Shown one piece after another: positions 1 through 64,000 of a stretch of 64,000 nucleotides of DNA. A model generated the notes under the pieces. The model did no database searches. It had not been told where the DNA came from and saw only the letters and a list, made by a program, of their open reading frames with translations. The stretch comes from Undibacterium sp. (GTDB lineage Bacteria; Pseudomonadota; Gammaproteobacteria; Burkholderiales; Burkholderiaceae_D): assembly GCA_030645915.1 (NCBI GenBank), contig JAUSNO010000017.1:1-64000 (forward strand). The letters are read 5' to 3'. Each line of letters opens with the position of its first letter. Position 1 is the stretch's first letter. The position numbers were made by a program, and so were the translations under genes.

Positions 1-999
1 AACCATCTCAACCCGGCGATTTTTAGCACGACCATTTTCATCGAGATTATTTGCCACCGGAGAAAAATTTGCTACGCCGCGCGCTTGCAGGCGATCAGTC
101 GCGATGCCGAAACGCTTACTCAATGCATCAACAACCGCTTGCGCGCGTTGCTGTGACAAGCCTACATTGGACTCTACAGTGCCCTGGTTGTCGGTGTGCC
201 CGACGATAAAGACTTTGATCGAGGCATCGCTCTTTAAAGTCTTGGCCATCTCTTCTAAAGTAGCGCTGGATTCTGCTTTAACTGTGGCTTTGCCAGTGTC
301 AAACAGGATGCCGTACAAGGCAATTTTTCCATCACGTTTGAGTGAGTCAGTAATTGCTTTTGCATCGACAGTTACCATACCGGTTTCGATACTGGCTGAT
401 TCGATGATCTGGACGAATTGCCGAACCCTGCCTTGAATAGCAGAGCTACCCTCATCGCCGCCGACCAGACCTATCTGGACGTGAACTATGCCACTGGCGC
501 TTTTCTTGCGGGCGCTGATGTAGTGAAAAAATGGCTGACTTCCACTGTTAAAAGTACCATCCACATAAACATCAGATTTTACCCACTTGGCTTTTCGAGG
601 TAAGTAGCCAATCAACGGTTGCACACTTAATTTATCGCACAGCGCTGTCTCGCAAGCGAGCATTGTTTCAAAACCCGCAGCACTCAATGCGCGTTGATAA
701 TTACGAAATATCTCTAGAGGACTGCGCCCTTTAGGTGCCCAATAAATCTTATTGCTGATCTTCCCTTCCACAGTTTGCAGTACCGCTTTGCCTTTTTCGC
801 TGGCAGCGATTTCGGCAATGCCGTAATTATCATCACCATACATATACAGCAATGAACCCGCGTAGCGGGATATCAATGGGTGATCGCTACCACCTGCGCG
901 GTCGGTATCATACTCACCAGCAACAACTGATGAACTCGCCAGAAACACCGTCAACAACAGACTCAATAAGCCACAAGATTTGATTCGATTTAAGAACAT
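1..999 (-). CDS. OmpA-family outer membrane protein (C-terminus beyond window)
   Basis: Reading from 999 down to base 1 gives 333 uninterrupted codons with no stop, so the C-terminus lies outside the window. The start ATG (997-999) is preceded by a GAGGAAA-type ribosome binding site. Residues 1 to about 27 form a signal peptide (basic start, hydrophobic stretch, AGE after VVA). The middle portion (HPLISRYAGS, LIGYLPRKAKW) resembles the DUF4892-type region found before OmpA domains in some Gram-negative proteins. The last ~110 residues are an OmpA/peptidoglycan-binding domain: ILFDTGKATV, VGHTDNQGT, and LSQQRAQAVVDAL, ending in NRRVEMV, where the two Arg of the conserved NRRVE motif are visible. 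A role in anchoring the outer membrane to peptidoglycan is inferred from the family. The exact partner is unknown. Confidence 0.85.
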   Translation of the reverse strand, partial: MFLNRIKSCGLLSLLLTVFLASSSVVAGEYDTDRAGGSDHPLISRYAGSLLYMYGDDNYGIAEIAASEKGKAVLQTVEGKISNKIYWAPKGRSPLEIFRNYQRALSAAGFETMLACETALCDKLSVQPLIGYLPRKAKWVKSDVYVDGTFNSGSQPFFHYISARKKSASGIVHVQIGLVGGDEGSSAIQGRVRQFVQIIESASIETGMVTVDAKAITDSLKRDGKIALYGILFDTGKATVKAESSATLEEMAKTLKSDASIKVFIVGHTDNQGTVESNVGLSQQRAQAVVDALSKRFGIATDRLQARGVANFSPVANNLDENGRAKNRRVEMV

Positions 1000-1522
1000 T
1001 TTTTTCCTCGTTGGAAATGATAAAGACGAAGTGAATAGATATTTGCTCGTGATCAATTGATTGTTACATTCAACAATCGCATCGCTCACTTTATTAATTT
1101 ACTTACAATATTTTATCAGCACTATCAATACGCTCATCGTAAAAATGTAAGTGGATGTAAATGCGTTGAAAATAACGTCTAGCCTTTAGCGTTCCCGGAA
1201 AACCCTGCGATAGCAAACCGCGGATACGGACGGCAATGGATCATCACCCTGAGTTACAAGGCTAGCGCCCTCTTAACGTCCGCTCAAATACATTTTTCTT
1301 TGCGTCAAACGGCTGGAAAATTAGCGATACTCCTAGGTAGTATAAGAATACATCAACCTGAATCGCGCTATTTAATTGCGTTATTGGCAATAATATCAAT
1401 ATACTCCCCTATTTATTAAATAATGCCGATACGGAACCATAGTCTGCGCATCTGTCAAGACTGGCGCAATCGCTCAGATTGCGTATCATCTGCACTTCAT
1501 TTTAATTCTTCACTGATCACCC
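1000..1522. other. Intergenic region upstream of tex
   Basis: This is 520 bases without a convincing gene. It holds the divergent start regions of the OmpA-family gene and tex. At 1327-1343 is an imperfect palindrome (ATACTCCTAGGTAGTAT), and at 1399-1440 a copy of a repeated element that also occurs near 8503. The palindrome resembles CsoR/RcnR/FrmR-type operators in outline, but no such regulator gene is nearby, so this is only a resemblance. Confidence 0.5.
1399..1440 (+). repeat. Copy A of an intergenic repeat starting ATATACTCCCCTAT
   Basis: The 14 bases ATATACTCCCCTAT at 1399-1412 recur exactly at 8503-8516. The similarity continues for about 25 more bases (ATTAAA..TAA..GCCGATAC) with small indels. 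Copy A has no inverted partner, unlike the copy at 8503-8585. Confidence 0.6.
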
Positions 1523-3874
1523 ATGCTGCCTTCGATAGAACAACGTCTTGCCCTTGAACTTGCCGCCAAACCGATGCAGGTTGCCGCCGCCATTGCCTTG
1601 CTCGATGAGGGCGCGACCGTGCCGTTTATCTCGCGCTATCGGAAAGAGGCCACTGGTGGCCTGGACGACATCCAGTTGCGCTTGCTGGAAGAGCGTCTGC
1701 GTTATCTGCGCGAACTGGAAGCGCGCCGCGCCGCCATCATCAGCTCTATCGAAGAGCAAAATAAGATGACACCGGTCTTGCTCGATGCGATCACGCACGC
1801 CGAAGACAAGACCAGGCTAGAGGATCTGTACCTGCCGTACAAACCCAAGCGTCGCACCAAGGCGCAGATCGCGGTGGAAGCTGGCCTGTTACCGCTGGCC
1901 GATGGCTTGCTGGCTGAACCAAGTTTGAATCCCGAAGAAGTCGCCAGCACTTACCTGAAGCCAGCCTTCAGCACTGATAACGGTGACAATCCGGGTGTGC
2001 CAGATACCAAGGCGGCACTCGATGGCGCGCGCCAGATTTTGATGGAACGTTTTGCCGAAGACGCAACGCTGCTGCAAGCCCTGCGCGAATATTTGCTTGA
2101 TCACGGCATCGTCGAATCTATCGTCGTACCAGGCAAGGAAGAGGCTGGCGCCAAGTTTAGCGATTATTTTGCTTACTCGGAAACTTTGGGCACGATACCG
2201 TCGCACCGCGCACTGGCGATTTTCCGCGGCCGGCGCGAAGAAATGTTAACGGTCAATCTGCGCCTCGATACCGAAGAAGAAAAACCGAAATGGGATGCGC
2301 CTTTAAACCCGTGCGAAAGCCGCATCGCGGCGCGTTTTGGCGTTAGCAATAAAGGCCGCCCTGCCGACAAATGGCTGTCCGACACGGTGCGCTGGAGCTG
2401 GCGCGTGAAGGTTTTCATGCATCTCGATACCGAGCTGATGAGCAACCTGCGCGAGAAGGCCGAAGTGGAAGCCATCAACGTGTTTGCGCTGAATCTCAAA
2501 GCGCTCTTGCTAGCCGCACCGGCCGGCCCACGCGCCACCATGGGCCTCGATCCTGGCTTGCGTACCGGCTGCAAAGTGGCGGTGGTCGATGCTACCGGCA
2601 AGGTCGTCGATTACACCACGATTTATCCACATCAGCCGCGCAATGACTGGGATGGCTCTTTGCATGCCTTGGCGCAAATGGCGGCCAAGCACAATGTCTC
2701 TTTGATCTCTATCGGCAACGGCACTGCATCGCGCGAGACCGACAAATTGGCGCAGGATCTCATCAAGATGAAACCTGAACTGAAGCTGACCAAGATCGTC
2801 GTCTCCGAAGCCGGCGCCTCAGTCTATTCAGCATCCGAATTCGCCTCGAAAGAATTGCCCGATCTGGACGTGACTATCCGTGGCGCGGTATCGATCGCGC
2901 GCCGCCTGCAAGACCCGTTGGCCGAGCTGGTGAAGATCGATCCCAAATCAATCGGCGTCGGCCAGTATCAGCACGATGTAGGCCAATCTCAATTGGCGCG
3001 CTCGCTCGACGCGGTGGTGGAAGATTGCGTGAATGCCGTCGGCGTCGATGTCAATACCGCTTCTGCACCTTTGCTGGCGCGGGTGTCCGGCCTGTCTTCC
3101 AGCGTGGCGCAAAGCATCGTCAATTATCGCGATGCCAAAGGCATGTTCACCTCTCGCGCCGATCTGCGTTCGGTGCCGCGTTTGGGTGACAAGACCTTTG
3201 AACAGGCGGCCGGATTCTTGCGCATCATGGGTGGCAATAATCCACTCGATGCCTCGGCCGTGCATCCTGAATCCTATCCGCTGGTAGAGAAAATTCTGGC
3301 CGATATCAAGAAGGATGTGAAAGGCGTGATTGGCGATGAGCGCTTGCTGAAATCGCTGAGTCCTGCCAAATACGCCGATGAGAAATTCGGTATCCCTACC
3401 ATCACCGATATTTTAAAAGAGCTGGAAAAACCGGGCCGCGATCCGCGTCCGGAATTCACCACCGCCACCTTCAAGGATGGCGTGGAAGAGATCCGCGATC
3501 TGCGCCCCGACATGATCCTGGAAGGCGTGGTCACCAACGTCGCCGCCTTCGGCGCCTTTGTCGATATCGGTGTGCATCAGGATGGCCTGGTGCATATTTC
3601 TGCGCTATCAAATACCTTCGTCAAAGACCCGCACACCGTCGTTAAAGCTGGCCAGGTCGTCAAGGTAAAGGTATTGGAAGTGGACGAGAAACGCAAGCGC
3701 ATCGCCCTGACCATGCGCCTGACCGATAGCGCGCCGCAGCCAGGCAGCCAGCCTGAACAAAGAGCGAATCGCGATGATGCCAAGCGCCTTAATCAGCATC
3801 AGTCCAAGCAAAATAATGCACCGGCACCGGCGAATAATGCGATGGCGTCGGCGTTTGCCAAGTTGCGTTCTTAA
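1523..3874 (+). CDS. tex: Tex family transcription accessory / RNA-binding protein
   Basis: A full-length 783-residue Tex protein. The N-terminal Tex helical region covers about residues 1-190 ([13 protein letters not shown] is a family signature). It is followed by a YqgF/RNase H-like domain near 325-455 ([11 protein letters not shown], then a [12 protein letters not shown] block). Helix-hairpin-helix repeats lie near 490-565 ([36 protein letters not shown]), and an S1 RNA-binding domain near 650-720 ([21 protein letters not shown]). The tail after the S1 domain is polar and low in complexity. The family binds nucleic acid and RNA polymerase and affects transcription and stress tolerance. 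The ATG at 1523 fits the usual Tex N-terminus, although no strong Shine-Dalgarno is visible. The gene is monocistronic, with a terminator directly downstream. Confidence 0.97.
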
Positions 3875-3888
3875 GCTGAATTGAAAAT

Positions 3889-3921
3889 AAAAATCGGGCG
3901 AAATATTTCGCCCGATTTTTT
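3889..3921 (+). terminator. Rho-independent terminator of tex
   Basis: The inverted repeat AAATCGGGCGAAA / TTTCGCCCGATTT, followed by a T run, lies 15-45 bases after the tex stop. It could also stop leftward transcription of the kinase gene at 3947, because A residues precede it. Confidence 0.9.
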
Positions 3922-3946
3922 ATTCATTTGAACGGAAGACGCCGGT

Positions 3947-4558
3947 TTATTTCGGCAGGCGCAAGATAAATACGGCGCCATTCTCATTGCCCAGAATGAC
4001 TGTTCCGCGTTGCCCTGCATTTTCATGCAACTCTGCAATCCTCAGCGCCAGACGCAAGCCTAGCCCGGTACCCTCAGGGGTAATCGCCGCCGAAGCCCCT
4101 GTATCGGCCAGCACGCTGGCCGCGTAACCGTCACCGTCATCGTGTACGACGAACTCCAGAAATTCATCCAATTCCCTGGCAGCCAGCGTGATATGACTAT
4201 GCGCATAACGCAAGGCGTTTTGCAGCGCGTTTGACAGCAGCATACGCACCAGCGTTTCGTCATAAAACCACAGCGTCGGTGCGCTGGCACAATCGATGTT
4301 GATCATGATCGATGCAGAGCTCTGGTTCTCTGCGCCCAGTTCGACCAGCAGGTCGGCAGGCGCATGGGCGTCAACGGCCAGGCGCAAGATGCTGGTTTCC
4401 GATTTATAAAATATCAGTAGTCGCGTCAAGGCTTCCGAGGCATTCAGTGCGGTGAGCAAGGTCGCCACATCGCCGCGCGCTTCGGCCTGGCCTGCCAGTT
4501 GCGCCAGGCTATTCTTGACATCGTGTATCGTCAGCGCGGCGATTTCGGCAAAACTCAT
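3947..4558 (-). CDS. Compact sensor histidine kinase (HATPase domain, no sensor region)
   Basis: A 203-residue cytosolic kinase-like protein with almost no N-terminal sensory region. An H-box-like HDVKNSLAQL lies at residues 12-21, with His12 the likely phosphoacceptor. The N-box (LLSNALQNALRYA), a G1-like DDGDGY and a G2 box (GTGLGLRLAL) follow in order. It is about half the length of most kinases, which suggests signal input comes through a partner. The start codon overlaps the stop of the upstream response regulator in an ATGA arrangement, so the two are translationally coupled and probably form a pair. The HDxKN form of the H-box matches kinases that dock onto receiver or scaffold proteins. 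Input and output signals are unknown. It could also act mainly as a phosphatase. Confidence 0.85.
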   Translation of the reverse strand: MSFAEIAALTIHDVKNSLAQLAGQAEARGDVATLLTALNASEALTRLLIFYKSETSILRLAVDAHAPADLLVELGAENQSSASIMINIDCASAPTLWFYDETLVRMLLSNALQNALRYAHSHITLAARELDEFLEFVVHDDGDGYAASVLADTGASAAITPEGTGLGLRLALRIAELHENAGQRGTVILGNENGAVFILRLPK

Positions 4559-6180
4559 GATGCATTCTCTAGCTTGTATTTGGTCTGCACTTTCAGCATG
4601 AAGGCAGCAATTTCGGCAAGCTTGGGATGCTGACTATTTTGCGTAATGACGGCTTGCTGAAATGCTTTCGCATTATTCAGCTTGTCGGCATCCATGCCAT
4701 TCATAAAAACATCCACCAGTAAGGACAGTGCTGCATTGGAGACGATCTGCAGATTATTCGGCAGCTGCTCGGCGGCATCGCTGAGCATGCGCGCGGCTTC
4801 GGCAAACTCGCCCGCTTTTGCCTTGACGATGGCGCTATTGTTCAGATCAATGACTTCCTGCGCTGATTTTTGGATCAGCAATTTGGCCGCCTCTTCACCG
4901 CCATGGTCTTTCATCAGATGGACGATGCGCCCGTGAATCGCGATGGAGTCAGGATTGTTTTGCACCACGGTCTTAAGCACCGCCATCGCCTCTTCCACCC
5001 TGTCGTTAGCCAGGCAAGCCTTGGCGATGGCCAGGTTGGTGGCCTCAGGCAATTTTGCGGTACTACCTTGCAGAGCCAATTCCAATGCCTTTTTGGCCAA
5101 TTCCGGCTTGCCTGACTTGTGTAGCGTAACCGCCTCCACCGCAGCCAATAGCCGCACGTCATCGGCGTCCTTGAAAGTTGCCTTGGCTTCTTCGATCAGG
5201 GCCACCGCCTTGGCCAATTCGCCCATCTCGGTCAAGGCATTGCCAAGCTTGGCCACGTCGCCCGACATGCGCAAAGGCGAATTTCTGGTTTTTTTTACGA
5301 CAATGCTGAGCGCTTTTTCGACGCGGGTGAAATCGCCCATGTCTTCGGCGATGCCGGCCAATGAACGTTGCCGCGCCATCGAATTTGGCGCCACTGCACA
5401 GGCGCTATCGAGAATGGCAAGTGCAGCCTCGCCCTGCCCTTCGTCCGTATGGATGCGCCCGAGCAGATCGTAGGCGGAAAGCAAATTAGGGCTGGCACTG
5501 ATCAGGCCGCTCAAGACAGTTTTGGCCTGTCCCGCATCACCTTTCCCATTGAGGGCTTTGGCCAGACCCAGACTCGCCCAGGGCATGGCACGCGTCGCCA
5601 ATGCCTGTTGATAAAATTGGATAGCCGCCTCAAACTGCTTGGCCATGACCAAGGCGTTACCCTTGATTCTCAAGGCATCGACCAGATACTTGTCTCTGGC
5701 TGCGACGATCTCGTCGCAGGCCTTGATGATATCGAGCCAGGCTTCCTTGTCCTGCAATTTATCTATCGTTGCCAGACGCGCCTTTTTGTCCAGCAGGCGC
5801 TCGAGGCGGGTCTTCAGGGTTTCCGCGGTAAAGGGCTTGAGGAGATAATCGTCGGGCAGACATTCAGCCGCCGTGATGACGCTTTCATACCCGGTTTCTG
5901 CCGTGATCATGATGAATAGAGTGGCACGACTGATGGCATTGGTGGTGCGCAGGTATTCCAGAAATTGCTGGCCATCCGTGCCAGCGCCCAGAAAGTAATC
6001 ACACAAGATGACATCGTGGTTTTTCTGTCGAATCAAATCAAGCGCATCGCGCACGTTACCGGCAACACTGACCTTGGGAATGCCGAGCGATGCAATCTGA
6101 CCGCGCAACGAGCTGCGCATATCCGGCATGTCGTCGATGATAAGAATTTGCTTGTCTTTGTAGGACGTCGGAATAGCCAT
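4555..6180 (-). CDS. Response regulator with receiver domain and TPR repeats
   Basis: A 541-residue protein. A CheY-like receiver fills residues ~9-135, with acidic pair D16/D17, phosphoacceptor D61 in ILCDYFLG, a conserved Thr in MITAE, and Lys in LLKPF. The remaining ~400 residues are TPR-like helical repeats (AIQFYQQALATRAMPWASLGLAKAL, SAYDLLGRIHTDEGQGEAAL and later units) with no DNA-binding or enzymatic output domain. The chosen ATG at 6178-6180 has an AGGGG ribosome site 9 bases upstream. A longer frame would need a TTG or GTG start and lacks such a site. Output is therefore probably by protein contact, perhaps with the coupled kinase. Such REC-TPR proteins are known in betaproteobacteria, but their targets are mostly undefined. 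Confidence 0.88.
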   Translation of the reverse strand: MAIPTSYKDKQILIIDDMPDMRSSLRGQIASLGIPKVSVAGNVRDALDLIRQKNHDVILCDYFLGAGTDGQQFLEYLRTTNAISRATLFIMITAETGYESVITAAECLPDDYLLKPFTAETLKTRLERLLDKKARLATIDKLQDKEAWLDIIKACDEIVAARDKYLVDALRIKGNALVMAKQFEAAIQFYQQALATRAMPWASLGLAKALNGKGDAGQAKTVLSGLISASPNLLSAYDLLGRIHTDEGQGEAALAILDSACAVAPNSMARQRSLAGIAEDMGDFTRVEKALSIVVKKTRNSPLRMSGDVAKLGNALTEMGELAKAVALIEEAKATFKDADDVRLLAAVEAVTLHKSGKPELAKKALELALQGSTAKLPEATNLAIAKACLANDRVEEAMAVLKTVVQNNPDSIAIHGRIVHLMKDHGGEEAAKLLIQKSAQEVIDLNNSAIVKAKAGEFAEAARMLSDAAEQLPNNLQIVSNAALSLLVDVFMNGMDADKLNNAKAFQQAVITQNSQHPKLAEIAAFMLKVQTKYKLENAS

Positions 6181-6319
6181 GAATTTCACCCCTGGTGGGA
6201 ATGTCAACTGCGACAGATCGAAATGTGAATACTGAGAATCGAGTATCCCTCAATACAATTCATGTGGCAATGGCAAGCATCAACATTTGTCGATGCCGCC
6301 ATGCAATTAGATCAATGTA

Positions 6320-7183
6320 TCAGGGCTGAATAAGCAATGGTGCAATCGTAGCTGCCCACAGTTGCGCTGCGCGATCCAGTCCTTCGGCTGAAAAATGGCA
6401 CTTATCGCTACGCAAGCCGGGATGAATATCATAGTCAGTATCAGGACCAAGTTTAAAGCGTGGATTACTCGCCACCTTAGCCTCGATGGCGCTACGTATC
6501 GCATCATTTGGCTCAGACCGACATACGGTGGACAGCGCCACGAGAATCGGGGCACTGACACCGTTTTGATCAAGAATACCTGCCATTTTATCCAGGCCGG
6601 CAGAGTAGGCACTTTGAGTAGTGCCATCGCGGGCATCCTCTTCGCCCTGCTGCCACAGCACCAATTGTGGCGCCAGTCCCAATACCTGCATGGACTTAAG
6701 TTGTTGCTGCAGATGTGCGCGTATCGGACTTATATCATTCGTCCATTCATCAATAGCAGTTGCATCAACACCTAGCACCGAGATCACGATAGGGCGATGC
6801 ACTCCCCGCTCCAGCCTGGCAAAATGCCGCGGCAATCGATACCAGATGCTGCCGCCGGCACCGGTAGCGCCTGGCAGAGGGTCGACTGCCATGATGCATT
6901 TTCCATCAGCGATCAGTGCAATTGGCACATCTGTATCGCCGGCGCGTGCGCCGTGATTGGCCGCATTCGATTGCCCCAGCGCCAAAATGACGATCGGATG
7001 CCGGGCGGCGATATTCGCACACGACACCACTGGCTCGGTATCTACACGAACAATCTTATCGAGCTTTAACGATAGTCTGGTTTTCTCAGACGGCAAGCCA
7101 AACCCAGCGTACCTGCCAAGCACAATGATCAGCAATACCACCGCCGCCACCAGCAGCACCCGTCTTATTAAACCCGGTCTCAT
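6320..7183 (-). CDS. Membrane-anchored SGNH/SASA-type carbohydrate esterase
   Basis: Starting at the ATG at 7181-7183 this is 287 residues. A short basic segment and one strong membrane helix (residues ~9-25) precede an extracytoplasmic hydrolase domain. GQSNAANHG carries the nucleophile Ser of the SASA/DUF303 esterase family. WQQGEED is the conserved second block, and DKCHFS near the C-terminus supplies the Asp-x-x-His pair. The family removes O-acetyl groups from sialic acids or other glycans. A GTG at 7193-7195, overlapping the stop of the upstream acyltransferase, is an alternative start. The upstream neighbour is a membrane O-acyltransferase. The pair resembles a split version of OatA-like proteins, where both domains are fused, so polysaccharide acetyl-group turnover is a reasonable inference. 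Confidence 0.8.
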   Translation of the reverse strand: MRPGLIRRVLLVAAVVLLIIVLGRYAGFGLPSEKTRLSLKLDKIVRVDTEPVVSCANIAARHPIVILALGQSNAANHGARAGDTDVPIALIADGKCIMAVDPLPGATGAGGSIWYRLPRHFARLERGVHRPIVISVLGVDATAIDEWTNDISPIRAHLQQQLKSMQVLGLAPQLVLWQQGEEDARDGTTQSAYSAGLDKMAGILDQNGVSAPILVALSTVCRSEPNDAIRSAIEAKVASNPRFKLGPDTDYDIHPGLRSDKCHFSAEGLDRAAQLWAATIAPLLIQP

Positions 7184-7194
7184 GCGCGCGCCCA

Positions 7195-8223
7195 CTATGC
7201 CAGCACTTTGGCGCGATTCTTGTATCGCGACCGTATCCAGCGCATGGCTGGCTGCTCTATCCAATACGTCACTGCAGCAGCCAACAGCAGGCTAGCGCAT
7301 AGCGTCAAGCCTATCGCTACATCTAAAGAAAATCCTATTTTTTGCAACTGCAACATCACTGCCCAACCTATGTTTTCATGTAATAAATAGAGCGGATACG
7401 AGATCGTGCCCAACCAGACGAGAGGCGCAAACCGCAACAGCGCGAAGCGGTTTTGCGCGGCGAAAAATACTGCGGCGGAAAGAACTATCGCCAAAGCCGC
7501 GACAAATGCCGAATCACAAAAAAACAGCGTCGCGATCGCCATGAGCGAGGTTTGTGCAGGTAGTTTCCATGCTCCGGCGCCTTGGCGGTGTAGCGCCAGA
7601 TAAATCGAGATACCTAGTGCAAACCAGGGAATGAACTTCAAGATCAACAGGCGAAACACGATCCATGGCAGGTCGATGGCAAAATAGCGCTCCAGGATAA
7701 AGTAGCTCAGCCTAAACAGCAGCAAGCCAGACAACACATAGTGCACGCGGCCCAGAGCCTTCAATTGATACAGGGCGAACATGCCACAATAAAACAGTAA
7801 CTCAACCTCCAGCGTCCAGTACACGCCATCTACACTGGGCACACCAAAAAAACTGTGCAGCATCAGCATATTGGCAAATGCCGCTCCTACCCCGACCAGT
7901 TTGCCGGGCAAGCCCAACAGATGGCAGATCAAAAAAGTCAACGCGATCGCGACCCAATAAGCAGGAAACAGGCGGCTGAAACGCGAGACCACAAAATCCA
8001 TAGGCTTTGCGGTTTTTTCCAGCGTCATAAAAATCACGAAGCCGCTGATGATGAAAAAGAGGTTGACCCCGTAATGGCCATCAGGAAAAGCAATCGAAGG
8101 CAAACTGCCTGTTCCAAATAGCTCGGTAAATCGCGTCGTGTAATGGAACAACACCACCGCCAGGGCGGCCAGCCCGCGCAGAGCATCCACTTGTACAAGA
8201 CGGTTGGAACTGACTGAAGACAT
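7195..8223 (-). CDS. Acyltransferase family 3 membrane protein (glycan O-acyltransferase)
   Basis: A 342-residue integral membrane protein with about ten hydrophobic helices. The N-terminus has the family signature (VDALRGLAALAVVLFHY), with a conserved His. RFSRLFPAYW and YWTLEVELLFY are further acyltransferase-3 blocks. These proteins move acetyl groups across the membrane onto exported polysaccharide, peptidoglycan or lipid A sugars. The ATG at 8221-8223 was chosen because the extension to a GTG at 8259 adds 12 hydrophobic residues out of keeping with the family. No strong ribosome site is seen for either start. The SASA esterase begins within 12 bases of its stop, so they form a two-gene unit. 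The acceptor glycan cannot be told from sequence. Confidence 0.85.
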   Translation of the reverse strand: MSSVSSNRLVQVDALRGLAALAVVLFHYTTRFTELFGTGSLPSIAFPDGHYGVNLFFIISGFVIFMTLEKTAKPMDFVVSRFSRLFPAYWVAIALTFLICHLLGLPGKLVGVGAAFANMLMLHSFFGVPSVDGVYWTLEVELLFYCGMFALYQLKALGRVHYVLSGLLLFRLSYFILERYFAIDLPWIVFRLLILKFIPWFALGISIYLALHRQGAGAWKLPAQTSLMAIATLFFCDSAFVAALAIVLSAAVFFAAQNRFALLRFAPLVWLGTISYPLYLLHENIGWAVMLQLQKIGFSLDVAIGLTLCASLLLAAAVTYWIEQPAMRWIRSRYKNRAKVLA

Positions 8224-8502
8224 AATTGATATCGGGAAAATGGCCAGCAGGCACAGCACATGACTGCGGCAGGCAATAAGACGCTTAAAAAAATTTGCGC
8301 TACATTAGCACAGATCAGCGCAATTCAAGAGTAAAGGAGTGATCAATTCCAGCCAATTCCAACACGCCGCGCCATGTTTTTACCACGCTGAGGCCAACGA
8401 CCATGCCCTCACACCCCCAGTCCCGACTTGATGACGTCGAGCCGCCCACATAGACGGAAAGCCTGAGCTGATGCAAATCAAGAAATTTCGTGTTGGATAA
8501 AA

Positions 8503-8585
8503 ATATACTCCCCTATTTTTCATTAAAAATAAGCCGATACCGCACATATTTAATGCGACATTAAAAAATACATAGGGGAGTATAT
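8503..8585. repeat. Copy B: 83-bp element with perfect 14-bp terminal inverted repeats
   Basis: ATATACTCCCCTAT (8503-8516) is matched by its exact reverse complement ATAGGGGAGTATAT (8572-8585). The interior is AT-rich and has a second small inverted repeat (ATTAAA / TTTAAT). The left ~40 bases match copy A upstream of tex. It could be a tiny non-autonomous mobile element, or a pair of regulator half-sites upstream of grxD. Confidence 0.65.
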
Positions 8586-8644
8586 ATGCATTCTCACTAC
8601 AAAAAGCCCACAGGCAGATGCGTGAGTACCTGCAGACTTTCCTT

Positions 8645-8650
8645 TATAAT
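8645..8650 (+). promoter_or_regulatory. Putative -10 box of grxD promoter
   Basis: A perfect TATAAT lies 42 bases before the grxD start codon. No convincing -35 hexamer is present at the expected spacing, so this is a tentative call. Confidence 0.35.
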
Positions 8651-8691
8651 GGCGACACCTTATTTACTTCATCGATTACCTAGGAATAGCC

Positions 8692-9003
8692 ATGAGCGAC
8701 GTACAAAACTGGATCAAAGAAACCGTTACCACTAACCCTGTCGTGCTGTTCATGAAAGGCACCGCGCAATTCCCGCAATGCGGCTTCTCCGGTCGCGCGA
8801 TTCAACTCATCAAGACTTGCGGCGTTGAAAATCTAGTCACCATCAATGTGCTGGAAGATCCAGCAGTGCGCCAGGGCATCAAGGATTTTTCCAACTGGCC
8901 AACCGTACCGCAACTGTATGTTAAAGGTGAATTCATCGGCGGCTCCGACATCATGAATGAGATGTTTGAAAGCGGCGAACTGCAAACTTTATTGCAAGCG
9001 TAA
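8692..9003 (+). CDS. grxD: Monothiol glutaredoxin, Grx4/GrxD type
   Basis: A 103-residue single-domain monothiol glutaredoxin. The CGFS active site is intact (PQCGFSGRA, residues ~28-36), preceded by VVLFMKGT. The glutathione-binding [19 protein letters not shown] block follows. Length and motifs match Grx4, a cytosolic protein that binds a [2Fe-2S] cluster with glutathione and works with BolA/IbaG in iron-sulfur trafficking. An AGGAA ribosome site lies 8 bases before the ATG. ubiX starts 8 bases after the stop, so the two are probably cotranscribed. This grxD-ubiX (often prmC-grxD-ubiX) order is common in Burkholderiales. Confidence 0.97.
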
Positions 9004-9010
9004 TTTCAGG

Positions 9011-9601
9011 ATGCCTGCAGCAATCGGACCACGCAAGCTGATCGTCGCCATCACCGGTGCGACCGGCGTCATCTACGGTGTGCGCCTGTTGCAGGCCTTG
9101 CGCGAATTACCCGAAGTGCAAAGCCACTTGCTGATTTCTGAAGCTGGCGTACTCAACCTACATCAAGAACTCGATCTGAATCGCAAGGATGTCGAAGCCC
9201 TGGCCGATGTCGTCCACAATGTGCGCGATGTCGGCGCCAGCATAGCCAGCGGCTCTTTCCAATCGGACGGCATGATCATCGCGCCGTGCTCGATGAAAAC
9301 CCTGGCGGCGGTGGCCAACGGCCTGTCCGATAATCTGATCACACGCGCTGCCGATGTCGCTTTAAAAGAGCGTCGACGCCTGGTACTGATGGTGAGAGAA
9401 ACGCCGTTCAACCTGGCCCACCTGCGCAACATGACCTCTGTCACCGAAATGGGCGGCATCATCTTCCCGCCCCTGCCCGGCTTTTATCATAAGCCACAAT
9501 CAATACAGGAAATGGTCGATCACACTATTGGCCGGGTGCTTGATTTGTACGCATTACCTCACCATCTAACACCCCGCTGGAACGGCTTGAAAGAAAGCTG
9601 A
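9011..9601 (+). CDS. ubiX: UbiX flavin prenyltransferase
   Basis: A 196-residue flavoprotein of the UbiX/Pad1 family. GATGVIYGVRLL is the N-terminal FMN-binding loop. SGSFQSDGMIIAPCSMKTLAAVANGLSDNL and the RETP motif (LVLMVRETPFNLAH) are diagnostic, followed by GGIIFPPLPGFY. It attaches a dimethylallyl group to FMN to make prenyl-FMN, the cofactor of the UbiD decarboxylase in ubiquinone synthesis. The ATG at 9011 gives the usual N-terminus. The open frame extends upstream into grxD, but that extension (rich in Cys and Arg) is not family-like. Confidence 0.96.
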   Translation: MPAAIGPRKLIVAITGATGVIYGVRLLQALRELPEVQSHLLISEAGVLNLHQELDLNRKDVEALADVVHNVRDVGASIASGSFQSDGMIIAPCSMKTLAAVANGLSDNLITRAADVALKERRRLVLMVRETPFNLAHLRNMTSVTEMGGIIFPPLPGFYHKPQSIQEMVDHTIGRVLDLYALPHHLTPRWNGLKES

Positions 9602-10155
9602 ACTAGGCTTTATTTAATTCTGCAACCGATCGCGCTGCGTCTTGTTGCGCACGCCCAGCGCCGCTCGAAGCAACAAAAAAGCTCAAAACAGAAAAATAGC
9701 TCTCAAGGGTACGATTAGCGTATTGGAATCGAGCCGCAAAAAGAAAAATCCCACCGTCATTTCTAACGATGGGATCTTAATGGTGCGACTGCCGGAACCG
9801 CATTCCTCTCCTAACTCGTTGATTATTAACGAAAAATCCGTTCCGGTTTTTTATTATGGCCGCAAACTTGGACACAAAAAAATACTCATTAAAATCAAGG
9901 ACTTAAAATAGTCTATATTCAAAAAAGAAGACGCGCAACTATTTTAAAGAACTATTCTGTCTATGGCATATGTATCGGATGTCACACTATGTGAAATCAG
10001 CATTATTGATTTATAAAGCTTTTTTTCGTTAAACGCGACATATCACTTTTGTGGCAAATATCCTTACGTTCAATTGCTTCAAATCAACAATTGAGTTCCC
10101 TCGATATTTAGTCTTCCGTCAGGTGACTATGAAGAAGTAGGCTACTAAGTTGATT

Positions 10156-10287
10156 TTAACGAACAGAGAGCCTCCATTGCGCCGCTAGCCTTTTCGACTC
10201 CGCTCGATCAGCATCAAAACTACTTCTTGATAAAATGCCAGTAGCTAACTTTTGCAAATCCTGATTCCCTTGCTCGGCTCCAAGACA
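10156..10287 (-). pseudogene. Possible C-terminal fragment of a lost gene
   Basis: On the minus strand a frame with protein-like composition runs from just after a TAG to a TAA at 10156-10158. It includes QDLQKLATGILSRSSFDAD and ends in AAQWRLSVR. It has no ATG and no recognisable family. It looks like the tail of a truncated gene, but chance cannot be excluded. Confidence 0.25.
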
Positions 10288-10326
10288 AGCCTAGTTGCGA
10301 TAAGCGATAATTGTCGCAACTAGGCT
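10288..10326. repeat. Perfect 13-bp inverted repeat (hairpin)
   Basis: AGCCTAGTTGCGA (10288-10300) and TCGCAACTAGGCT (10314-10326) are exact reverse complements around a 13-base loop. There is no T tract on either side, so it is not a typical terminator. It sits 27 bases beyond the end of the small minus-strand gene at 10353. Confidence 0.7.
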
Positions 10327-10352
10327 AGGGTGCTATGTCCTGACAAATTAAT

Positions 10353-10640
10353 TTAATTCTTGAGTAATATGCGCTCAATCCGAAACTTAGGGCGATGGTC
10401 ACCCATAAGTGCCCTCAAATCTTTGATGCTAACGGCGCTAACTTCGTGCATCCGAATTAATAACGATGCGCCAATAGGTAACCGGCGGTGACGGATTTTG
10501 CTGATAACAGGTGGCGCGACTTCCAATATTCTTAAAAGAGCTGCGTCGTTTTTTATGTGAAGCAGTTTTATTATCGCATCCAAAAGTGCATCAGGATCGT
10601 AATTCACTTCTTCTGTTTCAAGGTCTAATAAGTTTGACAT
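10353..10640 (-). CDS. Small putative HTH-type protein of unknown role
   Basis: A 95-residue acidic-then-basic protein with no signal peptide. Residues ~25-75 (NDAALLRILEVAPPVISKIRHRRLPIGASLLIRMHEV) read like a lambda-repressor-like helix-turn-helix, where VAPPVISKIRHRRLP would be the recognition helix and following turn. Similar small proteins occur in Burkholderiales, usually unannotated. The ATG at 10638-10640 was chosen. The frame can be extended seven codons to a TTG. A TATAAT-like sequence just before the ATG (CTATAATG) may be a leaderless promoter element or chance. It lies downstream of the TIR-like gene in the same direction but is separated from it by 190 bases, so it may not belong to that system. 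Confidence 0.6.
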   Translation of the reverse strand: MSNLLDLETEEVNYDPDALLDAIIKLLHIKNDAALLRILEVAPPVISKIRHRRLPIGASLLIRMHEVSAVSIKDLRALMGDHRPKFRIERILLKN

Positions 10641-10830
10641 TATAGAATTCGTTGTTGGCAATAATGACTATATTGTAACGCGGCAGTCATATTTCAATAT
10701 CTGATGCCAGGACATTACTTTTGAAATTTTTTAGTTGCAGGCCCCGCTATTTTGCGTACAAAAATAACGTCCTTCAGTGGGCAGCAATAACGCCGCGGCC
10801 TATTACGCAATTAGGCGTCAATAAGCGTTC

Positions 10831-12072
10831 TTAGATGATCGATTTAGGAATGTAATCGGTCTGCTCCGTATATACGATCTCTTTATTTTTGAAAGCTGCA
10901 CGCCATACATCGATTGTAATTGGCAAGATATTTTTGTAAGCTGATTCTGTCGTAAAGTAACGAATAATATCGTTATCGATGAATGCCACCCAAAGTTCGC
11001 CTCTCTCTCCTCGCATGACGATTGCTTCCATGATGGTATATAAGCCGCGCACCCCGCCAACTCCGATGGTAGCGATAAATGGATCCAGATTATCCTGTTC
11101 GCCTATTCCCTGAAAACATACGCGAAAACTCTCATAATGAATTCCCAAAAGACGGTAAAGGCGTGCCAAATCCAGTTCATCCAAGATTGCGCCATCAAAT
11201 ATGAGGTCGCGCTTTCGAATAAATGTCCCACCGAACCAAGCGCCCATGCCCCTCCAGTAACTACATGTTCCTGTTTCCTCAATTTGTATAATATGTGTGT
11301 TTTCACTAAGGCGTCGACGAATAACGATCTCGCATATTTCGCTAAGATGCTCACTCGACTTTCTGAAATATGCCAAGTCTGAGGCCACAATCCGCGCATA
11401 CCCATTAATTGTTCCGGTATGTGCCCCGGAGTACACTTTTAGGTCAAATAGAAATCCTGCAGGGCCTACTTCATATATGAATATCGAACCGCCATTCATT
11501 CCACCGTCATTGACGGTCTCCCAATTACCCCACCAAATTGGCACGCTCGGGCCTGCATGACACAAGGTATCCACGGAAGAAACCAGAGCTTCCTTTAACC
11601 CTGCTTCTAACTTAGCCGTTAAAATGCCACGAGCCGTGGCTTTATCTGAATTTTCTATTTCTTGTTCATAGCTAATAATTCGCCGTCCTCGTAAATCGAA
11701 CGGCAATACCTCTGGACCACCATGAACTGTATTCTGAATCAACAAAACCCGATTCCATCCAAGTTGGGCTATTGCATATCCGAGTTCTATAAGCACGTTG
11801 GGATTTGGTGTTGGTCTTCCTCCCGATTCCGCATTAATAATTGAAACATCACATACAAATATATCGGCCAACGTGATTTTAGCAAAAATGCTGTCTGATA
11901 TCTGAGGAGAACCTGCTTGCCCCTCTGTATCACGGTCTAGGACCGGCTCGATAGATTCAGTTTTGTCCTTGTGAATGTTCTTAAGCGCACGTTCTAGCGC
12001 TGTCTGAATGAATCCACGATTAGTTGAATTTGGCAAGTCCGATTGCCATGAGTAAAAAACTGTTCGTTTCAT
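10831..12072 (-). CDS. TIR-like domain protein with unknown C-terminal domain
   Basis: A 413-residue soluble protein. The N-terminal ~170 residues begin TVFYSWQSDLPNSTNRGFI and contain PNPNVLIELGYAIAQLGWNRVLLIQN. The NPNV-x-x-ELG motif (Glu96 the likely catalytic residue) is typical of the TIR-like nucleotide-hydrolase group that includes effectors of CBASS and Pycsar systems. The C-terminal ~220 residues match nothing I recognise and may sense a signal or phage product. It is separated from the ThsB-like gene by 365 bases that include a terminator, so it is probably its own transcription unit. NAD-consuming antiphage activity is an inference from the family. Confidence 0.7.
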   Translation of the reverse strand: MKRTVFYSWQSDLPNSTNRGFIQTALERALKNIHKDKTESIEPVLDRDTEGQAGSPQISDSIFAKITLADIFVCDVSIINAESGGRPTPNPNVLIELGYAIAQLGWNRVLLIQNTVHGGPEVLPFDLRGRRIISYEQEIENSDKATARGILTAKLEAGLKEALVSSVDTLCHAGPSVPIWWGNWETVNDGGMNGGSIFIYEVGPAGFLFDLKVYSGAHTGTINGYARIVASDLAYFRKSSEHLSEICEIVIRRRLSENTHIIQIEETGTCSYWRGMGAWFGGTFIRKRDLIFDGAILDELDLARLYRLLGIHYESFRVCFQGIGEQDNLDPFIATIGVGGVRGLYTIMEAIVMRGERGELWVAFIDNDIIRYFTTESAYKNILPITIDVWRAAFKNKEIVYTEQTDYIPKSII

Positions 12073-12277
12073 CGAGATTCCAAATAATAAAAGCTAACCA
12101 TTGACTTGAGGCACCAATGAATTAAAAGTCGGTCATGTTCATCACGACAGCGCACTTGTCATCAAACCTCCCTCCTCACTCGCATTTTTTTCATTCTGGG
12201 TTACAAGAATTGACCGAATCGACAAGCGATCTAAATCCCACCTCGTCGGCGGCTAGTGTGGCAGAAGGCGCGAACAT

Positions 12278-12325
12278 AAGATTGAAAATTCTTGTATCGG
12301 TGGTTCGATCCGCACCGATTCACCA
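12278..12325 (+). pseudogene. Decayed 3' half of a tRNA-Phe gene
   Basis: The sequence TTGAAAAT with flanking AAGA/TCTT resembles the tRNA-Phe anticodon arm (anticodon GAA). The stretch ending GGTTCGATCCGCACC and CACCA resembles its T arm and 3' end, with one base deleted and several changes. A hairpin plus T run follows 18 bases later, as is usual after tRNA genes. The D arm and 5' acceptor strand are not recognisable, so it cannot be functional. Such 3' tRNA fragments are often left by integrating elements. Confidence 0.5.
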
Positions 12326-12342
12326 AGAAATTACCTTACAAA

Positions 12343-12370
12343 ACGCCAACCGGTGATGGTTGGTGTTTTT
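12343..12370. terminator. Terminator-like hairpin with T run
   Basis: ACGCCAACC pairs with GGTTGGTGT (one G-T pair) around GGTGAT, followed by a run of five T on the plus strand. The minus-strand side also has four T after GGCG, so it may end the ThsB-like operon coming from the right as well as the former tRNA. Confidence 0.7.
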
Positions 12371-12437
12371 GTTTGTTGAACAAAAAGTCCTTGTGTCAGG
12401 TCTGTTTCCGGCGCGCTGTGGCATCTCTTCTTCGGCA

Positions 12438-12878
12438 CTATTTTCCAGCTGTCTTCGCAGCCTTCTCGACCCAAGTGCCAAGGTTGTTATATCCGTCGTC
12501 CTTTATCCAGAGATAAAAGTCGTAACCAGCAGGAAGTTGCCCGCATCGCTCTGACGTGTTCCCATTCAAGTCCTTTATCTTGCTAATATCTATACCCAAC
12601 AAGCCGTTGCCTCTCGCGATGCTCTGTTCGATTTCGTATTTCACCCATCTGCTTTTGCATGTCTGATCGCCCACAAGCACCACAGTGACCGACGTGCCTT
12701 TTAGTTGATTATCGATCCAATTCTTGATCGCTTGATCACCCGCCTTTTTTACTTTTTCAAAATCAGCTTTATCAATAAACCCGGCAGTATCTTCACCTTT
12801 TGTGATTGCACTATTTCGAACAACCATTGCCCGAGAAACGTCTTCATATTTGAAGCTAAAAAAAACCTTCCTTGTCAT
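12438..12878 (-). CDS. ThsB-like TIR protein (Thoeris sensor/signal-synthase family)
   Basis: A 146-residue single-domain protein of the DUF1863 (MTH538 TIR-like) group to which Thoeris ThsB belongs. It opens KVFFSFKYEDVSRAMVVRN, closely like the ThsB N-terminus. It keeps SVTVVLVGDQT and the catalytic-loop motif SRWVKYEIEQSI, with Glu82 in the position of the family's catalytic Glu. In Thoeris, ThsB detects infection and makes a cyclic ADP-ribose isomer from NAD+. The ATG at 12876-12878 has a strong GGAGG ribosome site, which rules out the seven-codon longer frame. The gene follows the SLOG gene by 80 bases in the same direction, as expected for a cooperating pair. No SIR2-containing ThsA lies in the window. 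Confidence 0.85.
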   Translation of the reverse strand: MTRKVFFSFKYEDVSRAMVVRNSAITKGEDTAGFIDKADFEKVKKAGDQAIKNWIDNQLKGTSVTVVLVGDQTCKSRWVKYEIEQSIARGNGLLGIDISKIKDLNGNTSERCGQLPAGYDFYLWIKDDGYNNLGTWVEKAAKTAGK

Positions 12879-12958
12879 ATTTCCTCCTTTGTAAAACACT
12901 CACATTGTATTAACACCGTGACCAGTGAGAAATCGAGCAGCCATACGGGCAAAATTTA

Positions 12959-13543
12959 TTACTTCACTTGATCTCGCTTTTCCGTCACCACGATACCCAG
13001 CTCCTCATGAAACAATCTTGCAAAATCAATCCTGTCATCAATTTGGCCGAGTTGATCCGCCAATTTCATAGCCGCACCGCCCGGTGAGCGTACCGCAAGC
13101 ACCTTCGCGCTAGGGTTCATTTTCTGAAACAACTGATATTCATCGATAACTCCATCCATTCCACCGATGAACACTGCAGCATCGAATGGACCAGAAAGCA
13201 TCTCTGTCCTTAGGTGTGCTAGGCTCTTAGCGCGATCGTCTTCGACTGCGTCAATAAAGACCACATTGCCGAAGCGAGCATTTTCATCCGGAAAAACGTC
13301 TTCAAATAATCGACTCTGATACAAAATCACCGCTTTCGCATATTCAATACCGAGATCCTCACATACGGCCCATACCATGGGAGTAATTGCAGGATGTCCA
13401 CCCCATACGAGCAATCGCCGACCTAGACAAACTGTCAGCAACTCACGCACTGCAAACTGAATCAAAAATGGATTCGCCGTCAGGTGATAGTCGCCTCGAC
13501 CGGCAACTGGAACACTTGCCGAGAGAAATATTCTACGTATCAC
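12959..13543 (-). CDS. Stand-alone SLOG-superfamily protein (nucleotide-signal sensor)
   Basis: A 194-residue Rossmann-like protein of the SLOG superfamily. It starts RRIFLSASVPVAGRG and carries GRRLLVWGGHPAITPMV (residues 41-57) and AAVFIGGMDGVIDEY, the glycine-rich loops expected to hold a nucleotide ligand. In type I Thoeris a SLOG domain at the C-terminus of ThsA binds the ThsB signal. Here it is a separate protein without a SIR2 or membrane effector. The start is a GTG at 13541-13543, inside a GTGA overlap with the stop of the TIR gene and preceded by GGGAGG. The longer open frame upstream would need a TTG. Translational coupling predicts a stable complex or fixed stoichiometry with the TIR protein. 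Confidence 0.75.
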   Translation of the reverse strand: MIRRIFLSASVPVAGRGDYHLTANPFLIQFAVRELLTVCLGRRLLVWGGHPAITPMVWAVCEDLGIEYAKAVILYQSRLFEDVFPDENARFGNVVFIDAVEDDRAKSLAHLRTEMLSGPFDAAVFIGGMDGVIDEYQLFQKMNPSAKVLAVRSPGGAAMKLADQLGQIDDRIDFARLFHEELGIVVTEKRDQVK

Positions 13544-14682
13544 ATCGCCTCCCAGCCGCCGAAGTCCCAAACAGCTTCAGTCTTCTTGACCCATCTTGTG
13601 CCTGGCACTTTTTGTGCAAGCCATTCCATATGCACCTGCCAACTGCGTTTCAATCCGAAATGGTCATACACAACCGCACTTTCTTCGCCACCTGCCCGTT
13701 CAAATGTTTCTTGCAGAAGGAGTGATGTTGGAACCCCAATTGTCGGTTGAATAACGAGTTTTCGACCAGATCGAAGTGTCAGATACATCGAACGATTAGA
13801 GCCGACGCAATCAATTTTCCCTTCTACCTGCTCTATGGCATCCTGAACCGCAGTTACCATACTTAAGTGCCGGGTAGCGTGACTTAAGCTCCTCACGTTC
13901 TCAAGCTGAGAACAAATTCTTTCGATTGCAGAAAACCCAAGCTGCCCAATATCGTCTAGCTCATCCGGAACCAACTCCACAAGACTTGCAGTTCCAGTAT
14001 ATATTGACGGCGTTGTATCAGGCCATTGAACGCGCAAAACACCAATGCCTTTTGCCAATGCGCGACCATATTCAGCGCTTGTCCAGCGGCTCTCAAAATA
14101 TTTTGGTGTCTCCAGCATGATCAACACATCAACGTCGCAAAGTTGATGCCACAAGGTCTCCTGAAAGTCCACAGCTGGGCCGATTCCCTGCGTATCCAAA
14201 AAAACATCAAATTGCCTTGCCGACAGCTCTGCGAAAAGCTGCACCGCAGCGGCTGTTGCTTCATTTCGGCGATAACTTAAGAACACTCGTCGTTGCCTTG
14301 GTAGCAGTCCAACACACTCTAACAACGCAGAGAAAATACGATCTGGAGACACCTTGTCAACGAAAAGACAATTTAATCGCCGCAAGCTCAAAGGAATCTC
14401 GGTTGCGACTGACGCGTCGTTAGATGCGACAGGCAGGATTGAGATCGATTCACAGTCCATAATTTTAGAAATGTCAATTTCTACTGAACCAACGCCCCCG
14501 AAAAAAATTGCTGCCGCTGCGGCCCTACTGCCTGGCCTAAACTCAGCAGGTTGAATCGCCAAAGAAATTTCTTCGCCAAACTTTAGCTTGAATCGCCAAC
14601 AAGTGTCGGTAAGTTGCTCTTCCAATTTGCGCAGTTGATCAACAGTTGGCGAGCCAAAAACAGCGAGTTCATATAGGGGCAT
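13540..14682 (-). CDS. TIR-domain protein with unknown flanking domains
   Basis: A 380-residue protein with a central TIR domain at about 131-220: RRVFLSYRRNEATAAAVQLF, FDVFLDTQGI, DVDVLIMLETPKYFESRW, then TSAEYGRAL with Glu204 placed as the catalytic Glu of TIR NADases. Residues 1-125 and 225-380 match nothing I recognise. The C-terminal part (LTLRSGRKLVIQPTIGVPTSLLLQE) could be a separate beta-rich module. The ATG at 14680-14682 has a GGAGG site. A longer frame lacks one. It overlaps the SLOG gene by 4 bases. The likely role is NAD+ cleavage, either as the effector switched on by SLOG ligand binding or as a second signal synthase. That choice is inference. Confidence 0.8.
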   Translation of the reverse strand: MPLYELAVFGSPTVDQLRKLEEQLTDTCWRFKLKFGEEISLAIQPAEFRPGSRAAAAAIFFGGVGSVEIDISKIMDCESISILPVASNDASVATEIPLSLRRLNCLFVDKVSPDRIFSALLECVGLLPRQRRVFLSYRRNEATAAAVQLFAELSARQFDVFLDTQGIGPAVDFQETLWHQLCDVDVLIMLETPKYFESRWTSAEYGRALAKGIGVLRVQWPDTTPSIYTGTASLVELVPDELDDIGQLGFSAIERICSQLENVRSLSHATRHLSMVTAVQDAIEQVEGKIDCVGSNRSMYLTLRSGRKLVIQPTIGVPTSLLLQETFERAGGEESAVVYDHFGLKRSWQVHMEWLAQKVPGTRWVKKTEAVWDFGGWEAM

Positions 14683-14815
14683 CTTGCCTCCTTTGTGAGG
14701 TTGAATAACGTTTGCATGCCATCTAGGCACCTAGCATGCAACTACCCAAAAATTCTACAGAAAATCCAAAATATTTACCTGAATGGCAACGTTACCGACA
14801 CCATCATTACCTGTT

Positions 14816-15319
14816 CTATCTAAGTCCGTTTACGTAGGTTCCGCCAGTGGTTTTTCCTGTGGGGAAGTATGCGAGCCCACCTACACCTGCCGGAGTAATT
14901 TGAGGATATAACTGTAAATATTCATTCCCATGATGCTTCCCGGATGAATCCGTCGTTGGAATTACAATAATTCGATCGTCCCCCTTCTTCCCATCCGCAT
15001 AGCCAATTTCCCATGGGCACCATCTAGATTGAGTTGAGTTCCCAGTCGCAAGAAACAGAAACCAGTCGGCTGAAGCAATGCGACTTTTAATTCTGCTAGC
15101 AGTTACGCGATCCGGAGACTGCGGCATTTCCGAGTCCTGCCAGTCAATGTACACATCCCAGCCAGCTTCCTTCAAAAGCGTTTGAAGACCTATTGCAAGT
15201 AGCTTGTCGATATGACTGTGGCACAAAAATGCTGTTGTCTGTCCCGCACGCGGCGTCAGGCTCTTGTGTATCACACCCCGTTGCGATGCACGTGTCAGGT
15301 CAGATTGAGTAATAGCCAT
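14816..15319 (-). CDS. Small TIR-domain protein
   Basis: A 167-residue protein made almost entirely of one TIR domain. TTAFLCHSHIDK is the first strand and loop, WDVYIDWQDSEMPQSPDRVTASRI follows, and NSTQSRWCPWEIGYADGKK carries Glu104 in the WCxWE motif, matching catalytic TIRs that use NAD+. There is no signal peptide or membrane segment. It sits 133 bases upstream of the 380-residue TIR gene, same strand. Multiple TIR genes beside one SLOG gene echo Thoeris loci, where several ThsB proteins with different triggers feed one effector. Whether it shares a promoter with its neighbours is not clear. Confidence 0.82.
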   Translation of the reverse strand: MAITQSDLTRASQRGVIHKSLTPRAGQTTAFLCHSHIDKLLAIGLQTLLKEAGWDVYIDWQDSEMPQSPDRVTASRIKSRIASADWFLFLATGNSTQSRWCPWEIGYADGKKGDDRIIVIPTTDSSGKHHGNEYLQLYPQITPAGVGGLAYFPTGKTTGGTYVNGLR

Positions 15320-15495
15320 ATGGGTCTACATTAAGGTTAAAATTTTCAATAAACACATTCGGCATGAATATTCTCGAGCTCTAATAATATTTCCGAATAA
15401 ATCGACTACTATGACCGGATGCGAAATCTGGCTCGCATTTCCGCCACTTCCTCCTCTTTTCCTACAGAGCCAACTTGAACAAAGGTACGTCAGTT

Positions 15496-17130
15496 TCACC
15501 ATCGCCGAAAGCGTTTGCGTGCTTGGTCGACAAAGCGTCCAACGTACCGAATTTCACGACGCGCTGCATATGCATTGAGTCCTTTCGAGTCGGCAATAGT
15601 ATGGGCGTCTGCAAGGTACTGAGCGCCCTTCCACCAGTGACCAGTGACTACATTTGCGAATGCCGCTTTCACGAGAGCTCGCACCATATCACCATGATTA
15701 ACCAGCATCCCTCGCATTTTTTGATCGCGAAGGAGGTCAATACCCTCTTCCAGGGTCCTTCGTCCCTTTCTATATTCGCGATTTTGCACCTGCGCAAACC
15801 CTAATTCGCAAATAATGGTTCCGAGATCTGATTTCGATTGTCCTTGTGAAAGGCTAACCTGAAAACTCCTTTCGTACAGCTCAACGGCCTCTGTGCAACG
15901 TTTTTCCAATAAACAGGCACTTGCACGAACGGCCAGAATTCCCGCTGCGGCATGCGGCTCGAGCTTCACTGCTTGATCAAGACATGAGTGCACTTCAGAC
16001 AACACGTCCGCGCGCATAGGACTGCTAACCATTTTTGCCAAGGAGTAGTAAGAGCTACCAAAAGCTCCCACGGGATCCACAATTGAAGCACCAAAATAAT
16101 CAGTTCCCGATACAGACAAATGGCGATCTTCCCGGATCGCGCGCCTGACCTCGGACAACGTTACCAGCGTCGGCATGGTTCCCATACGAGTGTGTCCATG
16201 ATGACCACTCCAAGAAGCAGCACCATGCCAAGTCGTAAGTGCTGCGTTCCAAGCACTCAAAATTTCTGGCTCTCGTACAACAATTTTCCCGGCAAAATCC
16301 AGAAGCGGCGTGACCATCAGCTCGCGCATTACCAACCAAGCCCACGCCAACTTTTCGTCCATATGATCGTCAAACATCCGACGTCCTTGCGCCGTCATGA
16401 GCGAGAGCACGCTATTCATGTCAATTGAAGGAGAGGCATATTGATCAAATCCCGAATTTGGCAAATCCAGGAAGTGCATGGGCGTCTTTGATTGCTCACC
16501 AAACTTGCGATCCCGACTCCTCATCAATCTTTCGACAAGCACGTCCGGGCGAACCTCGGCAGAACTTACTCTCCACCGTTCAGCATGCGACTCGTTTAAC
16601 AAAATTGCTATCACTGCACTCGATATCTCTGCATCGTCGAGCTGGTCAGGCTGCGACGTCGGCCCCAAAAATCCAAAATCGAGCAAACGTAAAATTTGAA
16701 TTTGTTGGGCGAATCGAAAGGCTTTGCTACACAAACGATAAATCGGCTTTCCCAAGATCGCTGCCTGGTACAGCTCAAGCTCGAAAAACGTGCTCGTCAG
16801 CTGAGTTCCGTCGAGATTTAGGAGATGCCCTTGACCTTCCCCAAATAGGATAAATATGAATTTTTCGCAAGACCTTACTTGCTGAAGCAGGTACTTTGCA
16901 ATCGACAGATTGCTGTAATGAGGTGCCTTAAGTTCAGGACGTTGCGCCTCTGACACGAATGCACCACCATGCTCACCGGCCGCTTTAGCGATCTCCTTTC
17001 GAAGCTGAGCTACCTCGTTGGTCTCCAGCCCTCCACCCTCTTGTGACAAGTATGTGCAAGATGACACAAATGCTTTTGCCACAATTGGCAGCGGGAACTT
17101 GTCGAATGGTTCGGTTTTAAGGTCACTCAT
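15496..17130 (-). CDS. DUF4062-like N-terminal domain plus helical-repeat C-terminus
   Basis: A 544-residue soluble protein. Residues ~15-160 resemble the DUF4062 / TIR-related fold: AKAFVSSCTYLSQE, LRKEIAKAAGEHGG, VRSCEKFIFILFGEGQG and STFFELELYQAAILGKPIYRL. The last block has the Glu-containing strand-helix typical of this group. The C-terminal ~200 residues carry TPR-like pairs (AAGILAVRASACLLEKRCTEAVELYERSF, LGTIICELGFAQVQNREYRKGRRTLEEGI). Similar architectures occur in defence and NLR-like proteins, where repeats detect a target. It is the most upstream member of the minus-strand cluster of TIR-type genes, 176 bases before the small TIR gene. The function is unknown; a sensor role is a guess from architecture. 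Confidence 0.6.
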   Translation of the reverse strand: MSDLKTEPFDKFPLPIVAKAFVSSCTYLSQEGGGLETNEVAQLRKEIAKAAGEHGGAFVSEAQRPELKAPHYSNLSIAKYLLQQVRSCEKFIFILFGEGQGHLLNLDGTQLTSTFFELELYQAAILGKPIYRLCSKAFRFAQQIQILRLLDFGFLGPTSQPDQLDDAEISSAVIAILLNESHAERWRVSSAEVRPDVLVERLMRSRDRKFGEQSKTPMHFLDLPNSGFDQYASPSIDMNSVLSLMTAQGRRMFDDHMDEKLAWAWLVMRELMVTPLLDFAGKIVVREPEILSAWNAALTTWHGAASWSGHHGHTRMGTMPTLVTLSEVRRAIREDRHLSVSGTDYFGASIVDPVGAFGSSYYSLAKMVSSPMRADVLSEVHSCLDQAVKLEPHAAAGILAVRASACLLEKRCTEAVELYERSFQVSLSQGQSKSDLGTIICELGFAQVQNREYRKGRRTLEEGIDLLRDQKMRGMLVNHGDMVRALVKAAFANVVTGHWWKGAQYLADAHTIADSKGLNAYAARREIRYVGRFVDQARKRFRRW

Positions 17131-17250
17131 AGATTTAGCAATGCACTTGGTCCGCTCGGTTTTTTTCGCATTAACAAACGTAAATAGACTACCTGTCTAC
17201 TGTGTTCGACAGTCGTCGTCGGGCAAATATGAGAGATATTTGCCAAACTA

Positions 17251-17967
17251 TTACCCCTTCCAAACATCAGCAGTTAGCGGCAGCGCGTTGAGTTCAGCGC
17301 GGGCTTCACGCCAGCTTGGATAATGCTCATCAAGAATTGCGACAAAGCGATCACTATGAGTCGGTTCGATTAGATGCGCCATTTCGTGAACGATCACGTA
17401 CTCAAGCAAATCCTTGGGTTTCTTCACGAGTTCAGTATTCAAACGAATATGTCCCGCATTGTTATTGCAACTACCCCACTTGGTTTTCATTCTTTGCAGA
17501 AAATACCCTGTGACGTTCACCTTCAGCTTCGGTTCCCATTTTTTAATCAACTGAGGGACTAATTTATGAAGCAGGGATTTATGCCATGCATGGATCACCT
17601 CTGCCCGTTTTTTTGCGTCGCTGTCGGGCCGGATGATCAATGTGATTCGCTTATGATCCAGCTTGACCATAGGTTTGGAATCTTGATGTTCAACCGTCAT
17701 CAGGTAACGCCGCCCCCATACATAGTGGCTTTCACGTTCGATAAACTTGCGAGGCGATTCCCTCGCCTGATTTTCCAGTTTTTTCTGCTGCTCCCGAATC
17801 CAGCCTAGCTTCGAGATCGCATAAGCTCTGGCGACTTCCAGACGGGTTGCACTGGGGGCAACCAAGCTCACGCGACCATCTGGAGGGTGCACGCTGAGGT
17901 GAACATTTTTGATGTCTTTTTTCGTCACCAATATGTTGATCTCGCCGAGTTGGATGGTCTCTGTCAT
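17251..17967 (-). CDS. YgjP/SprT-like zinc metallopeptidase linked to type I restriction genes
   Basis: A 238-residue YgjP-type (DUF45, M48-like) metallopeptidase. HEMAH at 194-198 and His205 (EPTHSDRF) are the zinc ligands, with Glu195 catalytic. MKTKWGSCNNNAGHIRLN just before is the family's second signature. It is cytosolic, with no signal peptide. The start overlaps the hsdR stop by one base (TAATG), so it is the last gene of the restriction operon. Homologues are frequently found next to hsdR in type I systems, but their role there is not established. Control of HsdR by proteolysis, as ClpXP does elsewhere, is one possibility. Confidence 0.9.
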   Translation of the reverse strand: MTETIQLGEINILVTKKDIKNVHLSVHPPDGRVSLVAPSATRLEVARAYAISKLGWIREQQKKLENQARESPRKFIERESHYVWGRRYLMTVEHQDSKPMVKLDHKRITLIIRPDSDAKKRAEVIHAWHKSLLHKLVPQLIKKWEPKLKVNVTGYFLQRMKTKWGSCNNNAGHIRLNTELVKKPKDLLEYVIVHEMAHLIEPTHSDRFVAILDEHYPSWREARAELNALPLTADVWKG

Positions 17968-20900
17968 TAGTATCCCGGCTGATTCTTGATGATCTCAAAA
18001 AGCGCAGATGTGGCGTCCCGATCACGGTCCAGGATCGGAAATATTGCATTGAGCACTTGCGCTTCACGAGCCTGGTCGCCCTTCCATCCAGCTGGCGCAT
18101 TTTCCCGCACTACGCTGTCTAATCGAACCGCTAGAAGAGCTTTGTCTGTATCGCGATCAGGGTATTCAAATTTACCGCCTGGCAGACCCGCCAGATTGTT
18201 GTAGATCACGGTCGCTTCACGTTTGCCATGCAACTCTGCTGGAGTTCCATCCTCCGGCAACTTGGCCGCCAGCCGCCTTACCAAATCTTCGGCCTTACGC
18301 AGAAATTCTTCATACGTTGCAGTATCTGTGCGACTCTGTTTGATCAGATCACCTAGCAGCTTGGACATCTGTTCGTAAAACCTCGGGTCGGTAAGCTGAT
18401 CGCGGATGATGGTTTTGCGAACGTTGTTAATAATCCCCTCGGCAACTGCATTCTTTGAGAGCTTGCCTTTTTCGTTGAGTTTTTTTGCAATCGCGTCGTG
18501 GATGCCTGTCTTGATGATCAACTCGGTTAACGACATCTCGCCCAGTTCCCCCAGCTCTGTCGCCGGGTCGGCCTGAATGTAGGTATTGATGAGGTGGCGC
18601 ATATCTGTCTCAAAGGGCTTGATGTCCAACTCCTCACCTGAATGCTTCTTGATGGCTGAGCGAATCTCAGCGTAAAACTCGACTTGTTTTTGCAACGTCC
18701 CAGCCTCTGCATCAGAATAGCCCGCTTCGGTCAAGTCCTGAGCAAGGTCGGCGAAGGCCCGCGCAAATAGTGCCACAGCCTTATAGAACGACACCCGCAG
18801 CGCCTCGGTTTCGGTCAATGCGTTTGCATTGGCCGCGTCACCACAAAAGTAATGCAGAAACTGCTCCACCTCGCGGGGTAGCGGCACTGGCTCACACAAG
18901 TAGCCCAACGCTTGGCGCGCGTTGTCCAGCTGTTTCTTGCCTTCTTCCAACCAGTTTTTAAGGCGCACGTTGTTATCGCCGCCATTGCCCGCATCGATAT
19001 CCAGTTCGTCTGAACTGTATACCGCAATCGCCTGCTGCACGTCGCCAAACAGTTTCTTGAAATCGACGATGTGGCCGTACTCCTTGTCATCTCCATCTAG
19101 TCGATTGGTGCGGCAGATGGCCTGAAACAGGTTGTGGTCGCGCAGCTCGTTGTCGAGGTAAATGTAGGTACAGCTTGGCGCATCGAAGCCAGTCAACAAC
19201 TTGCTCACCACAATCATGAGTTTTAGATTCGCCGGCTCCTTAACGAAGCGGCGCTTGACCTCGTCCTCATACTGTTTTGTCGTTTGGTTGTTTTTGAGAA
19301 CATGCTGCGTGTAGGTGTCGAATTTATAGCGCTCGTCACTATTAGCTGGCTCGCGCGAGATCGCGTTGTGGTTCGGTTCAAACGATGTGATGATTCCACA
19401 GTAGGTTCCGAAGGTCGTGTTCTGGAAAAGCCGGAAGTAGTGGCATGCATCGTAGATCGAAGCAGCCACCAGAATCGCCGTGCCGCGGTTGTTATCAAGG
19501 CGTGGTTTAGTGTCGAAGTCATGAATGATGCTGAAGATGATGCGCTGTTTGCGCTCTCCGGCGCTCATCAATGCCTCCATGGTCGCCCAACGCTTGCGCA
19601 GAATCGCTTTCTGAAAATTATTCAGCGTCTTGGTCTTCTTTGCAAAATACTCTTCGATCGCCTTTGGTGAGGTCAGCCTCTCCGGCACGTCGCGCGCATC
19701 GTATCTAAGATCCAGCACGACCTTATCTGCCACCGCCTGATGGAACTTATAGGTATGGATGTAAGTGCCGAACACATCGCGTGTGAGCTGTTTATCTTTA
19801 CGTAACAGCGGCGTACCAGTAAAGCCGATGAAAATTGCCCCTTCCAGCCAACGCTTCATCTGCTTATTCATATCACCGCCCTGGCTACGATGACATTCAT
19901 CTACGAAAACATAAACCTTGCCATGCACCTTTGGTGGCGTACCTTTCAGGTCGCTCACGTCGAACTTATGTATCAGTGCGCACATGAGTCGCGTGGTAGT
20001 CGCACCAAGTTGTTGTACAAAATCCGCCCGCGAGGCAATACGCGGCGATGGTGAATTCTCGCCAATCACACCCGCATTGCGCATCACGCCGACGATTTGT
20101 TTGTCCAGTTCATCGCGGTCGGTAATAACCAAAATGCGCGCCTCAGGGTCATGTTCTAGCAACCACTTGGCAATCAGCACCATCAAGATGCTCTTACCGC
20201 TGCCCTGGGTATGCCAGATCACACCACCCTCACGCTTAGCGATGCGCTCTTGCGCCGCCTTCACCCCGGCGAATTGATGTGGCCGAGGCACCTTCTTTTG
20301 ACCCGCATCAAAGATGATAAAGTTGCGCATCAGATCTAGCAGCCTATCCTTATTACAGAGCTGCGCCAGTGGCCGATCCAGTAGCGCACCTGCAGTTGGT
20401 ATCACACCTACTTCAGACGGCGTCTGATCTTTCCACTCAACAAAAAACTGCTCAGGCGTACCAGTGGTGCCATAGCGCAGCCCCTGCGAATCGCTGCCTG
20501 CCAACACTAGCTGCACCGTGCTGAAAAATCGTTGATTGAAAATTTCTTCTTGATTAGTGATGAGCTGACGCACCCCATCAGCCAGTTCCACCGAGCTGCG
20601 TTTGAGCTCGATTACCACGATGGCGATACCATTGATGTAGAGCACGATGTCCGGGCGACGCTCAAAACCACCTTTGAGCGTCACTTCCTCGGCCAGAGCG
20701 AAATCATTCTTCTCAGTGTTTACCCAATCAATCAGATGTACCGTTTCGTATGCCTGACCCGCAGCGATCTGCACCGGCACGCCGTAGCGCAATAGTTGGT
20801 AGGTGCGTAGGTTAGACTGATACAGAGTGATGCCAGTAACGTCGGCAGCCAACTCCAGCTTTTGCAAAGCCGCAGAGATATGGGCAGACGAGTAGCCACG

Positions 20901-21068
20901 CGCAGCAAGATTTTCGCGCAGGATAGCCGTCTCTATTGAACGGTTATTCTCTCGTTTATTCCACTCACCGAGATAACGGAAAACGAGACAATCGGGCTGC
21001 GTTTTGTCGGTGAATAGGTCGATGACTCGGTTTTGCGTCTTGCGTTCTGAGCGTGGTTGTTCATGCAT
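17967..21068 (-). CDS. hsdR: Type I restriction enzyme R subunit (HsdR)
   Basis: A 1033-residue HsdR. The N-terminal nuclease has the PD-(D/E)xK pattern: RRPDIVLY with Asp140, then VVIELKRS with Glu154 and Lys156. Helicase Walker A (TQGSGKS) is at about 287-293, DECHRSQ is motif II, and GFTGTPLL and the later [11 protein letters not shown] block are further SF2 motifs. The C-terminus holds the region that contacts the methylase core. It cleaves unmethylated DNA after ATP-driven translocation. The ATG at 21066-21068 overlaps the end of the upstream DUF262 gene by 8 bases. The longer frame starting 10 codons earlier is not needed. It belongs to the operon of hsdM, hsdS and two DUF262 genes. Confidence 0.97.
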
Positions 21069-23442
21069 GCGCTGGCTCCCTGCCACTGTCATTCGCAATA
21101 AATGCTACGAGTTTCATTAGGTACGACTCTATTCCTTTTGGATCGACACGCCATTCTTGCCTGGTCTCGCCTGCCAAAAATTCCAAAGCACGGAGCACAT
21201 TGGCTACATTCTCCTGAATCTCTGCACCTTGGTCTTCATAACCTACGACATAACGGCCCTTGTCAAATCGAACTGAAAACCGCAGAGGTAAATCATTCTT
21301 AGTGCATGAAATATAGAAACGAGGCTCCGTATCTGCGTCGCTGACATCTGCGTAGTACATAAATTCCAGCGGAGCATACTTAGCCATGTCTACTCTCAGC
21401 GCGAAATAAAGTGCGTAGGTGAAAAGCTCAGCGTGCATGCCGTTCATTTGGGTCTTGCTTAACAGGTATATCTGCCCAGATGGGTCGAACCGAAGGCAAC
21501 GAGATTGGCAATAAGCGATTGCCAACGGCGTTTTAACAAGAGCCTCGACCCAAGGTTCAAGACCCGAAGCGCTCTCAATGATGCCATCCATTTGCTTCGG
21601 AAGATCCATAGAAACATCGATCCTGTCAAAAAGATTCTTTACCACTTCACGCGCTTTACATGGGTCTCTCAGTAAACGCTTCCAGCTAGCCTGATCACCA
21701 ATAGAATTAACCAACAGCGATTGATTTCTACTCTTTGGCAATAAATAATTCCCCAAGCACAGCAGAGCTCGCTCCCACCGAAAATCAGGCAACTCTTTCA
21801 GTCCACGCTCATCAAACATAACGGATGCTTTTCCGAAATATTCCACAAATTTCCCCTGATATATTCGATGTTGTTCATTATCCCAATCATTGATCGGCGC
21901 CTCTGACGTAATGCCGCAATAATCCAGCAGGAACGCAATCTGGCCACGGAAGTAACCATGTGCCTCAGCGCGGTCGATAATATCACCCCAACTATCTTTC
22001 GCGCGGATCAGCTGAGCCTTCAGCATTTCCTCTTCGATTTGGTGCTTTGAGAAACCGGACGCCGTCGAGTTCACATCAGCAAAGTAATCGAGTATGGTAA
22101 GCGACTGAGGAAGCAAATCTTTAAGGCCACTCATGCTGCGCTGAAGATCCTCTGTACGATTGTATTCGGTGTTTTCCGAAAGGTTGAAGACAACTCGCAT
22201 CCAATTTCTGAACTGGCCACTATCATTTTTGCCAGAGTTAAATTTCAAGAACAGCACGTACGCCGCAAACTGAACAATTTCTGTATGTGAAAGAGGCCTC
22301 TGTGCAGAAACTATTCTTTGAAACTGTGCTCGTTCATTAAAGTGTCGACCATCTGGCAGATGCGTTCGCAACCCAGAACTGCCGTCGCTCCAGGCATCTA
22401 GCAACCTAATGAGGGAAAGCGTGAAATCCTCATTTAGCCAACTTCTGGCGTGAAAATCACCGTAGTTTGGCGCTCGAACGATAGTCCTCAAGCGATCGAT
22501 GTCTTCTACAATCCTGTCGCTATTTGTATCCCTGGTGATCAGGGCGACTGCGCGAAACACATTCATGATGGCACCGTCGTACTGATTACTCACATTATCC
22601 CGTGCACCCCAAAACAAGTCCGCCCAGGCGTTATCCATGCGCCAAGAAAAGTACTCTGCAACCGTGCTGTTTGTGTCAGCAACGTCCAATGAAATACCCG
22701 AAAACTGCTCTTTTAACTCGCGCTCATACCGTGCCTTGAATGTCTCGAATGGGGTAAGTGGCTTACCGCGCGAATTCATCTTGATGTATAGATCATCAGA
22801 TAAGCCGAAATCCTTCAGATCAAGTAACTCGAAAGTTATAGCTGGCTGCTTCTCGCTGATCAACCTCTCGAACAGATTGGAGGAAGACGCGAACCGGACA
22901 TGAATGGCATCCAACATGAAAAGCACGGATTGAATGGTTGGGTCTAAGCGCCAGCTACGAAAATACCAAGGCTGATCGGTAATCAAAGCACTAAGCTGGA
23001 TAACATCTGCAGGCATGTCTTCGGCTTTAAAACTGACGAAGGCGTCAAAGAACTCGTTACTGCTGGGCCGGACGCTGTAGGAAAAGCGCGACTTACCATT
23101 TGCCCTGAACATACTAGAGAAGACCTCCCACTTGTTATCCTTCCATGCCAGATACCAATGCAGAAGAAAAAGTGTCGTGAGCCGTTGCTGCCCGTCGAGT
23201 GGCAAGAATCGGGTCTCCTCGCCACCTTCCACACTGCCGTAAATAAAATCAAGGTTAAACGGCAATGACGGATCATCTGCCGGTTTGTTTAGTGCAACCT
23301 GAATCGCCTGGAGAAAGTCATCTCTAACCTCTGCTTCCTCCGGCCGCCCTTGAGCATAGTCACGCTGGATGATAGGGACGCGAATTCTGCCATGGCGATC
23401 CAGTAGCTGCTTGTAATTGATGCGACTATCCAATGTACTCAT
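21061..23442 (-). CDS. DUF262 protein, large form, embedded in the type I locus
   Basis: A 793-residue protein with the DUF262 (ParB-fold, GmrS-like) signature near its N-terminus: [12 protein letters not shown], and [21 protein letters not shown] with the DGQQR nucleotide-binding/hydrolysis motif. The rest is long and helical, with a C-terminal region ([38 protein letters not shown]) that I cannot assign. No clear DUF1524 HNH motif is visible, unlike its neighbour. It overlaps both neighbours, with ATGA at 23439-23442 and an 8-base overlap with hsdR. DUF262 proteins include GmrSD type IV nucleases, SspE and the RloF proteins of Campylobacter type I loci. A defence role that adds to HsdRMS is inferred. 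Confidence 0.85.
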
Positions 23443-25214
23443 TGGCCGACCTCCGTTTTACCGATAAAAAAACGGGACAAGGTCTCGGACATAACCTTCA
23501 AATAACCGTTGCAGTCCTCCTCCCCCCAAAACATCATGTTATCGACTTCAGGGCTATAGCATTTTAGGAACACATTGCGAGTACAAAGGGGGACGAAAAT
23601 TCCCGCTTGATCCAACTGAAGAAGCCGCTGTCGCTTAACGGCGAAAACCGCATTCTTGTAGCTCTTGTTTGTGTGTTCGTCGAGCAATGCAAGATTGGCG
23701 ATGCCATGGTCAGCGGACTCATCCGTACCTTCTTTAAAGTAGGCGATAATTCTGTCATACAACGGATCAAAGATCTCATTGACGGCATTAACTTGCGGCA
23801 GCACCATAAATGACTTGATGTCTTCCTGAAGCTCTGGTTCTGCGCGCATGGATTCAAGATATCTGCAACAGGTATCCAGCCATTTCACGCGCTCGGAATG
23901 GCGCTCTGGCTTGTCGGCGGCAACCGAGCGAACGTGCTCGATATTCCAGCTCCCATTTTTAAAACTGTCGAACTGGAAGCGCAGGTTAGACTGATTGTTT
24001 TCAAGCAGTGTTGCCACGTTAAATAACAACAGAATCGACTTAATTCTGGATGAAGGATATTTGAGCGCATCCAGCCTGTCTGCCACCCGTTCGCGGACTT
24101 CTAACTCGCTCAGAGGCCAGACAGCTTTTGCTTCAATCGAATGAGTGAATATTTCTTGTCGAAGGCGCCGCTGAAAAGTGCTTTTTGAGCTGTTGCCAGA
24201 AAACCCCCGAATCGTATTCAGCGATAAACCTTGGCTGACCAAAAACCCCACCATGTGGAACAGCACGCGGTCTTCGTACCATTCCTCGAGAAGCAGAAAT
24301 ACCTGCTTGATTTTTCGCCACTCGGCTTCAAGGGTTACTCCCGGTTGCTTCAACCGCATGCCAAAGGTAAAAAAGATTCCGTAAGGGTCATGTTTGAACG
24401 CCTCGGGAATGGTATCTTCACTGGCTACTAGCTCGAAAAGAAGGCCGATGCGATTCTGCGTTCGGTCCAGATCATTGCTGACGAAATACCAGAAGGCATC
24501 CGATTGCAGCGTTTTCTCTATATGGTCCCATTCGTAGGCGATCAGCGTTTGCAGACCGCGAGATTCCGTCTCATCTCCGTTGGACCGTTTCAGGAACAAC
24601 GCTCGAATCAGCTCATCATTCGTCAGCGCAATTTTACCGACGTTAAGCCGGGTAAAAACATCGACAGGGTGTTCTGTTTCTGCGATCTCATACCAGATGA
24701 CCTTCGCCTTGCCCTGAAAGGCGGATTTGATTTCCTCAAGCTCGCTCTCCTTGTCGGAAAACCAGTTTTCGATCGCATCCATTGCCTTTTTTAAATGGAA
24801 AAAATCCACGTTTTTACCGGCAATCTCATCTGTAGGTTCATCAAGGAAATTGAGGAGATCTGGCCGTGTTTCGTATTCGATAGAATAGATTGGCTGCCGG
24901 TATTTGTCCATTAGACGCCCGTTGAAGTGGCGCAGAATCAGCATCAAGGTGGTGAGGCGTTGCTGCCCGTCGACCACTTCATACCCACCTCCCTCTGAAA
25001 TTCGCATGACTAAGGGTTGCAAGCAATAAAAGTCGTCAGGCTGCGGATTACGGCGTTTGGTAAATTCGCGAATATCCTCTAGCAACTGGGTGACTTGCAA
25101 AGACGTCCAACGGTAGCCACGCTGATAGGCCGCAATGAAATAGCGCTGAGGTTTTCCATCGCTATCTAGCCGAAGTTCGTTGACTGTCTTGAGGGTAATG
25201 GCCTGCTCGTTCAT
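23439..25214 (-). CDS. DUF262/DUF1524 protein (GmrSD- or RloF-like)
   Basis: Starting at ATG 25212-25214 this is 591 residues. That start overlaps the hsdS stop (ATGA). A much longer open frame upstream is antisense-like arginine-rich sequence and was discarded. DUF262 motifs are AYQRGYRW (residues 30-36) and [13 protein letters not shown] (81-93). The C-terminal part has NIEHVRS and a NLALLDEHTNKSYKNAVFAVKR block, which fits the HNH-type DUF1524 domain (His near the first motif, Asn in the second). This is the GmrSD layout: an NTP-driven N-terminal domain and a nuclease domain. GmrSD enzymes cut modified phage DNA. The first His motif is not textbook, so activity is uncertain. Confidence 0.85.
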   Translation of the reverse strand: MNEQAITLKTVNELRLDSDGKPQRYFIAAYQRGYRWTSLQVTQLLEDIREFTKRRNPQPDDFYCLQPLVMRISEGGGYEVVDGQQRLTTLMLILRHFNGRLMDKYRQPIYSIEYETRPDLLNFLDEPTDEIAGKNVDFFHLKKAMDAIENWFSDKESELEEIKSAFQGKAKVIWYEIAETEHPVDVFTRLNVGKIALTNDELIRALFLKRSNGDETESRGLQTLIAYEWDHIEKTLQSDAFWYFVSNDLDRTQNRIGLLFELVASEDTIPEAFKHDPYGIFFTFGMRLKQPGVTLEAEWRKIKQVFLLLEEWYEDRVLFHMVGFLVSQGLSLNTIRGFSGNSSKSTFQRRLRQEIFTHSIEAKAVWPLSELEVRERVADRLDALKYPSSRIKSILLLFNVATLLENNQSNLRFQFDSFKNGSWNIEHVRSVAADKPERHSERVKWLDTCCRYLESMRAEPELQEDIKSFMVLPQVNAVNEIFDPLYDRIIAYFKEGTDESADHGIANLALLDEHTNKSYKNAVFAVKRQRLLQLDQAGIFVPLCTRNVFLKCYSPEVDNMMFWGEEDCNGYLKVMSETLSRFFIGKTEVGQ

Positions 25215-26395
25215 ATCAACCTTGTCCTTCCTGTGAGTAATTCCTGCATCATGGCCTGCTTGAGGGCTTGGGTCTTGGTGCGGCGGGCTTGCAGGGCGGC
25301 GAGTTCGGTGTCCATGTCGGAGAGGATGGCGGCGATGGCGGTTTGCTCCTGCAGCTCGGGAAACGCGAAAAGAATTGGATTCAAATCCTTCGCGTGAATA
25401 TGCGGCTGTGCGCCGCCAGTCTGTGCTTTGTAGATAACCTGCTGTTTGCACAGTAGGTGATAAAAGACGAAATCGAGGCAGTAGAATTCCGATTCGCTGA
25501 TGGTAGAGCAGTCTGACGCGAAAATTGGTGCATCGTAGAGCGCTACATAACCAGCGCTTGCGCCGGACGCGCTGATCGTGATGGTGCGGCCAAATCGATT
25601 TGCGGAAGCGTGAAAATAGGCTGGCTGCTTGCCGCCTGCGATAACTGGAATGTCTCCCGGCAACAAGGTGGTGCTCGTGATGAGCTGCCCTTTTCGAATC
25701 TGAACCACTTCCCCCAAACGCTTCACTTCCCACTCCCCACTGAACCCGGGAAGGCGGGTTTGGCCGGTGAGGAGTTGCTGCATAGCTGCTACTTTGAGGC
25801 CCTTCTTTTTGGCGATGAGACTATCCAGCCCGCCCAGCAGCGCATCCACATCGCTCAATGCCATTGCGATGGCGCGTTGTTCGGTTTCCTTGGGAAAGGG
25901 AACAGCAATCAAAGCGATTCGACCAGTATTGAGATTCAACTGGTCATTCCCAGCGGCAACGACTTCTCTAAGCCGACGGATTTGAGAGTTGAGGAAGAAA
26001 CACAGGAATCGTTTTTCGCCCGCACTCTGGCTCACCAAGGCAGCAATACCATCGTTGGCACAGCAAGTAATCGCGAGCACTTTTGACACACCGAGAGTTC
26101 TCGCACCGCTGTTCACTATTACCAATGTGCCGTCTTGCAATGTGCGGCTAAGCTGTGAGCCTTTCTCCGTAAGTTTCGTGGCAGTGTCTGTCACAAATAG
26201 CTGGTCGGTCGGGATATTTGTGAGCGACCCAACGGTAAGCCAGGGAATAAAATTTCCGTTGAAGTAACGTGCGTCACCTGCCGGTCGTGGTGATCCACCA
26301 CGAACTACATTGCCCAACTCTCCGAGACACTTTACCTCCCAATCCTCCGGGATGACGCCGACCTCGGTCTGTTTGTAGCCGGGTTTCACTTCCAT
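25211..26395 (-). CDS. hsdS: Type I restriction-modification specificity subunit (HsdS)
   Basis: A 394-residue specificity subunit with two target-recognition domains, each followed by a conserved helix. TRD1 covers about residues 15-175, with EVGVIPEDWEVKCLGEL at its start, and the first helical spacer ends AAMQQLLTGQTRLPGF. TRD2 covers about 220-370, with the second helix ending AMMQELLTGRTRL. The repeated helix endings (QLLTGQTRL and ELLTGRTRL) show the usual internal symmetry. It picks the bipartite DNA site for methylation and cleavage. The recognised site cannot be read from sequence. Its start lies inside the end of hsdM (10-base overlap), and its stop overlaps the DUF262 gene. Confidence 0.96.
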   Translation of the reverse strand: MEVKPGYKQTEVGVIPEDWEVKCLGELGNVVRGGSPRPAGDARYFNGNFIPWLTVGSLTNIPTDQLFVTDTATKLTEKGSQLSRTLQDGTLVIVNSGARTLGVSKVLAITCCANDGIAALVSQSAGEKRFLCFFLNSQIRRLREVVAAGNDQLNLNTGRIALIAVPFPKETEQRAIAMALSDVDALLGGLDSLIAKKKGLKVAAMQQLLTGQTRLPGFSGEWEVKRLGEVVQIRKGQLITSTTLLPGDIPVIAGGKQPAYFHASANRFGRTITISASGASAGYVALYDAPIFASDCSTISESEFYCLDFVFYHLLCKQQVIYKAQTGGAQPHIHAKDLNPILFAFPELQEQTAIAAILSDMDTELAALQARRTKTQALKQAMMQELLTGRTRLI

Positions 26396-28887
26396 ACCGC
26401 TCCCATCTTTTTGAGGTGTCCGTCCACACGGGCGGCGAGTATGGCTACCTCATCGGTAAGTTGGGGCAGTGGTGTGGCGTAGCGCTCGGCCAGTTCGCGA
26501 ATGCGGCCGGTGAGGGTTTGCGAGACGCGACCCAGCTCGCCCTGTACGGCGACGGCCAGGTGAGTCATCCACTTGTCGTCTACCACCAGGGTTTTGATTT
26601 GCGCCTCGGTCAGTTTGGGGTATTTGGCATCGATTTTTTTGTCCAACTCGTCTTGCGCGGCTTTGCGCTTGGCCTTGACATTAGTTTGCTGTTCGAGCAA
26701 CTTCGCGTAAGCTTTCAGCGCTACGCACTCTTCTGCATAATCCGGGTTTGATTCGACTTTTTTGAGCGATGCTTTCACACTCTTTGCAGTGACCTTCGGA
26801 GATTCGCCCTCCTTGGCCTCATTGGCTTCGGCAAGCAGCCCATCTTCGCCGCTATGCTCCTCACGCATTTCGTCGAGTTGTTGTTCCAGCGTGGCGAGCT
26901 GATTATCCAGCGTGGCTAAAACATCGCGCTCTGCAACAAAGTATTTGGCGACCAAGATGCTGGCGGGAAGCAGGTCTGACTTGAAACGGCGTTTGCCTTT
27001 GAGGTAGTCATGCGACTCGGGCCAGACCAGTTTATTGCTTTTATCCTTGACCTGCACGATCTCGCGCGGCTGTACGCCCTTGGCCCAGCCGTCGGCTGCA
27101 ATCAGGTAGGCGTCGTCTTGCAGAGTGGTGGCCCAATAGTCCATCAGGTGTTGGTAGATGTCGTAGGCGTCGAGCAACTTAGCGGGCTTGAAGGTGGTGA
27201 GCAGCGCCTCTGCTATGGTCTCAATTAGCGCCTTGGGGTGGCCGTCTTGCCCAAAGGCGGTGAGCTGCCGCGTAGCGACTTTCCGCCATTTGGCAAAGAG
27301 TTGCGTGGCAGTTTGGTTGAAGGTGGTGAATTCGGCGTGGCCGAAGATGGCTGGCTTGACCTCGAATAGCGGCAGCGTGAGGCGGGCATAGCCAAGCCGA
27401 CCAGCGGACGCAAACAGCGCGGCGCGCACACCGGGCAGCACCCGCCAGTAGGCGGCCAGCTCATTGTCGGGGTCGTCCAGATCGCGCTCTGGAATACCAC
27501 CGCGTAGGTGACCGTCGATGTCTTGCAGATCTTCTGGGTCAGTGCTGTCGATATAGCGCGGCAGGTTGAGGTTGAAGTCGTTCTTGGGATCTGCAATTTC
27601 GCTGAATGGCACTATACGCGCGTAGTGTGGGTTGCCAATGTCTTGGCGCATGAAGGTGTCGACGATTTTGTGGATGTCTTGCTCGCGCAGGCGGTTTTTA
27701 TTACCGTCTTTGATGAAGGCTTTGGCCGCATCGATCATGAACACGCCCGCTCTGGCGGTGGCGTTTTCTTTGTCCAGCACCAAAATGCAGGCCGGGATGC
27801 CGGTGCCATAGAACAGATTGGCTGGTAGTCCGATAATGCCTTTGAGAACACCGGAGCGCACCAATTTCTCGCGGATGATGGCCTCGGCATTGCCGCGAAA
27901 CAGCACGCCGTGCGGCAAGATGCAGGCAGCTTTGCCGCTGCCACTTTTCATGCTGCGAATGATGTGCTGCAGGTAGGCGTAGTCACCCTGCTTGGTAGGT
28001 GGCACGCCCCAGGTGAAGCGTTGATACGGGTCGTCAGCTGGAGTAAGGCCAGTGCTCCAAGTCTTGTCAGAAAACGGCGGATTGGCAACCACGTAATCGT
28101 ACGTGCGCAGGCTTTCACCATCTTTGAACTTAGGCGCGGCCAACGTGTTGCCAGAGAGGATATTGGCGGTTGGGAAGTCATGCAAAATCATGTTCATGCG
28201 CGCCAGACCCGCCGTAGTTACGTCTTTCTCTTGCCCTTCCAGCGTGATGCGTTTACCCGCCTGAGCTGCCACCTTCAATAACAAAGAGCCCGAACCACAG
28301 GTAGGATCGTAGGCGGTAGTAGAGGCGATGGTGTTATCCGGAGAAATGCCAATTACGTTGGCAAGTATGCGGCTGACCTCTGAAGGCGTGTAGAACTGGC
28401 CCTTGCTCTTGCCGCTCTCGCTGGCGAAGTGCCGCATCAAGTATTCGTAAGCATCGCCCAGGATGTCGTCATGCTCGGCACGGTTTTGTGAAAAATCGAG
28501 CACTGGATTCTGAAAAATACCGATCAGGTTGGAGAGTTTCTCCACCTTGTCTTTACCTTCACCGAGCTTGTTAGGGTCGTCGAAATCGGGAAAGTCGCTG
28601 CGGGCGAGTCGAGCATTCGCATCCACCAGCGGCGCGATGACCTGTGTATTGATCTTCTCGCCGATATCGCTCTTGCCCTTGAGCGCAATCATGTCTTTGA
28701 AGCTCGCGCCCTTGGGGATGATCACCGGCGGGGCGAAGTCGTCGCTGTCTCCATACTTGTCGCTGATGTACTTGATGAACAACATGAACAGGACGTAGTC
28801 CTTGTATTGGCTGGCATCCATGCCACCGCGCAGTTCGTCGCAGGAGGCCCAGAGGGAAGAATAGAGATCTGATTTTTTGATTGCCAT
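26386..28887 (-). CDS. hsdM: Type I restriction-modification methyltransferase subunit (HsdM), long form
   Basis: An 833-residue HsdM. An N-terminal helical domain (SSLWASCDELRGGMD) comes first. SAM-binding motif I is DPTCGSG at 194-200, and catalytic motif IV is NPPF at 269-272, as for N6-adenine methylases. After the methylase core there are ~300 extra residues with a charged coiled-coil region (LEQQLDEMREEHSGEDG, KAKRKAAQDELDKKID) that the ~500-residue HsdM forms lack. It methylates adenine at the HsdS site and protects host DNA. An AGGAA site precedes the ATG. The WYL repressor gene ends 8 bases upstream, so hsdM is the second gene of the operon. Confidence 0.96.
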   Translation of the reverse strand: MAIKKSDLYSSLWASCDELRGGMDASQYKDYVLFMLFIKYISDKYGDSDDFAPPVIIPKGASFKDMIALKGKSDIGEKINTQVIAPLVDANARLARSDFPDFDDPNKLGEGKDKVEKLSNLIGIFQNPVLDFSQNRAEHDDILGDAYEYLMRHFASESGKSKGQFYTPSEVSRILANVIGISPDNTIASTTAYDPTCGSGSLLLKVAAQAGKRITLEGQEKDVTTAGLARMNMILHDFPTANILSGNTLAAPKFKDGESLRTYDYVVANPPFSDKTWSTGLTPADDPYQRFTWGVPPTKQGDYAYLQHIIRSMKSGSGKAACILPHGVLFRGNAEAIIREKLVRSGVLKGIIGLPANLFYGTGIPACILVLDKENATARAGVFMIDAAKAFIKDGNKNRLREQDIHKIVDTFMRQDIGNPHYARIVPFSEIADPKNDFNLNLPRYIDSTDPEDLQDIDGHLRGGIPERDLDDPDNELAAYWRVLPGVRAALFASAGRLGYARLTLPLFEVKPAIFGHAEFTTFNQTATQLFAKWRKVATRQLTAFGQDGHPKALIETIAEALLTTFKPAKLLDAYDIYQHLMDYWATTLQDDAYLIAADGWAKGVQPREIVQVKDKSNKLVWPESHDYLKGKRRFKSDLLPASILVAKYFVAERDVLATLDNQLATLEQQLDEMREEHSGEDGLLAEANEAKEGESPKVTAKSVKASLKKVESNPDYAEECVALKAYAKLLEQQTNVKAKRKAAQDELDKKIDAKYPKLTEAQIKTLVVDDKWMTHLAVAVQGELGRVSQTLTGRIRELAERYATPLPQLTDEVAILAARVDGHLKKMGAVWK

Positions 28888-28895
28888 TGATGTTC

Positions 28896-29837
28896 CTATT
28901 TTCTTAATGTGTTAGTTGCCGGGGCTTGATAGCCTGGCGCGAGTTTAGCGTTTTCTACCCCGTATAGCGCAAGCGGATCGCTGAGCCAAAGGCGGTATTG
29001 TTCTTCTTTAAGACTGTGATCTGGCGATGCATCGATGCACCAGCGCAACAACATGTAGCCTGCGACTGCCGCCCTGACACGCAAGCGCATAGAGCCGTTT
29101 TGCATTCCATAATCTAGCTCTATAACCTCAGGGCGATTCAGTCGCGGGTGAGGCACCAGATCGAGCACTACGATTCGGGTCCATTGGATATCGGCGTCCA
29201 TATGTTCGTGCGCCGCCGATTCTTCATCGAGAATAATCGGATTTTGAATGCGCGTGATAACAAAATCACGAAACTCTCCGGACTTGCGATCAAATGCTCG
29301 TACGTGCCAGCGCAGACCTGTATCGACAAGCGCAAACGGCACAATGACACGCTGGGATTCGCCGCTACTCATCGACTGATAACGAATTGCCACCGGGCGT
29401 TTTGCGTGGATGGCCCGACAGATAGGCGCAAGCACGTCGATCCGCGGGCAACTCAATATCGCTGGAAACTCGCATGGGATCAGTGATCTAGCCTCGCCAC
29501 CAACCCCATCACCGAAACCTAGCGAAAGCGCCGACAAGACGCGCTGCGGAGGATGATCAAAAATCGGGGCAAACGACATGCTGATACGGTAACTCTTGCT
29601 ACTGTTGTCAAAATCAATATTTTGCGGAGCCAATTCCCGGTACATAGCGATATCACGGGTTGCGCCAGCAGGAGCAACACCGAACCGAGCTGAAAGATCT
29701 GGACGACCAATCTCGCCCATGAAATACAGGCGAAACTCAAGATAAGTTAGTCGTTCGCGCTGAGCCTGGCTCAGGCTTCCGACGCGCTGCGGATGCACCA
29801 ACAATCGCTCCTCAGTCATGAAAAACGACGGAAACAT
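28896..29837 (-). CDS. WYL-domain transcriptional repressor, BrxR/CapW type
   Basis: A protein of about 313 residues. The N-terminal winged helix (AQRERLTYLEFRLYFMGEIGRPDLSARFGVAPAGATRDIAMYRELAPQNI) is the pattern of BrxR/CapW regulators. The WYL domain (KRPVAIRYQSMSSGESQRVIVPFALVDTGLRWHVRAFD) follows near 150-210, and a C-terminal WCX-like segment after it. CapW and BrxR repress defence operons until infection or DNA damage signals reach the WYL domain. It is the first gene of the restriction operon, 8 bases before hsdM, so it probably autoregulates the whole unit. The start is uncertain: ATG at 29835-29837 or at 29817-29819. Neither has a good ribosome site, and a leaderless message is possible. 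Confidence 0.88.
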   Translation of the reverse strand: MFPSFFMTEERLLVHPQRVGSLSQAQRERLTYLEFRLYFMGEIGRPDLSARFGVAPAGATRDIAMYRELAPQNIDFDNSSKSYRISMSFAPIFDHPPQRVLSALSLGFGDGVGGEARSLIPCEFPAILSCPRIDVLAPICRAIHAKRPVAIRYQSMSSGESQRVIVPFALVDTGLRWHVRAFDRKSGEFRDFVITRIQNPIILDEESAAHEHMDADIQWTRIVVLDLVPHPRLNRPEVIELDYGMQNGSMRLRVRAAVAGYMLLRWCIDASPDHSLKEEQYRLWLSDPLALYGVENAKLAPGYQAPATNTLRK

Positions 29838-30353
29838 CAAATTCAAACCACAATCTGCTCATTTTTCACTCAATACATCATCAAATTGATTAGATGGTAC
29901 ATTGGTAACTTGCTAGATGCAATTGATTTCTGGCTTGCATTCCTGAGTAACCGAACTGATCGGCGAGGTCCAGGCAAATCAACATCGCCGCCCGTCTCGT
30001 CAACGCAGTCCGAATCGATAGAAATTTCGCACATATATTATTTTCATTGTCACACCCGACCAAAGCCCGTAACCATTACAGACTTTCTGGCTTTTTCACC
30101 CAGACGCAGAAAAAGGAAAACTCAACAATGCGAGCGCATTAGTTATCAAACAAAACTTGCTACCACGCAGCCTTGATCTGACTTTATCGCTTCTGTATCG
30201 TGACATTCACTTACGAGAAAAATACAGTATCGCAAGTAGACATTATCGTAAGCTGGAAATAAATATTTCCCACTAAAATAAATTGTGAGACAAGGAATAT
30301 CAGATCGGATTATTTTTTACAGGCGCAAATTATTGCGGATATGTCGTCAGAAA
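29838..30353. other. Upstream region of the restriction operon
   Basis: No gene is convincing here. It must hold the promoter and WYL operator. A small palindrome GGAAATAAATATTTCC lies at about 30254-30269, but it is 400 bases from the operon start, so its role is unclear. A plus-strand frame at 29793-30176 has no protein-like features. Confidence 0.45.
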
Positions 30354-30651
30354 TTATTCCACTACTTTCACTTTGATTGATCCACCAGGTCGACCAACGT
30401 ACAGACGGAAATCTTTTCTTCCATTTGGAAATTCATCGTCAAGAATCAACTGACTTGTTAGAACGGTTATGGCAACTGCCGTGTCAACATAACCGGTATC
30501 AGTTTCTTTATGTGTGGTTACGTAAACATCAGGCTCCGCATCTGCTTTGAGCGTACTCGTGCGACGAATGGCGAGTGCTATGACCGCTTATTTCGCTATC
30601 AATAGAGTTATCGTTATTTTTCAATTTCTTAATCCTAACTGTGTAGTCGCA
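30354..30651 (-). pseudogene. Relic of an unidentified small gene, frameshifted
   Basis: A protein-like frame ends at TAA 30354-30356. It reads VYVTTHKETDTGYVD, ILDDEFPNGRKDFRLYVG and ends RPGGSIKVKVVE, but it opens right after a stop with no start codon. About 60 bases upstream a second frame (DYTVRIKKLKNNDNSIDSEI) seems to continue the same protein after a frameshift. I do not recognise the family. The relic sits in the scar zone between the restriction operon and the catabolic region. Confidence 0.4.
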
Positions 30652-31001
30652 TCAAAGACCAGTTCGTTCAGATCACACGAACGACCGCTATCGTCTTACT
30701 GTTGACGGTCGCGACTGTCTCTAGAAAACTGACGATGATCATTCTTAACCGTACTGTTAACAAACTAACGAGGGAGTAGTCACAAGTAAAATATTTCAAT
30801 TCTAACTCAGCGCATCTACAAGATACTTTTCGTATGTTTTACTAGCGAAAAAATTGTTGCAAACTGCGTGGAGTGTAGCGAGAAAATTTCCAATTACTCC
30901 ATTATCCCAACAGATGATTGAATCGCTGCGTTGACGGCGAAATCAACCGCACGCCTGACCGATCTATCATCATCGCCAATATCTTGCCGCGCTCCTTTTA
31001 A
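30652..31001. other. Non-coding stretch in the scar zone
   Basis: I see no gene or clear signal. A short inverted repeat (TTCGTTCAGATCACACGAACGA, with TTCGT/ACGAA arms) occurs near 30663. Confidence 0.4.
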
Positions 31002-31139
31002 CTATCCTTTATGAACATCGTTAAGCGTCACTTCTGCCGTCCAATTGACCCTCGCTGGCATAATGTTAATCGTGGCTTTGTAGCGATAGTGATTTTTATC
31101 GATATCGTGAAACTCATAACCATCATGTTGTAGCCGCAT
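31002..31139 (-). CDS. Small hypothetical protein (45 aa)
   Basis: A 45-residue frame starting at ATG 31137-31139, with an AAAGGA ribosome site 7 bases upstream, which supports translation. The protein (MRLQHDGYEFHDIDKN at the N-terminus, ending TLNDVHKG) is polar, has no membrane segment, and matches no family I know. The open frame extends 19 codons further upstream, but that extension has no ribosome site. It may be a small real gene or another relic of the surrounding scar zone. Confidence 0.4.
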   Translation of the reverse strand: MRLQHDGYEFHDIDKNHYRYKATINIMPARVNWTAEVTLNDVHKG

Positions 31140-31393
31140 ATCAAATCCTTTAAGGTGTAGTGTGGTGAATACACGACTCAGATTGTGGCTCAGCATGTGT
31201 GAGCCATCGTTTTACATAACTCAGACAAACAAACATCTTATTCGTTATCTCTGAGATTATGGGAGTGTTAGCGCAGGTTGAATAGGCAGGATTGATCTAT
31301 CCGATGACAACGATGGAACATTGATTAACTTCATTAATAATGAATAGACATTCCATCTTGACGCCAATACCTTGACTTCATTTGAGCATGCGA

Positions 31394-31557
31394 CTGCACA
31401 CGTGGGCAATCTGCAAGATGAATATATTCTTGCACGGCGCCTTCAATGCCGACATCCGCAAGGGAGGTACGCTGAGCGACCTCAAGCACTGCAAAATGGT
31501 GAACTGATGAGCTTTGACCGCGCTATCTCCAATCCACCGTTCAGTCAGGCTGCCTGA
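31394..31557 (+). pseudogene. Broken fragment of a second hsdM (N6-adenine methylase)
   Basis: The plus strand encodes WAICKMNIFLHGAFNADIRKG and TLSDLKHC, then after a frameshift NGELMSFDRAISNPPFSQA and a stop. The order and motifs (KMN-x-x-LHG, FDR-x-I-x-NPPFS) match the stretch before and at catalytic motif IV of HsdM. The fragment is only about 55 codons, frameshifted, and oriented opposite to the intact system. Its residues differ from the intact hsdM here, so it comes from another type I system that was lost from this locus. Confidence 0.7.
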
Positions 31558-31589
31558 GGTTAGCATTTAACGTAGGTTGCTTATTATTT

Positions 31590-31617
31590 ATCCCATCATG
31601 CTATTACATGATGGGAT
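31590..31617. terminator. Hairpin between hsdM relic and araC-type gene
   Basis: ATCCCATCATG (31590-31600) pairs perfectly with CATGATGGGAT (31607-31617) around a six-base loop. It lies 18 bases after the stop of the AraC-type gene on the minus strand, where it could act as a terminator, although no T tract follows. Confidence 0.5.
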
Positions 31618-31635
31618 GACGGACTTGGATTAATA

Positions 31636-32520
31636 CTATGCTAATGATCGTCGATATTCAGCAGGAGTCACATTAAGAAATCGGCGGAAGAAGCGAGTCA
31701 TGTGACTTTGATCGGAGAATCCGCTGTTGGTCGCGACGACTTTCAAAGGTAAGTCTTTTCGAGAAAGCAATCGCTTTGCATGTTCAAGCCGTTTTCGCAT
31801 GACATAGACATGCGGTGGGCATTCGAATTCAGTTTGAAATTTTCTGATCAGACTAAATACGGGAAGCTGCGTTAACTGCGCCAAGTCTGCCAAAGTAATA
31901 TTCTGCTCAATATTTTCTTCTACATAACTGACAATGAGTCGGCATTGAGTAGTCGTAAGCCTTCCATAGGCACGATCGTCACGAAGAACTATATTCGCGT
32001 AACGCCTCAAAACATGAATGCATAATTGATTTTTTAAGGCATCTGCATAAATACGCCCTCCAATTTCACCTTCAGTCAATTCATGTTCTAGCATTGCTGC
32101 TAGGTTTGTAATGACAGGATCTTTGGCCCTGAGCAAATCATACATCTCGATGTCCTTAATATCGCGCTCTACAACTTCAGCGGCAACATCGGCCAAAGTG
32201 TTCTGCGACAAATAAACGTGCGAAACATTAATTGGACTATTCCATCTCCATTGAGACTGCTCAGCACGGGTAAGGATCGACATCACACCTGGCTCAACAA
32301 TGTCCGTATTCCATAACCCACTGCCACGCCTGCTCATTTCGGCGCGGCCGCCTTTATAGACAACGATCATAAAATCGCGCATTTCTGGTATTACTACATC
32401 CAGCTCGTTGTAGCGGTACCCTTTGAGAGTAATTCCTTCCCAGCCTCTGGAGCTGCTATCCAAGGTAAGGTCACCAGGAATCCATCTAGGTATCTCTTCT
32501 GGTGAAATCAATTCCTTCAT
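31636..32520 (-). CDS. AraC/XylS-family transcriptional activator, ChnR-like position
   Basis: A 294-residue regulator. The N-terminal ~180 residues form an effector-binding region (YNELDVVIPEMRDFMIVVYKGG, GVMSILTRAEQSQW). The C-terminal ~100 residues are two AraC helix-turn-helix motifs: ITLADLAQLTQLPVFSLIRKFQ and LKVVATNSGFSDQSHMTRFFRRFLNVTPAEYRR, the second being the family signature. In Acinetobacter the AraC-type ChnR activates cyclohexanol genes. This gene lies directly downstream of the equivalent operon on the same strand, but 367 bases away, so it has its own promoter. It probably activates the 44.8-32.9 kb operon in response to the ring substrate or a metabolite. The ligand is inferred, not seen. 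Confidence 0.85.
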   Translation of the reverse strand: MKELISPEEIPRWIPGDLTLDSSSRGWEGITLKGYRYNELDVVIPEMRDFMIVVYKGGRAEMSRRGSGLWNTDIVEPGVMSILTRAEQSQWRWNSPINVSHVYLSQNTLADVAAEVVERDIKDIEMYDLLRAKDPVITNLAAMLEHELTEGEIGGRIYADALKNQLCIHVLRRYANIVLRDDRAYGRLTTTQCRLIVSYVEENIEQNITLADLAQLTQLPVFSLIRKFQTEFECPPHVYVMRKRLEHAKRLLSRKDLPLKVVATNSGFSDQSHMTRFFRRFLNVTPAEYRRSLA

Positions 32521-32887
32521 TTGGTGTTCTCCTCCAAATCACTGCTGATGGACTATGCCTATGAAGAATAGACAAGCTTATCGATTTTTATATTTTTTTT
32601 GATTTTTTTTGTTCGCTAGTTCTATAAAAGCATTAGGGGAATATTATTTTTGCAACTAAATTGACAATTAATTTTTAGCAACTAACGCGACCGCTTTGCA
32701 TATAAATATCGCTAAAAATACCTAGCATGTCAATTTATATCTTTTCAAATTTGTTAATTACTGAAACATTCCCATTCTTTGTTAATGAGGTATTTATAAG
32801 GCTCGTCCCTAATTAAGAAGAATCCAATAAATAATAAAATCAGTTTTTCATTCTTCAATTCTTTAATGGACTAAAAACCATTGGGAT
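32521..32887. other. AT-rich promoter region of the AraC-type gene
   Basis: No gene is visible. The stretch is very AT-rich (runs such as TTTTTTTTGATTTTTTTTG near 32590) and separates the thiolase stop from the regulator start. No strong terminator is visible after the thiolase gene. Confidence 0.45.
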
Positions 32888-34090
32888 TCAAATTCGTTCC
32901 AATACAACAGCAATGCCCTGTCCTACGCCTATGCACATGGTACACAGCGCATAACGCCCACCTGTCGAATGAAGTCGGTTGATGGCCGTTGTGACAAGCC
33001 TCGCGCCAGACGCACCGAGCGGGTGCCCCAAGGCAATCGCGCCGCCCCATGCGTTAACACGTTCATCGTCATCACGCAATCCCAGCTGACGCAAAACCGC
33101 TAAGCCTTGAGCAGCAAATGCCTCATTGAGTTCGATCACATCCAATTGCCCAAGTGTCAATCCAGTCAAAGCAAGCACTTTTTGCGTAGCCGGTACAGGA
33201 CCAATACCCATGATCCTGGGTGGCACTCCTGCAGTTGCCATACCAAGTATACGGGCACGGGGCGAAAGCCCATGTTTTACGGCACTTGCTTCATCGGCTA
33301 ACAGCAGGGCACAGGCGCCATCATTGACGCCACTGGCATTGCCGGCGGTTACGGTACCGGCTGGACGCACGATGGGCTTAAGTTGTGCGAGGACTTCCAT
33401 GCTGGTTGCGCGCGGATGCTCATCATGCTCCACGACAATAACAGCCCCCTTTTTTTGTGCAATCGTCACAGGCGTAATTTCCCTTGCCAAGTGACCCGCT
33501 TTTTGGGCCGCTACTGCGCGCAGCTGGCTATTAAGGGCCATCAAATCCTGTGCTTCACGCCCGATATTAAAGTCAGTGGCAACGTTTTCGGCGGTTTCTG
33601 GCATAGAGTCAACACCATATTGTTCCTTCATCAGTTTGTTGATAAACCGCCAGCCAATGGTGGTGTCATAAATCGCATTATTGCGGCTAAAGGCACTCTC
33701 AGCCTTTGGCATGACGAAAGGAGCCCGGCTCATACTTTCGACTCCACCGGCAATCATCAAGCCCGCCTCACCAGCTTTGATTGCGCGAGCAGCCGTACCT
33801 ATAGCATCCAGGCCAGAACCACATAAACGGTTGACAGTGGTTCCCGGAACGTCAAGCGGCAGGCCCGCCAGCAGACCACTCATACGGGCGACGTTGCGAT
33901 TATCCTCGCCAGCCTGGTTGGCACAGCCAAAGATCACATCGGTAATGGCGGCCCAATCAACGTTGGGATTACGCATCATCAAAGCTCGTAACGGAATAGC
34001 ACCAAGATCGTCGGCTCGCAAACTACTCAGAGCGCCGCCATAACGACCGAAAGGTGTACGGATTGCATCACAGATAAAGGCTTGATTCAT
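32888..34090 (-). CDS. Acyl-CoA thiolase, 3-oxoadipyl-CoA thiolase type
   Basis: A 400-residue thiolase, complete. NRLCGSGLDAIGTAAR carries the acyl-accepting Cys. GGVESMSRAPFVM, the NEAFAAQGLA block and GHPLGASGARL supply the catalytic His, and CTMCIGVGQGIA the second Cys. The length and the start (AFICDAIRTPFGRYGGAL) are close to PcaF/PaaJ 3-oxoadipyl-CoA thiolases. In this operon it would split 3-oxoadipyl-CoA (from adipate beta-oxidation) into acetyl-CoA and succinyl-CoA. It is the last gene of the operon, 27 bases after the fused hydratase/dehydrogenase. A general 3-ketoacyl-CoA thiolase role cannot be excluded. Confidence 0.92.
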   Translation of the reverse strand: MNQAFICDAIRTPFGRYGGALSSLRADDLGAIPLRALMMRNPNVDWAAITDVIFGCANQAGEDNRNVARMSGLLAGLPLDVPGTTVNRLCGSGLDAIGTAARAIKAGEAGLMIAGGVESMSRAPFVMPKAESAFSRNNAIYDTTIGWRFINKLMKEQYGVDSMPETAENVATDFNIGREAQDLMALNSQLRAVAAQKAGHLAREITPVTIAQKKGAVIVVEHDEHPRATSMEVLAQLKPIVRPAGTVTAGNASGVNDGACALLLADEASAVKHGLSPRARILGMATAGVPPRIMGIGPVPATQKVLALTGLTLGQLDVIELNEAFAAQGLAVLRQLGLRDDDERVNAWGGAIALGHPLGASGARLVTTAINRLHSTGGRYALCTMCIGVGQGIAVVLERI

Positions 34091-34117
34091 AGGAAATCTC
34101 TATTCGTATTTTAAGAA

Positions 34118-36175
34118 TTAACTCAGCAGAGCAGAGAGGTCAGCAAGCACAAAACCGAATCCGGCCTCGCGCGCCAAAGTCTGCAGATCTTGTTCAAGAA
34201 TTGTGCGGTCTTGCTGACGCGCCCAGAACACCGGGCCGCCCTCCCAAGACGGAAAACCATAACCCTGAACCAACACCACATCGATATCATTAGCACGACT
34301 AGCGATGCCGTCGTTGAACAGCAGCGCCGCTTCATTAACCATGGCCAATAAGGCGCGACGCTGAATCTCGGTAGGGCTCAAACTACGACGATTGATACCG
34401 CGCTGCTGGGACGCCTTTTCTATGATGGCATGTACGATTGAATCGGTAAACGGGGTTTGTTTGCCACTCTCATAACTGTAATATCCCGAGCCACTTTTAC
34501 GACCCAGGCGACCTTGCTCGCAAAGATGATCAAGAATGGCAACGTAGCGCTCACGTTGGTCGCGAGTTGCAGTTTGTGCTTTGCGCATGCGCCAAGCGAT
34601 ATCCAGACCAGACAAATCAGCCACAGCAAACGGTCCCATGGCAAAGCCGAAGGCCTGCAATGCACTGTCCACGTCTTCTGGCCATGCACCATCTTCCAAC
34701 ATGAATTCACACTGTTTGCGGTAAGCATTGTAGATACGGTTGCCAATGAAGCCGAAAGCGTTCCCGGTAAGCACTGGTACCTTACGAAGTTTTTTTCCTA
34801 ATTCCATACCGGTAGCCAAGACGTCTGCACCGGTGTGCGCACCGCGCACCACTTCTAGCAATTTCATGACGTTAGCTGGACTGAAAAAGTGAAGCCCCAG
34901 CACGTCCTGCGGGCGTCCGGTGGCATTGGCGATGGCATCTACATCGAGATATGATGTATTGGTGGCTAATACAGCACCTGGACGTGCATGAGTGCCAATT
35001 TTCTTGAATACTTCCAGTTTCACGCTCATATCCTCAAAAACCGCTTCCACCACGAGATCGGCATCACTCAGCTGCACCCAGTCGATAGTACAGGTCAGAC
35101 GAGATTCATTGGCAGCAGCCACGTTGGCCTTGAGCTTGCCTGTTGCCACGCGGTGTTGATAATGCTCAGTTACGCGCTGCTCCCCACGTTGCAAAGCATC
35201 GATATGCTGCTCTAGCAGAATCACGTTCAGCCCTGCGTCAAGCATGCAAATGGCAATGCCAGCACCCATGGTGCCGGCACCAATCACCGCCACAGTTTGT
35301 ACCGGGCGCGGGGTTGCTTGCATCCCAGCTGGAAGTTTGGTCGCTTCTCGCTCAGCAAAGAATTGATGACGTAGCGCCCTTGACTGCGAGCTTCCTTGTA
35401 ACTTGAGGAACAATTCTCGCTCACGCTGGAGTCCAAATTCCAACGGTAAAGTAGCAGCAGATAATGCGTCTAATAATGCCGTATAAGCTGGCTGTAACTG
35501 CTGGCGTGGCGTCAGTTTTGTCCGCGCAATCGCGAGTCTCTCCTGCACAGCGGCAGTCTCAAGCTGACGGTCACGAGCTCGAGGTAGAGGAGTGGAATCG
35601 TTAATCAATTCGTCTGCCAATGCGTTGGATAGGTCACAGGCTGCTTCAAGCAAATTGTCCTTAACGACTTTATCGAAAAGACCTGAATCTGCAAGCTGCA
35701 GGCCAGTTCGAGGCTCGCCGTTTTGCATCATGGCCAGAGCTATTTCCAGGCCGGTCAGTCGCGGCAAGCGTTGGGTGCCGCCCGAGCCAGGAATCAAGCC
35801 CAGCAAGATTTCAGGCAGCCCAGCTTTAGCGCTCTCGAGTGCAACGCGTCCGTGGCAAACCAACGCAAGCTCTAGACCACCGCCGAGCGCTACACCACTC
35901 ATCGCGGCAACTACGGGCTTGCTACTGCTCTCCACGTGGTTAAGTAAGTTGGGCAATATTGGCTCTGCCATTTGTAACGGCTTACCAAATTCACTGACAT
36001 CAGCACCGGCACAAAAAGCTTTATCGTTACCTGTTATTACGATGCCGCGTACAGCTGGATTGGCATTGGCTGCGTTGAGCGCCTCCACAATATACTTCCG
36101 CAATGAATGACCCAAACTGTTGACGGGTGGATTGTTTAAGACGATGACGGCGATCGAGCCATGAAGTTGAAACAT
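34118..36175 (-). CDS. Fused enoyl-CoA hydratase / 3-hydroxyacyl-CoA dehydrogenase
   Basis: A 685-residue bifunctional beta-oxidation enzyme. The N-terminal crotonase domain (~1-190) has AFCAGADVSEFG, GGGLELALVCHGRVA and LPEILLGLIPGSGGTQRLPRLTG, with both catalytic acid positions in place. The NAD-binding dehydrogenase domain starts near 295 (VAVIGAGTMGAGIAI) with GLHFFSPANVMKLLEVV carrying the catalytic His, followed by GFIGNRIYNAYRKQ and the second C-terminal helical domain. The layout matches multifunctional FadJ/peroxisomal-type enzymes. It would hydrate 2,3-dehydroadipyl-CoA and oxidise the 3-hydroxy product. It lies between the CoA-transferase (23 bases) and the thiolase (27 bases). Confidence 0.93.
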   Translation of the reverse strand: MFQLHGSIAVIVLNNPPVNSLGHSLRKYIVEALNAANANPAVRGIVITGNDKAFCAGADVSEFGKPLQMAEPILPNLLNHVESSSKPVVAAMSGVALGGGLELALVCHGRVALESAKAGLPEILLGLIPGSGGTQRLPRLTGLEIALAMMQNGEPRTGLQLADSGLFDKVVKDNLLEAACDLSNALADELINDSTPLPRARDRQLETAAVQERLAIARTKLTPRQQLQPAYTALLDALSAATLPLEFGLQRERELFLKLQGSSQSRALRHQFFAEREATKLPAGMQATPRPVQTVAVIGAGTMGAGIAICMLDAGLNVILLEQHIDALQRGEQRVTEHYQHRVATGKLKANVAAANESRLTCTIDWVQLSDADLVVEAVFEDMSVKLEVFKKIGTHARPGAVLATNTSYLDVDAIANATGRPQDVLGLHFFSPANVMKLLEVVRGAHTGADVLATGMELGKKLRKVPVLTGNAFGFIGNRIYNAYRKQCEFMLEDGAWPEDVDSALQAFGFAMGPFAVADLSGLDIAWRMRKAQTATRDQRERYVAILDHLCEQGRLGRKSGSGYYSYESGKQTPFTDSIVHAIIEKASQQRGINRRSLSPTEIQRRALLAMVNEAALLFNDGIASRANDIDVVLVQGYGFPSWEGGPVFWARQQDRTILEQDLQTLAREAGFGFVLADLSALLS

Positions 36176-36198
36176 AGATGAGATTCTCTTTTATTGAG

Positions 36199-37419
36199 TC
36201 AGGTGATGCCAAGGTGGTGTAGTTCAGCGATTTCAGAATCTGAAAGATTCGTCATTTCGCCCAACACTTCATCCGTGTGCTCTCCGAGCAATGGAGGCGG
36301 ACGGCGATATTCCACTGGCGTTTGCCCTAGCTTGAGCGCGCTTGCCGGCACACTGACCTGACCTGCTGTAGGGTGCGTTAAATCCAAGCGCATTTCGCGC
36401 GCCTGCACTTGTGGATTGTCGAACACCTCAGCCAAGTCGTTGATTGGTCCGCAGGGAACGCCTGCCGTTTCCAGAGCCGTTATCCATTCTGCACGGGTTT
36501 TACGCAGCATCATCGGTTCCAGCAGGGGGACAAGTTCTGCGCGATTGCGCACGCGCTGAGGATTGCTGACAAAATCTGGATGGTCGGCCAAAGCGGCCTC
36601 ATTCCCTGCTTCAACGAACTTACGAAATTGACTATCGTTGCCACAGGCCACAATCACCCAGCCGTCCATTACCTTGAACACTTGATAAGGCACTATATTC
36701 GGGTGGGCATTACCCCAACGGGTAGGGGACTTACCAGTGGCTAGATAGTTACTGCCCATATTGGCCAACATCGCGACCTGAACATCGAGCAGGCATATGT
36801 CCAGATACTGGCCTTCCCCGGTGCGCTCACAGTGGTTCAGCGCGGCAAGAATCGCGATGGTGGCGTGCGCACCGGTAAACAGGTCGGTGATGGCGATCCC
36901 GGCCTTTTGCGGTCCAGCGCCTGGTTGACCATCGCGCTCGCCGGTAATACTCATGAAACCGCCCATTCCCTGCACGATGAAATCGTAACCAGGACGAGGT
37001 GCATAGGGTCCAGTCTGACCAAACCCTGTGATAGAACAATACACCAGACTAGGATTAATTATCTTGAGGCTCTCATAATCAAGCCCATAACGGGCAAGTT
37101 GCCCGACTTTATAATTTTCGACCAACACGTCGCACTGAGTAACCAACTCTCGCAGCAGGTTCTGCCCCTTGACGCTGGCAATATCTAGTGTGACTGAACG
37201 CTTGTTGCGATTAACGGCCAGATAATAGGCCGCCTCTGTTGTGTCCTGACCATCGACGTCTTTGGCGTAGGGTGGCCCCCATTGACGCGTGTCATCGCCG
37301 GTGTCGGGGCGCTCGATTTTGATAACGTCCGCACCGAGATCGGCCAGTGTCTGGGTGCACCATGGACCAGCCAGTACACGGGTCAGATCCAGCACGCGAA
37401 TGTGACTAAGGGCGCCCAT
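36199..37419 (-). CDS. Class III (CaiB/BaiF) CoA-transferase
   Basis: A 406-residue family III CoA-transferase. The N-terminus (LSHIRVLDLTRVLAGPWCTQTLADLGADVIKIERP) and VTLDIASVKGQ are family signatures. The catalytic Asp is expected in AGIAITDLFTGAHATIAIL. TRWGNAHPNIVPYQVF follows. These enzymes move CoA between carboxylic acids through an aspartyl-CoA thioester. In this operon the natural job is to turn adipate (or a similar diacid) into its CoA thioester, with succinyl-CoA as the likely donor. That makes activation ATP-free and ties it to the succinyl-CoA the pathway produces. Substrate assignment is by context only. Confidence 0.9.
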   Translation of the reverse strand: MGALSHIRVLDLTRVLAGPWCTQTLADLGADVIKIERPDTGDDTRQWGPPYAKDVDGQDTTEAAYYLAVNRNKRSVTLDIASVKGQNLLRELVTQCDVLVENYKVGQLARYGLDYESLKIINPSLVYCSITGFGQTGPYAPRPGYDFIVQGMGGFMSITGERDGQPGAGPQKAGIAITDLFTGAHATIAILAALNHCERTGEGQYLDICLLDVQVAMLANMGSNYLATGKSPTRWGNAHPNIVPYQVFKVMDGWVIVACGNDSQFRKFVEAGNEAALADHPDFVSNPQRVRNRAELVPLLEPMMLRKTRAEWITALETAGVPCGPINDLAEVFDNPQVQAREMRLDLTHPTAGQVSVPASALKLGQTPVEYRRPPPLLGEHTDEVLGEMTNLSDSEIAELHHLGIT

Positions 37420-37521
37420 AATCTTGGTTCCATGTTATGCGAGCAGGCAAAGTCATTGTCTGACAAACGTTTGTTAAGGTTTGTATCAGCTGTATCGTGA
37501 TGATGTCAGTTTGATTGTCCA

Positions 37522-38682
37522 TCAGTTTTGGCGCATCAGGTGCTTGCCGATGATCAGTTGCTGAATCTGAGTGGTACCTTCATAGAGGCGCAATAGACGT
37601 ACATCGCGATAAAAGCGTTCAACCTTATATTCGTTAATGTAACCCGCACCACCATGAATCTGTACGCCACGATCGGCTACCCGTCCCACCATTTCGGTAG
37701 TGAACATTTTTGAACAAGAAGCCTGCATACTCACTTCAGGATCGGTGATCCCAAACGGCTTCGCATCGTAACAACGGGCTGCGGCCTGCACCAACGACCA
37801 TCCCGCCATTAATTCGGCCTTACTGTCGGCCAGCATCGCCTGCACCAGTTGAAAATCACCAATACGTTGGCCGAACTGCTTACGCTGTTGAGCATAAGCG
37901 ATACTTTCTTGCAAAATACGACTGGCCATGCCACATGCTAAAGCGGATACATGTAGACGGCCACGGTCTAGCACCTTCATCGCGGTCTTGAATCCCTTGC
38001 CTGGCACACCACCAATGATGTTAGTGGACGGCACGCGCACGTTATCCAGATTGACATCACACGTCTTGGTTCCGCGCTGCCCCATTTTTTTATCAGATTT
38101 CCCCAAAGAGAGACCCGGTAAATCAGCTGGTACGATGAAGGCGGAAATTCCACCAGCGCCCGGTCCATCGGTTCGCGCCATCAAGGTGAAAGCACCGGCC
38201 CGTGGCGCGTTGGTGATATAACGCTTGTTGCCGCTCAATAAATAATCATCACCATCTTTCTCGCCGCGGGTCTTAAGTGCAGATGCGTCCGATCCGGCAT
38301 CCGGCTCTGTCAATGCAAACGAAATCATCAACTCACCGCTGGCGATTTTTGGCAGATACTCCGCTTTCTGTGCTTCGGTGCCATCCATCAAAATACCCTG
38401 AGAGCCGATTCCTATATTGGTGCCGACCACAGAGCGAAATGCCAATGCGGTATGACCTAATTCGTAGGCCACTTCACACTCCTGCGCTATCGAGAGTCCA
38501 ATGCCACCATATTCCTCCGGGATGGACAGGCCAAACAAGCCCAATTCTTTCATATCGTCGATGATGTCGTCGGGCACCAAGTCATGTTCTTCAACGTAAT
38601 TTTCAGCAGGAACCAGACGCTCCGCAATAAAACGTTGAACACTGGATTTGAGTAGTGAGAAAGTTTCTTGATCTAATGACAT
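37522..38682 (-). CDS. Acyl-CoA dehydrogenase
   Basis: A 386-residue flavoprotein dehydrogenase. The N-terminal helical domain is followed by SFALTEPDAGSDASAL and GNKRYITNAPRAGAFTLMART (FAD/substrate strands). YAQQRKQFGQRIGDFQLVQ and QIHGGAGYINEYKVERFYRD follow, and the catalytic Glu sits in LRLYEGTTQIQQLIIGKHL. It introduces the 2,3 double bond into the acyl-CoA, here probably adipyl-CoA, passing electrons to the ETF encoded in the neighbouring operon at 45.4-47.1 kb. It is flanked by the CoA-transferase and aldehyde dehydrogenase genes, same strand, gaps of 102 and 71 bases. Confidence 0.94.
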   Translation of the reverse strand: MSLDQETFSLLKSSVQRFIAERLVPAENYVEEHDLVPDDIIDDMKELGLFGLSIPEEYGGIGLSIAQECEVAYELGHTALAFRSVVGTNIGIGSQGILMDGTEAQKAEYLPKIASGELMISFALTEPDAGSDASALKTRGEKDGDDYLLSGNKRYITNAPRAGAFTLMARTDGPGAGGISAFIVPADLPGLSLGKSDKKMGQRGTKTCDVNLDNVRVPSTNIIGGVPGKGFKTAMKVLDRGRLHVSALACGMASRILQESIAYAQQRKQFGQRIGDFQLVQAMLADSKAELMAGWSLVQAAARCYDAKPFGITDPEVSMQASCSKMFTTEMVGRVADRGVQIHGGAGYINEYKVERFYRDVRLLRLYEGTTQIQQLIIGKHLMRQN

Positions 38683-38753
38683 AATCTAAATTTTTTAGTA
38701 AATGCTAAATGTCTATCCTGCATTTTGCATGCTCGGATAAAATTTCGAGTGAG

Positions 38754-40184
38754 TTAATTAAGCTGAGTCACAAATTTAGTCGTGAGGTATCCGTCGAAGG
38801 TCTCAATACCTCCCTCACTACCGTAACCACTTTCCTTGATACCGCCGAATGGTGTTTCAGCAACCGCCAATCCCAAATGATTGATGGACACCATGCCTGC
38901 CTCAAGCCCACGCGAGATGGCATGCGCGTTCTTGTTAGAGCTAGTGAACGCGTAAGATGCCAGGCCAAATGGCAAACGGTTAGCGCGCTGCAAAGCCTCC
39001 TCAACCGTTTTGAAACGTACGATACCAGCCATCGGCCCAAACGGTTCTTCGTTCATAAACCGGGAATCTTCCGGCAAATTTGTAATGACTGTTGGTGCAA
39101 AAAAATTACCGTCGCCCTGTAAGACATGGCCACCCGTCAGGATGTCGGCACCACATTGCCGCGCGTCCTCGACAAATCCTTCCATCGCTTTAACACGGCG
39201 GCGTTGTGCTAGTGGTCCCATCCGTGTATCCGGATCCAAACCGTCACCCACTTTCAAGGATCGGGCTTTTGCGACAAAACGCTCGACGAACCGGTTATAA
39301 GCACCGTCCTGGACAAAAAATCGGGTTGGCGAAATACAGACCTGTCCAGCATTGCGAAACTTGAAGCCAGCTAAAATATCCGCGGCATTGTCGATATCTG
39401 CGTCATCACACACGATCACCGGCGCATGCCCCCCCAGCTCCATAGTGCAGCGCTTCATCAGTGAACCCGCTAAAGCGGCCAACTGCTGGCCCACTGGCGT
39501 TGAGCCTGTGAATGAAATTTTGCGCACTACCGGCGACCTGATCAAATGATCCGAGATCATCCCCGAATCACCTGAGACGAGGTTAAGCACACCTGCAGGC
39601 AAACCGGCATCATGGAACAGCTGAGCGATTGCGAGCACTGCGCTAGGCGTGTCACTTGAACCCTTAAGTATCACTGAGCACCCCGAACCCACTGCCGCCG
39701 CCACCTTACGAAAGGCTTGGCTAAAAGGGAAATTCCAGGGTGAAAATGCTACGCAGACACCAATAGGCTCACGTAATACCGTCTGTTGCACCTGACTGTT
39801 GCGTGCGGGAATAACACGACCATAGATGCGACGGCACTCCTCTGCATGCCAGTCTGCATGTTCAGCGCAGACTGTTACTTCTCCCACTCCTTCAGCAAGC
39901 GGTTTACCTTGCTCTAATGTGATGTTGCGACCAATAGTGGGGGCACGCTCACGCATGAGTTCCCCGACCTTGCGCAAAATCTGGCTACGCAACATCGGAG
40001 AACTGTGACGCCAAGACTCAAAAGCACGTTGAGCACTCGACAACGCCTGGTCCAAATCGGCATGAGTTGCGTGAGGCAGCTTGCCTATCGGCAGGTTCGT
40101 AGCAGGATTGAGCACATCTTGCTCGAACCGGCCACCACCTTGGACGAAGGTGCCATCAATATAAAGACTGAGTTCTGGATACAT
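38754..40184 (-). CDS. NAD(P)-dependent aldehyde dehydrogenase, ChnE-like role
   Basis: A 476-residue aldehyde dehydrogenase of the succinate-semialdehyde type. [22 protein letters not shown] is the cofactor-binding segment, [12 protein letters not shown] the Rossmann turn, [11 protein letters not shown] carries the general base Glu, and [14 protein letters not shown] the catalytic Cys. [13 protein letters not shown] near the C-terminus is conserved. In the model cyclohexanol pathway ChnE oxidises 6-oxohexanoate to adipate. Position between the alcohol dehydrogenase (18-base gap) and the beta-oxidation genes fits that step exactly. The family alone would also allow succinate semialdehyde or other substrates. 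Confidence 0.92.
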
Positions 40185-40203
40185 TTTTGTTTCCTTGCAA
40201 ATG

Positions 40204-41256
40204 TCAGGGGATGAGAACCGTGCGACCGATCACTTTGCCATGATGGAGATCGGCCATAGCAGCGTTAATCTCCGCCATAGGACGACGGGTCACAGGAATA
40301 GCTTTCATACTTGTTCGTTTAACCAACTCGACTAGCTCGCGCAACTCAAGCAGCGAACCAACATAACTTCCTTCGATAGCCAAAGGGCGCATGGGAATTG
40401 GTAATAGCGGCATCGTGATATCCCCGCCCATCAGTCCGCAAATAACAATATGCCCGCCTCTTGCGCTGCAGGCGATGCCGAGCGTCACGGTTGGTGTGGC
40501 ACCCACCAGATCTAGCACAGCACGCGCACCACCATCGGTGGCTTGAATAATCTGCTGAGCCGCATCTGCGTCCTTAGCATCAATTACGGCCAAAGCACCT
40601 GCAGCCAACGCGGCTTCGCGCTTGCTTGGTTCGATATCGACAACGATGGCTCCTTTACCGCCCAAGGCTTTCAGCACTTCAATCGCCATTAAACCTAAAC
40701 CACCCGCGCCAATGATGACCACTGGCCCCTCATGTATGCGATTGCCCAACTTGTTAATGGCACTGTAGGTTGTAACACCAGCGCAGGCAAGAGGCGCGGC
40801 CTCCGCATAGTCAAGGTCACCGATATCTACTAAATAACGAGGATGAGGTACGATCACGTACTCGGCAAATCCACCTGCACGTACTATCCCCAAGGCTTGA
40901 CCTTTATTACAAATATTTTCTTCCCCACGTTGGCAGGTTGCGCATTCTCCGCAACCTATCCAAGGATGAACGAGGCTGCGCATACCTACCTTTATCTCAC
41001 CCGCATCACTACCTGCGGACACAACTTCACCACAGATTTCGTGGCTAAGCGTCATAGGTGGTTTAATACCCCGGTCCGCGAGCATCAGTTTTTTTCCTCC
41101 ACCCAAGTCGTAATAACCGTCCCATAAATGTAGATCCGTATGACACAAACCAGCGGCTCTCACACGCACGAGAACTTCGGTACCTTGCGGCTGGGGAATC
41201 TGTTTTTCTACCAGCTCCAAGGGCTGGCCATGGTTCATGACGCAATAACAATGCAT
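40204..41256 (-). CDS. Zinc-dependent alcohol dehydrogenase, ChnD-like role
   Basis: With ATG 41254-41256 this is 350 residues. The longer frame to 41343 adds residues unlike any dehydrogenase. Catalytic zinc ligands are Cys in [10 protein letters not shown] and His in [10 protein letters not shown]. The structural zinc is held by [15 protein letters not shown], and the cofactor fold by [16 protein letters not shown]. It belongs to the medium-chain MDR superfamily. In the chn pathway ChnD oxidises 6-hydroxyhexanoate to the aldehyde. Location between the SDR and aldehyde dehydrogenase genes supports that. A 140-base gap separates it from the SDR gene. Confidence 0.9.
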
Positions 41257-41396
41257 AGGATGTCTCGTAATTGAATAAAGGAGATTCGAGTTACTCAGGT
41301 CAAACAATTGACAATAATCATCAAGCGAAAGCGACCGGAGCAACTCTTCTACAATGGCAGTATTGGCCTCTTTGCGTAGGCCTGAAAGTTTTTTAA

Positions 41397-42149
41397 TCAG
41401 TTAGCGGTGTAACCGCCATCGACCACCAATTCGGCACCGTGTACGAAGGATGATTCATCTGACGCAAGGAACAAAACAGCTTGAGAAACTTCAATTGGCT
41501 GTGCCGGACGGTTGAGAAGCGTCGCTCCCAACAGAGCTGGACGAATGGCAGGGTCGGCGAGCATGTCTCTGGTCATTTGTGTCTCAATGACACCAGGATG
41601 GACTGAGTTAACACGAATATTGAACGGTGCTAAATCAACTGCACAGGACTTGGTAAACAAACGCACAGCGCCTTTGGATGCTTCATAAGCACTTGCACCG
41701 GGAGCACCGACTAGGCCATAAATAGACGATACATTGATAATATTTCCTCTGCCGGCCTTTTGCATGAATGGAATGACGGCACGGGTACCTATAAAGACAC
41801 TACGTGCGTTGACGTCGAAGGTACGATCCCAGTCATCATTGGTAGTGTCTTGTACAGGTTTCAGTATCAAAATACCTGCGTTATTAATCAGCACATCAAT
41901 ACGGCCAGCTTTTTCAATGATCTGGCTCACGGCAGCGTTCCAGTCAACCTCTTTGGTTACGTCTAATTTCAGGAAATCAGCCTTGCCTCCATTTTTGCAA
42001 ATACTCTCCACAGTAGCTTGGCCTAATTCAATATTCATGTCAGCCACGAATACCCATGCGCCTTGTGAGGCGAGCAATTCGCTGTGCGATTGCCCCATGC
42101 CCATTGCGCCGCCGGTCACCAGAATTACTTTATCTTGTACACGTTTCAT
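41397..42149 (-). CDS. Short-chain dehydrogenase, cyclohexanol-dehydrogenase-like role
   Basis: A 250-residue classical SDR. The cofactor loop is VTGGAMGMGQSH, with the NNAG motif in LINNAGIL. The catalytic set is Ser in INVSSIYGLVGAPG and YEASKG (Tyr-x-x-x-Lys). The C-terminus (ASDESSFVHGAELVVDGGYTAN) is typical. It would oxidise the ring alcohol to the ketone that the adjacent Baeyer-Villiger enzyme uses, the ChnA step. An AAAGAGA ribosome site precedes the ATG. It lies 48 bases downstream of the monooxygenase gene. SDR substrates are hard to predict, so this rests on context. Confidence 0.9.
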   Translation of the reverse strand: MKRVQDKVILVTGGAMGMGQSHSELLASQGAWVFVADMNIELGQATVESICKNGGKADFLKLDVTKEVDWNAAVSQIIEKAGRIDVLINNAGILILKPVQDTTNDDWDRTFDVNARSVFIGTRAVIPFMQKAGRGNIINVSSIYGLVGAPGASAYEASKGAVRLFTKSCAVDLAPFNIRVNSVHPGVIETQMTRDMLADPAIRPALLGATLLNRPAQPIEVSQAVLFLASDESSFVHGAELVVDGGYTAN

Positions 42150-42197
42150 GATTTGTCTCTTTAGTTTAGTTATGTTAAAAAATATTTAGCGCAAAAA

Positions 42198-43793
42198 TTA
42201 CTGGAGTACGAAGCCTTTGTAGCCATGGTTTTTGACATCCGAGAGTTGCTGCCGGTAAGCGCCCAGTCCCGCCATGTAGAAGTACACGGTGTTGGTTTTT
42301 CCAGGAATGTTGGCACCAAAAATCCAGGAGTCAGCCTTCGGGAACAAGGTCATATTGGCGATGTCTTGGCAGGTTTTTGTCCAACTAAGCTCTGCTTCGG
42401 CAGTCGGCTCTACCGTTTGAATGCCCTTAGCATTGACATCCTGAATCAGTTCGCTGATCCATTCGACCTGACTTTCGATCGTAGGAGGCAGATTGGTAAA
42501 AGGACCGTTAGGACCTAAGATCATGAACATATTGGGATAGTTAACATTCATGACACCCAAATAGCTGGTCGGACCATTTTTCCAATGATCCTGGATCGCC
42601 AACCCTTGGCGGCCACGGATATCAATTTTCGTGTAATTACCATCAACCGCATCAAAGCCGGTAGCAAAAATAAGCATATCTAACTCATGCTCAACACCGT
42701 CGGCAGTTTTCACACCTTTAGGTGTAATCTCCATAATCGGGTTAGCTTTGACATCCAGCAATTGGACATTTGATCGGTTGTAGGTCGCGTAGTATCCGCT
42801 GTCACAAAGTGGACGCTTGGCGTAGAGATCATGCGGCGTAAGCTTACGTGCAGTCTCCGGATCTTTGACGATCTCTGAGATTTTTGAGCGAATGAAATCC
42901 TGTGCTGCCTTGTTGGCTTGTTCATCTACCGCGATATCAGAAAAAGTCTCAAACATAAAACGGAATCCGCCGCCGTTTTCCCAAGCTTTTTGGAAAATAG
43001 CCTGACGTTCTACTTCGGACACACTCATGGCTGGCAATGTGCTCTCCGCGAATCCAAACGCGACCATAGAAGCTTTTACCTGATCCCAAATCTGGTCGTA
43101 ATTTTTCTTGATCTCGCTCACATACTCATGGGAAACAGGGCCATTACCCACAGGAACACTATATTGAGGCGAACGCTGGAAAACAGTCAGATGCTTAACT
43201 TTAGGAGCAATGGCGGTGATAACCTGAGTACCGGTAGAACCCGTACCGATGATGCCGACTCGCTTACCTTCAAAACTCACATTCTCTGGCCAGTTCGCCG
43301 TATGGTGCCACTCGCCTTGAAATGTCTCGAGTCCCTTGATCTTAGGGATGTTCGTGGCCGATAATAAACCTAGCGCTGTCACAAGATGTTTTGCCGTGAA
43401 CGCCTCACCGGCGTCCGTTTTTACCTCCCAAAGTCCTGTAGCTTCATTGAAGTGCGCCGCAGTAATACCGGTATTTAGTTGAATGTCAGACAGTAAATCG
43501 TGACGTTTTACAACCTTCTCAAGGTATGAGAGGATTTGCGGCTGGTTCACGTAGCGGGTAGTGATTTCCATTTCCTGCAGCAATTCTTTATCCCACGAAT
43601 AGCAGTACACGAAACTCTCTGTATCAGACAAGGCACCTGGATAGCGGTTCCAGTACCAAGTTCCGCCAATACCACCCGCCTTGTCGAAGAGACGAACCTT
43701 AAGCCCTTGCTCATCACGCAGTTTTTTTAACGTATACAGGCCGCCAAAGCCAGCGCCCACGACAATAGCGTCATAGTGTGTTGTTGCTGTCAC
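42198..43793 (-). CDS. Baeyer-Villiger monooxygenase (cyclohexanone monooxygenase-like)
   Basis: A 531-residue class B flavin monooxygenase. The FAD-binding loop is IVVGAGFGGLYTLKKL, the NADPH-binding loop is GIIGTGSTGTQV, and between them is the diagnostic Baeyer-Villiger motif FxGxxxHTxxWP (FQGEWHHTANWP). Later blocks include LIFATGFDAVDGNY. The GTG at 43791-43793 is chosen because AAGGAG lies 8 bases upstream. An open frame extends 8 codons further but would pass through that ribosome site. Length is near the 540 of Acinetobacter cyclohexanone monooxygenase. It inserts oxygen next to a ring ketone to give a lactone. The preferred ring size is unknown. Confidence 0.95.
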   Translation of the reverse strand: MTATTHYDAIVVGAGFGGLYTLKKLRDEQGLKVRLFDKAGGIGGTWYWNRYPGALSDTESFVYCYSWDKELLQEMEITTRYVNQPQILSYLEKVVKRHDLLSDIQLNTGITAAHFNEATGLWEVKTDAGEAFTAKHLVTALGLLSATNIPKIKGLETFQGEWHHTANWPENVSFEGKRVGIIGTGSTGTQVITAIAPKVKHLTVFQRSPQYSVPVGNGPVSHEYVSEIKKNYDQIWDQVKASMVAFGFAESTLPAMSVSEVERQAIFQKAWENGGGFRFMFETFSDIAVDEQANKAAQDFIRSKISEIVKDPETARKLTPHDLYAKRPLCDSGYYATYNRSNVQLLDVKANPIMEITPKGVKTADGVEHELDMLIFATGFDAVDGNYTKIDIRGRQGLAIQDHWKNGPTSYLGVMNVNYPNMFMILGPNGPFTNLPPTIESQVEWISELIQDVNAKGIQTVEPTAEAELSWTKTCQDIANMTLFPKADSWIFGANIPGKTNTVYFYMAGLGAYRQQLSDVKNHGYKGFVLQ

Positions 43794-43914
43794 AGTACAT
43801 CTCCTTGTTACGGCCACGGCTTCCTGATGCGAAGACCCTGGCTCGCTAATAATTATTAATAATGATGAAAAACCAAGAGCAATTAACGCTCACGGAAAAC
43901 TAAGAATTAAGCCG

Positions 43915-44817
43915 TCAGAGGCTTTTAAACCAATGAGCAATGCGACTCAACTCGTCATCGGCTTCGACCGCACGCCCAGCCAGAATCGGAAACACATGCT
44001 GCATACCCTCAACGACCGAGAGAGTGACGTTTACGCCTGCAGCGTTTGCAAGTCGCGCCAGATCAGTGGCATTGTCCAGCAGCGTTTCCTGACTACCGAC
44101 ATTCAGATACATGCGTGGAAAGCCCTTGTAATCAGCCTTCAGCGGATTAGCCAACGGATTACTCCTGGAACCGTTCTCACCAAGGAACATACCTGACATA
44201 CCTTCAAGAACTGCCTTACTAACCAATGCATCGGTCGCATGATTGCTCTCTAGAGTCTTGCCGATATGTTCCATGTCAAGCCAAGGTGAAAATGCAATGA
44301 CCGCACCGGGCAATGCAATACCATCCTCACGCAACTTGAGGGCCGTTGCTATAGCCAAGTTACCGCCTGCCGAGTCACCACTTGTAGTGATGTTCTCGGG
44401 CTTGAAACCACGGGCCAACAGTTCCCGATATACCGCTGTCGCATCCTCAATCTGAGCAGGGAATGGATGTTCTGGAGCACGACGGTAATCAATAACCAAA
44501 GCGATGACGCCTAAATGCTTGGCGAGATGAGCTGCGAGCTTGCGGTGACTTGCGGCAGAGCCAACTGCGAAGCCACCACCATGGGTGTATAGGATGATTT
44601 TTGCAGCATCCACACCAGCAGGAAAAGCCCAGATTGACTCGACACCAGCTACTACTTCGGATTTATAGGTAACGCCTTCCGGCTCCATAGTAGGCTGATG
44701 CCATTCGTCAAAAAGGCTGCGTAAATCAGCAAGGGTCATGGCCGGGTTGCCCGCCATACGATCGGACCATGATTGATACAGCGCGCGTAGGAAATTCGCT
44801 TCAGTTGATATTTTCAT
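43915..44817 (-). CDS. Alpha/beta hydrolase (HSL family), lactone-hydrolase-like role
   Basis: A 300-residue hydrolase of the hormone-sensitive-lipase group. The oxyanion motif HGGGFAVGS lies near residues 79-87. The nucleophile is in TTSGDSAGGNLA (GDSAG), an Asp follows in the region of SQETLLDNATDLA, and His in VEGMQHVFPI. Length and fold match ChnC-type caprolactone hydrolases, which open the lactone to 6-hydroxyhexanoate. It is the first gene of the catabolic operon. Its promoter region and its first ~45 codons have a degenerate copy at 54.0-54.3 kb. Confidence 0.92.
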   Translation of the reverse strand: MKISTEANFLRALYQSWSDRMAGNPAMTLADLRSLFDEWHQPTMEPEGVTYKSEVVAGVESIWAFPAGVDAAKIILYTHGGGFAVGSAASHRKLAAHLAKHLGVIALVIDYRRAPEHPFPAQIEDATAVYRELLARGFKPENITTSGDSAGGNLAIATALKLREDGIALPGAVIAFSPWLDMEHIGKTLESNHATDALVSKAVLEGMSGMFLGENGSRSNPLANPLKADYKGFPRMYLNVGSQETLLDNATDLARLANAAGVNVTLSVVEGMQHVFPILAGRAVEADDELSRIAHWFKSL

Positions 44818-44935
44818 ATTAATTGTCTCCGTTCATTATTTTGAGAATTTTAAATACCCGTGCATTTTCCCAATTTGAACCATGAAAGAATTGAACAAGC
44901 TTTACAAATTTCTTGTACGGAATTGCAGCTTGGAT
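44818..44935 (-). promoter_or_regulatory. Promoter/operator region of the ring-degradation operon
   Basis: About 115 bases directly before the hydrolase start are conserved in the copy at 54160-54280. The best conserved part contains two TTGAA half-sites on the plus strand (44875-44879 and 44891-44895), 16 bases apart as direct repeats. The same spacing is kept in the other copy. Direct repeats of this kind suit an AraC-type activator such as the one at 31.6 kb. Confidence 0.55.
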
Positions 44936-45373
44936 TGAGCAACATTTAATCCACTCAAGCTCAATAAGTGTTGATTTGCAATGAAAACTGACCCGCCAAA
45001 CACGCTAATTTGCATCAGGTGCTAACGTCATTTTATTGATTTTATGGACAGAAAAATATCGTGAGCTGAAAGCGTACGATCTGGCAAAATCTAAGACGGT
45101 CCAGAGCAATGCGGTGGTAGGTTGATCAAGCCAGGTAGTTTATTGAGGAAATCAAGCCAGCGCTTTCCATTCAAACTTGTCGCTGTTGCAGCGTCTTTCC
45201 CTATAGTAGGCAGAAAGAGATAGCAGGGTTTAAAGTACGAGAACAGTCTTGTTTAGAATGCTGAGCACAACATGTTCGTGATGTGACTGCCGTTAGGCAG
45301 CAGGAAACTCCCTCCTTTTTGCGTAAGCAAAAAGGAGAGAGCCAGGTGGATGTCGCCACCGTCAAAAACTCTC
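44936..45373. other. Intergenic region between etfA and the hydrolase operon, with relic sequence
   Basis: No intact gene is present. On the minus strand near 45115-45200 a short protein-like stretch occurs (including NGKRWLDFLNKLPGL), without start or context, perhaps from a lost gene or insertion sequence. A hairpin lies at 45312-45337. Confidence 0.4.
45312..45337 (-). terminator. Hairpin downstream of etfA
   Basis: CTCCTTTTTGC pairs with GCAAAAAGGAG around GTAA, an 11-bp stem 37 bases past the etfA stop. No long T tract follows on the minus strand, so terminator strength is uncertain. Confidence 0.5.
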
Positions 45374-46300
45374 TTACAAAGCTTTGATCATCTCTGGAAT
45401 TGCCTCGAACAGATCCGCCTCCAGGCAATAATCAGCAATGCTGAAGATCGGTGCCTCCGGATCCGTATTGATCGCTACAATTACTTTCGAATCTTTCATA
45501 CCTGCTAAGTGCTGGATAGCGCCGGAAATACCTGCTGCGATATACAACATAGGAGCGACAATTTTACCTGTCTGCCCTACCTGAAGGTCGTTTGGAGCGT
45601 AGCCCGCATCCACTGCCGCACGACTAGCACCAATGGCGGCCCCCAATTTGTCGGCTAATGGAGTAATGACGTCAGTGAACTTATCGGCACTACCTAGGGC
45701 GCGCCCGCCTGAAATTATAATTTTCGCGGCAGTTAGCTCCGGGCGATCATTCTTGGCAATCTCACTGCTGACATAAATACTCTTGCCTGATGCAGTAACT
45801 GCTGTGATATTTTCGACAGCTGCACTTCCAGCTTGACCTGCCATATCAAAACCTGTCGTGCGGACAGTAAGAACTTTCACGTTATCACTGCTCTGCACGG
45901 TAGCGATGGCGTTGCCAGCATAAATGGGGCGATCAAACGTGTCGGCTGAAACTATCTTAATAATGTCGCTGATCTGCGCCACATCAAGCTTGGCGGCGAC
46001 ACGCGGGGCAATGTTTTTGCCATTGGAGGTAGCTGCGAATAGAATGTGACTGTAGTCGCGGGCAATGGATAACACTTGAGCTGCGATATTCTCAGCCAAA
46101 TTATGCGCTAGTGACTCACTGTCAGCGTGGAGGACCTTGCTGACTCCTTCGATTTTGGTGGCAGCCGCCACCGCATCCAAAGCATGGTATCCAGCGACTA
46201 GTACATGTACATCTCCAAAAGCTGTCGCAGCTGTAACAGTATTAAGGGTCGCGCTTTTGATGCTGATGTTGTCGTGTTCAGCTATAACAAGGGCTATCAT
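45374..46300 (-). CDS. etfA: Electron transfer flavoprotein alpha subunit
   Basis: A 308-residue ETF alpha. The N-terminal domain ([15 protein letters not shown]) is followed by [11 protein letters not shown] and the FAD-binding C-terminal signature: [40 protein letters not shown], ending with a [21 protein letters not shown] block. It carries electrons from acyl-CoA dehydrogenases to ETF:quinone oxidoreductase. It is the last gene of the second catabolic operon, 52 bases after etfB. A location beside an acyl-CoA dehydrogenase operon suggests a dedicated pair rather than the household copy. Confidence 0.95.
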
Positions 46301-46352
46301 ATTTTCGGTGTTCCTATATTAAGTACGTGTTTTCTTGCAACCCGGGCGTTTT

Positions 46353-47102
46353 TTACAAAACCTTAGCCTCATTCTTAAGTTTCTCGATAAGAGTAGCCAC
46401 GTCTGGTACTTTGATGCCAGCGCTACGCTTGGCAGGCTCAGTAACTTTGAGAGTTTTGATACGCGGATGAACATCTACTCCGAGGTCAACCGGTTTTATT
46501 ATCTGCAACGGTTTTTTCTTAGCCTTCATGATGTTAGGCAAGGTGACATAACGCGGCTCATTTAGTCGCAGATCACTGGTAATCACTGCGGGCAGGTTCA
46601 ATGTCAGTGTTTCCAGGCCACCATCTACCTCACGGGTAACATTAACTTTTCCATCGTAAACTTCAATCTTGCTGGCGAATGTTGCCTGCGGTAGTTCCGC
46701 CAGAGCGGCGAGCATTTGACCGGTTTGATTTGCATCATCATCTATAGCTTGTTTGCCGAGAATGATGAGACTTGGTTGTTCTTTATCGAACAAAGCTTTA
46801 AGCAGTTTGGCGACTGCCAGCGGCTGCAGTTCGACATCAGTTTCGACCAAAATGCCGCGATCCGCGCCGATGGCCATCGCAGTGCGCAAAGTTTCTTGAC
46901 ATTGAACGACGCCACACGATATCGCCACAACCTCAGTGGCAATCCCTTTCTCTTTCAAGCGGACTGCTTCTTCGATGGCAATCTCGTCAAACGGATTCAT
47001 ACTCATCTTCACGTTTGCCAAGTCAACTCCGCTACCATCTGTCTTGACGCGAACCTTAACGTTATAGTCCACTACGCGTTTTACGGGGACGAGGATCTTC
47101 AT
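46353..47102 (-). CDS. etfB: Electron transfer flavoprotein beta subunit
   Basis: A 249-residue ETF beta. It starts [20 protein letters not shown] and includes [61 protein letters not shown] (the AMP-binding region) and [12 protein letters not shown]. All are typical of the family. It pairs with EtfA (52 bases downstream) to form the soluble heterodimer. A 435-base gap separates it from the DUF1329 gene, so the etf genes may have their own promoter. Confidence 0.95.
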
Positions 47103-47537
47103 AGAAAACTCCTACTTGAGTAAATAAATGTGAATAACGGTTATCGAAATGAAAGTGGTTGCCATCAACCTGGTTCAGGTCGATGAAGACTTCTTTCAAA
47201 AGATTATTTTTTTAATTAAGCCAGAGAGAAAATTTCTCGATCTGACGATAATAAAAGCAGGAAGGGGCATCAAAACAACAACAGAATTAAGCGCCTGATG
47301 ATCGTCTTTGATGAGCATGACAATTGACATCTGAAAGCTGGCAGCAAATAAATTCCACTAGCAGGCTGTTCTGGCGCGATAGGTTCAACAGCTTCCCCAT
47401 TACTGGTTTTCAATTGATTGATGTCCATATTAAATAAGTATTACCCTTCGGAATTTATTTTCTGAAAGGATAGAGCGATATTTGTTTTTATATCTCTATA
47501 TCAACAGGGGCCATAACAAATATCGCATCTAATAACT
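47103..47537. other. Intergenic region upstream of etfB
   Basis: I see no confident gene in these 435 bases. A plus-strand 49-codon frame starting near 47149 (MKVVAINLVQVDEDFF) has no ribosome site and no family. The region may hold the etfBA promoter. Confidence 0.4.
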
Positions 47538-48788
47538 TTATCGGATCCGCTCAAGCATCTCCGGACCAAAACCCTTCATATCGAAGTTTTTCTCACCGAT
47601 CTTCAAGCTGCGGGCAACGAAGACAGAAGCGCGCTTTTCCTTAAAGTCGATGTGAGTCCCTTGGACCGGAGGATAATACGTCACACCATCTTCACCCTTT
47701 TGCTGCCTGAAGTCGAACTGTACGTGTCTCCATATTTCGCCTTTTTTATCGTACATTTCGCCCATGTAAACCACTGGAACCTTGGTATCAACATAGACAA
47801 TTTTTTTGCTATATGGATGCTCCGCCGGAGGGGTGCCTTCTATCACATAAACTTCACGGGGCTGATACTCGAGAAGTGGATTCCAGTATGGTGCTACGCC
47901 GGTATTGATGGAGGTCCATTCGGCTGGCGTGCCTTTCTTACTAGCATCTACCTTTGGATTCGTATTCGTTGATACAAGAATCCAGCGCTTACCTATTAAT
48001 TTTGTCTGTTTGTACAATGAAGGACGAGCATTCCAAACGTAAATCTCATCATTCAGCATACCTAACCCACCAACTGGGTCCATCCAGGCGCTGCCGGATA
48101 GACGCCGGATACGGCGAGCACTCTTGATATACGCCCATTGGTCTTCAAAACGCGACTGATCGTAGCGTACTGTAAAAGTCCCGGTACCCTTGATATCCTC
48201 GGGGGCTACAGCCGCGTAGAGGGTTTCCGTAAGTACGGATCCATCGCCGAGTACAGGTTCACCGCCATCCAGACGATTTTTCTTCCACAAACGGACAAAA
48301 GCGTAGTCTTGAACTTGATCAACGCCTTTATTGCCATCAATTAATACCCATGCAACACGATAATTAATTTGATTACCTTGAGGTGCTGCATAGTAAAAGT
48401 TCCACATGACCTTATCACCGGCATTCGGATCCTTGTCCGAAATATCCGGGAACGGCAAACCGGCAACATAACCCGTCACCTCACGTGTCGCCGTATCAAA
48501 TTTTACGCGATCAGAATACTTCTTCGTGGCGACATCCACCGAAGGATCCAATGCAAGTGGGCGCGAATTAGTGAGCTTCATTTTGAGGCCCCAGTTGCGG
48601 ATTTGCATCTCGATTTTATCGGTAAGCAATGCCGCAACTGAATGCCCTTCAAAAGTATCCGCCTTCACTTTGTCTATATTTTCTTTACTAATTACTGTTC
48701 CAGCCGGTAACTCTCCTGCAATACCGATAGAACTGAACAATGTTACAAGCAAGCCCGCAACTGCGGTGAGATGAGTATTTGGTTTCAT
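47538..48788 (-). CDS. DUF1329 periplasmic/outer-membrane-associated protein
   Basis: A 416-residue exported protein. Residues 1-24 are a signal peptide (TAVAGLLVTLFSSIGIAGELPAG). The mature part is a DUF1329 protein (LolB/LolA-like fold): ISKENIDKVKADTFEGHSVAALLTDKIE near the start, then MWNFYYAAPQGNQINYRVAWVLID, and ARRIRRLSGSAWMDPVGGLG later. DUF1329 genes lie next to DUF1302 and RND genes in many clusters for degradation of hydrophobic compounds such as steroids and terpenoids. A role in shuttling lipid-like substrate across the periplasm is suspected. It starts 16 bases after the DUF1302 stop. Confidence 0.9.
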   Translation of the reverse strand: MKPNTHLTAVAGLLVTLFSSIGIAGELPAGTVISKENIDKVKADTFEGHSVAALLTDKIEMQIRNWGLKMKLTNSRPLALDPSVDVATKKYSDRVKFDTATREVTGYVAGLPFPDISDKDPNAGDKVMWNFYYAAPQGNQINYRVAWVLIDGNKGVDQVQDYAFVRLWKKNRLDGGEPVLGDGSVLTETLYAAVAPEDIKGTGTFTVRYDQSRFEDQWAYIKSARRIRRLSGSAWMDPVGGLGMLNDEIYVWNARPSLYKQTKLIGKRWILVSTNTNPKVDASKKGTPAEWTSINTGVAPYWNPLLEYQPREVYVIEGTPPAEHPYSKKIVYVDTKVPVVYMGEMYDKKGEIWRHVQFDFRQQKGEDGVTYYPPVQGTHIDFKEKRASVFVARSLKIGEKNFDMKGFGPEMLERIR

Positions 48789-48803
48789 ATCATTTTCCTT
48801 AAA

Positions 48804-50348
48804 TCAAAATTGGTAGGTGGCTCTGATCAAGAGCTGATCATGGTTAGATAAAAAGTCAGACAATGGATAAGACTGTTCTGCCTTGGCACCTTTGCCAAGC
48901 GGTTGGTGCTTTGTATAGAAAAGATCTGCTTCAGCACTAATGCGCCAATTATTTCCGTACTGATAGGAGATGCTTGGAATGATGAAAGCATCCCCGGTAC
49001 TTAGATTTCTTCCGACGGCTATTTGTGGATTCAACTTACTGTTCATGTAATTAAGAACAATAAAAGCCGTCAACACGGTATCGTGCTCTTTCAACTTTGC
49101 TGGATACCCACCAAACGCCACCGCATTTTCATAGGATTTGAAATTCTTAATCCAACTGTCAAATAATTGAACCGAAGCAAAAGATGCTTGATTAGTTCCG
49201 AGCCAGTCCATTAACCTCAATTGCTTATCTGCACGTAAGGTGGTCTTCACGACATCCTTCTTGACTACTGCGCCCCAACCTGGAAGTGGGATCGCATTCG
49301 GATCACTGTTGTAGAGATTGCCCTGCTGAAATGCAATTTCAGCGTTCAAAACAGCGTCAATCGCCGAAATTTCACCACTTACGCTGGCAGAAGCCACTGA
49401 GATTTTTGGAAAGATGAAATTGCCAAGTACCCCTGTCGGTGTTTTGTAATAGGGCGTTGTCACCGGATTTATCACCGGGTCACCCTGGAATGTCGTCACA
49501 TATGAAAACGAATAGTTCAATTTATCCGTTGATCCAACCCAGCGAAAACCGCCAGTGACATCCTTATAGTTTCCTTTTGGATGTTCATAATCGTATGGCA
49601 ATATCGTCAGGAAATCATTGCCTCTATAGGGTTGAGGCATCCATCGCCCGCCATATAAATCATAGGTATTTCCAATATCTTTTTTACGATCCAAGCCGGG
49701 ACGAACGAGGATCTGGAGATTGCCGTTCGCCTCTGGTACGTCAATCTTGGCATTTACAAGAATGAGCGGCTTTCGCAATTCATCGCCTTCCCCTTCAAGA
49801 AATTGTCTCCAACGATAATCAAATCCATGAATCACGTCTGATGGATGAAAGAAGTCGGTTTCACCCCAGACAATTTGCTGCTTGCCGAGTCTTAATTTGA
49901 CTCTATCGCCCAAATTGGCATCCACATAAAACTCTCTTAAGTCGGCGTTACGAAGCTCCTTCATCAGATCAGCCCCCGGTCCGCCCGGGGTATTGGTCTG
50001 GTTTAATTTCTGAAGATCTCGCTGATAGCGGGTGTTACCTTCAACATCAGCTCGTACAATACCGGACCAGGTAAGGTCACCGGTCTTGGCAGAGGCGTTC
50101 AGCGAGGCTGAGCCACGCAGCATAGACAACTTACGCTTATCATCGCCAGGCACATCGGGAGCATCGGCAAGATTCCAAGAAGCCCAACCTCTCAGGTATC
50201 CGCCAACTTTAATGTTGCTGTTTGCATCGCCTTCGCTTTCCGCATCAGTCGCCTGTGCAACGACAGATGTACAGGTAATCGATAAGGGCACGATGGCCAA
50301 GGTAAGGAATTTCAATACCTCTCTGTTACTGCGCTTTTTCTTGATCAT
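48804..50348 (-). CDS. DUF1302 outer-membrane beta-barrel protein
   Basis: A 514-residue protein with a signal peptide (residues ~1-33, ending VVAQA). It has a beta-barrel style mature region of alternating aromatic strands and a C-terminal Phe (LLIRATYQF), the usual outer-membrane sorting signal. KVGGYLRGWASWNLADAPD, LRLGKQQIVWGETDFF and GFDYRWRQFLEGEGDE are DUF1302 features. It probably forms a channel or receptor for hydrophobic substrates. The gene is between the RND transporter (77 bases) and DUF1329, the arrangement seen in many catabolic clusters. Confidence 0.9.
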   Translation of the reverse strand: MIKKKRSNREVLKFLTLAIVPLSITCTSVVAQATDAESEGDANSNIKVGGYLRGWASWNLADAPDVPGDDKRKLSMLRGSASLNASAKTGDLTWSGIVRADVEGNTRYQRDLQKLNQTNTPGGPGADLMKELRNADLREFYVDANLGDRVKLRLGKQQIVWGETDFFHPSDVIHGFDYRWRQFLEGEGDELRKPLILVNAKIDVPEANGNLQILVRPGLDRKKDIGNTYDLYGGRWMPQPYRGNDFLTILPYDYEHPKGNYKDVTGGFRWVGSTDKLNYSFSYVTTFQGDPVINPVTTPYYKTPTGVLGNFIFPKISVASASVSGEISAIDAVLNAEIAFQQGNLYNSDPNAIPLPGWGAVVKKDVVKTTLRADKQLRLMDWLGTNQASFASVQLFDSWIKNFKSYENAVAFGGYPAKLKEHDTVLTAFIVLNYMNSKLNPQIAVGRNLSTGDAFIIPSISYQYGNNWRISAEADLFYTKHQPLGKGAKAEQSYPLSDFLSNHDQLLIRATYQF

Positions 50349-50424
50349 TTATTTCTCCTAGTAATTTTTATTAAATTCCCAACTGATATTCAACTGCCAC
50401 CTACAAAATTATTTCCTCTCTTTT

Positions 50425-52770
50425 TTATGCCTCAGGTTTTGTTCCAATAATAAAATCGGGCTTGAAGACGTAAACCATGGCCGGCATCAGGAGCAGCGCA
50501 CTGATCGCGGAAATTCCTAGCCAGATCGCCATTAATATCCCCATATCTGCCTGAAAACGTAGCGAGGAGCCGAACCACAAAACCACGCAAGCAGTCAGAG
50601 TAGCGGCAGTGATTAGGACACCTTTTCCAGCCGACAATAGAGATTGAGTTATCGCTCGTTTCAAATCACTGTGGTGATGTAATTCCTCTTTAATGCCATC
50701 CACGACGTAGAAGGCATAGTCGACCCCCAAGCCAATGCCTAGAGCAGCGACTGGCAAGGTGCTGAGATTCATTCCTATCCCGTTCCATGCCATGTAAGCG
50801 AAGGTCACGGTGTTTGAAAGAATGACCGGAACCATAAAAAAGATACCAGCTGTGGTGGAGCGATATGCGACAGCGCAGCACAGCACCAAAACAAGCAGTG
50901 CAAGCGCAATACTCTCTATCTGCCCAGCTAGAATGACTTCATTCACGGCTGCCACCACCCCAATCAAACCACCTGCCAGCAAATAGGTACCTTGTTCCAG
51001 AGGATTATTGGCGACGAATTCTTTCAAGCGAGAGATTGCGGTTCGTACACTTTCGCCCTGATGATCTTTGAAATAGAAATTCACCGGCGCATTTTGGTAT
51101 GCGTTGTCAGAGAAACGCTCCATGTCACCCGGTTCGGTTCCGGATTTGAACATATAGATGAGTTCGCCATTTTCAGACTTATTAAGCCCAAACTCTTCGT
51201 AGCGTGGATTATTCTCGCGTAACAGCTTACGGACAGGAGGGATAACGTCTGCAATAGAAAGTGATCCGCCGATCTCTGGCTGATTTGCCATAAATTTTTG
51301 CATAGACTTCATGTTTTCTAAAACGGCAGGCTCTTTAACGGCATCAGGAGCTTTCCCGCTAAAGACCACATACATACGGTCTGAGCCCTGAAATTGCTTG
51401 TTAATTTCAGCTGAGTCAGTGTTATATGCGGAGTCCTGCCATAAAATCGGTGAACCTGAATCAGCATCACCCACTTTAAGTTTGAATGCCTCAAAACATG
51501 ACACAATAAAAAGTACCGCAGCTATCGAAAGAACGGTATAGCGCCAGCGTGAAATTGCAACCGAAATGCAGAAATTGAGTATCGTGTTTAATACCGGACT
51601 GACATCAATGCTGTGTGCAAATTTTTGTTTACTTGGTAGCCATGAGAGCAGCACTGGAGTCATGATGCAGGCACTAACAGCGATTGTCGAAACCCAAATC
51701 GTTCCAATCACTGAGACCTTTTGCATTAATGGTATTGGCGTAAGTATGACGACTATCATGCATCCTGCATCAGCAACCACACCCAGCATTCCTGGCTTAA
51801 ATAACTGCAACATTGCCGCTTTTGCCGCCGCCACAGAGTCGCTTGCTCCGTTAAGCAATTCATCATCAAAACGTGATACGAGCTGGACCGAATGCGAAAT
51901 TGCACGTGCAGTAATCAAGAACGCAATCACTATCACAAGGGGATCAAGGTTATAGCCAATAAGACTAGCACTACCCAAGGCCCAAATAGCACTCGATGTT
52001 CCTGCCAAAAGAGGAAGCAGGGTTCCCCTCCAGGTTCTTGCAACGACAAAGAGAAGCGACACCAGACACGCTACTGTCAAAACAAAAATCTCCAATGTCT
52101 CAGGTAGATATTTATTCACCCAGCCGTACAATATAGGTTCACCGACTACATTGACTGAAATTCCCTTCCCCTTGGCTGCATCGGCAATTGCCATAACCTG
52201 AGGAAATATTTTTTTGTAATCTACCGATCCCTCATAGAAATCTACGGTAATTAAAGCAGCTTTCAAATCCTTAGAAACATACGCCCCATAAATTAATGCG
52301 TTGTTCAATACAGAGGTTTTAAGCGCATCCAGAGCCTCTTTTGATTTTGGTACGTCGGGCCACATGACCGGCTTCGTTTCTATGCTATCCGTAGACGCTT
52401 TAACTTCACGGAGTTTTTTTGATGCAAGAGAAATAATCTGAAATGGATTGACACCCTCTACCTGCTCAAGACTGGTAGTTACTTTTTTTATTTCGCCTAG
52501 GACTTCCGGCGTAAAGATATCCCCTTTGTCTACACTGAGCATAATACTCACGACATTTGAGCCACCAAATCCCTGTTGAAATTTTTCATGTACTTGGACG
52601 TAGGGATGATTGGTTGGCAGCAGGTCTTCAAATGCCGTTTTCACATTGACGCGAAAAGCTGATATCGCCATCAAAACAGTAAGCAGAAAAAATATGCCGG
52701 AGACTGCAAGGCGGCGTCGAATACAAAACTCAACGAAACGTTCAAGTTTATTAAAGGTAGAATTTTTCAT
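50425..52770 (-). CDS. RND/MMPL-family transporter
   Basis: A 781-residue membrane protein with the two-fold RND/MMPL plan. One N-terminal helix (FCIRRRLAVSGIFFLLTVLMAISAF) is followed by a periplasmic loop, then five helices, then repeats of the same. Helix 4 segments carry the conserved charged and Gly residues (LPVAALGIGLGVDYAFYVVDGI). A second periplasmic loop precedes the last helices. It has no obvious membrane-fusion partner. Members beside DUF1302/DUF1329 genes are thought to move hydrophobic compounds or lipids across the periplasm. It is the second gene of the operon, 32 bases after the YCF48-like gene. Confidence 0.92.
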   Translation of the reverse strand: MKNSTFNKLERFVEFCIRRRLAVSGIFFLLTVLMAISAFRVNVKTAFEDLLPTNHPYVQVHEKFQQGFGGSNVVSIMLSVDKGDIFTPEVLGEIKKVTTSLEQVEGVNPFQIISLASKKLREVKASTDSIETKPVMWPDVPKSKEALDALKTSVLNNALIYGAYVSKDLKAALITVDFYEGSVDYKKIFPQVMAIADAAKGKGISVNVVGEPILYGWVNKYLPETLEIFVLTVACLVSLLFVVARTWRGTLLPLLAGTSSAIWALGSASLIGYNLDPLVIVIAFLITARAISHSVQLVSRFDDELLNGASDSVAAAKAAMLQLFKPGMLGVVADAGCMIVVILTPIPLMQKVSVIGTIWVSTIAVSACIMTPVLLSWLPSKQKFAHSIDVSPVLNTILNFCISVAISRWRYTVLSIAAVLFIVSCFEAFKLKVGDADSGSPILWQDSAYNTDSAEINKQFQGSDRMYVVFSGKAPDAVKEPAVLENMKSMQKFMANQPEIGGSLSIADVIPPVRKLLRENNPRYEEFGLNKSENGELIYMFKSGTEPGDMERFSDNAYQNAPVNFYFKDHQGESVRTAISRLKEFVANNPLEQGTYLLAGGLIGVVAAVNEVILAGQIESIALALLVLVLCCAVAYRSTTAGIFFMVPVILSNTVTFAYMAWNGIGMNLSTLPVAALGIGLGVDYAFYVVDGIKEELHHHSDLKRAITQSLLSAGKGVLITAATLTACVVLWFGSSLRFQADMGILMAIWLGISAISALLLMPAMVYVFKPDFIIGTKPEA

Positions 52771-52802
52771 TTGTTATACGATCAGTTTTTGATGTTGGCT
52801 AT

Positions 52803-53768
52803 TCACAAGGCAGTTTGATTTATTGCTGCGAACCTCGCACCGGCAATAAAATAACGTCCGGGAATATTGATAATGCTTACATACCAAGCACGATCATTTG
52901 GATCAATACGGACTGCCTTCCATGTCGAATCATCATTCGCGCCGATGACAACAACACCTTTATCTCCTACAGCCACCCAGCTACTGCCATTCCAGGTCAA
53001 GCCAAATAAATGTTCCGAAGTAGCCGATTTGGCTTGTGCCCAAGTTAGCCCGCTATCCTGAGAAACCAATATTTCTCCACCCAAGCCTACTGCGACGCCG
53101 TTGCCCGGAGTTCTGAATACAACGCTCATCAGACTCGATTTAATTGGACTTTTTACCTCGCGCCAACTCATTCCGTTGTCAGAGGAAACCTTGATACGCC
53201 CGAATTCACCTACCAGCCAACCGTGACCATCCTTGAAATAAATATCATTCCAGGCAATATCTTCAACCTCTCCGACCACTGTCCATGTGAGCGCATAATC
53301 AGCTGAGTGAAGTATCAGTCCCCCTTCACCGACAGCCCATGCATGCCCATTAGGAAGCACCCTCACGCGCATTAACTTGGTGGCCATTTGCCGGCTTGGT
53401 ACATCCACCTTTTTCCACGTAGACCCACCATCGACTGTTCTTAGAATTGCGGGGCCATTTCCTACAACGACAGCGCGCTTGTCATCCCAGGAGCCAACAT
53501 CCTGAAGTCCTGTCGATACACCCGATACCTGCCTTTCCCACGTAGCAGAACCGTCATTGCTTCTTAATATTTTTCCATCGCTTCCTACCAGCCACACAGC
53601 TTTACCATCAGGCGAAGTGACTCCGTAAAATCGATCACTTCGCTCAAAAAGTTGTTTCTGCAATTGCGCGGAATGGAGCGCTGGCTTAATGTAAATGCCG
53701 GCGTAGAGCAAACCGGCAATGATCAACAAGGGAGCGCCTGAGGCCACTAGCTTCAATATTTTTTTCAT
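52803..53768 (-). CDS. YCF48/BNR-repeat exported beta-propeller protein
   Basis: A 321-residue protein with an N-terminal hydrophobic helix (residues ~9-27, ASGAPLLIIAGLLYAGIYI) acting as signal or anchor. Repeated YCF48/BNR units follow: SNDGSATWERQVSG, TVDGGSTWKKVDVPS, SADYALTWTVVGE, SSDNGMSWREVKSP and SQDSGLTWAQAKSA. The spacing implies a propeller of about six or seven blades. YCF48-like proteins often accompany RND genes of this class, possibly helping assembly. It is the first gene of the operon that runs on to the etf genes. Confidence 0.9.
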   Translation of the reverse strand: MKKILKLVASGAPLLIIAGLLYAGIYIKPALHSAQLQKQLFERSDRFYGVTSPDGKAVWLVGSDGKILRSNDGSATWERQVSGVSTGLQDVGSWDDKRAVVVGNGPAILRTVDGGSTWKKVDVPSRQMATKLMRVRVLPNGHAWAVGEGGLILHSADYALTWTVVGEVEDIAWNDIYFKDGHGWLVGEFGRIKVSSDNGMSWREVKSPIKSSLMSVVFRTPGNGVAVGLGGEILVSQDSGLTWAQAKSATSEHLFGLTWNGSSWVAVGDKGVVVIGANDDSTWKAVRIDPNDRAWYVSIINIPGRYFIAGARFAAINQTAL

Positions 53769-54021
53769 TTTTTACTCTGGAACAGACTCAAATGATTCGT
53801 CAGAACGTGATCTATCACGCTCAGCGGCTTAATTACACCGAAACACTAAGTCATAAAATGGGGCGAATAAAGGCGGAAACTTAGTTTCCTATCGTGCTGC
53901 TATAAAGCAGTGCTACACACGGCTACTCTTTGTAAGAGCGAATCCAGCGTAGATTTCGCGTTGCCAACCCGCTATGTGTTAAACAAGGGCTAGGTCAACT
54001 TCGAGATTAATTGGTCAAACT
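53769..54021. other. Upstream region of the transporter operon
   Basis: No gene is visible in these 250 bases between the YCF48-like start and the hydrolase relic. It may contain the operon promoter, or the conserved block at 54160-54280 may drive it. Confidence 0.4.
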
Positions 54022-54159
54022 CTACAATTTAAGAATTGAGTTATGCCACTCATTAAAGCTAAGCGGATAATCGATTGTCAATGCCAAATTTGCTGCCTTA
54101 CAAACGAAGCTGCATTGGTAAAGGGCGTGTGTAATTCCTATTTCGTGCGAAATGTTCAT
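54022..54159 (-). pseudogene. Truncated degenerate copy of the alpha/beta-hydrolase N-terminus
   Basis: A 45-codon frame from ATG 54157-54159 to TAG 54022-54024. Its protein (MNISHEIGITHALYQ, LTIDYPLSFNEWHNS) aligns without gaps to the first residues of the hydrolase at 44817 (MKISTEANFLRALYQ, MTLADLRSLFDEWHQP). Both share the same upstream 115 bases. The rest of the hydrolase is missing. It is therefore the 5' remnant of a duplicated or replaced hydrolase gene. Confidence 0.75.
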
Positions 54160-54280
54160 AGTGCTTGTCTCTGTTAGTTATTTTGATAATCGCTACTATT
54201 GATTCATTTTGCCAATTTGAATGACGAAAGCATTGAACAACCTTCGCAAATTTCTAGAATAAAATTGCGGACCTTGTTTG
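54160..54280 (-). promoter_or_regulatory. Second copy of the hydrolase promoter/operator region
   Basis: This block matches 44818-44935 base for base in long stretches (for example TATTTTGA, CATTTT, CCAATTTGAA, GAAAG, ATTGAACAA, CAAATTTCT). It keeps the two TTGAA half-sites 16 bases apart (54217-54221 and 54233-54237). It faces the transporter operon, so it could place that operon under the same regulator, although its start codon leads only into a short relic. Confidence 0.6.
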
Positions 54281-54408
54281 ATGCATGATTGAATCGATTC
54301 GATCTTGATACCGTGCTGAGATCTGACAAATACGCCTTGGTAACAGATCCAACAATGTTGATTTCTGATGACCAAAATAACGTTATATTGGAAGAGCTAG
54401 AAATGAAG

Positions 54409-54705
54409 GAAATACTAAAGCAAGCATATATGACCGAGTTCAAAGAGCTTACTTTCAAACGATCGTAATATGCAGTCGATTCCGACAATGGTTAAGTGAT
54501 TCGGCCTAAGTAGCCAGGCACTATTCAACTGGATTACGTCATCAAATGAAGGCAAACTCAAAGAGACTGACGGCACGAGAGTGACGCAGGAAACAATGGA
54601 ATTGTCCGTATTACGCGCAGAGGTCGCCCGTTTGAAGCGAGAGAGAAAAATCATAAACCAGCGACGTACTTCGCGAGGGATATTCTGTGAAGTATGTTGC
54701 TGACG
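54409..54705 (+). mobile_element. Relic of an IS3-family transposase orfA
   Basis: Plus-strand pieces read YMTEFKELTFKRS, then in another frame ALFNWITSSNEGKLKETDG, TRVTQETMELSVLRAEVARL and KRERKI. This is the order of IS3-family OrfA: N-terminal HTH start, the NW-I-KSSNEGK segment, then the leucine-zipper RAEVARLKRER block. Stops and at least one frameshift break it. The orfB part is not recognisable, nor are clear terminal repeats. Confidence 0.75.
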
Positions 54706-54776
54706 GGTTTTGATACACCGGTCTGCCAGATTATGTACCTAGACCGCAAGCTAAGCGAACATATCCTATCAGTCCG

Positions 54777-54814
54777 AAAGATGAATGACGGTAGCCGCAC
54801 CGTCATTCATCTTT
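54777..54814. terminator. Strong bidirectional hairpin terminator
   Basis: AAAGATGAATGACGGT (54777-54792) and ACCGTCATTCATCTTT (54799-54814) are perfect 16-bp reverse complements around a six-base loop. It ends four bases before the stop codon of the lipoprotein gene at 54818, which it probably terminates. Confidence 0.85.
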
Positions 54815-54817
54815 GAT

Positions 54818-55651
54818 CTACTTGGTGTCAATAAAAGCGTGTGTCAGCTCAAGACTGCATTGTCGAGTGATGGGACTATCTTTTACTTCAATTTTCCCTT
54901 GTGCTCTTAATACCTTGCCAGAAATTGTGCCATCGAAATGCACAGTCCATCCGTCATCGGGTGTGTTTTGACCTGTGCCATTTAAGGTAACCTGATTTCC
55001 CATTCTTGCGACCAATTTTTCAACTCCACCGGTTTTCGTTACACGTTCCAATGTTCCCTCATAAAGCGTACCAACTGGTACTTTTAACACCACCGAAGAA
55101 ATAAATGGTCCTTGTAGTCCTTCAGTAGCACCGTCAATACCAAGACAGGAATAGTCGCCACTCCATTCACCTGCCCAACGGTGGAAATAGTAGTAGCTAG
55201 AAATATTGACAGTCAGTGCTTCAATCACCGGCTGGATCTGATCAATCTCTAGCAAAAAATCATCATTTTTGCTTTCTGTTTTTTGTGTAATGAAAGTGAC
55301 TGGCTGCTCCACTACTTCATCAGTAATCCCGGATAATTTCAGCGTGCCTCGGCATGATTGTTTTTTAGCTTCAGCGTTATATCCCTCATTGACAATCGCA
55401 GTCAATTCGATTTTCAATGCTTTCATTCTAGTCGCAATCATTCCATTGGGATCGTTCTTCTCCGTAGCGAGCGTTCCCAATCCCTTGAGAATATTGTCAG
55501 TTAATATGGTTTGAAACAGTTTTATGGTTTCGGGTTCCGCACATCCTGGAGGCTTACTGGAGCAGGCAGAAACTAAAAGCAATGCAGCCGCTAATAAAAT
55601 CGACTTGATAAATTTCACATGGTTGAACGTGAGTATGGTGATGATTTTCAT
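54818..55651 (-). CDS. Putative lipoprotein of unknown function
   Basis: A 277-residue protein with a lipoprotein signal: FIKSILLAAALLLVSACSSKPPGC, where LVSAC is the lipobox and the Cys near residue 30 the lipidation site. The mature part has a region with CAEPETIKLFQTILTDNI, a segment SSYYYFHRWAGEWSGDYSCLGID, and a C-terminal GKVLRAQGKIEVKDSPITRQC. Pairs of Cys may form disulfides. I do not recognise the family. The start is the first ATG; a GTG at codon 12 is an alternative, and neither has a clear ribosome site. A strong hairpin follows the stop. Confidence 0.75.
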   Translation of the reverse strand: MKIITILTFNHVKFIKSILLAAALLLVSACSSKPPGCAEPETIKLFQTILTDNILKGLGTLATEKNDPNGMIATRMKALKIELTAIVNEGYNAEAKKQSCRGTLKLSGITDEVVEQPVTFITQKTESKNDDFLLEIDQIQPVIEALTVNISSYYYFHRWAGEWSGDYSCLGIDGATEGLQGPFISSVVLKVPVGTLYEGTLERVTKTGGVEKLVARMGNQVTLNGTGQNTPDDGWTVHFDGTISGKVLRAQGKIEVKDSPITRQCSLELTHAFIDTK

Positions 55652-55762
55652 AATTGTGGAGGAGGTGAATGGTCTGTTATTGACTCTAGTTTTGACGCTG
55701 ACAAGGACACGGTCAGCGCCGTAGAGAATTGATTTAACCAGTGAATCAAGAATGGATACTGT

Positions 55763-56665
55763 TTAACCAGCGATACGGCTCTTATTTTTCAGTTCACGCT
55801 GTTTTTGATCCTGCTCTATACGAGCACGATCAGCATCAATGCGTTTCTGTTCTTCCGCTTGACGTTGAGCGACTTTTGACTGCGCTTCGCGTTGCCGTTG
55901 CTCGGTGTCGGACTTGGCGATCGCTTGTTGATTTTGATAGGCTGCTTTCCGACGGTTACGTTCAGTTTCCACCCATTGCTGTGTTGCTTTGCCATATTCA
56001 GTCAACAGTTGTGGCAATGCTCGTTTGTAGGAATGTTGGCGGTACTGCCCCATTATTTTTGCATCACACCAGCCACCAGCAGTTTGCAAATTATTGAGTT
56101 CTCTGGAAAGCTCACTCGACCTTGAATTGATATTGGTGTTAATGAAATCTGGTGGTTGTGTCCCTAACGGTTCAATATTTGCTGTGTTGATATAGGCCAT
56201 GAGTGCAATGACCTTTGCTTTGAATTCCGCAAAACATGCAGAATCATTTGGTAGCGGTGAGACACCATAATCATTTCGTAAAACACTGATGACCGACTGT
56301 GCTACGACATCCTCATCATCACTATTGATATTACTTTTGCCTATTGCAGTGAACTCTCCGTTTCTTGTTGCTTCCAAAAATGCCGATAAGTTGGGATAAG
56401 ATGCGACTTGTTCTGGTGCTGTTTTTTGCTGTGGCACCATCCCTAACGGCAAATTAGAAAGATTTTGAGCATTACCGCTTTGCTGTGATGGTGCTTGTGT
56501 TGACGTTTGTTTTTTCACGGCATCTACTGCGCTTTGAAATAATTGGTTGCCAAAATTACTTTGTGCAAAACTGGCAGAAGAAAGACCGAGCGCGCAGACG
56601 CTGCTCAATGCCAGCGTTAATGTTTTCAGGTGTGTTCGATAAGTAAGGGTAGCCGCGAATTTCAT
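55763..56665 (-). CDS. Exported protein of unknown function with charged C-terminal coiled coil
   Basis: A 300-residue protein with a signal peptide (LTLALSSVCALGLSSASFAQS, cleavage probably after SFA). The central part (DFINTNINSRSSELSRELNNLQTAGGWCDAKIMGQYRQHSYKRALPQLL) is helical. The last ~70 residues are highly charged and likely coiled coil (RNRRKAAYQNQQAIAKSDTEQRQREAQSKVAQRQAEEQKRIDADRARIEQDQ). The start has an AAAGGAA ribosome site. Gene order with the lipoprotein (111 bases apart, same strand) suggests they work together in the envelope. No function can be assigned. Confidence 0.75.
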   Translation of the reverse strand: MKFAATLTYRTHLKTLTLALSSVCALGLSSASFAQSNFGNQLFQSAVDAVKKQTSTQAPSQQSGNAQNLSNLPLGMVPQQKTAPEQVASYPNLSAFLEATRNGEFTAIGKSNINSDDEDVVAQSVISVLRNDYGVSPLPNDSACFAEFKAKVIALMAYINTANIEPLGTQPPDFINTNINSRSSELSRELNNLQTAGGWCDAKIMGQYRQHSYKRALPQLLTEYGKATQQWVETERNRRKAAYQNQQAIAKSDTEQRQREAQSKVAQRQAEEQKRIDADRARIEQDQKQRELKNKSRIAG

Positions 56666-56831
56666 AAATTTCCTTTTGTATCATTTTGGAGAATGAGTAG
56701 TCTGGACAGATGCGTCCAAATCAGAGGGCTACATATATTTCATTTTTTGAAACATATGCAGTGTAAATGCTGCGTTATGTGTTGTATACACTCCGTCGTT
56801 ATTCATACCGCAAAAAGGCACCATATGATCC

Positions 56832-57269
56832 ATGCCATCCGCCATTTTCCCCGCAAGACCAAATGCCAAGTCCAAGCTCAAACCAGCGAAGACTGACACT
56901 GTTTCCGCATCCGTTTCTAGTGCTGAAGTCGAAACGCCAGACGTTATTAAGCGCACCAGCAATGAAGTCTCTGTCGCAGTAGGTAAATCATTGAAGGCAT
57001 TTAGAATTGCCAGAGACCTGTCGCAAGAACAGTTGGCAGGGGAAGCGGAGCTGGATCGCACATACATCAGCTTGGTCGAGCGAGGCTTAACCAATCCAAC
57101 CATCCTAACGCTTTCCACCATTTGCTTCTGTCTGAAGATTTCTCTCTCAGAATTGTTAGAACCCGTTAAAGAGAATCTCAAACCAAGCTGGGCAGACCCT
57201 GATGCGGTAAGACGTAGACAGAATCAAGCGTCACCCGACCGGATAGAGAAACGCACTCGACTCAGATAA
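56832..57269 (+). CDS. XRE-family HTH regulator
   Basis: A 145-residue protein. Residues ~48-112 are a Cro/CI-type helix-turn-helix: VGKSLKAFRIARDLSQEQLAGEAELDRTYISLVERGLTNPTILTLSTICFCLKISLSELLEPV, with SQEQLAGEAEL and RTYISLVERG the two helices of the motif. The N-terminal ~45 residues are low-complexity and may not all be translated. A later start (for example a GTG near 56925) would give a more ordinary ~105-residue protein. It is divergent from the exported-protein gene and adjacent to the integrase. It may control the island or the two envelope genes. Confidence 0.82.
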   Translation: MPSAIFPARPNAKSKLKPAKTDTVSASVSSAEVETPDVIKRTSNEVSVAVGKSLKAFRIARDLSQEQLAGEAELDRTYISLVERGLTNPTILTLSTICFCLKISLSELLEPVKENLKPSWADPDAVRRRQNQASPDRIEKRTRLR

Positions 57270-57349
57270 GCTGATCGAATCTGTTCTCATCTGTTCCAAT
57301 AGTTTGGTGGTGAGTGCCTTGCTGGTGCCAGGTATGAAGCGACGATTAT

Positions 57350-58369
57350 TCAGAAGAGTCTGCTGACGACATTACTGTCGAACAGCCCCACGTTGCGGAT
57401 GTAGCGCCCCACCATCTGCTCTGACTTATGTCCTGTCTGACGCTGTATCTGCCAGATGGGCGCACCGGCGTTTGCGGCACTGGTCACCAATCCCGCACGT
57501 AAGCTATGCGCAGAATAGCCATCCACTTCCATGCCTTTCACCTGCATACGTGCATGCAGAATCCAAGCAATGCCAGCGCCACATAATCCACCGCCAATAT
57601 GGTCGTAACGGTCGATTTTTCTAAAAAGAGCTGTCGATTTTGTGGAATTGCCATTTTGACCATTAAAATCACTTAAACACGCTATCCAGTCTCTTAAAGC
57701 ACGTACCGCGCAGACAGTAGTTTCAGTGCTTGGCAGTGCAATTTCACGTCCAACGCTGTTTTGGTCAGTTTTGGCGCTACGTAGATGAATCACAGCTCCA
57801 CGACGAACGAAAATTACGTCTTTTATAGTCAAATTGGCAAGTTCGGATCGTCTAAAACCACCATAGAAGCCAACCAGCAACAGCGCACGGTCGCGGCAAT
57901 TTCTCAATGCCGAGTATTCCGCTACTGGTTTAATCAGTTTGCGCATCAACGCAGGTGTCAATGGTTTCGCCTGTTTCTGTGCGCAGCCATGGGCACGACG
58001 GATACCGCGCAATGTTGCCTTGACCAATTGTGATTGTGTCGGTGATGGCAGACCTCGTGCCGCATGTTCTCTGGCAAGTGCCGCCAAGTGTCTCGATAGT
58101 GAACTCACTTTGAGCGTTTTGGCACATTCCGCTAAGTATCTGGCCACTGTTTGCGGCGTCGCTGGAATCGTGCCGCCCCAGTGTTTGTAATGCGCCATAT
58201 CCGAGGCATAAGCTCTTATAGTATTGGCGGACAATCCACCCTCAATATACGCTGCCACGGTCGCCAATTCTTGTGCCAATTTTGCTCGGCGCAATTTTGC
58301 CAATTGCGTCTTGGTGCCGGTGATCTTTCTGTTCTTGTGTAAAGATTGGTTGGCGATTGAAGGTTTCAT
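57350..58369 (-). CDS. Tyrosine recombinase / integrase
   Basis: A 339-residue tyrosine recombinase. An N-terminal SAM-like core-binding domain (LSANTIRAYASDMAHYKHWG, ~residues 45-130) is followed by the catalytic domain. Arg173/174 is in YGGFRRSELANL, Lys200 in LRSAKTDQN, HSLRAG holds His288 and Arg291, His314 is in QTGHKSEQM, and the nucleophile Tyr323 in GRYIRN. All are present, so it is probably active. It marks the left end of an integrated island running to the right edge. The start overlaps the stop of the peptidase gene (ATGA), an unusual coupling for an integrase. An AGGAGAAG ribosome site precedes the ATG. No att repeat was identified. Confidence 0.93.
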   Translation of the reverse strand: MKPSIANQSLHKNRKITGTKTQLAKLRRAKLAQELATVAAYIEGGLSANTIRAYASDMAHYKHWGGTIPATPQTVARYLAECAKTLKVSSLSRHLAALAREHAARGLPSPTQSQLVKATLRGIRRAHGCAQKQAKPLTPALMRKLIKPVAEYSALRNCRDRALLLVGFYGGFRRSELANLTIKDVIFVRRGAVIHLRSAKTDQNSVGREIALPSTETTVCAVRALRDWIACLSDFNGQNGNSTKSTALFRKIDRYDHIGGGLCGAGIAWILHARMQVKGMEVDGYSAHSLRAGLVTSAANAGAPIWQIQRQTGHKSEQMVGRYIRNVGLFDSNVVSRLF

Positions 58370-59148
58370 GAGTGCTTCTCCTCAGCGCGTGCCATCGACG
58401 CATACACAGCAATCGCTGAAGTTAATCTCACCGTCTCCACTGCCATCACGCAACTGTCGTAATCAATACCAGCGTGCTTTAGTGGATGCAAAACTAATCG
58501 CCCGTTGTGGCCGCAAAAAGCAATTTCCTCTACGCCGGGGTCAAGTACCAGCAGCGCATCGGTTTTAAATCCAGTGCGTGCGTCACCAGTTTGCATGCCT
58601 TCAACACCGACCACCAATACAAAGTGTGAATCGCCAGATTTGGGGTAACTGAATGCGACGATCACAATAGTGCCAGCCGTCAGATGTTTCTGTGTGAATT
58701 CCGCGATTCCTTTATTACCAGCGCGCTTAATCCTGACTCGGAGTCCAACGTCGAGTGCCAGAAGAATTTCACAAAGCTGCCGCGTTTCCATGCCACTGAA
58801 ATAATAATCTTGCGCCAAGTCCCACAGCTTTTTAGCGATACCGGAACGTGCTGTCGTCATCTTCTGTAACTGACGTGGACTCGCTATTCCAAGAACCGCG
58901 AGCGCCATGGCAATCGTGTGAATGCCGCAAGCGCCATCAACATCACTTTGTCTGAAATGCAGGCGGATAGGTCTGCCAGCTCTTTGCTTTATGCCTGTGA
59001 ATCTTGCGGCATTTGGCATGACGCCTAAATATGAACCTGGCACAATATTGTGGTGCAGACGCTGGACATGCCATTGCCGTTTCGCGCTAAGACTTGTTAG
59101 CTTATTGGCGGTGCCAATGTCGCTTGCTTTGTTGATGACTTTGTTCAT
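58366..59148 (-). CDS. Papain-fold / C39-like cysteine peptidase domain protein
   Basis: A 260-residue protein. SDVDGACGIHTIAMAL contains the probable nucleophile Cys74. GDSHFVLVVGVEG carries His175, and ALLVLDPG Asp203. The order Cys, His, Asp and the HF-V-LVVG pattern match C39-like papain-fold peptidases. There is no secretion signal and no transporter partner, so it probably acts in the cytosol. The ATG at 59146-59148 has an AAGGG ribosome site; a longer open frame of nine codons lacks one. It is translationally coupled to the integrase and lies in the same unit as the ATPase genes. It may process a phage or host protein; the target is unknown. Confidence 0.72.
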   Translation of the reverse strand: MNKVINKASDIGTANKLTSLSAKRQWHVQRLHHNIVPGSYLGVMPNAARFTGIKQRAGRPIRLHFRQSDVDGACGIHTIAMALAVLGIASPRQLQKMTTARSGIAKKLWDLAQDYYFSGMETRQLCEILLALDVGLRVRIKRAGNKGIAEFTQKHLTAGTIVIVAFSYPKSGDSHFVLVVGVEGMQTGDARTGFKTDALLVLDPGVEEIAFCGHNGRLVLHPLKHAGIDYDSCVMAVETVRLTSAIAVYASMARAEEKHS

Positions 59149-59303
59149 GGTTTTACCCTTTAGTTGATGCGTCACAAAACGTCAGGCGTGTAGATCCATG
59201 TAAATAAGAATCTACACTTTTGCCCTGATTGAAAGTGACTTGGGGAATAAGTTAGTGAGTTAATTTAAGACTGCGATGTGAAACGTGACAGCCAAATGCG
59301 GTG

Positions 59304-59759
59304 CTACTTGCGAGACTGTTTAACTACTTTGCTTGCCTTAGCTATCTTGCCGCTAACACGATAAGGATCACGGCTAAGTAAAAGACGGTTTGCCGTAGCC
59401 TCGATGTGGTGACTGATTGCACTCAAATCACCTAATTCGGCAACTAACCAACCGATGGCTTCTACCGTGGCAGGGCCACATTGTTCACCATCGACTGCAT
59501 CGGGCGCAGCTAATGCCAGGCAAGAACCGATGGCAGAAGTACCTAAATGCAGTGTCCTTTGCAATGTGTTGGCACACAGTGCAATGTTTGTTAGCGTAGT
59601 GTCATCCACATTAGTTAGTGCGGCACAGTCAGGCAAATCATGTATCGCTTGTGACGCCTTTGCTGGCGGATTTGGACTCCCTGAACATGCCACTAATAAC
59701 TGCGTAAACAAGCTATACATTGGGCGTGTCTGAATTTCAGAATGGGCTGAATGGTTCAT
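59304..59759 (-). CDS. Small unknown protein of integrated-island type
   Basis: A 151-residue protein with a run of Cys (LLVACSGSPNPP, DLPDCAALTNVD, NIALCANTLQRTL, AIGSCLALAAPD) and a basic tail. The middle part (TVEAIGWLVAELGDLSAISHHIEATANRLLLSRDP) is a helical segment. The ATG has a CAGGAGAA ribosome site and sits two bases after the stop of the upstream gene, so the two are cotranscribed. I do not know the family. It is typical of small genes carried by island modules next to ATPases. Confidence 0.65.
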   Translation of the reverse strand: MNHSAHSEIQTRPMYSLFTQLLVACSGSPNPPAKASQAIHDLPDCAALTNVDDTTLTNIALCANTLQRTLHLGTSAIGSCLALAAPDAVDGEQCGPATVEAIGWLVAELGDLSAISHHIEATANRLLLSRDPYRVSGKIAKASKVVKQSRK

Positions 59760-59761
59760 GG

Positions 59762-60166
59762 CTAATATTCTCCAGGTAGTAACAAAGTCGTGACGCTACG
59801 GTCATATTCGGTGATGATCCATAGCGACTCTTTTTGTGCGCCGAGAACATACGCTGATAACAGACGTGAGTGATTAATGAGAGCTTCATTATTACTAAGC
59901 GCGTCGTCGGCACAGACATCGCCCCAGTCGCCGCATTGGTGTCGGGTGAGTAGTACGCTGGCATTGACAGCACTACGGTCTAGCAAATCCAGAGCACCGG
60001 AAGTTGCCACGACTTGGCCAAGGGAAAACAGCGGTGGCTTGATAACACGCTGTATGGCGAGCATCACTAGGCTGGCGATGGTAGGTGCGTTGGCCGCTAG
60101 CAGTGTCTCCGCGTTTTGATTTTCTGTTGGTTCATTTGGTTCATTTGGTGTCATTGAGGTAGTCAT
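59762..60166 (-). CDS. Small unknown protein, plasmid/ICE-associated type
   Basis: A 134-residue protein. The N-terminus is polar (NEPNEPTENQNAET). The second half has a recognisable block RHQCGDWGDVCADDALSNNEALINHSRLLSAY and ends WIITEYDRSVTTLLLPGEY. Proteins with this RH-x-x-GDWG and WIITE-x-DRS-TT-LLP pattern are common on integrative elements and plasmids, and their role is unknown. An AAGGA ribosome site precedes the ATG. Its presence supports the view that 57.3-64 kb is an integrated element. Confidence 0.7.
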   Translation of the reverse strand: MTTSMTPNEPNEPTENQNAETLLAANAPTIASLVMLAIQRVIKPPLFSLGQVVATSGALDLLDRSAVNASVLLTRHQCGDWGDVCADDALSNNEALINHSRLLSAYVLGAQKESLWIITEYDRSVTTLLLPGEY

Positions 60167-60353
60167 GATGTGTCCTTGTGAAAGTAAAAGGCGAACGCTG
60201 TCCTCCGAGAAATCGGATACCGAAAGCGCAGGGAAATGCGTTCGCCAGATGGTGGTAAAAGTTGGAGTAAAGTGGATTGCTTGCTATGGAGGTATTGCTG
60301 ACGAACTGCTATGACGGTACTGCGAAGGTATTACTGGTGCTGCGGATGCTTAC

Positions 60354-62519
60354 TTAATTACTCAACTCAGCTTGACGGTTGTTGTGTCTGGCTTTTAGGC
60401 CACTGAGTAAGCATCTTGGATCGACAAAATTGTTAGGTATGTCTTGCGATAGTGCGGCAGCCTCATTGATGTCTGTGGTGTCACTGAGTCCCATCGCTCG
60501 GTCTCGACATAGCTTGAGCGCCGCTATGTAATCGCCGGGAAACAGCTTCACCTTTTCTAATGCGGTTTTGACTAAAGGACGTTGCTGCATTAATGTCACT
60601 GAACACAACTCGTCAAACAATTGCTGATTCTGCTCATTGCTCAAGTTGGTCAATGCGAGTTGGCAGCCAAATTGTGTCAATGTACTGGCATCTAATGAGG
60701 CTGGGTCACTGACTGTGGCAATCACCATGCCCTCAAAATCACTAACGCATTTGCGTAGCACTTTCATGAAACTTCTGGCGATCTGGCGACCATTTGTGCG
60801 TTCGATATTAGCCGCCACCAGATCGAGGTCTTCGAGTACCAAGACCACTTCATGGTTGGTGGCGTCATAGAATACTAGCTGGATATTATTTTCTATCTCG
60901 CTGGTGATCCAACCTCTTACATCTGAAAAGGTGCACGGCATTAACGGTGCATTGAAATGCTGTGCCAATTGTGCCGCTGCCGTACTCTTGCCTGATCCGC
61001 TTGGCCCCGTGATCATGATGGCGCTGGCCGGTGCGGATTCACATGCCAACAGATTTTTGAGCTTGACGCGGTCATTTCTGTGCATGCTCAAGTTTTGCCA
61101 ATCGAATGGTAGGCTAAACGCATTAAATACAGCGGATGATCCATCGGCATAGCGCGTGAACTGGCGGCGACTGGCTTCAAATAGCGAGGCGTTTTCTCTT
61201 AACCAGATACCTGCACATTGATCTGCTTCGACTTCATTCTTATCCGGCAAGCTGCTCAATACCCGTTCTAACTTATCTATGTGGTACGGTAAAAGCTTGG
61301 GCAATGCCGCTATGGTCTTTTTCAACATGTCGGATAAACCATATTGTGCCAATCGCTGTTCCACCATGACGTGCCTTGTTGCGTTCGGCAGCACTATCAT
61401 GCGGTACACCAAATCGAAGCGACGCCGATAAGCAGGATCAATCTGTCCGACGCGGTTGCATATCCAGATGGTCGGTATTCGATTCGACTCCAGCAAACGG
61501 CACATCAAGGCCTTGGTGTAATCGATGGAACCAGTTTGACTGTGCATAAAAAACTCATGAACGAAGACATCCTCACATTCATCAAACAACATCATGGCTT
61601 GACCGTGATTGACTAGCATGAGTTGTGCAGTGGTGTAGGCGCTCAATCGTTGGTGGCCGCTCAGGGGCGTTCCAGTACTCGCTTGTTCTGCGCCTACCGC
61701 ATACAGTTGATAGCCCAGTTCTTTGGCAATCACTCTGGCCAATTCTGTCTTGCCGGAACCTGGTGCGCCATACAGTAAGATATTGACTCCATTGGTTCCA
61801 TGGACTACTGCTGATTGAACAGAACGCATGATCATTTCTGTTTCGACACCAAGGTGCCTGAAATCCATAGCCTGCAATTTGGACAACTCTGCTGGCGTAG
61901 CAAAATGCTGAAGCATCGCGTCTTCGCTGGCATGCGGTGCGCACAGTGTTTCTGTCAACAGCACATCTGGTTGGATCAGATTTTGTACGCACGTGACTCT
62001 ATGGTGGTGACTGATAAAGCCTAGTCTTGCCAGTGTGGATTTAGCGTCTAATGCTTGTCTGACGTTTTCCACATCGAGTTCTAATATGACTGCCAATTTA
62101 CGGTATGCGTCGGTTTTACCATTTGCGGGAATCTCAGCCAAAATATGGCGGAAGCTAGGGTACTCAAATTGGCACAGGACAAAAATGACTAGCCGTTGCT
62201 CTGTATTGGTTAGCTGCAAGCGGACAGCGAGCCACGTCAAGTTTTGCCAAAGCGTGCCTGATGGTACTGGCTCTGCGATGTTGATTTCTTCTATGTGCTC
62301 GGCCATTTGTTTGCGGATGGCTGCATAGGTGATAGTCGTTGATTTTACGGGGAGTTCTTTCAAGTCAAAGAAATTCGTTAGCCATTCTGGTGCGGCAGTG
62401 CTTCCGGTCGAGACTGAACCGATTAGCCTGTTTAGATTTAATCCTATTCGTTGCATCCAGATTGCGATGTAAGCCTGTGGAAAAGCATCCATATCGCTGC
62501 GATGATGGAATTCGGACAT
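60354..62519 (-). CDS. Double AAA+ ATPase
   Basis: A 721-residue protein with two AAA+ modules. The first has Walker A GAPGSGKT (251-258), Walker B LFDECEDV (311-318) and an arginine-finger-like RRRFD (365-369). The second has Walker A GPSGSGKS (505-512) and Walker B VVLVLEDLDLV. About 230 residues before the first module form an N-terminal domain of unknown kind (TWLAVRLQLTNTEQRLVIFVLCQFE). The plan resembles substrate-remodelling ATPases such as Cdc48-like proteins, but the family is unclear. An AAGGAG site precedes the ATG. It lies upstream of the two small genes and the cysteine peptidase, suggesting an ATPase/peptidase system. Confidence 0.85.
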   Translation of the reverse strand: MSEFHHRSDMDAFPQAYIAIWMQRIGLNLNRLIGSVSTGSTAAPEWLTNFFDLKELPVKSTTITYAAIRKQMAEHIEEINIAEPVPSGTLWQNLTWLAVRLQLTNTEQRLVIFVLCQFEYPSFRHILAEIPANGKTDAYRKLAVILELDVENVRQALDAKSTLARLGFISHHHRVTCVQNLIQPDVLLTETLCAPHASEDAMLQHFATPAELSKLQAMDFRHLGVETEMIMRSVQSAVVHGTNGVNILLYGAPGSGKTELARVIAKELGYQLYAVGAEQASTGTPLSGHQRLSAYTTAQLMLVNHGQAMMLFDECEDVFVHEFFMHSQTGSIDYTKALMCRLLESNRIPTIWICNRVGQIDPAYRRRFDLVYRMIVLPNATRHVMVEQRLAQYGLSDMLKKTIAALPKLLPYHIDKLERVLSSLPDKNEVEADQCAGIWLRENASLFEASRRQFTRYADGSSAVFNAFSLPFDWQNLSMHRNDRVKLKNLLACESAPASAIMITGPSGSGKSTAAAQLAQHFNAPLMPCTFSDVRGWITSEIENNIQLVFYDATNHEVVLVLEDLDLVAANIERTNGRQIARSFMKVLRKCVSDFEGMVIATVSDPASLDASTLTQFGCQLALTNLSNEQNQQLFDELCSVTLMQQRPLVKTALEKVKLFPGDYIAALKLCRDRAMGLSDTTDINEAAALSQDIPNNFVDPRCLLSGLKARHNNRQAELSN

Positions 62520-63154
62520 GATGTGACTCCTTGTATGATTGAGAAAGTAAAACGGAATCTCTTAGCAATGGACGCGCAGAATCATCGACAGGCGCGCAAG
62601 AGCAACGCATCGAAAATCGAGCAGAAATGTTGAGGGTGGATATGCTAAGAGTACCGACTAGGACTAGAGCAAAGATGCCCTATTATTGAGCACCTTTGAT
62701 CAAATTATGGTGAAAATTTGAATTTTAATGCAAGTGCGAATTTAGACATATTTAGTTAATATTGTCTATATTTACGTGATTTTAATTAATTATAGCATAT
62801 TTTACGATAATTATTGTTATTTTTCTGGAAACTATATTGTCAGTTACCGCAGAAAGTGAAAGCTGTGCCAAAATTGGTGAAAGAAGCGTCCGAATATTTA
62901 TCAATCGCTTTTTTTATAATACGTGAACACACAGCTACTTCTAATTCCTATTCGCCATCGCCATCGCAAGGGGATAAATCAAATCGCACCGCCACCGCCC
63001 GTCACCTAGCAATTTTTGACTTTATTTTGCACTTCACCTACGTCAGGGTATCGAATAATACAAGCTGTCAATTGATGCCATTTCACATCGTGGTTGGTTT
63101 CGCTAAAGTTCTTTTGTTGAAGAATCCCCATGTTTGTCATTGTCAAATTTTAGA
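62520..63154. other. AT-rich region between helicase and ATPase genes
   Basis: No gene is convincing in these 635 bases. The part from 62690 to 62830 is extremely AT-rich and probably holds the promoter of the ATPase operon. Frames here lack ribosome sites and family features. Confidence 0.5.
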
Positions 63155-64000
63155 TTACGGTAAATGAAATTTCTTCAATACTGATCTTGTCATGAATTGG
63201 GACTGCTCTTGGTAGATATGACCATCCGCGCGATGTAAAGGTCCGTCAAAGACAAACGTACGTTCACGGGTGCGGCTTAGCGCAACATACAGCAAACGCC
63301 TCTCTTCACTGGTATCGCCACACTCAATAGAACGAAAATCTGGCAACGATCCTTCAACAACACCAAGCACAAAAACATAGTCCCATTCACGCCCCTTCGC
63401 ACCATGGATAGTCGTGGTCGTGACGAGGCTCGCCGACAATGTCTTATTTACTCTCAGCTTGAGTTCAGTGGTGCTATTTACGGTGTTGCAAATCGGTTCC
63501 CATTGCGCCAGCTCCGTCTTTATATTTTTGGTCAACTTGTCATCTGTCCTGAGTAACTTCTTATAGACCTTAGTGGCACCAATATATTGACCTTCTAGTG
63601 TTGGACACGTTAATGTTTTTTCCAATAGCCGTCTGCATGCTGCGCGTACTGATGCATCAACGGAAAAATGCACGGCTGCTGATGTCAATATTGCGCGCTC
63701 CTTATTGCGACGAGAACTCTTATCATCGGTGCCAACCTGTGTTTTCCATTGTTGGGCTAGCTCGACAAGATTAATCACACACTCTAAATGACGTTGATCT
63801 TGTTTCCTGTATAAAGGTTTAGTATCAATATGTTGCTGGCGTAGGGCTTGTTCAATATGATTTAACCGTCGCTTGTGACGCGCCAATATAGCGATCTTAT
63901 TCAAATCAATTCCCGCATCAACCAGCCTTTGAATTGCACCAATTACTTTTGCCTCTTCTCTGTCGCTTACCGTACATCGTACAAACACAGGTTTTTGACC
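63155..64000 (-). CDS. UvrD/Rep-type SF1 helicase, C-terminal part (N-terminus beyond window)
   Basis: The last ~280 residues of an SF1 helicase; the open frame continues past base 64000, so the start is missing. Motif IV region is IAILARHKRRLNHIEQALRQQ, motif V TIHGAKGREWDYVFVLGVVEGSLPDF, and motif VI EERRLLYVALSRTRE. These are the 2B/2A-domain motifs of UvrD-like helicases. It stops 635 bases before the ATPase start on the same strand. Whether it is a repair-type helicase or a nuclease-fused defence or island helicase cannot be told without the N-terminus. Confidence 0.9.
   Translation of the reverse strand, partial: GQKPVFVRCTVSDREEAKVIGAIQRLVDAGIDLNKIAILARHKRRLNHIEQALRQQHIDTKPLYRKQDQRHLECVINLVELAQQWKTQVGTDDKSSRRNKERAILTSAAVHFSVDASVRAACRRLLEKTLTCPTLEGQYIGATKVYKKLLRTDDKLTKNIKTELAQWEPICNTVNSTTELKLRVNKTLSASLVTTTTIHGAKGREWDYVFVLGVVEGSLPDFRSIECGDTSEERRLLYVALSRTRERTFVFDGPLHRADGHIYQEQSQFMTRSVLKKFHLP

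Follow-up and report, generated by a model that had tools for sequence, protein, structure and literature searches.

The cluster of six minus-strand genes that we describe here in Undibacterium sp. has at its core, judging from its sequence, a known and named system, type III Thoeris, beside which a DUF4062-type protein is probably a rare extra. The genes are named A to F by position and the window denotes the whole 64,000-nucleotide stretch analysed. We give even chances to a fuller reading in which E-D-C-B would form a type III Thoeris operon with ThcA (C) gating ThcB4 (D), F would act in the same circuit and A would be a bystander.

The sequence-only reading of this DNA had placed six minus-strand genes within 6.3 kb, and all six open frames were indeed found there. 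Its TIR or TIR-like labels for A, B, D and E and its SLOG label for C also hold, all of them above the Pfam cut-offs. A (10831-12072, 413 aa) matches the CAP12-type TIR family PF10137 with 26.1 bits (cut-off 24.7), B (12438-12878, 146 aa) matches ThsB_TIR with 81.7 bits (cut-off 21.2), D (13540-14682, 380 aa) and E (14816-15319, 167 aa) match TIR_2 with 46.2 and 45.7 bits, respectively (cut-off 28), and C (12959-13543) matches SLOG cluster3 (PF18180) with 220 bits (cut-off 25). In F (15496-17130, 544 aa), the N-terminus is of DUF4062 type by profile match, and the C-terminus is probably helical and TPR-like. While the mechanical open reading frame of C counts 203 aa, a GTG start gives 194 aa and makes C overlap the last 4 nt of D. 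A terminator-like hairpin of 13 pairs (12340-12369, no strand assigned) lies between B and A, but it weighs little, since the pattern scan counted 11 such sites in the region, and shuffled versions have 8.8 on average (sd 3.2); neither promoter-like nor terminator-like sites were more numerous than background in the region scan. In the whole 4.17 Mb genome there are three TIR_2 matches and one ThsB_TIR match, three of the four lying inside 2.9 kb of the locus.

Among the window proteins scanned, which cover part of its open frames, there is neither a SIR2-SLOG ThsA nor a CD-NTase, as the same reading had it, and Pfam finds no macro domain in them. On the strength of the proteins scanned we reject type I Thoeris, for want of SIR2, type II Thoeris, whose ThsA is of the TM-macro type, and CBASS, of which A has just a CAP12-type TIR domain. 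The locus nonetheless resembles type I Thoeris in that B falls in the ThsB TIR family and a SLOG protein is present; it differs in that no SIR2 is seen here and the SLOG stands as a protein by itself, in the cluster3 family and not in STALD.

The assignment to type III Thoeris is carried by C and D. C passes the NCBIfam model for ThcA (NF058525) with 227.4 bits for a curated cut-off of 110, and D that for ThcB4 (NF058526) with 396 bits for a cut-off of 220, so that the core of the locus is a named system. The composition, which had first been taken as unusual, is thus classified, while the proposed antiphage locus built on TIR proteins, several of them served by a single SLOG protein, has family membership and co-occurrence in its favour. 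Indeed, the neighbourhood recurs in other genomes. We compared 89 loci, with gene calls made by a simple longest-ORF scheme and with 80 of the 192 confirmed ThcA relatives covered; the 11 loci lacking one core gene call are left out of the counts on 78. ThcB4 and ThcA are adjacent on the same strand in 77 of these 78 loci, and further small TIR genes occur within 6 kb in 70 of them, the other 8 showing none within that distance. The order E-D-C-B itself is found again in Duganella (L013), at 76-78% identity. Apart from ThcB4, ThcA and the small TIR genes, no gene is constant across the compared loci. The Undibacterium locus shares with other type III loci the adjacent ThcB4-ThcA pair and the further small TIR genes (E and B), and differs from them in carrying F (3 of 78 loci) and in having no SLOG-patatin protein (18 of 78). 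Other type III loci carry the latter or an Nmad2-MazG_C-UDG module, and 36 of 78 have none of the four accessory groups counted. Around these 36 bare loci 120 genes were selected, and the 74 of them that were scanned hold no recurring effector family; contig ends truncate some of these loci (e.g. L031, L040, L058 and L066), so an effector may lie outside them.

The small TIR proteins probably act as sensors and messenger makers. E has a PADLOC ThsB match of 235 bits, and its plasmid relatives with at least 50% identity lie on ThcA plasmids in 12 of 14 cases, among the matches listed (40 of 69 records). B matches PDB entries 6lhy and 9b7d at about 1e-28, which are named ThsB1, a putative cyclic ADP-ribose synthase. 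The TIR glutamate is conserved in 31/31 E-type and 69/69 B-type proteins. In ThcB4, both the TIR glutamate and a tryptophan are kept in 84/84. The predicted structure of D (pLDDT 92) has a TIR domain between two alpha/beta domains; the TIR part matches the SARM1 TIR, and the other Foldseek matches listed for the N- and C-terminal domains are mostly long, low-TM alignments. D is described here as the probable NADase partner of ThcA, and C as a lone SLOG protein that is probably the messenger sensor. The closest match of the ThcA profile is the SLOG half of ThsA, a modest likeness measured against one ThsA sequence (probability 50, P 1.6e-4).

From these likenesses we infer antiphage activity and each of the following steps. 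E and B would sense infection and convert NAD+ into an ADP-ribose-type messenger; ThcA, because it resembles the SLOG half of ThsA, would bind this messenger and switch on its translationally coupled partner ThcB4, whose TIR domain would destroy NAD+ and thereby abort the infection. With ThcA as sensor and the ThcB4 TIR as output, type III Thoeris would amount to a ThsA split over two proteins, TIR replacing SIR2. F would add to the same circuit a TIR-like NADase of DUF4062 type that brings a TPR-like arm of its own, much as other loci add the SLOG-patatin protein or the Nmad2-MazG_C-UDG module.

The NCBIfam names suggest another division of labour and count against ThcB4 as output: as we read them, ThcA would be the A-type component (effector) and ThcB4 one of the B-type TIRs. 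All TIR proteins, ThcB4 included, could then make the signal, and ThcA would be the sole effector, a LOG-like SLOG enzyme attacking a nucleotide once activated. The strong conservation of ThcA fits such a role: Arg121 and Glu144 (numbering of the 203-aa frame) are kept in 82/82 relatives, of which 81-82 also keep the GG-M-x-G block (83 proteins were available, one being too short). So does the spacing from the arginine to the GG, which, counted by eye, is the same as in a LOG protein encoded by this genome. However, the same arginine and glutamate align in a ThsA-type SLOG and in SLOG-patatin proteins (18/18 in the latter), the block that follows the GG exceeds the LOG motif by one residue, and the ThcA profile matches LOG poorly (probability 0.2 against one LOG and 1.1 against three). 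With these residues present in other SLOG families and so poor a profile match, we keep ThcA as a LOG enzyme as a rival only, and an unlikely one.

F itself has no Pfam DUF4062 match at E-values up to 10, and its two Sulfitobacter relatives match at 7e-4 and 4e-4, under the gathering cut-off. The DUF4062-like label given to it earlier probably holds, at a distance: against a profile built from 13 DUF4062 domains (from 23 DUF4062 places), the N-terminal profile of F reaches a probability of 93.5, whereas 50 column shuffles never exceed 4.4. The E-type TIR proteins reach 90.8 against the same profile, and F against E-type TIRs only 5.9. Invariant glutamates in the F-family motif lie over the DUF4062 Glu region. 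The C-terminus is a helical repeat in a single-sequence model whose pLDDT of 43 leaves the N-terminus unusable, and it has a weak TPR match (14.5 bits). F would thus be a divergent DUF4062-type protein, TIR-like NADase in kind, with a TPR-like tail, whose role is probably that of an accessory NADase, sensor or effector. A domain common to F and the SLOG-patatin protein was ruled out, the two having no BLAST similarity at E 1.

DUF4062 NADases have been described as a stand-alone defence (May 2026 preprint, PMC13174449). F probably shares with one of them, Swarozyc, its DUF4062-type N-terminus and the invariant glutamates, but is distant from it and sits beside ThcA; moreover, Swarozyc is reported to have an HTH/winged auxiliary domain that binds the phage portal (PMC13174449), where F probably has its TPR-like helices. 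One may then ask whether the TIR-SLOG core works as known Thoeris with F as a separate, Swarozyc-like defence sharing the island. That about 20% of DUF4062 proteins lie in predicted defence islands (PMC13174449) would fit this, as would the absence of F from the 50 other ThcA genomes searched (50/50, of 66) and its shifting position, before E in the window and after ThcA in Sulfitobacter. On the other hand, every full-length F relative found adjoins ThcA: the only ones are on two Sulfitobacter plasmids (2/2; one genus, 58% identical to each other), which with the window span two bacterial classes. Apart from matches to the TPR-like part, searches of 397 other genomes of the phylum, 194 others of the family and 385 of a second class gave no relative away from ThcA; phage records gave none, and none was confirmed in viral contigs. 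We consider a separate F doubtful, and type III Thoeris probably has in F a rare accessory. Among the six genes, F has its evidence of linkage to ThcA in three loci only.

The gene A, in turn, is probably a separate neighbour outside the system. It lies 365 bp from B, the relatives that it has in 71 plasmid records resemble it over the N-terminal part alone, and the 30 records listed include none of the 29 ThcA plasmids. Core membership is thus unsupported, with one counter-example, an N-terminal relative (42% over 126 aa) beside ThcA in Duganella L074. The suggestion of two systems side by side therefore stands, probably, for A only. The cluster might also be decayed, or a chance accumulation of defence genes, with no working system. 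The lack of a called B gene in Undibacterium L012 would agree with this, as would the IS element that the F gene has at its 5′ end in Sulfitobacter L007; yet all six window frames are open, active-site residues are conserved and different genera share the gene order, which makes it very improbable.

In the limited collection of literature searched, we found no mechanistic paper on type III Thoeris. Our comparison suggests that its constant part comprises one or more small TIR proteins, ThcB4 and ThcA, and this small number narrows the effector search to few proteins; it also raises the question whether the ThcB4 TIR is the output, gated by ThcA. More tentatively, type III Thoeris could be a split-ThsA machine in which ThcA gates ThcB4 in trans, with interchangeable TIR sensors, and into which DUF4062 NADases plug as sensor or effector. 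If so, F would connect the DUF4062 NADases, which the preprint describes as acting alone, with a system based on a messenger.

The six-gene minus-strand island described in the sequence-only reading was recovered in full, with open reading frames A (10831-12072), B (12438-12878), C (12959-13543), D (13540-14682), E (14816-15319) and F (15496-17130). Pfam assigned a CAP12-type TIR domain to A, ThsB_TIR to B, SLOG cluster3 to C and TIR_2 to both D and E, in agreement with that reading, while F could be linked to DUF4062 only by profile comparison. PADLOC called B, D and E ThsB-type and had no model for C or F. With NCBIfam, C matched ThcA of Thoeris type III (227 bits; cut-off 110) and D matched ThcB4 of the same type (396 bits; cut-off 220); the ThcB4 model gave weak scores for E and B, and none of the ThcB1-3 models appeared in the scan of window proteins. 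By these family models, the ThcB4-ThcA core belongs to Thoeris type III. The composition previously judged unusual is therefore, in its core, that of a named system, and what remains uncommon is F. A start of C at its GTG would give a 4-nt overlap with D, and three of the four TIR_2/ThsB_TIR matches of the whole 4.17 Mb genome sit in 2.9 kb of the locus. The island is adjoined by the type I restriction-modification genes HsdR, HsdS and HsdM (window 17251-29846, all on the minus strand), a cluster that also holds a YgjP-like metallopeptidase, two GmrSD-type proteins and a WYL regulator.

We surveyed 89 loci: 80 of the 192 relatives that a ThcA profile built from seven rows found in genome contigs, the two that it found in viral contigs, six annotated plasmid loci and the window. 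Gene calls gave ThcB4 in 84 loci, ThcA in 82 and small TIR proteins in 78. Among the 78 loci holding both core genes, ThcB4 immediately precedes ThcA, on the same strand, in 77, the exception (L059) having other frames in between; at least one further small TIR is found within 6 kb of the core in 70 and none in eight. The order E-D-C-B of the window is shared by Duganella locus L013 at 76-78% identity, and an Undibacterium locus (L012) has E-D-C at 90-96% identity with no B gene called. Of the six genes initially proposed as one locus, E-D-C-B recur together in L013, and F accompanies the core, at a distance of up to 6 kb, in 3/78 loci. A probably stands apart from the system: its relatives occur on 71 plasmid records, none covering 80% of the protein, and in the 30 listed the similarity is confined to the N-terminal part, with ends at residues 155-275; the 29 ThcA plasmids include none of these 30. 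The counter-example is Duganella L074, where an N-terminal A relative (42% over 126 aa) stands directly beside ThcA. A terminator-like hairpin separates B from A, such sites being present at background number. The type III system is rare, since ThcA was found in 2/369 genomes of the window's class, its own included; the core (by ThcA) is on 29 of 72,556 plasmid records, and at least 80% of its Enterobacter version is held by 4 of 5,426 E. coli genomes.

The genes around the core vary. A SLOG(cluster2)-patatin protein is within 6 kb in 18/78 loci, and copies of ~538 aa lie beside the core at L009:4136-5752, L008:2385-4001 and L010:3291-4907. RefSeq names it 'CBASS cGAMP-activated phospholipase', although the stretches examined carry no CD-NTase annotation. 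At least one gene of an Nmad2-MazG_C-UDG module is within 6 kb in 33/78 loci (e.g. L041, L036, L061). The module is usually accompanied by a third small-TIR subfamily of its own, which occurs in 24 loci; 22 of these are among the module-bearing loci of the count. L022 and L027, which carry this TIR, fall outside the 78-locus count, yet module genes are visible there. Module and third TIR may form a separate TIR system travelling with type III Thoeris. Families f12, f13 and f30 are within 6 kb in 5/78 loci. At 36/78 loci, some of them ending at contig ends, none of the patatin protein, the module, these three families or F was found, and a Pfam scan covering 74 of 120 flanking genes chosen near these bare cores gave TIR_2 (5), phage integrase (3) and subtilase (2) as the commonest families. 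On this evidence, the type III output is expected to come from the TIRs, ThcB4 or ThcA. A Cupriavidus plasmid has, ~3 kb away from a type III core, a SIR2 protein whose C-terminus is SLOG-like (L008:10784-12232), an arrangement in which types I and III may draw on common TIR sensors.

One arginine and one glutamate are kept in 82/82 ThcA proteins; they recall the LOG motif, and the same residues align in the SLOG domains of the Cupriavidus SIR2-SLOG protein and of the SLOG-patatin proteins. Profile comparison favours a closer relation of ThcA to ThsA-type SLOG (probability 50, P 1.6e-4, with one target sequence) than to LOG (0.2) or the SLOG of SLOG-patatin (8.5); STALD is a weak second Pfam family (E 0.2). 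The SLOG domain of ThsA is described as sensing a TIR-made messenger (PMC11204291, PMC7272460) and, by analogy, sensing would fall to ThcA and NADase activity to ThcB4, the partner coupled to it. In the ThcB4 structure model (pLDDT 92, built from 57 sequences), the TIR, followed by a long helix, lies between an N-terminal and a C-terminal alpha/beta domain. The TIR part of the model matches the SARM1 TIR (TMt 0.67) and DNPH1 (TMt 0.69), the remaining listed matches of the model being mostly low-TM. The TIR tryptophan and glutamate (W-x-x-x-E) are kept in 84/84 ThcB4, as is the glutamate in the small TIRs (B type 69/69, E type 31/31); in the TIR literature, this glutamate is the catalytic residue.

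The F profile, built from the window protein and two Sulfitobacter relatives with 24-26% identity to it, matched DUF4062 with probability 93.5 (50 shuffles gave at most 4.4), and its invariant ELEL.QA motif falls over the DUF4062 Glu region. E-type TIRs also fit the same DUF4062 profile (90.8), so what the match identifies is a TIR-like class; against E-type TIRs, F reached only 5.9. A May 2026 preprint (PMC13174449) assigns DUF4062 to the TIR-like NADases and reports a stand-alone, portal-sensing defence from this family; its main text names Thoeris once, as a comparison, and a literature search for both terms together returned nothing beyond it. Two of 72,556 plasmid records carry an F relative, in each case next to ThcA, and a Sulfitobacter query returns the same two; these plasmids belong to one genus and are not independent, and F is a likely accessory of the type III system. 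In Sulfitobacter LC.270.F.C4, ThcA and F are separated by an IS5-like element (L007:7673-8587), which lies at the F gene's 5′ end. F relatives were absent from the phage records searched, from 50 ThcA genomes and from 194 other genomes of the window's family, and none was confirmed in viral contigs. Besides the window's own, matches were found in three of 398 phylum genomes and in three of 385 genomes of a second class, all to the C-terminal TPR-like part, at least two of the latter sharing coordinates with matches of the phylum search.

Thoeris type III is reported as the target of the phage inhibitor TadIII in PMC12390725, the only source in which our literature search found the phrase, and types I, II and IV were described with their messengers in December 2025 (PMC12847820). 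A search on type III components in largely open-access literature found no mechanistic paper, and a published mechanism may exist. The DUF4062-TPR accessory may be new, as may the observation that TIR, ThcB4 and ThcA make up the constant part of type III.
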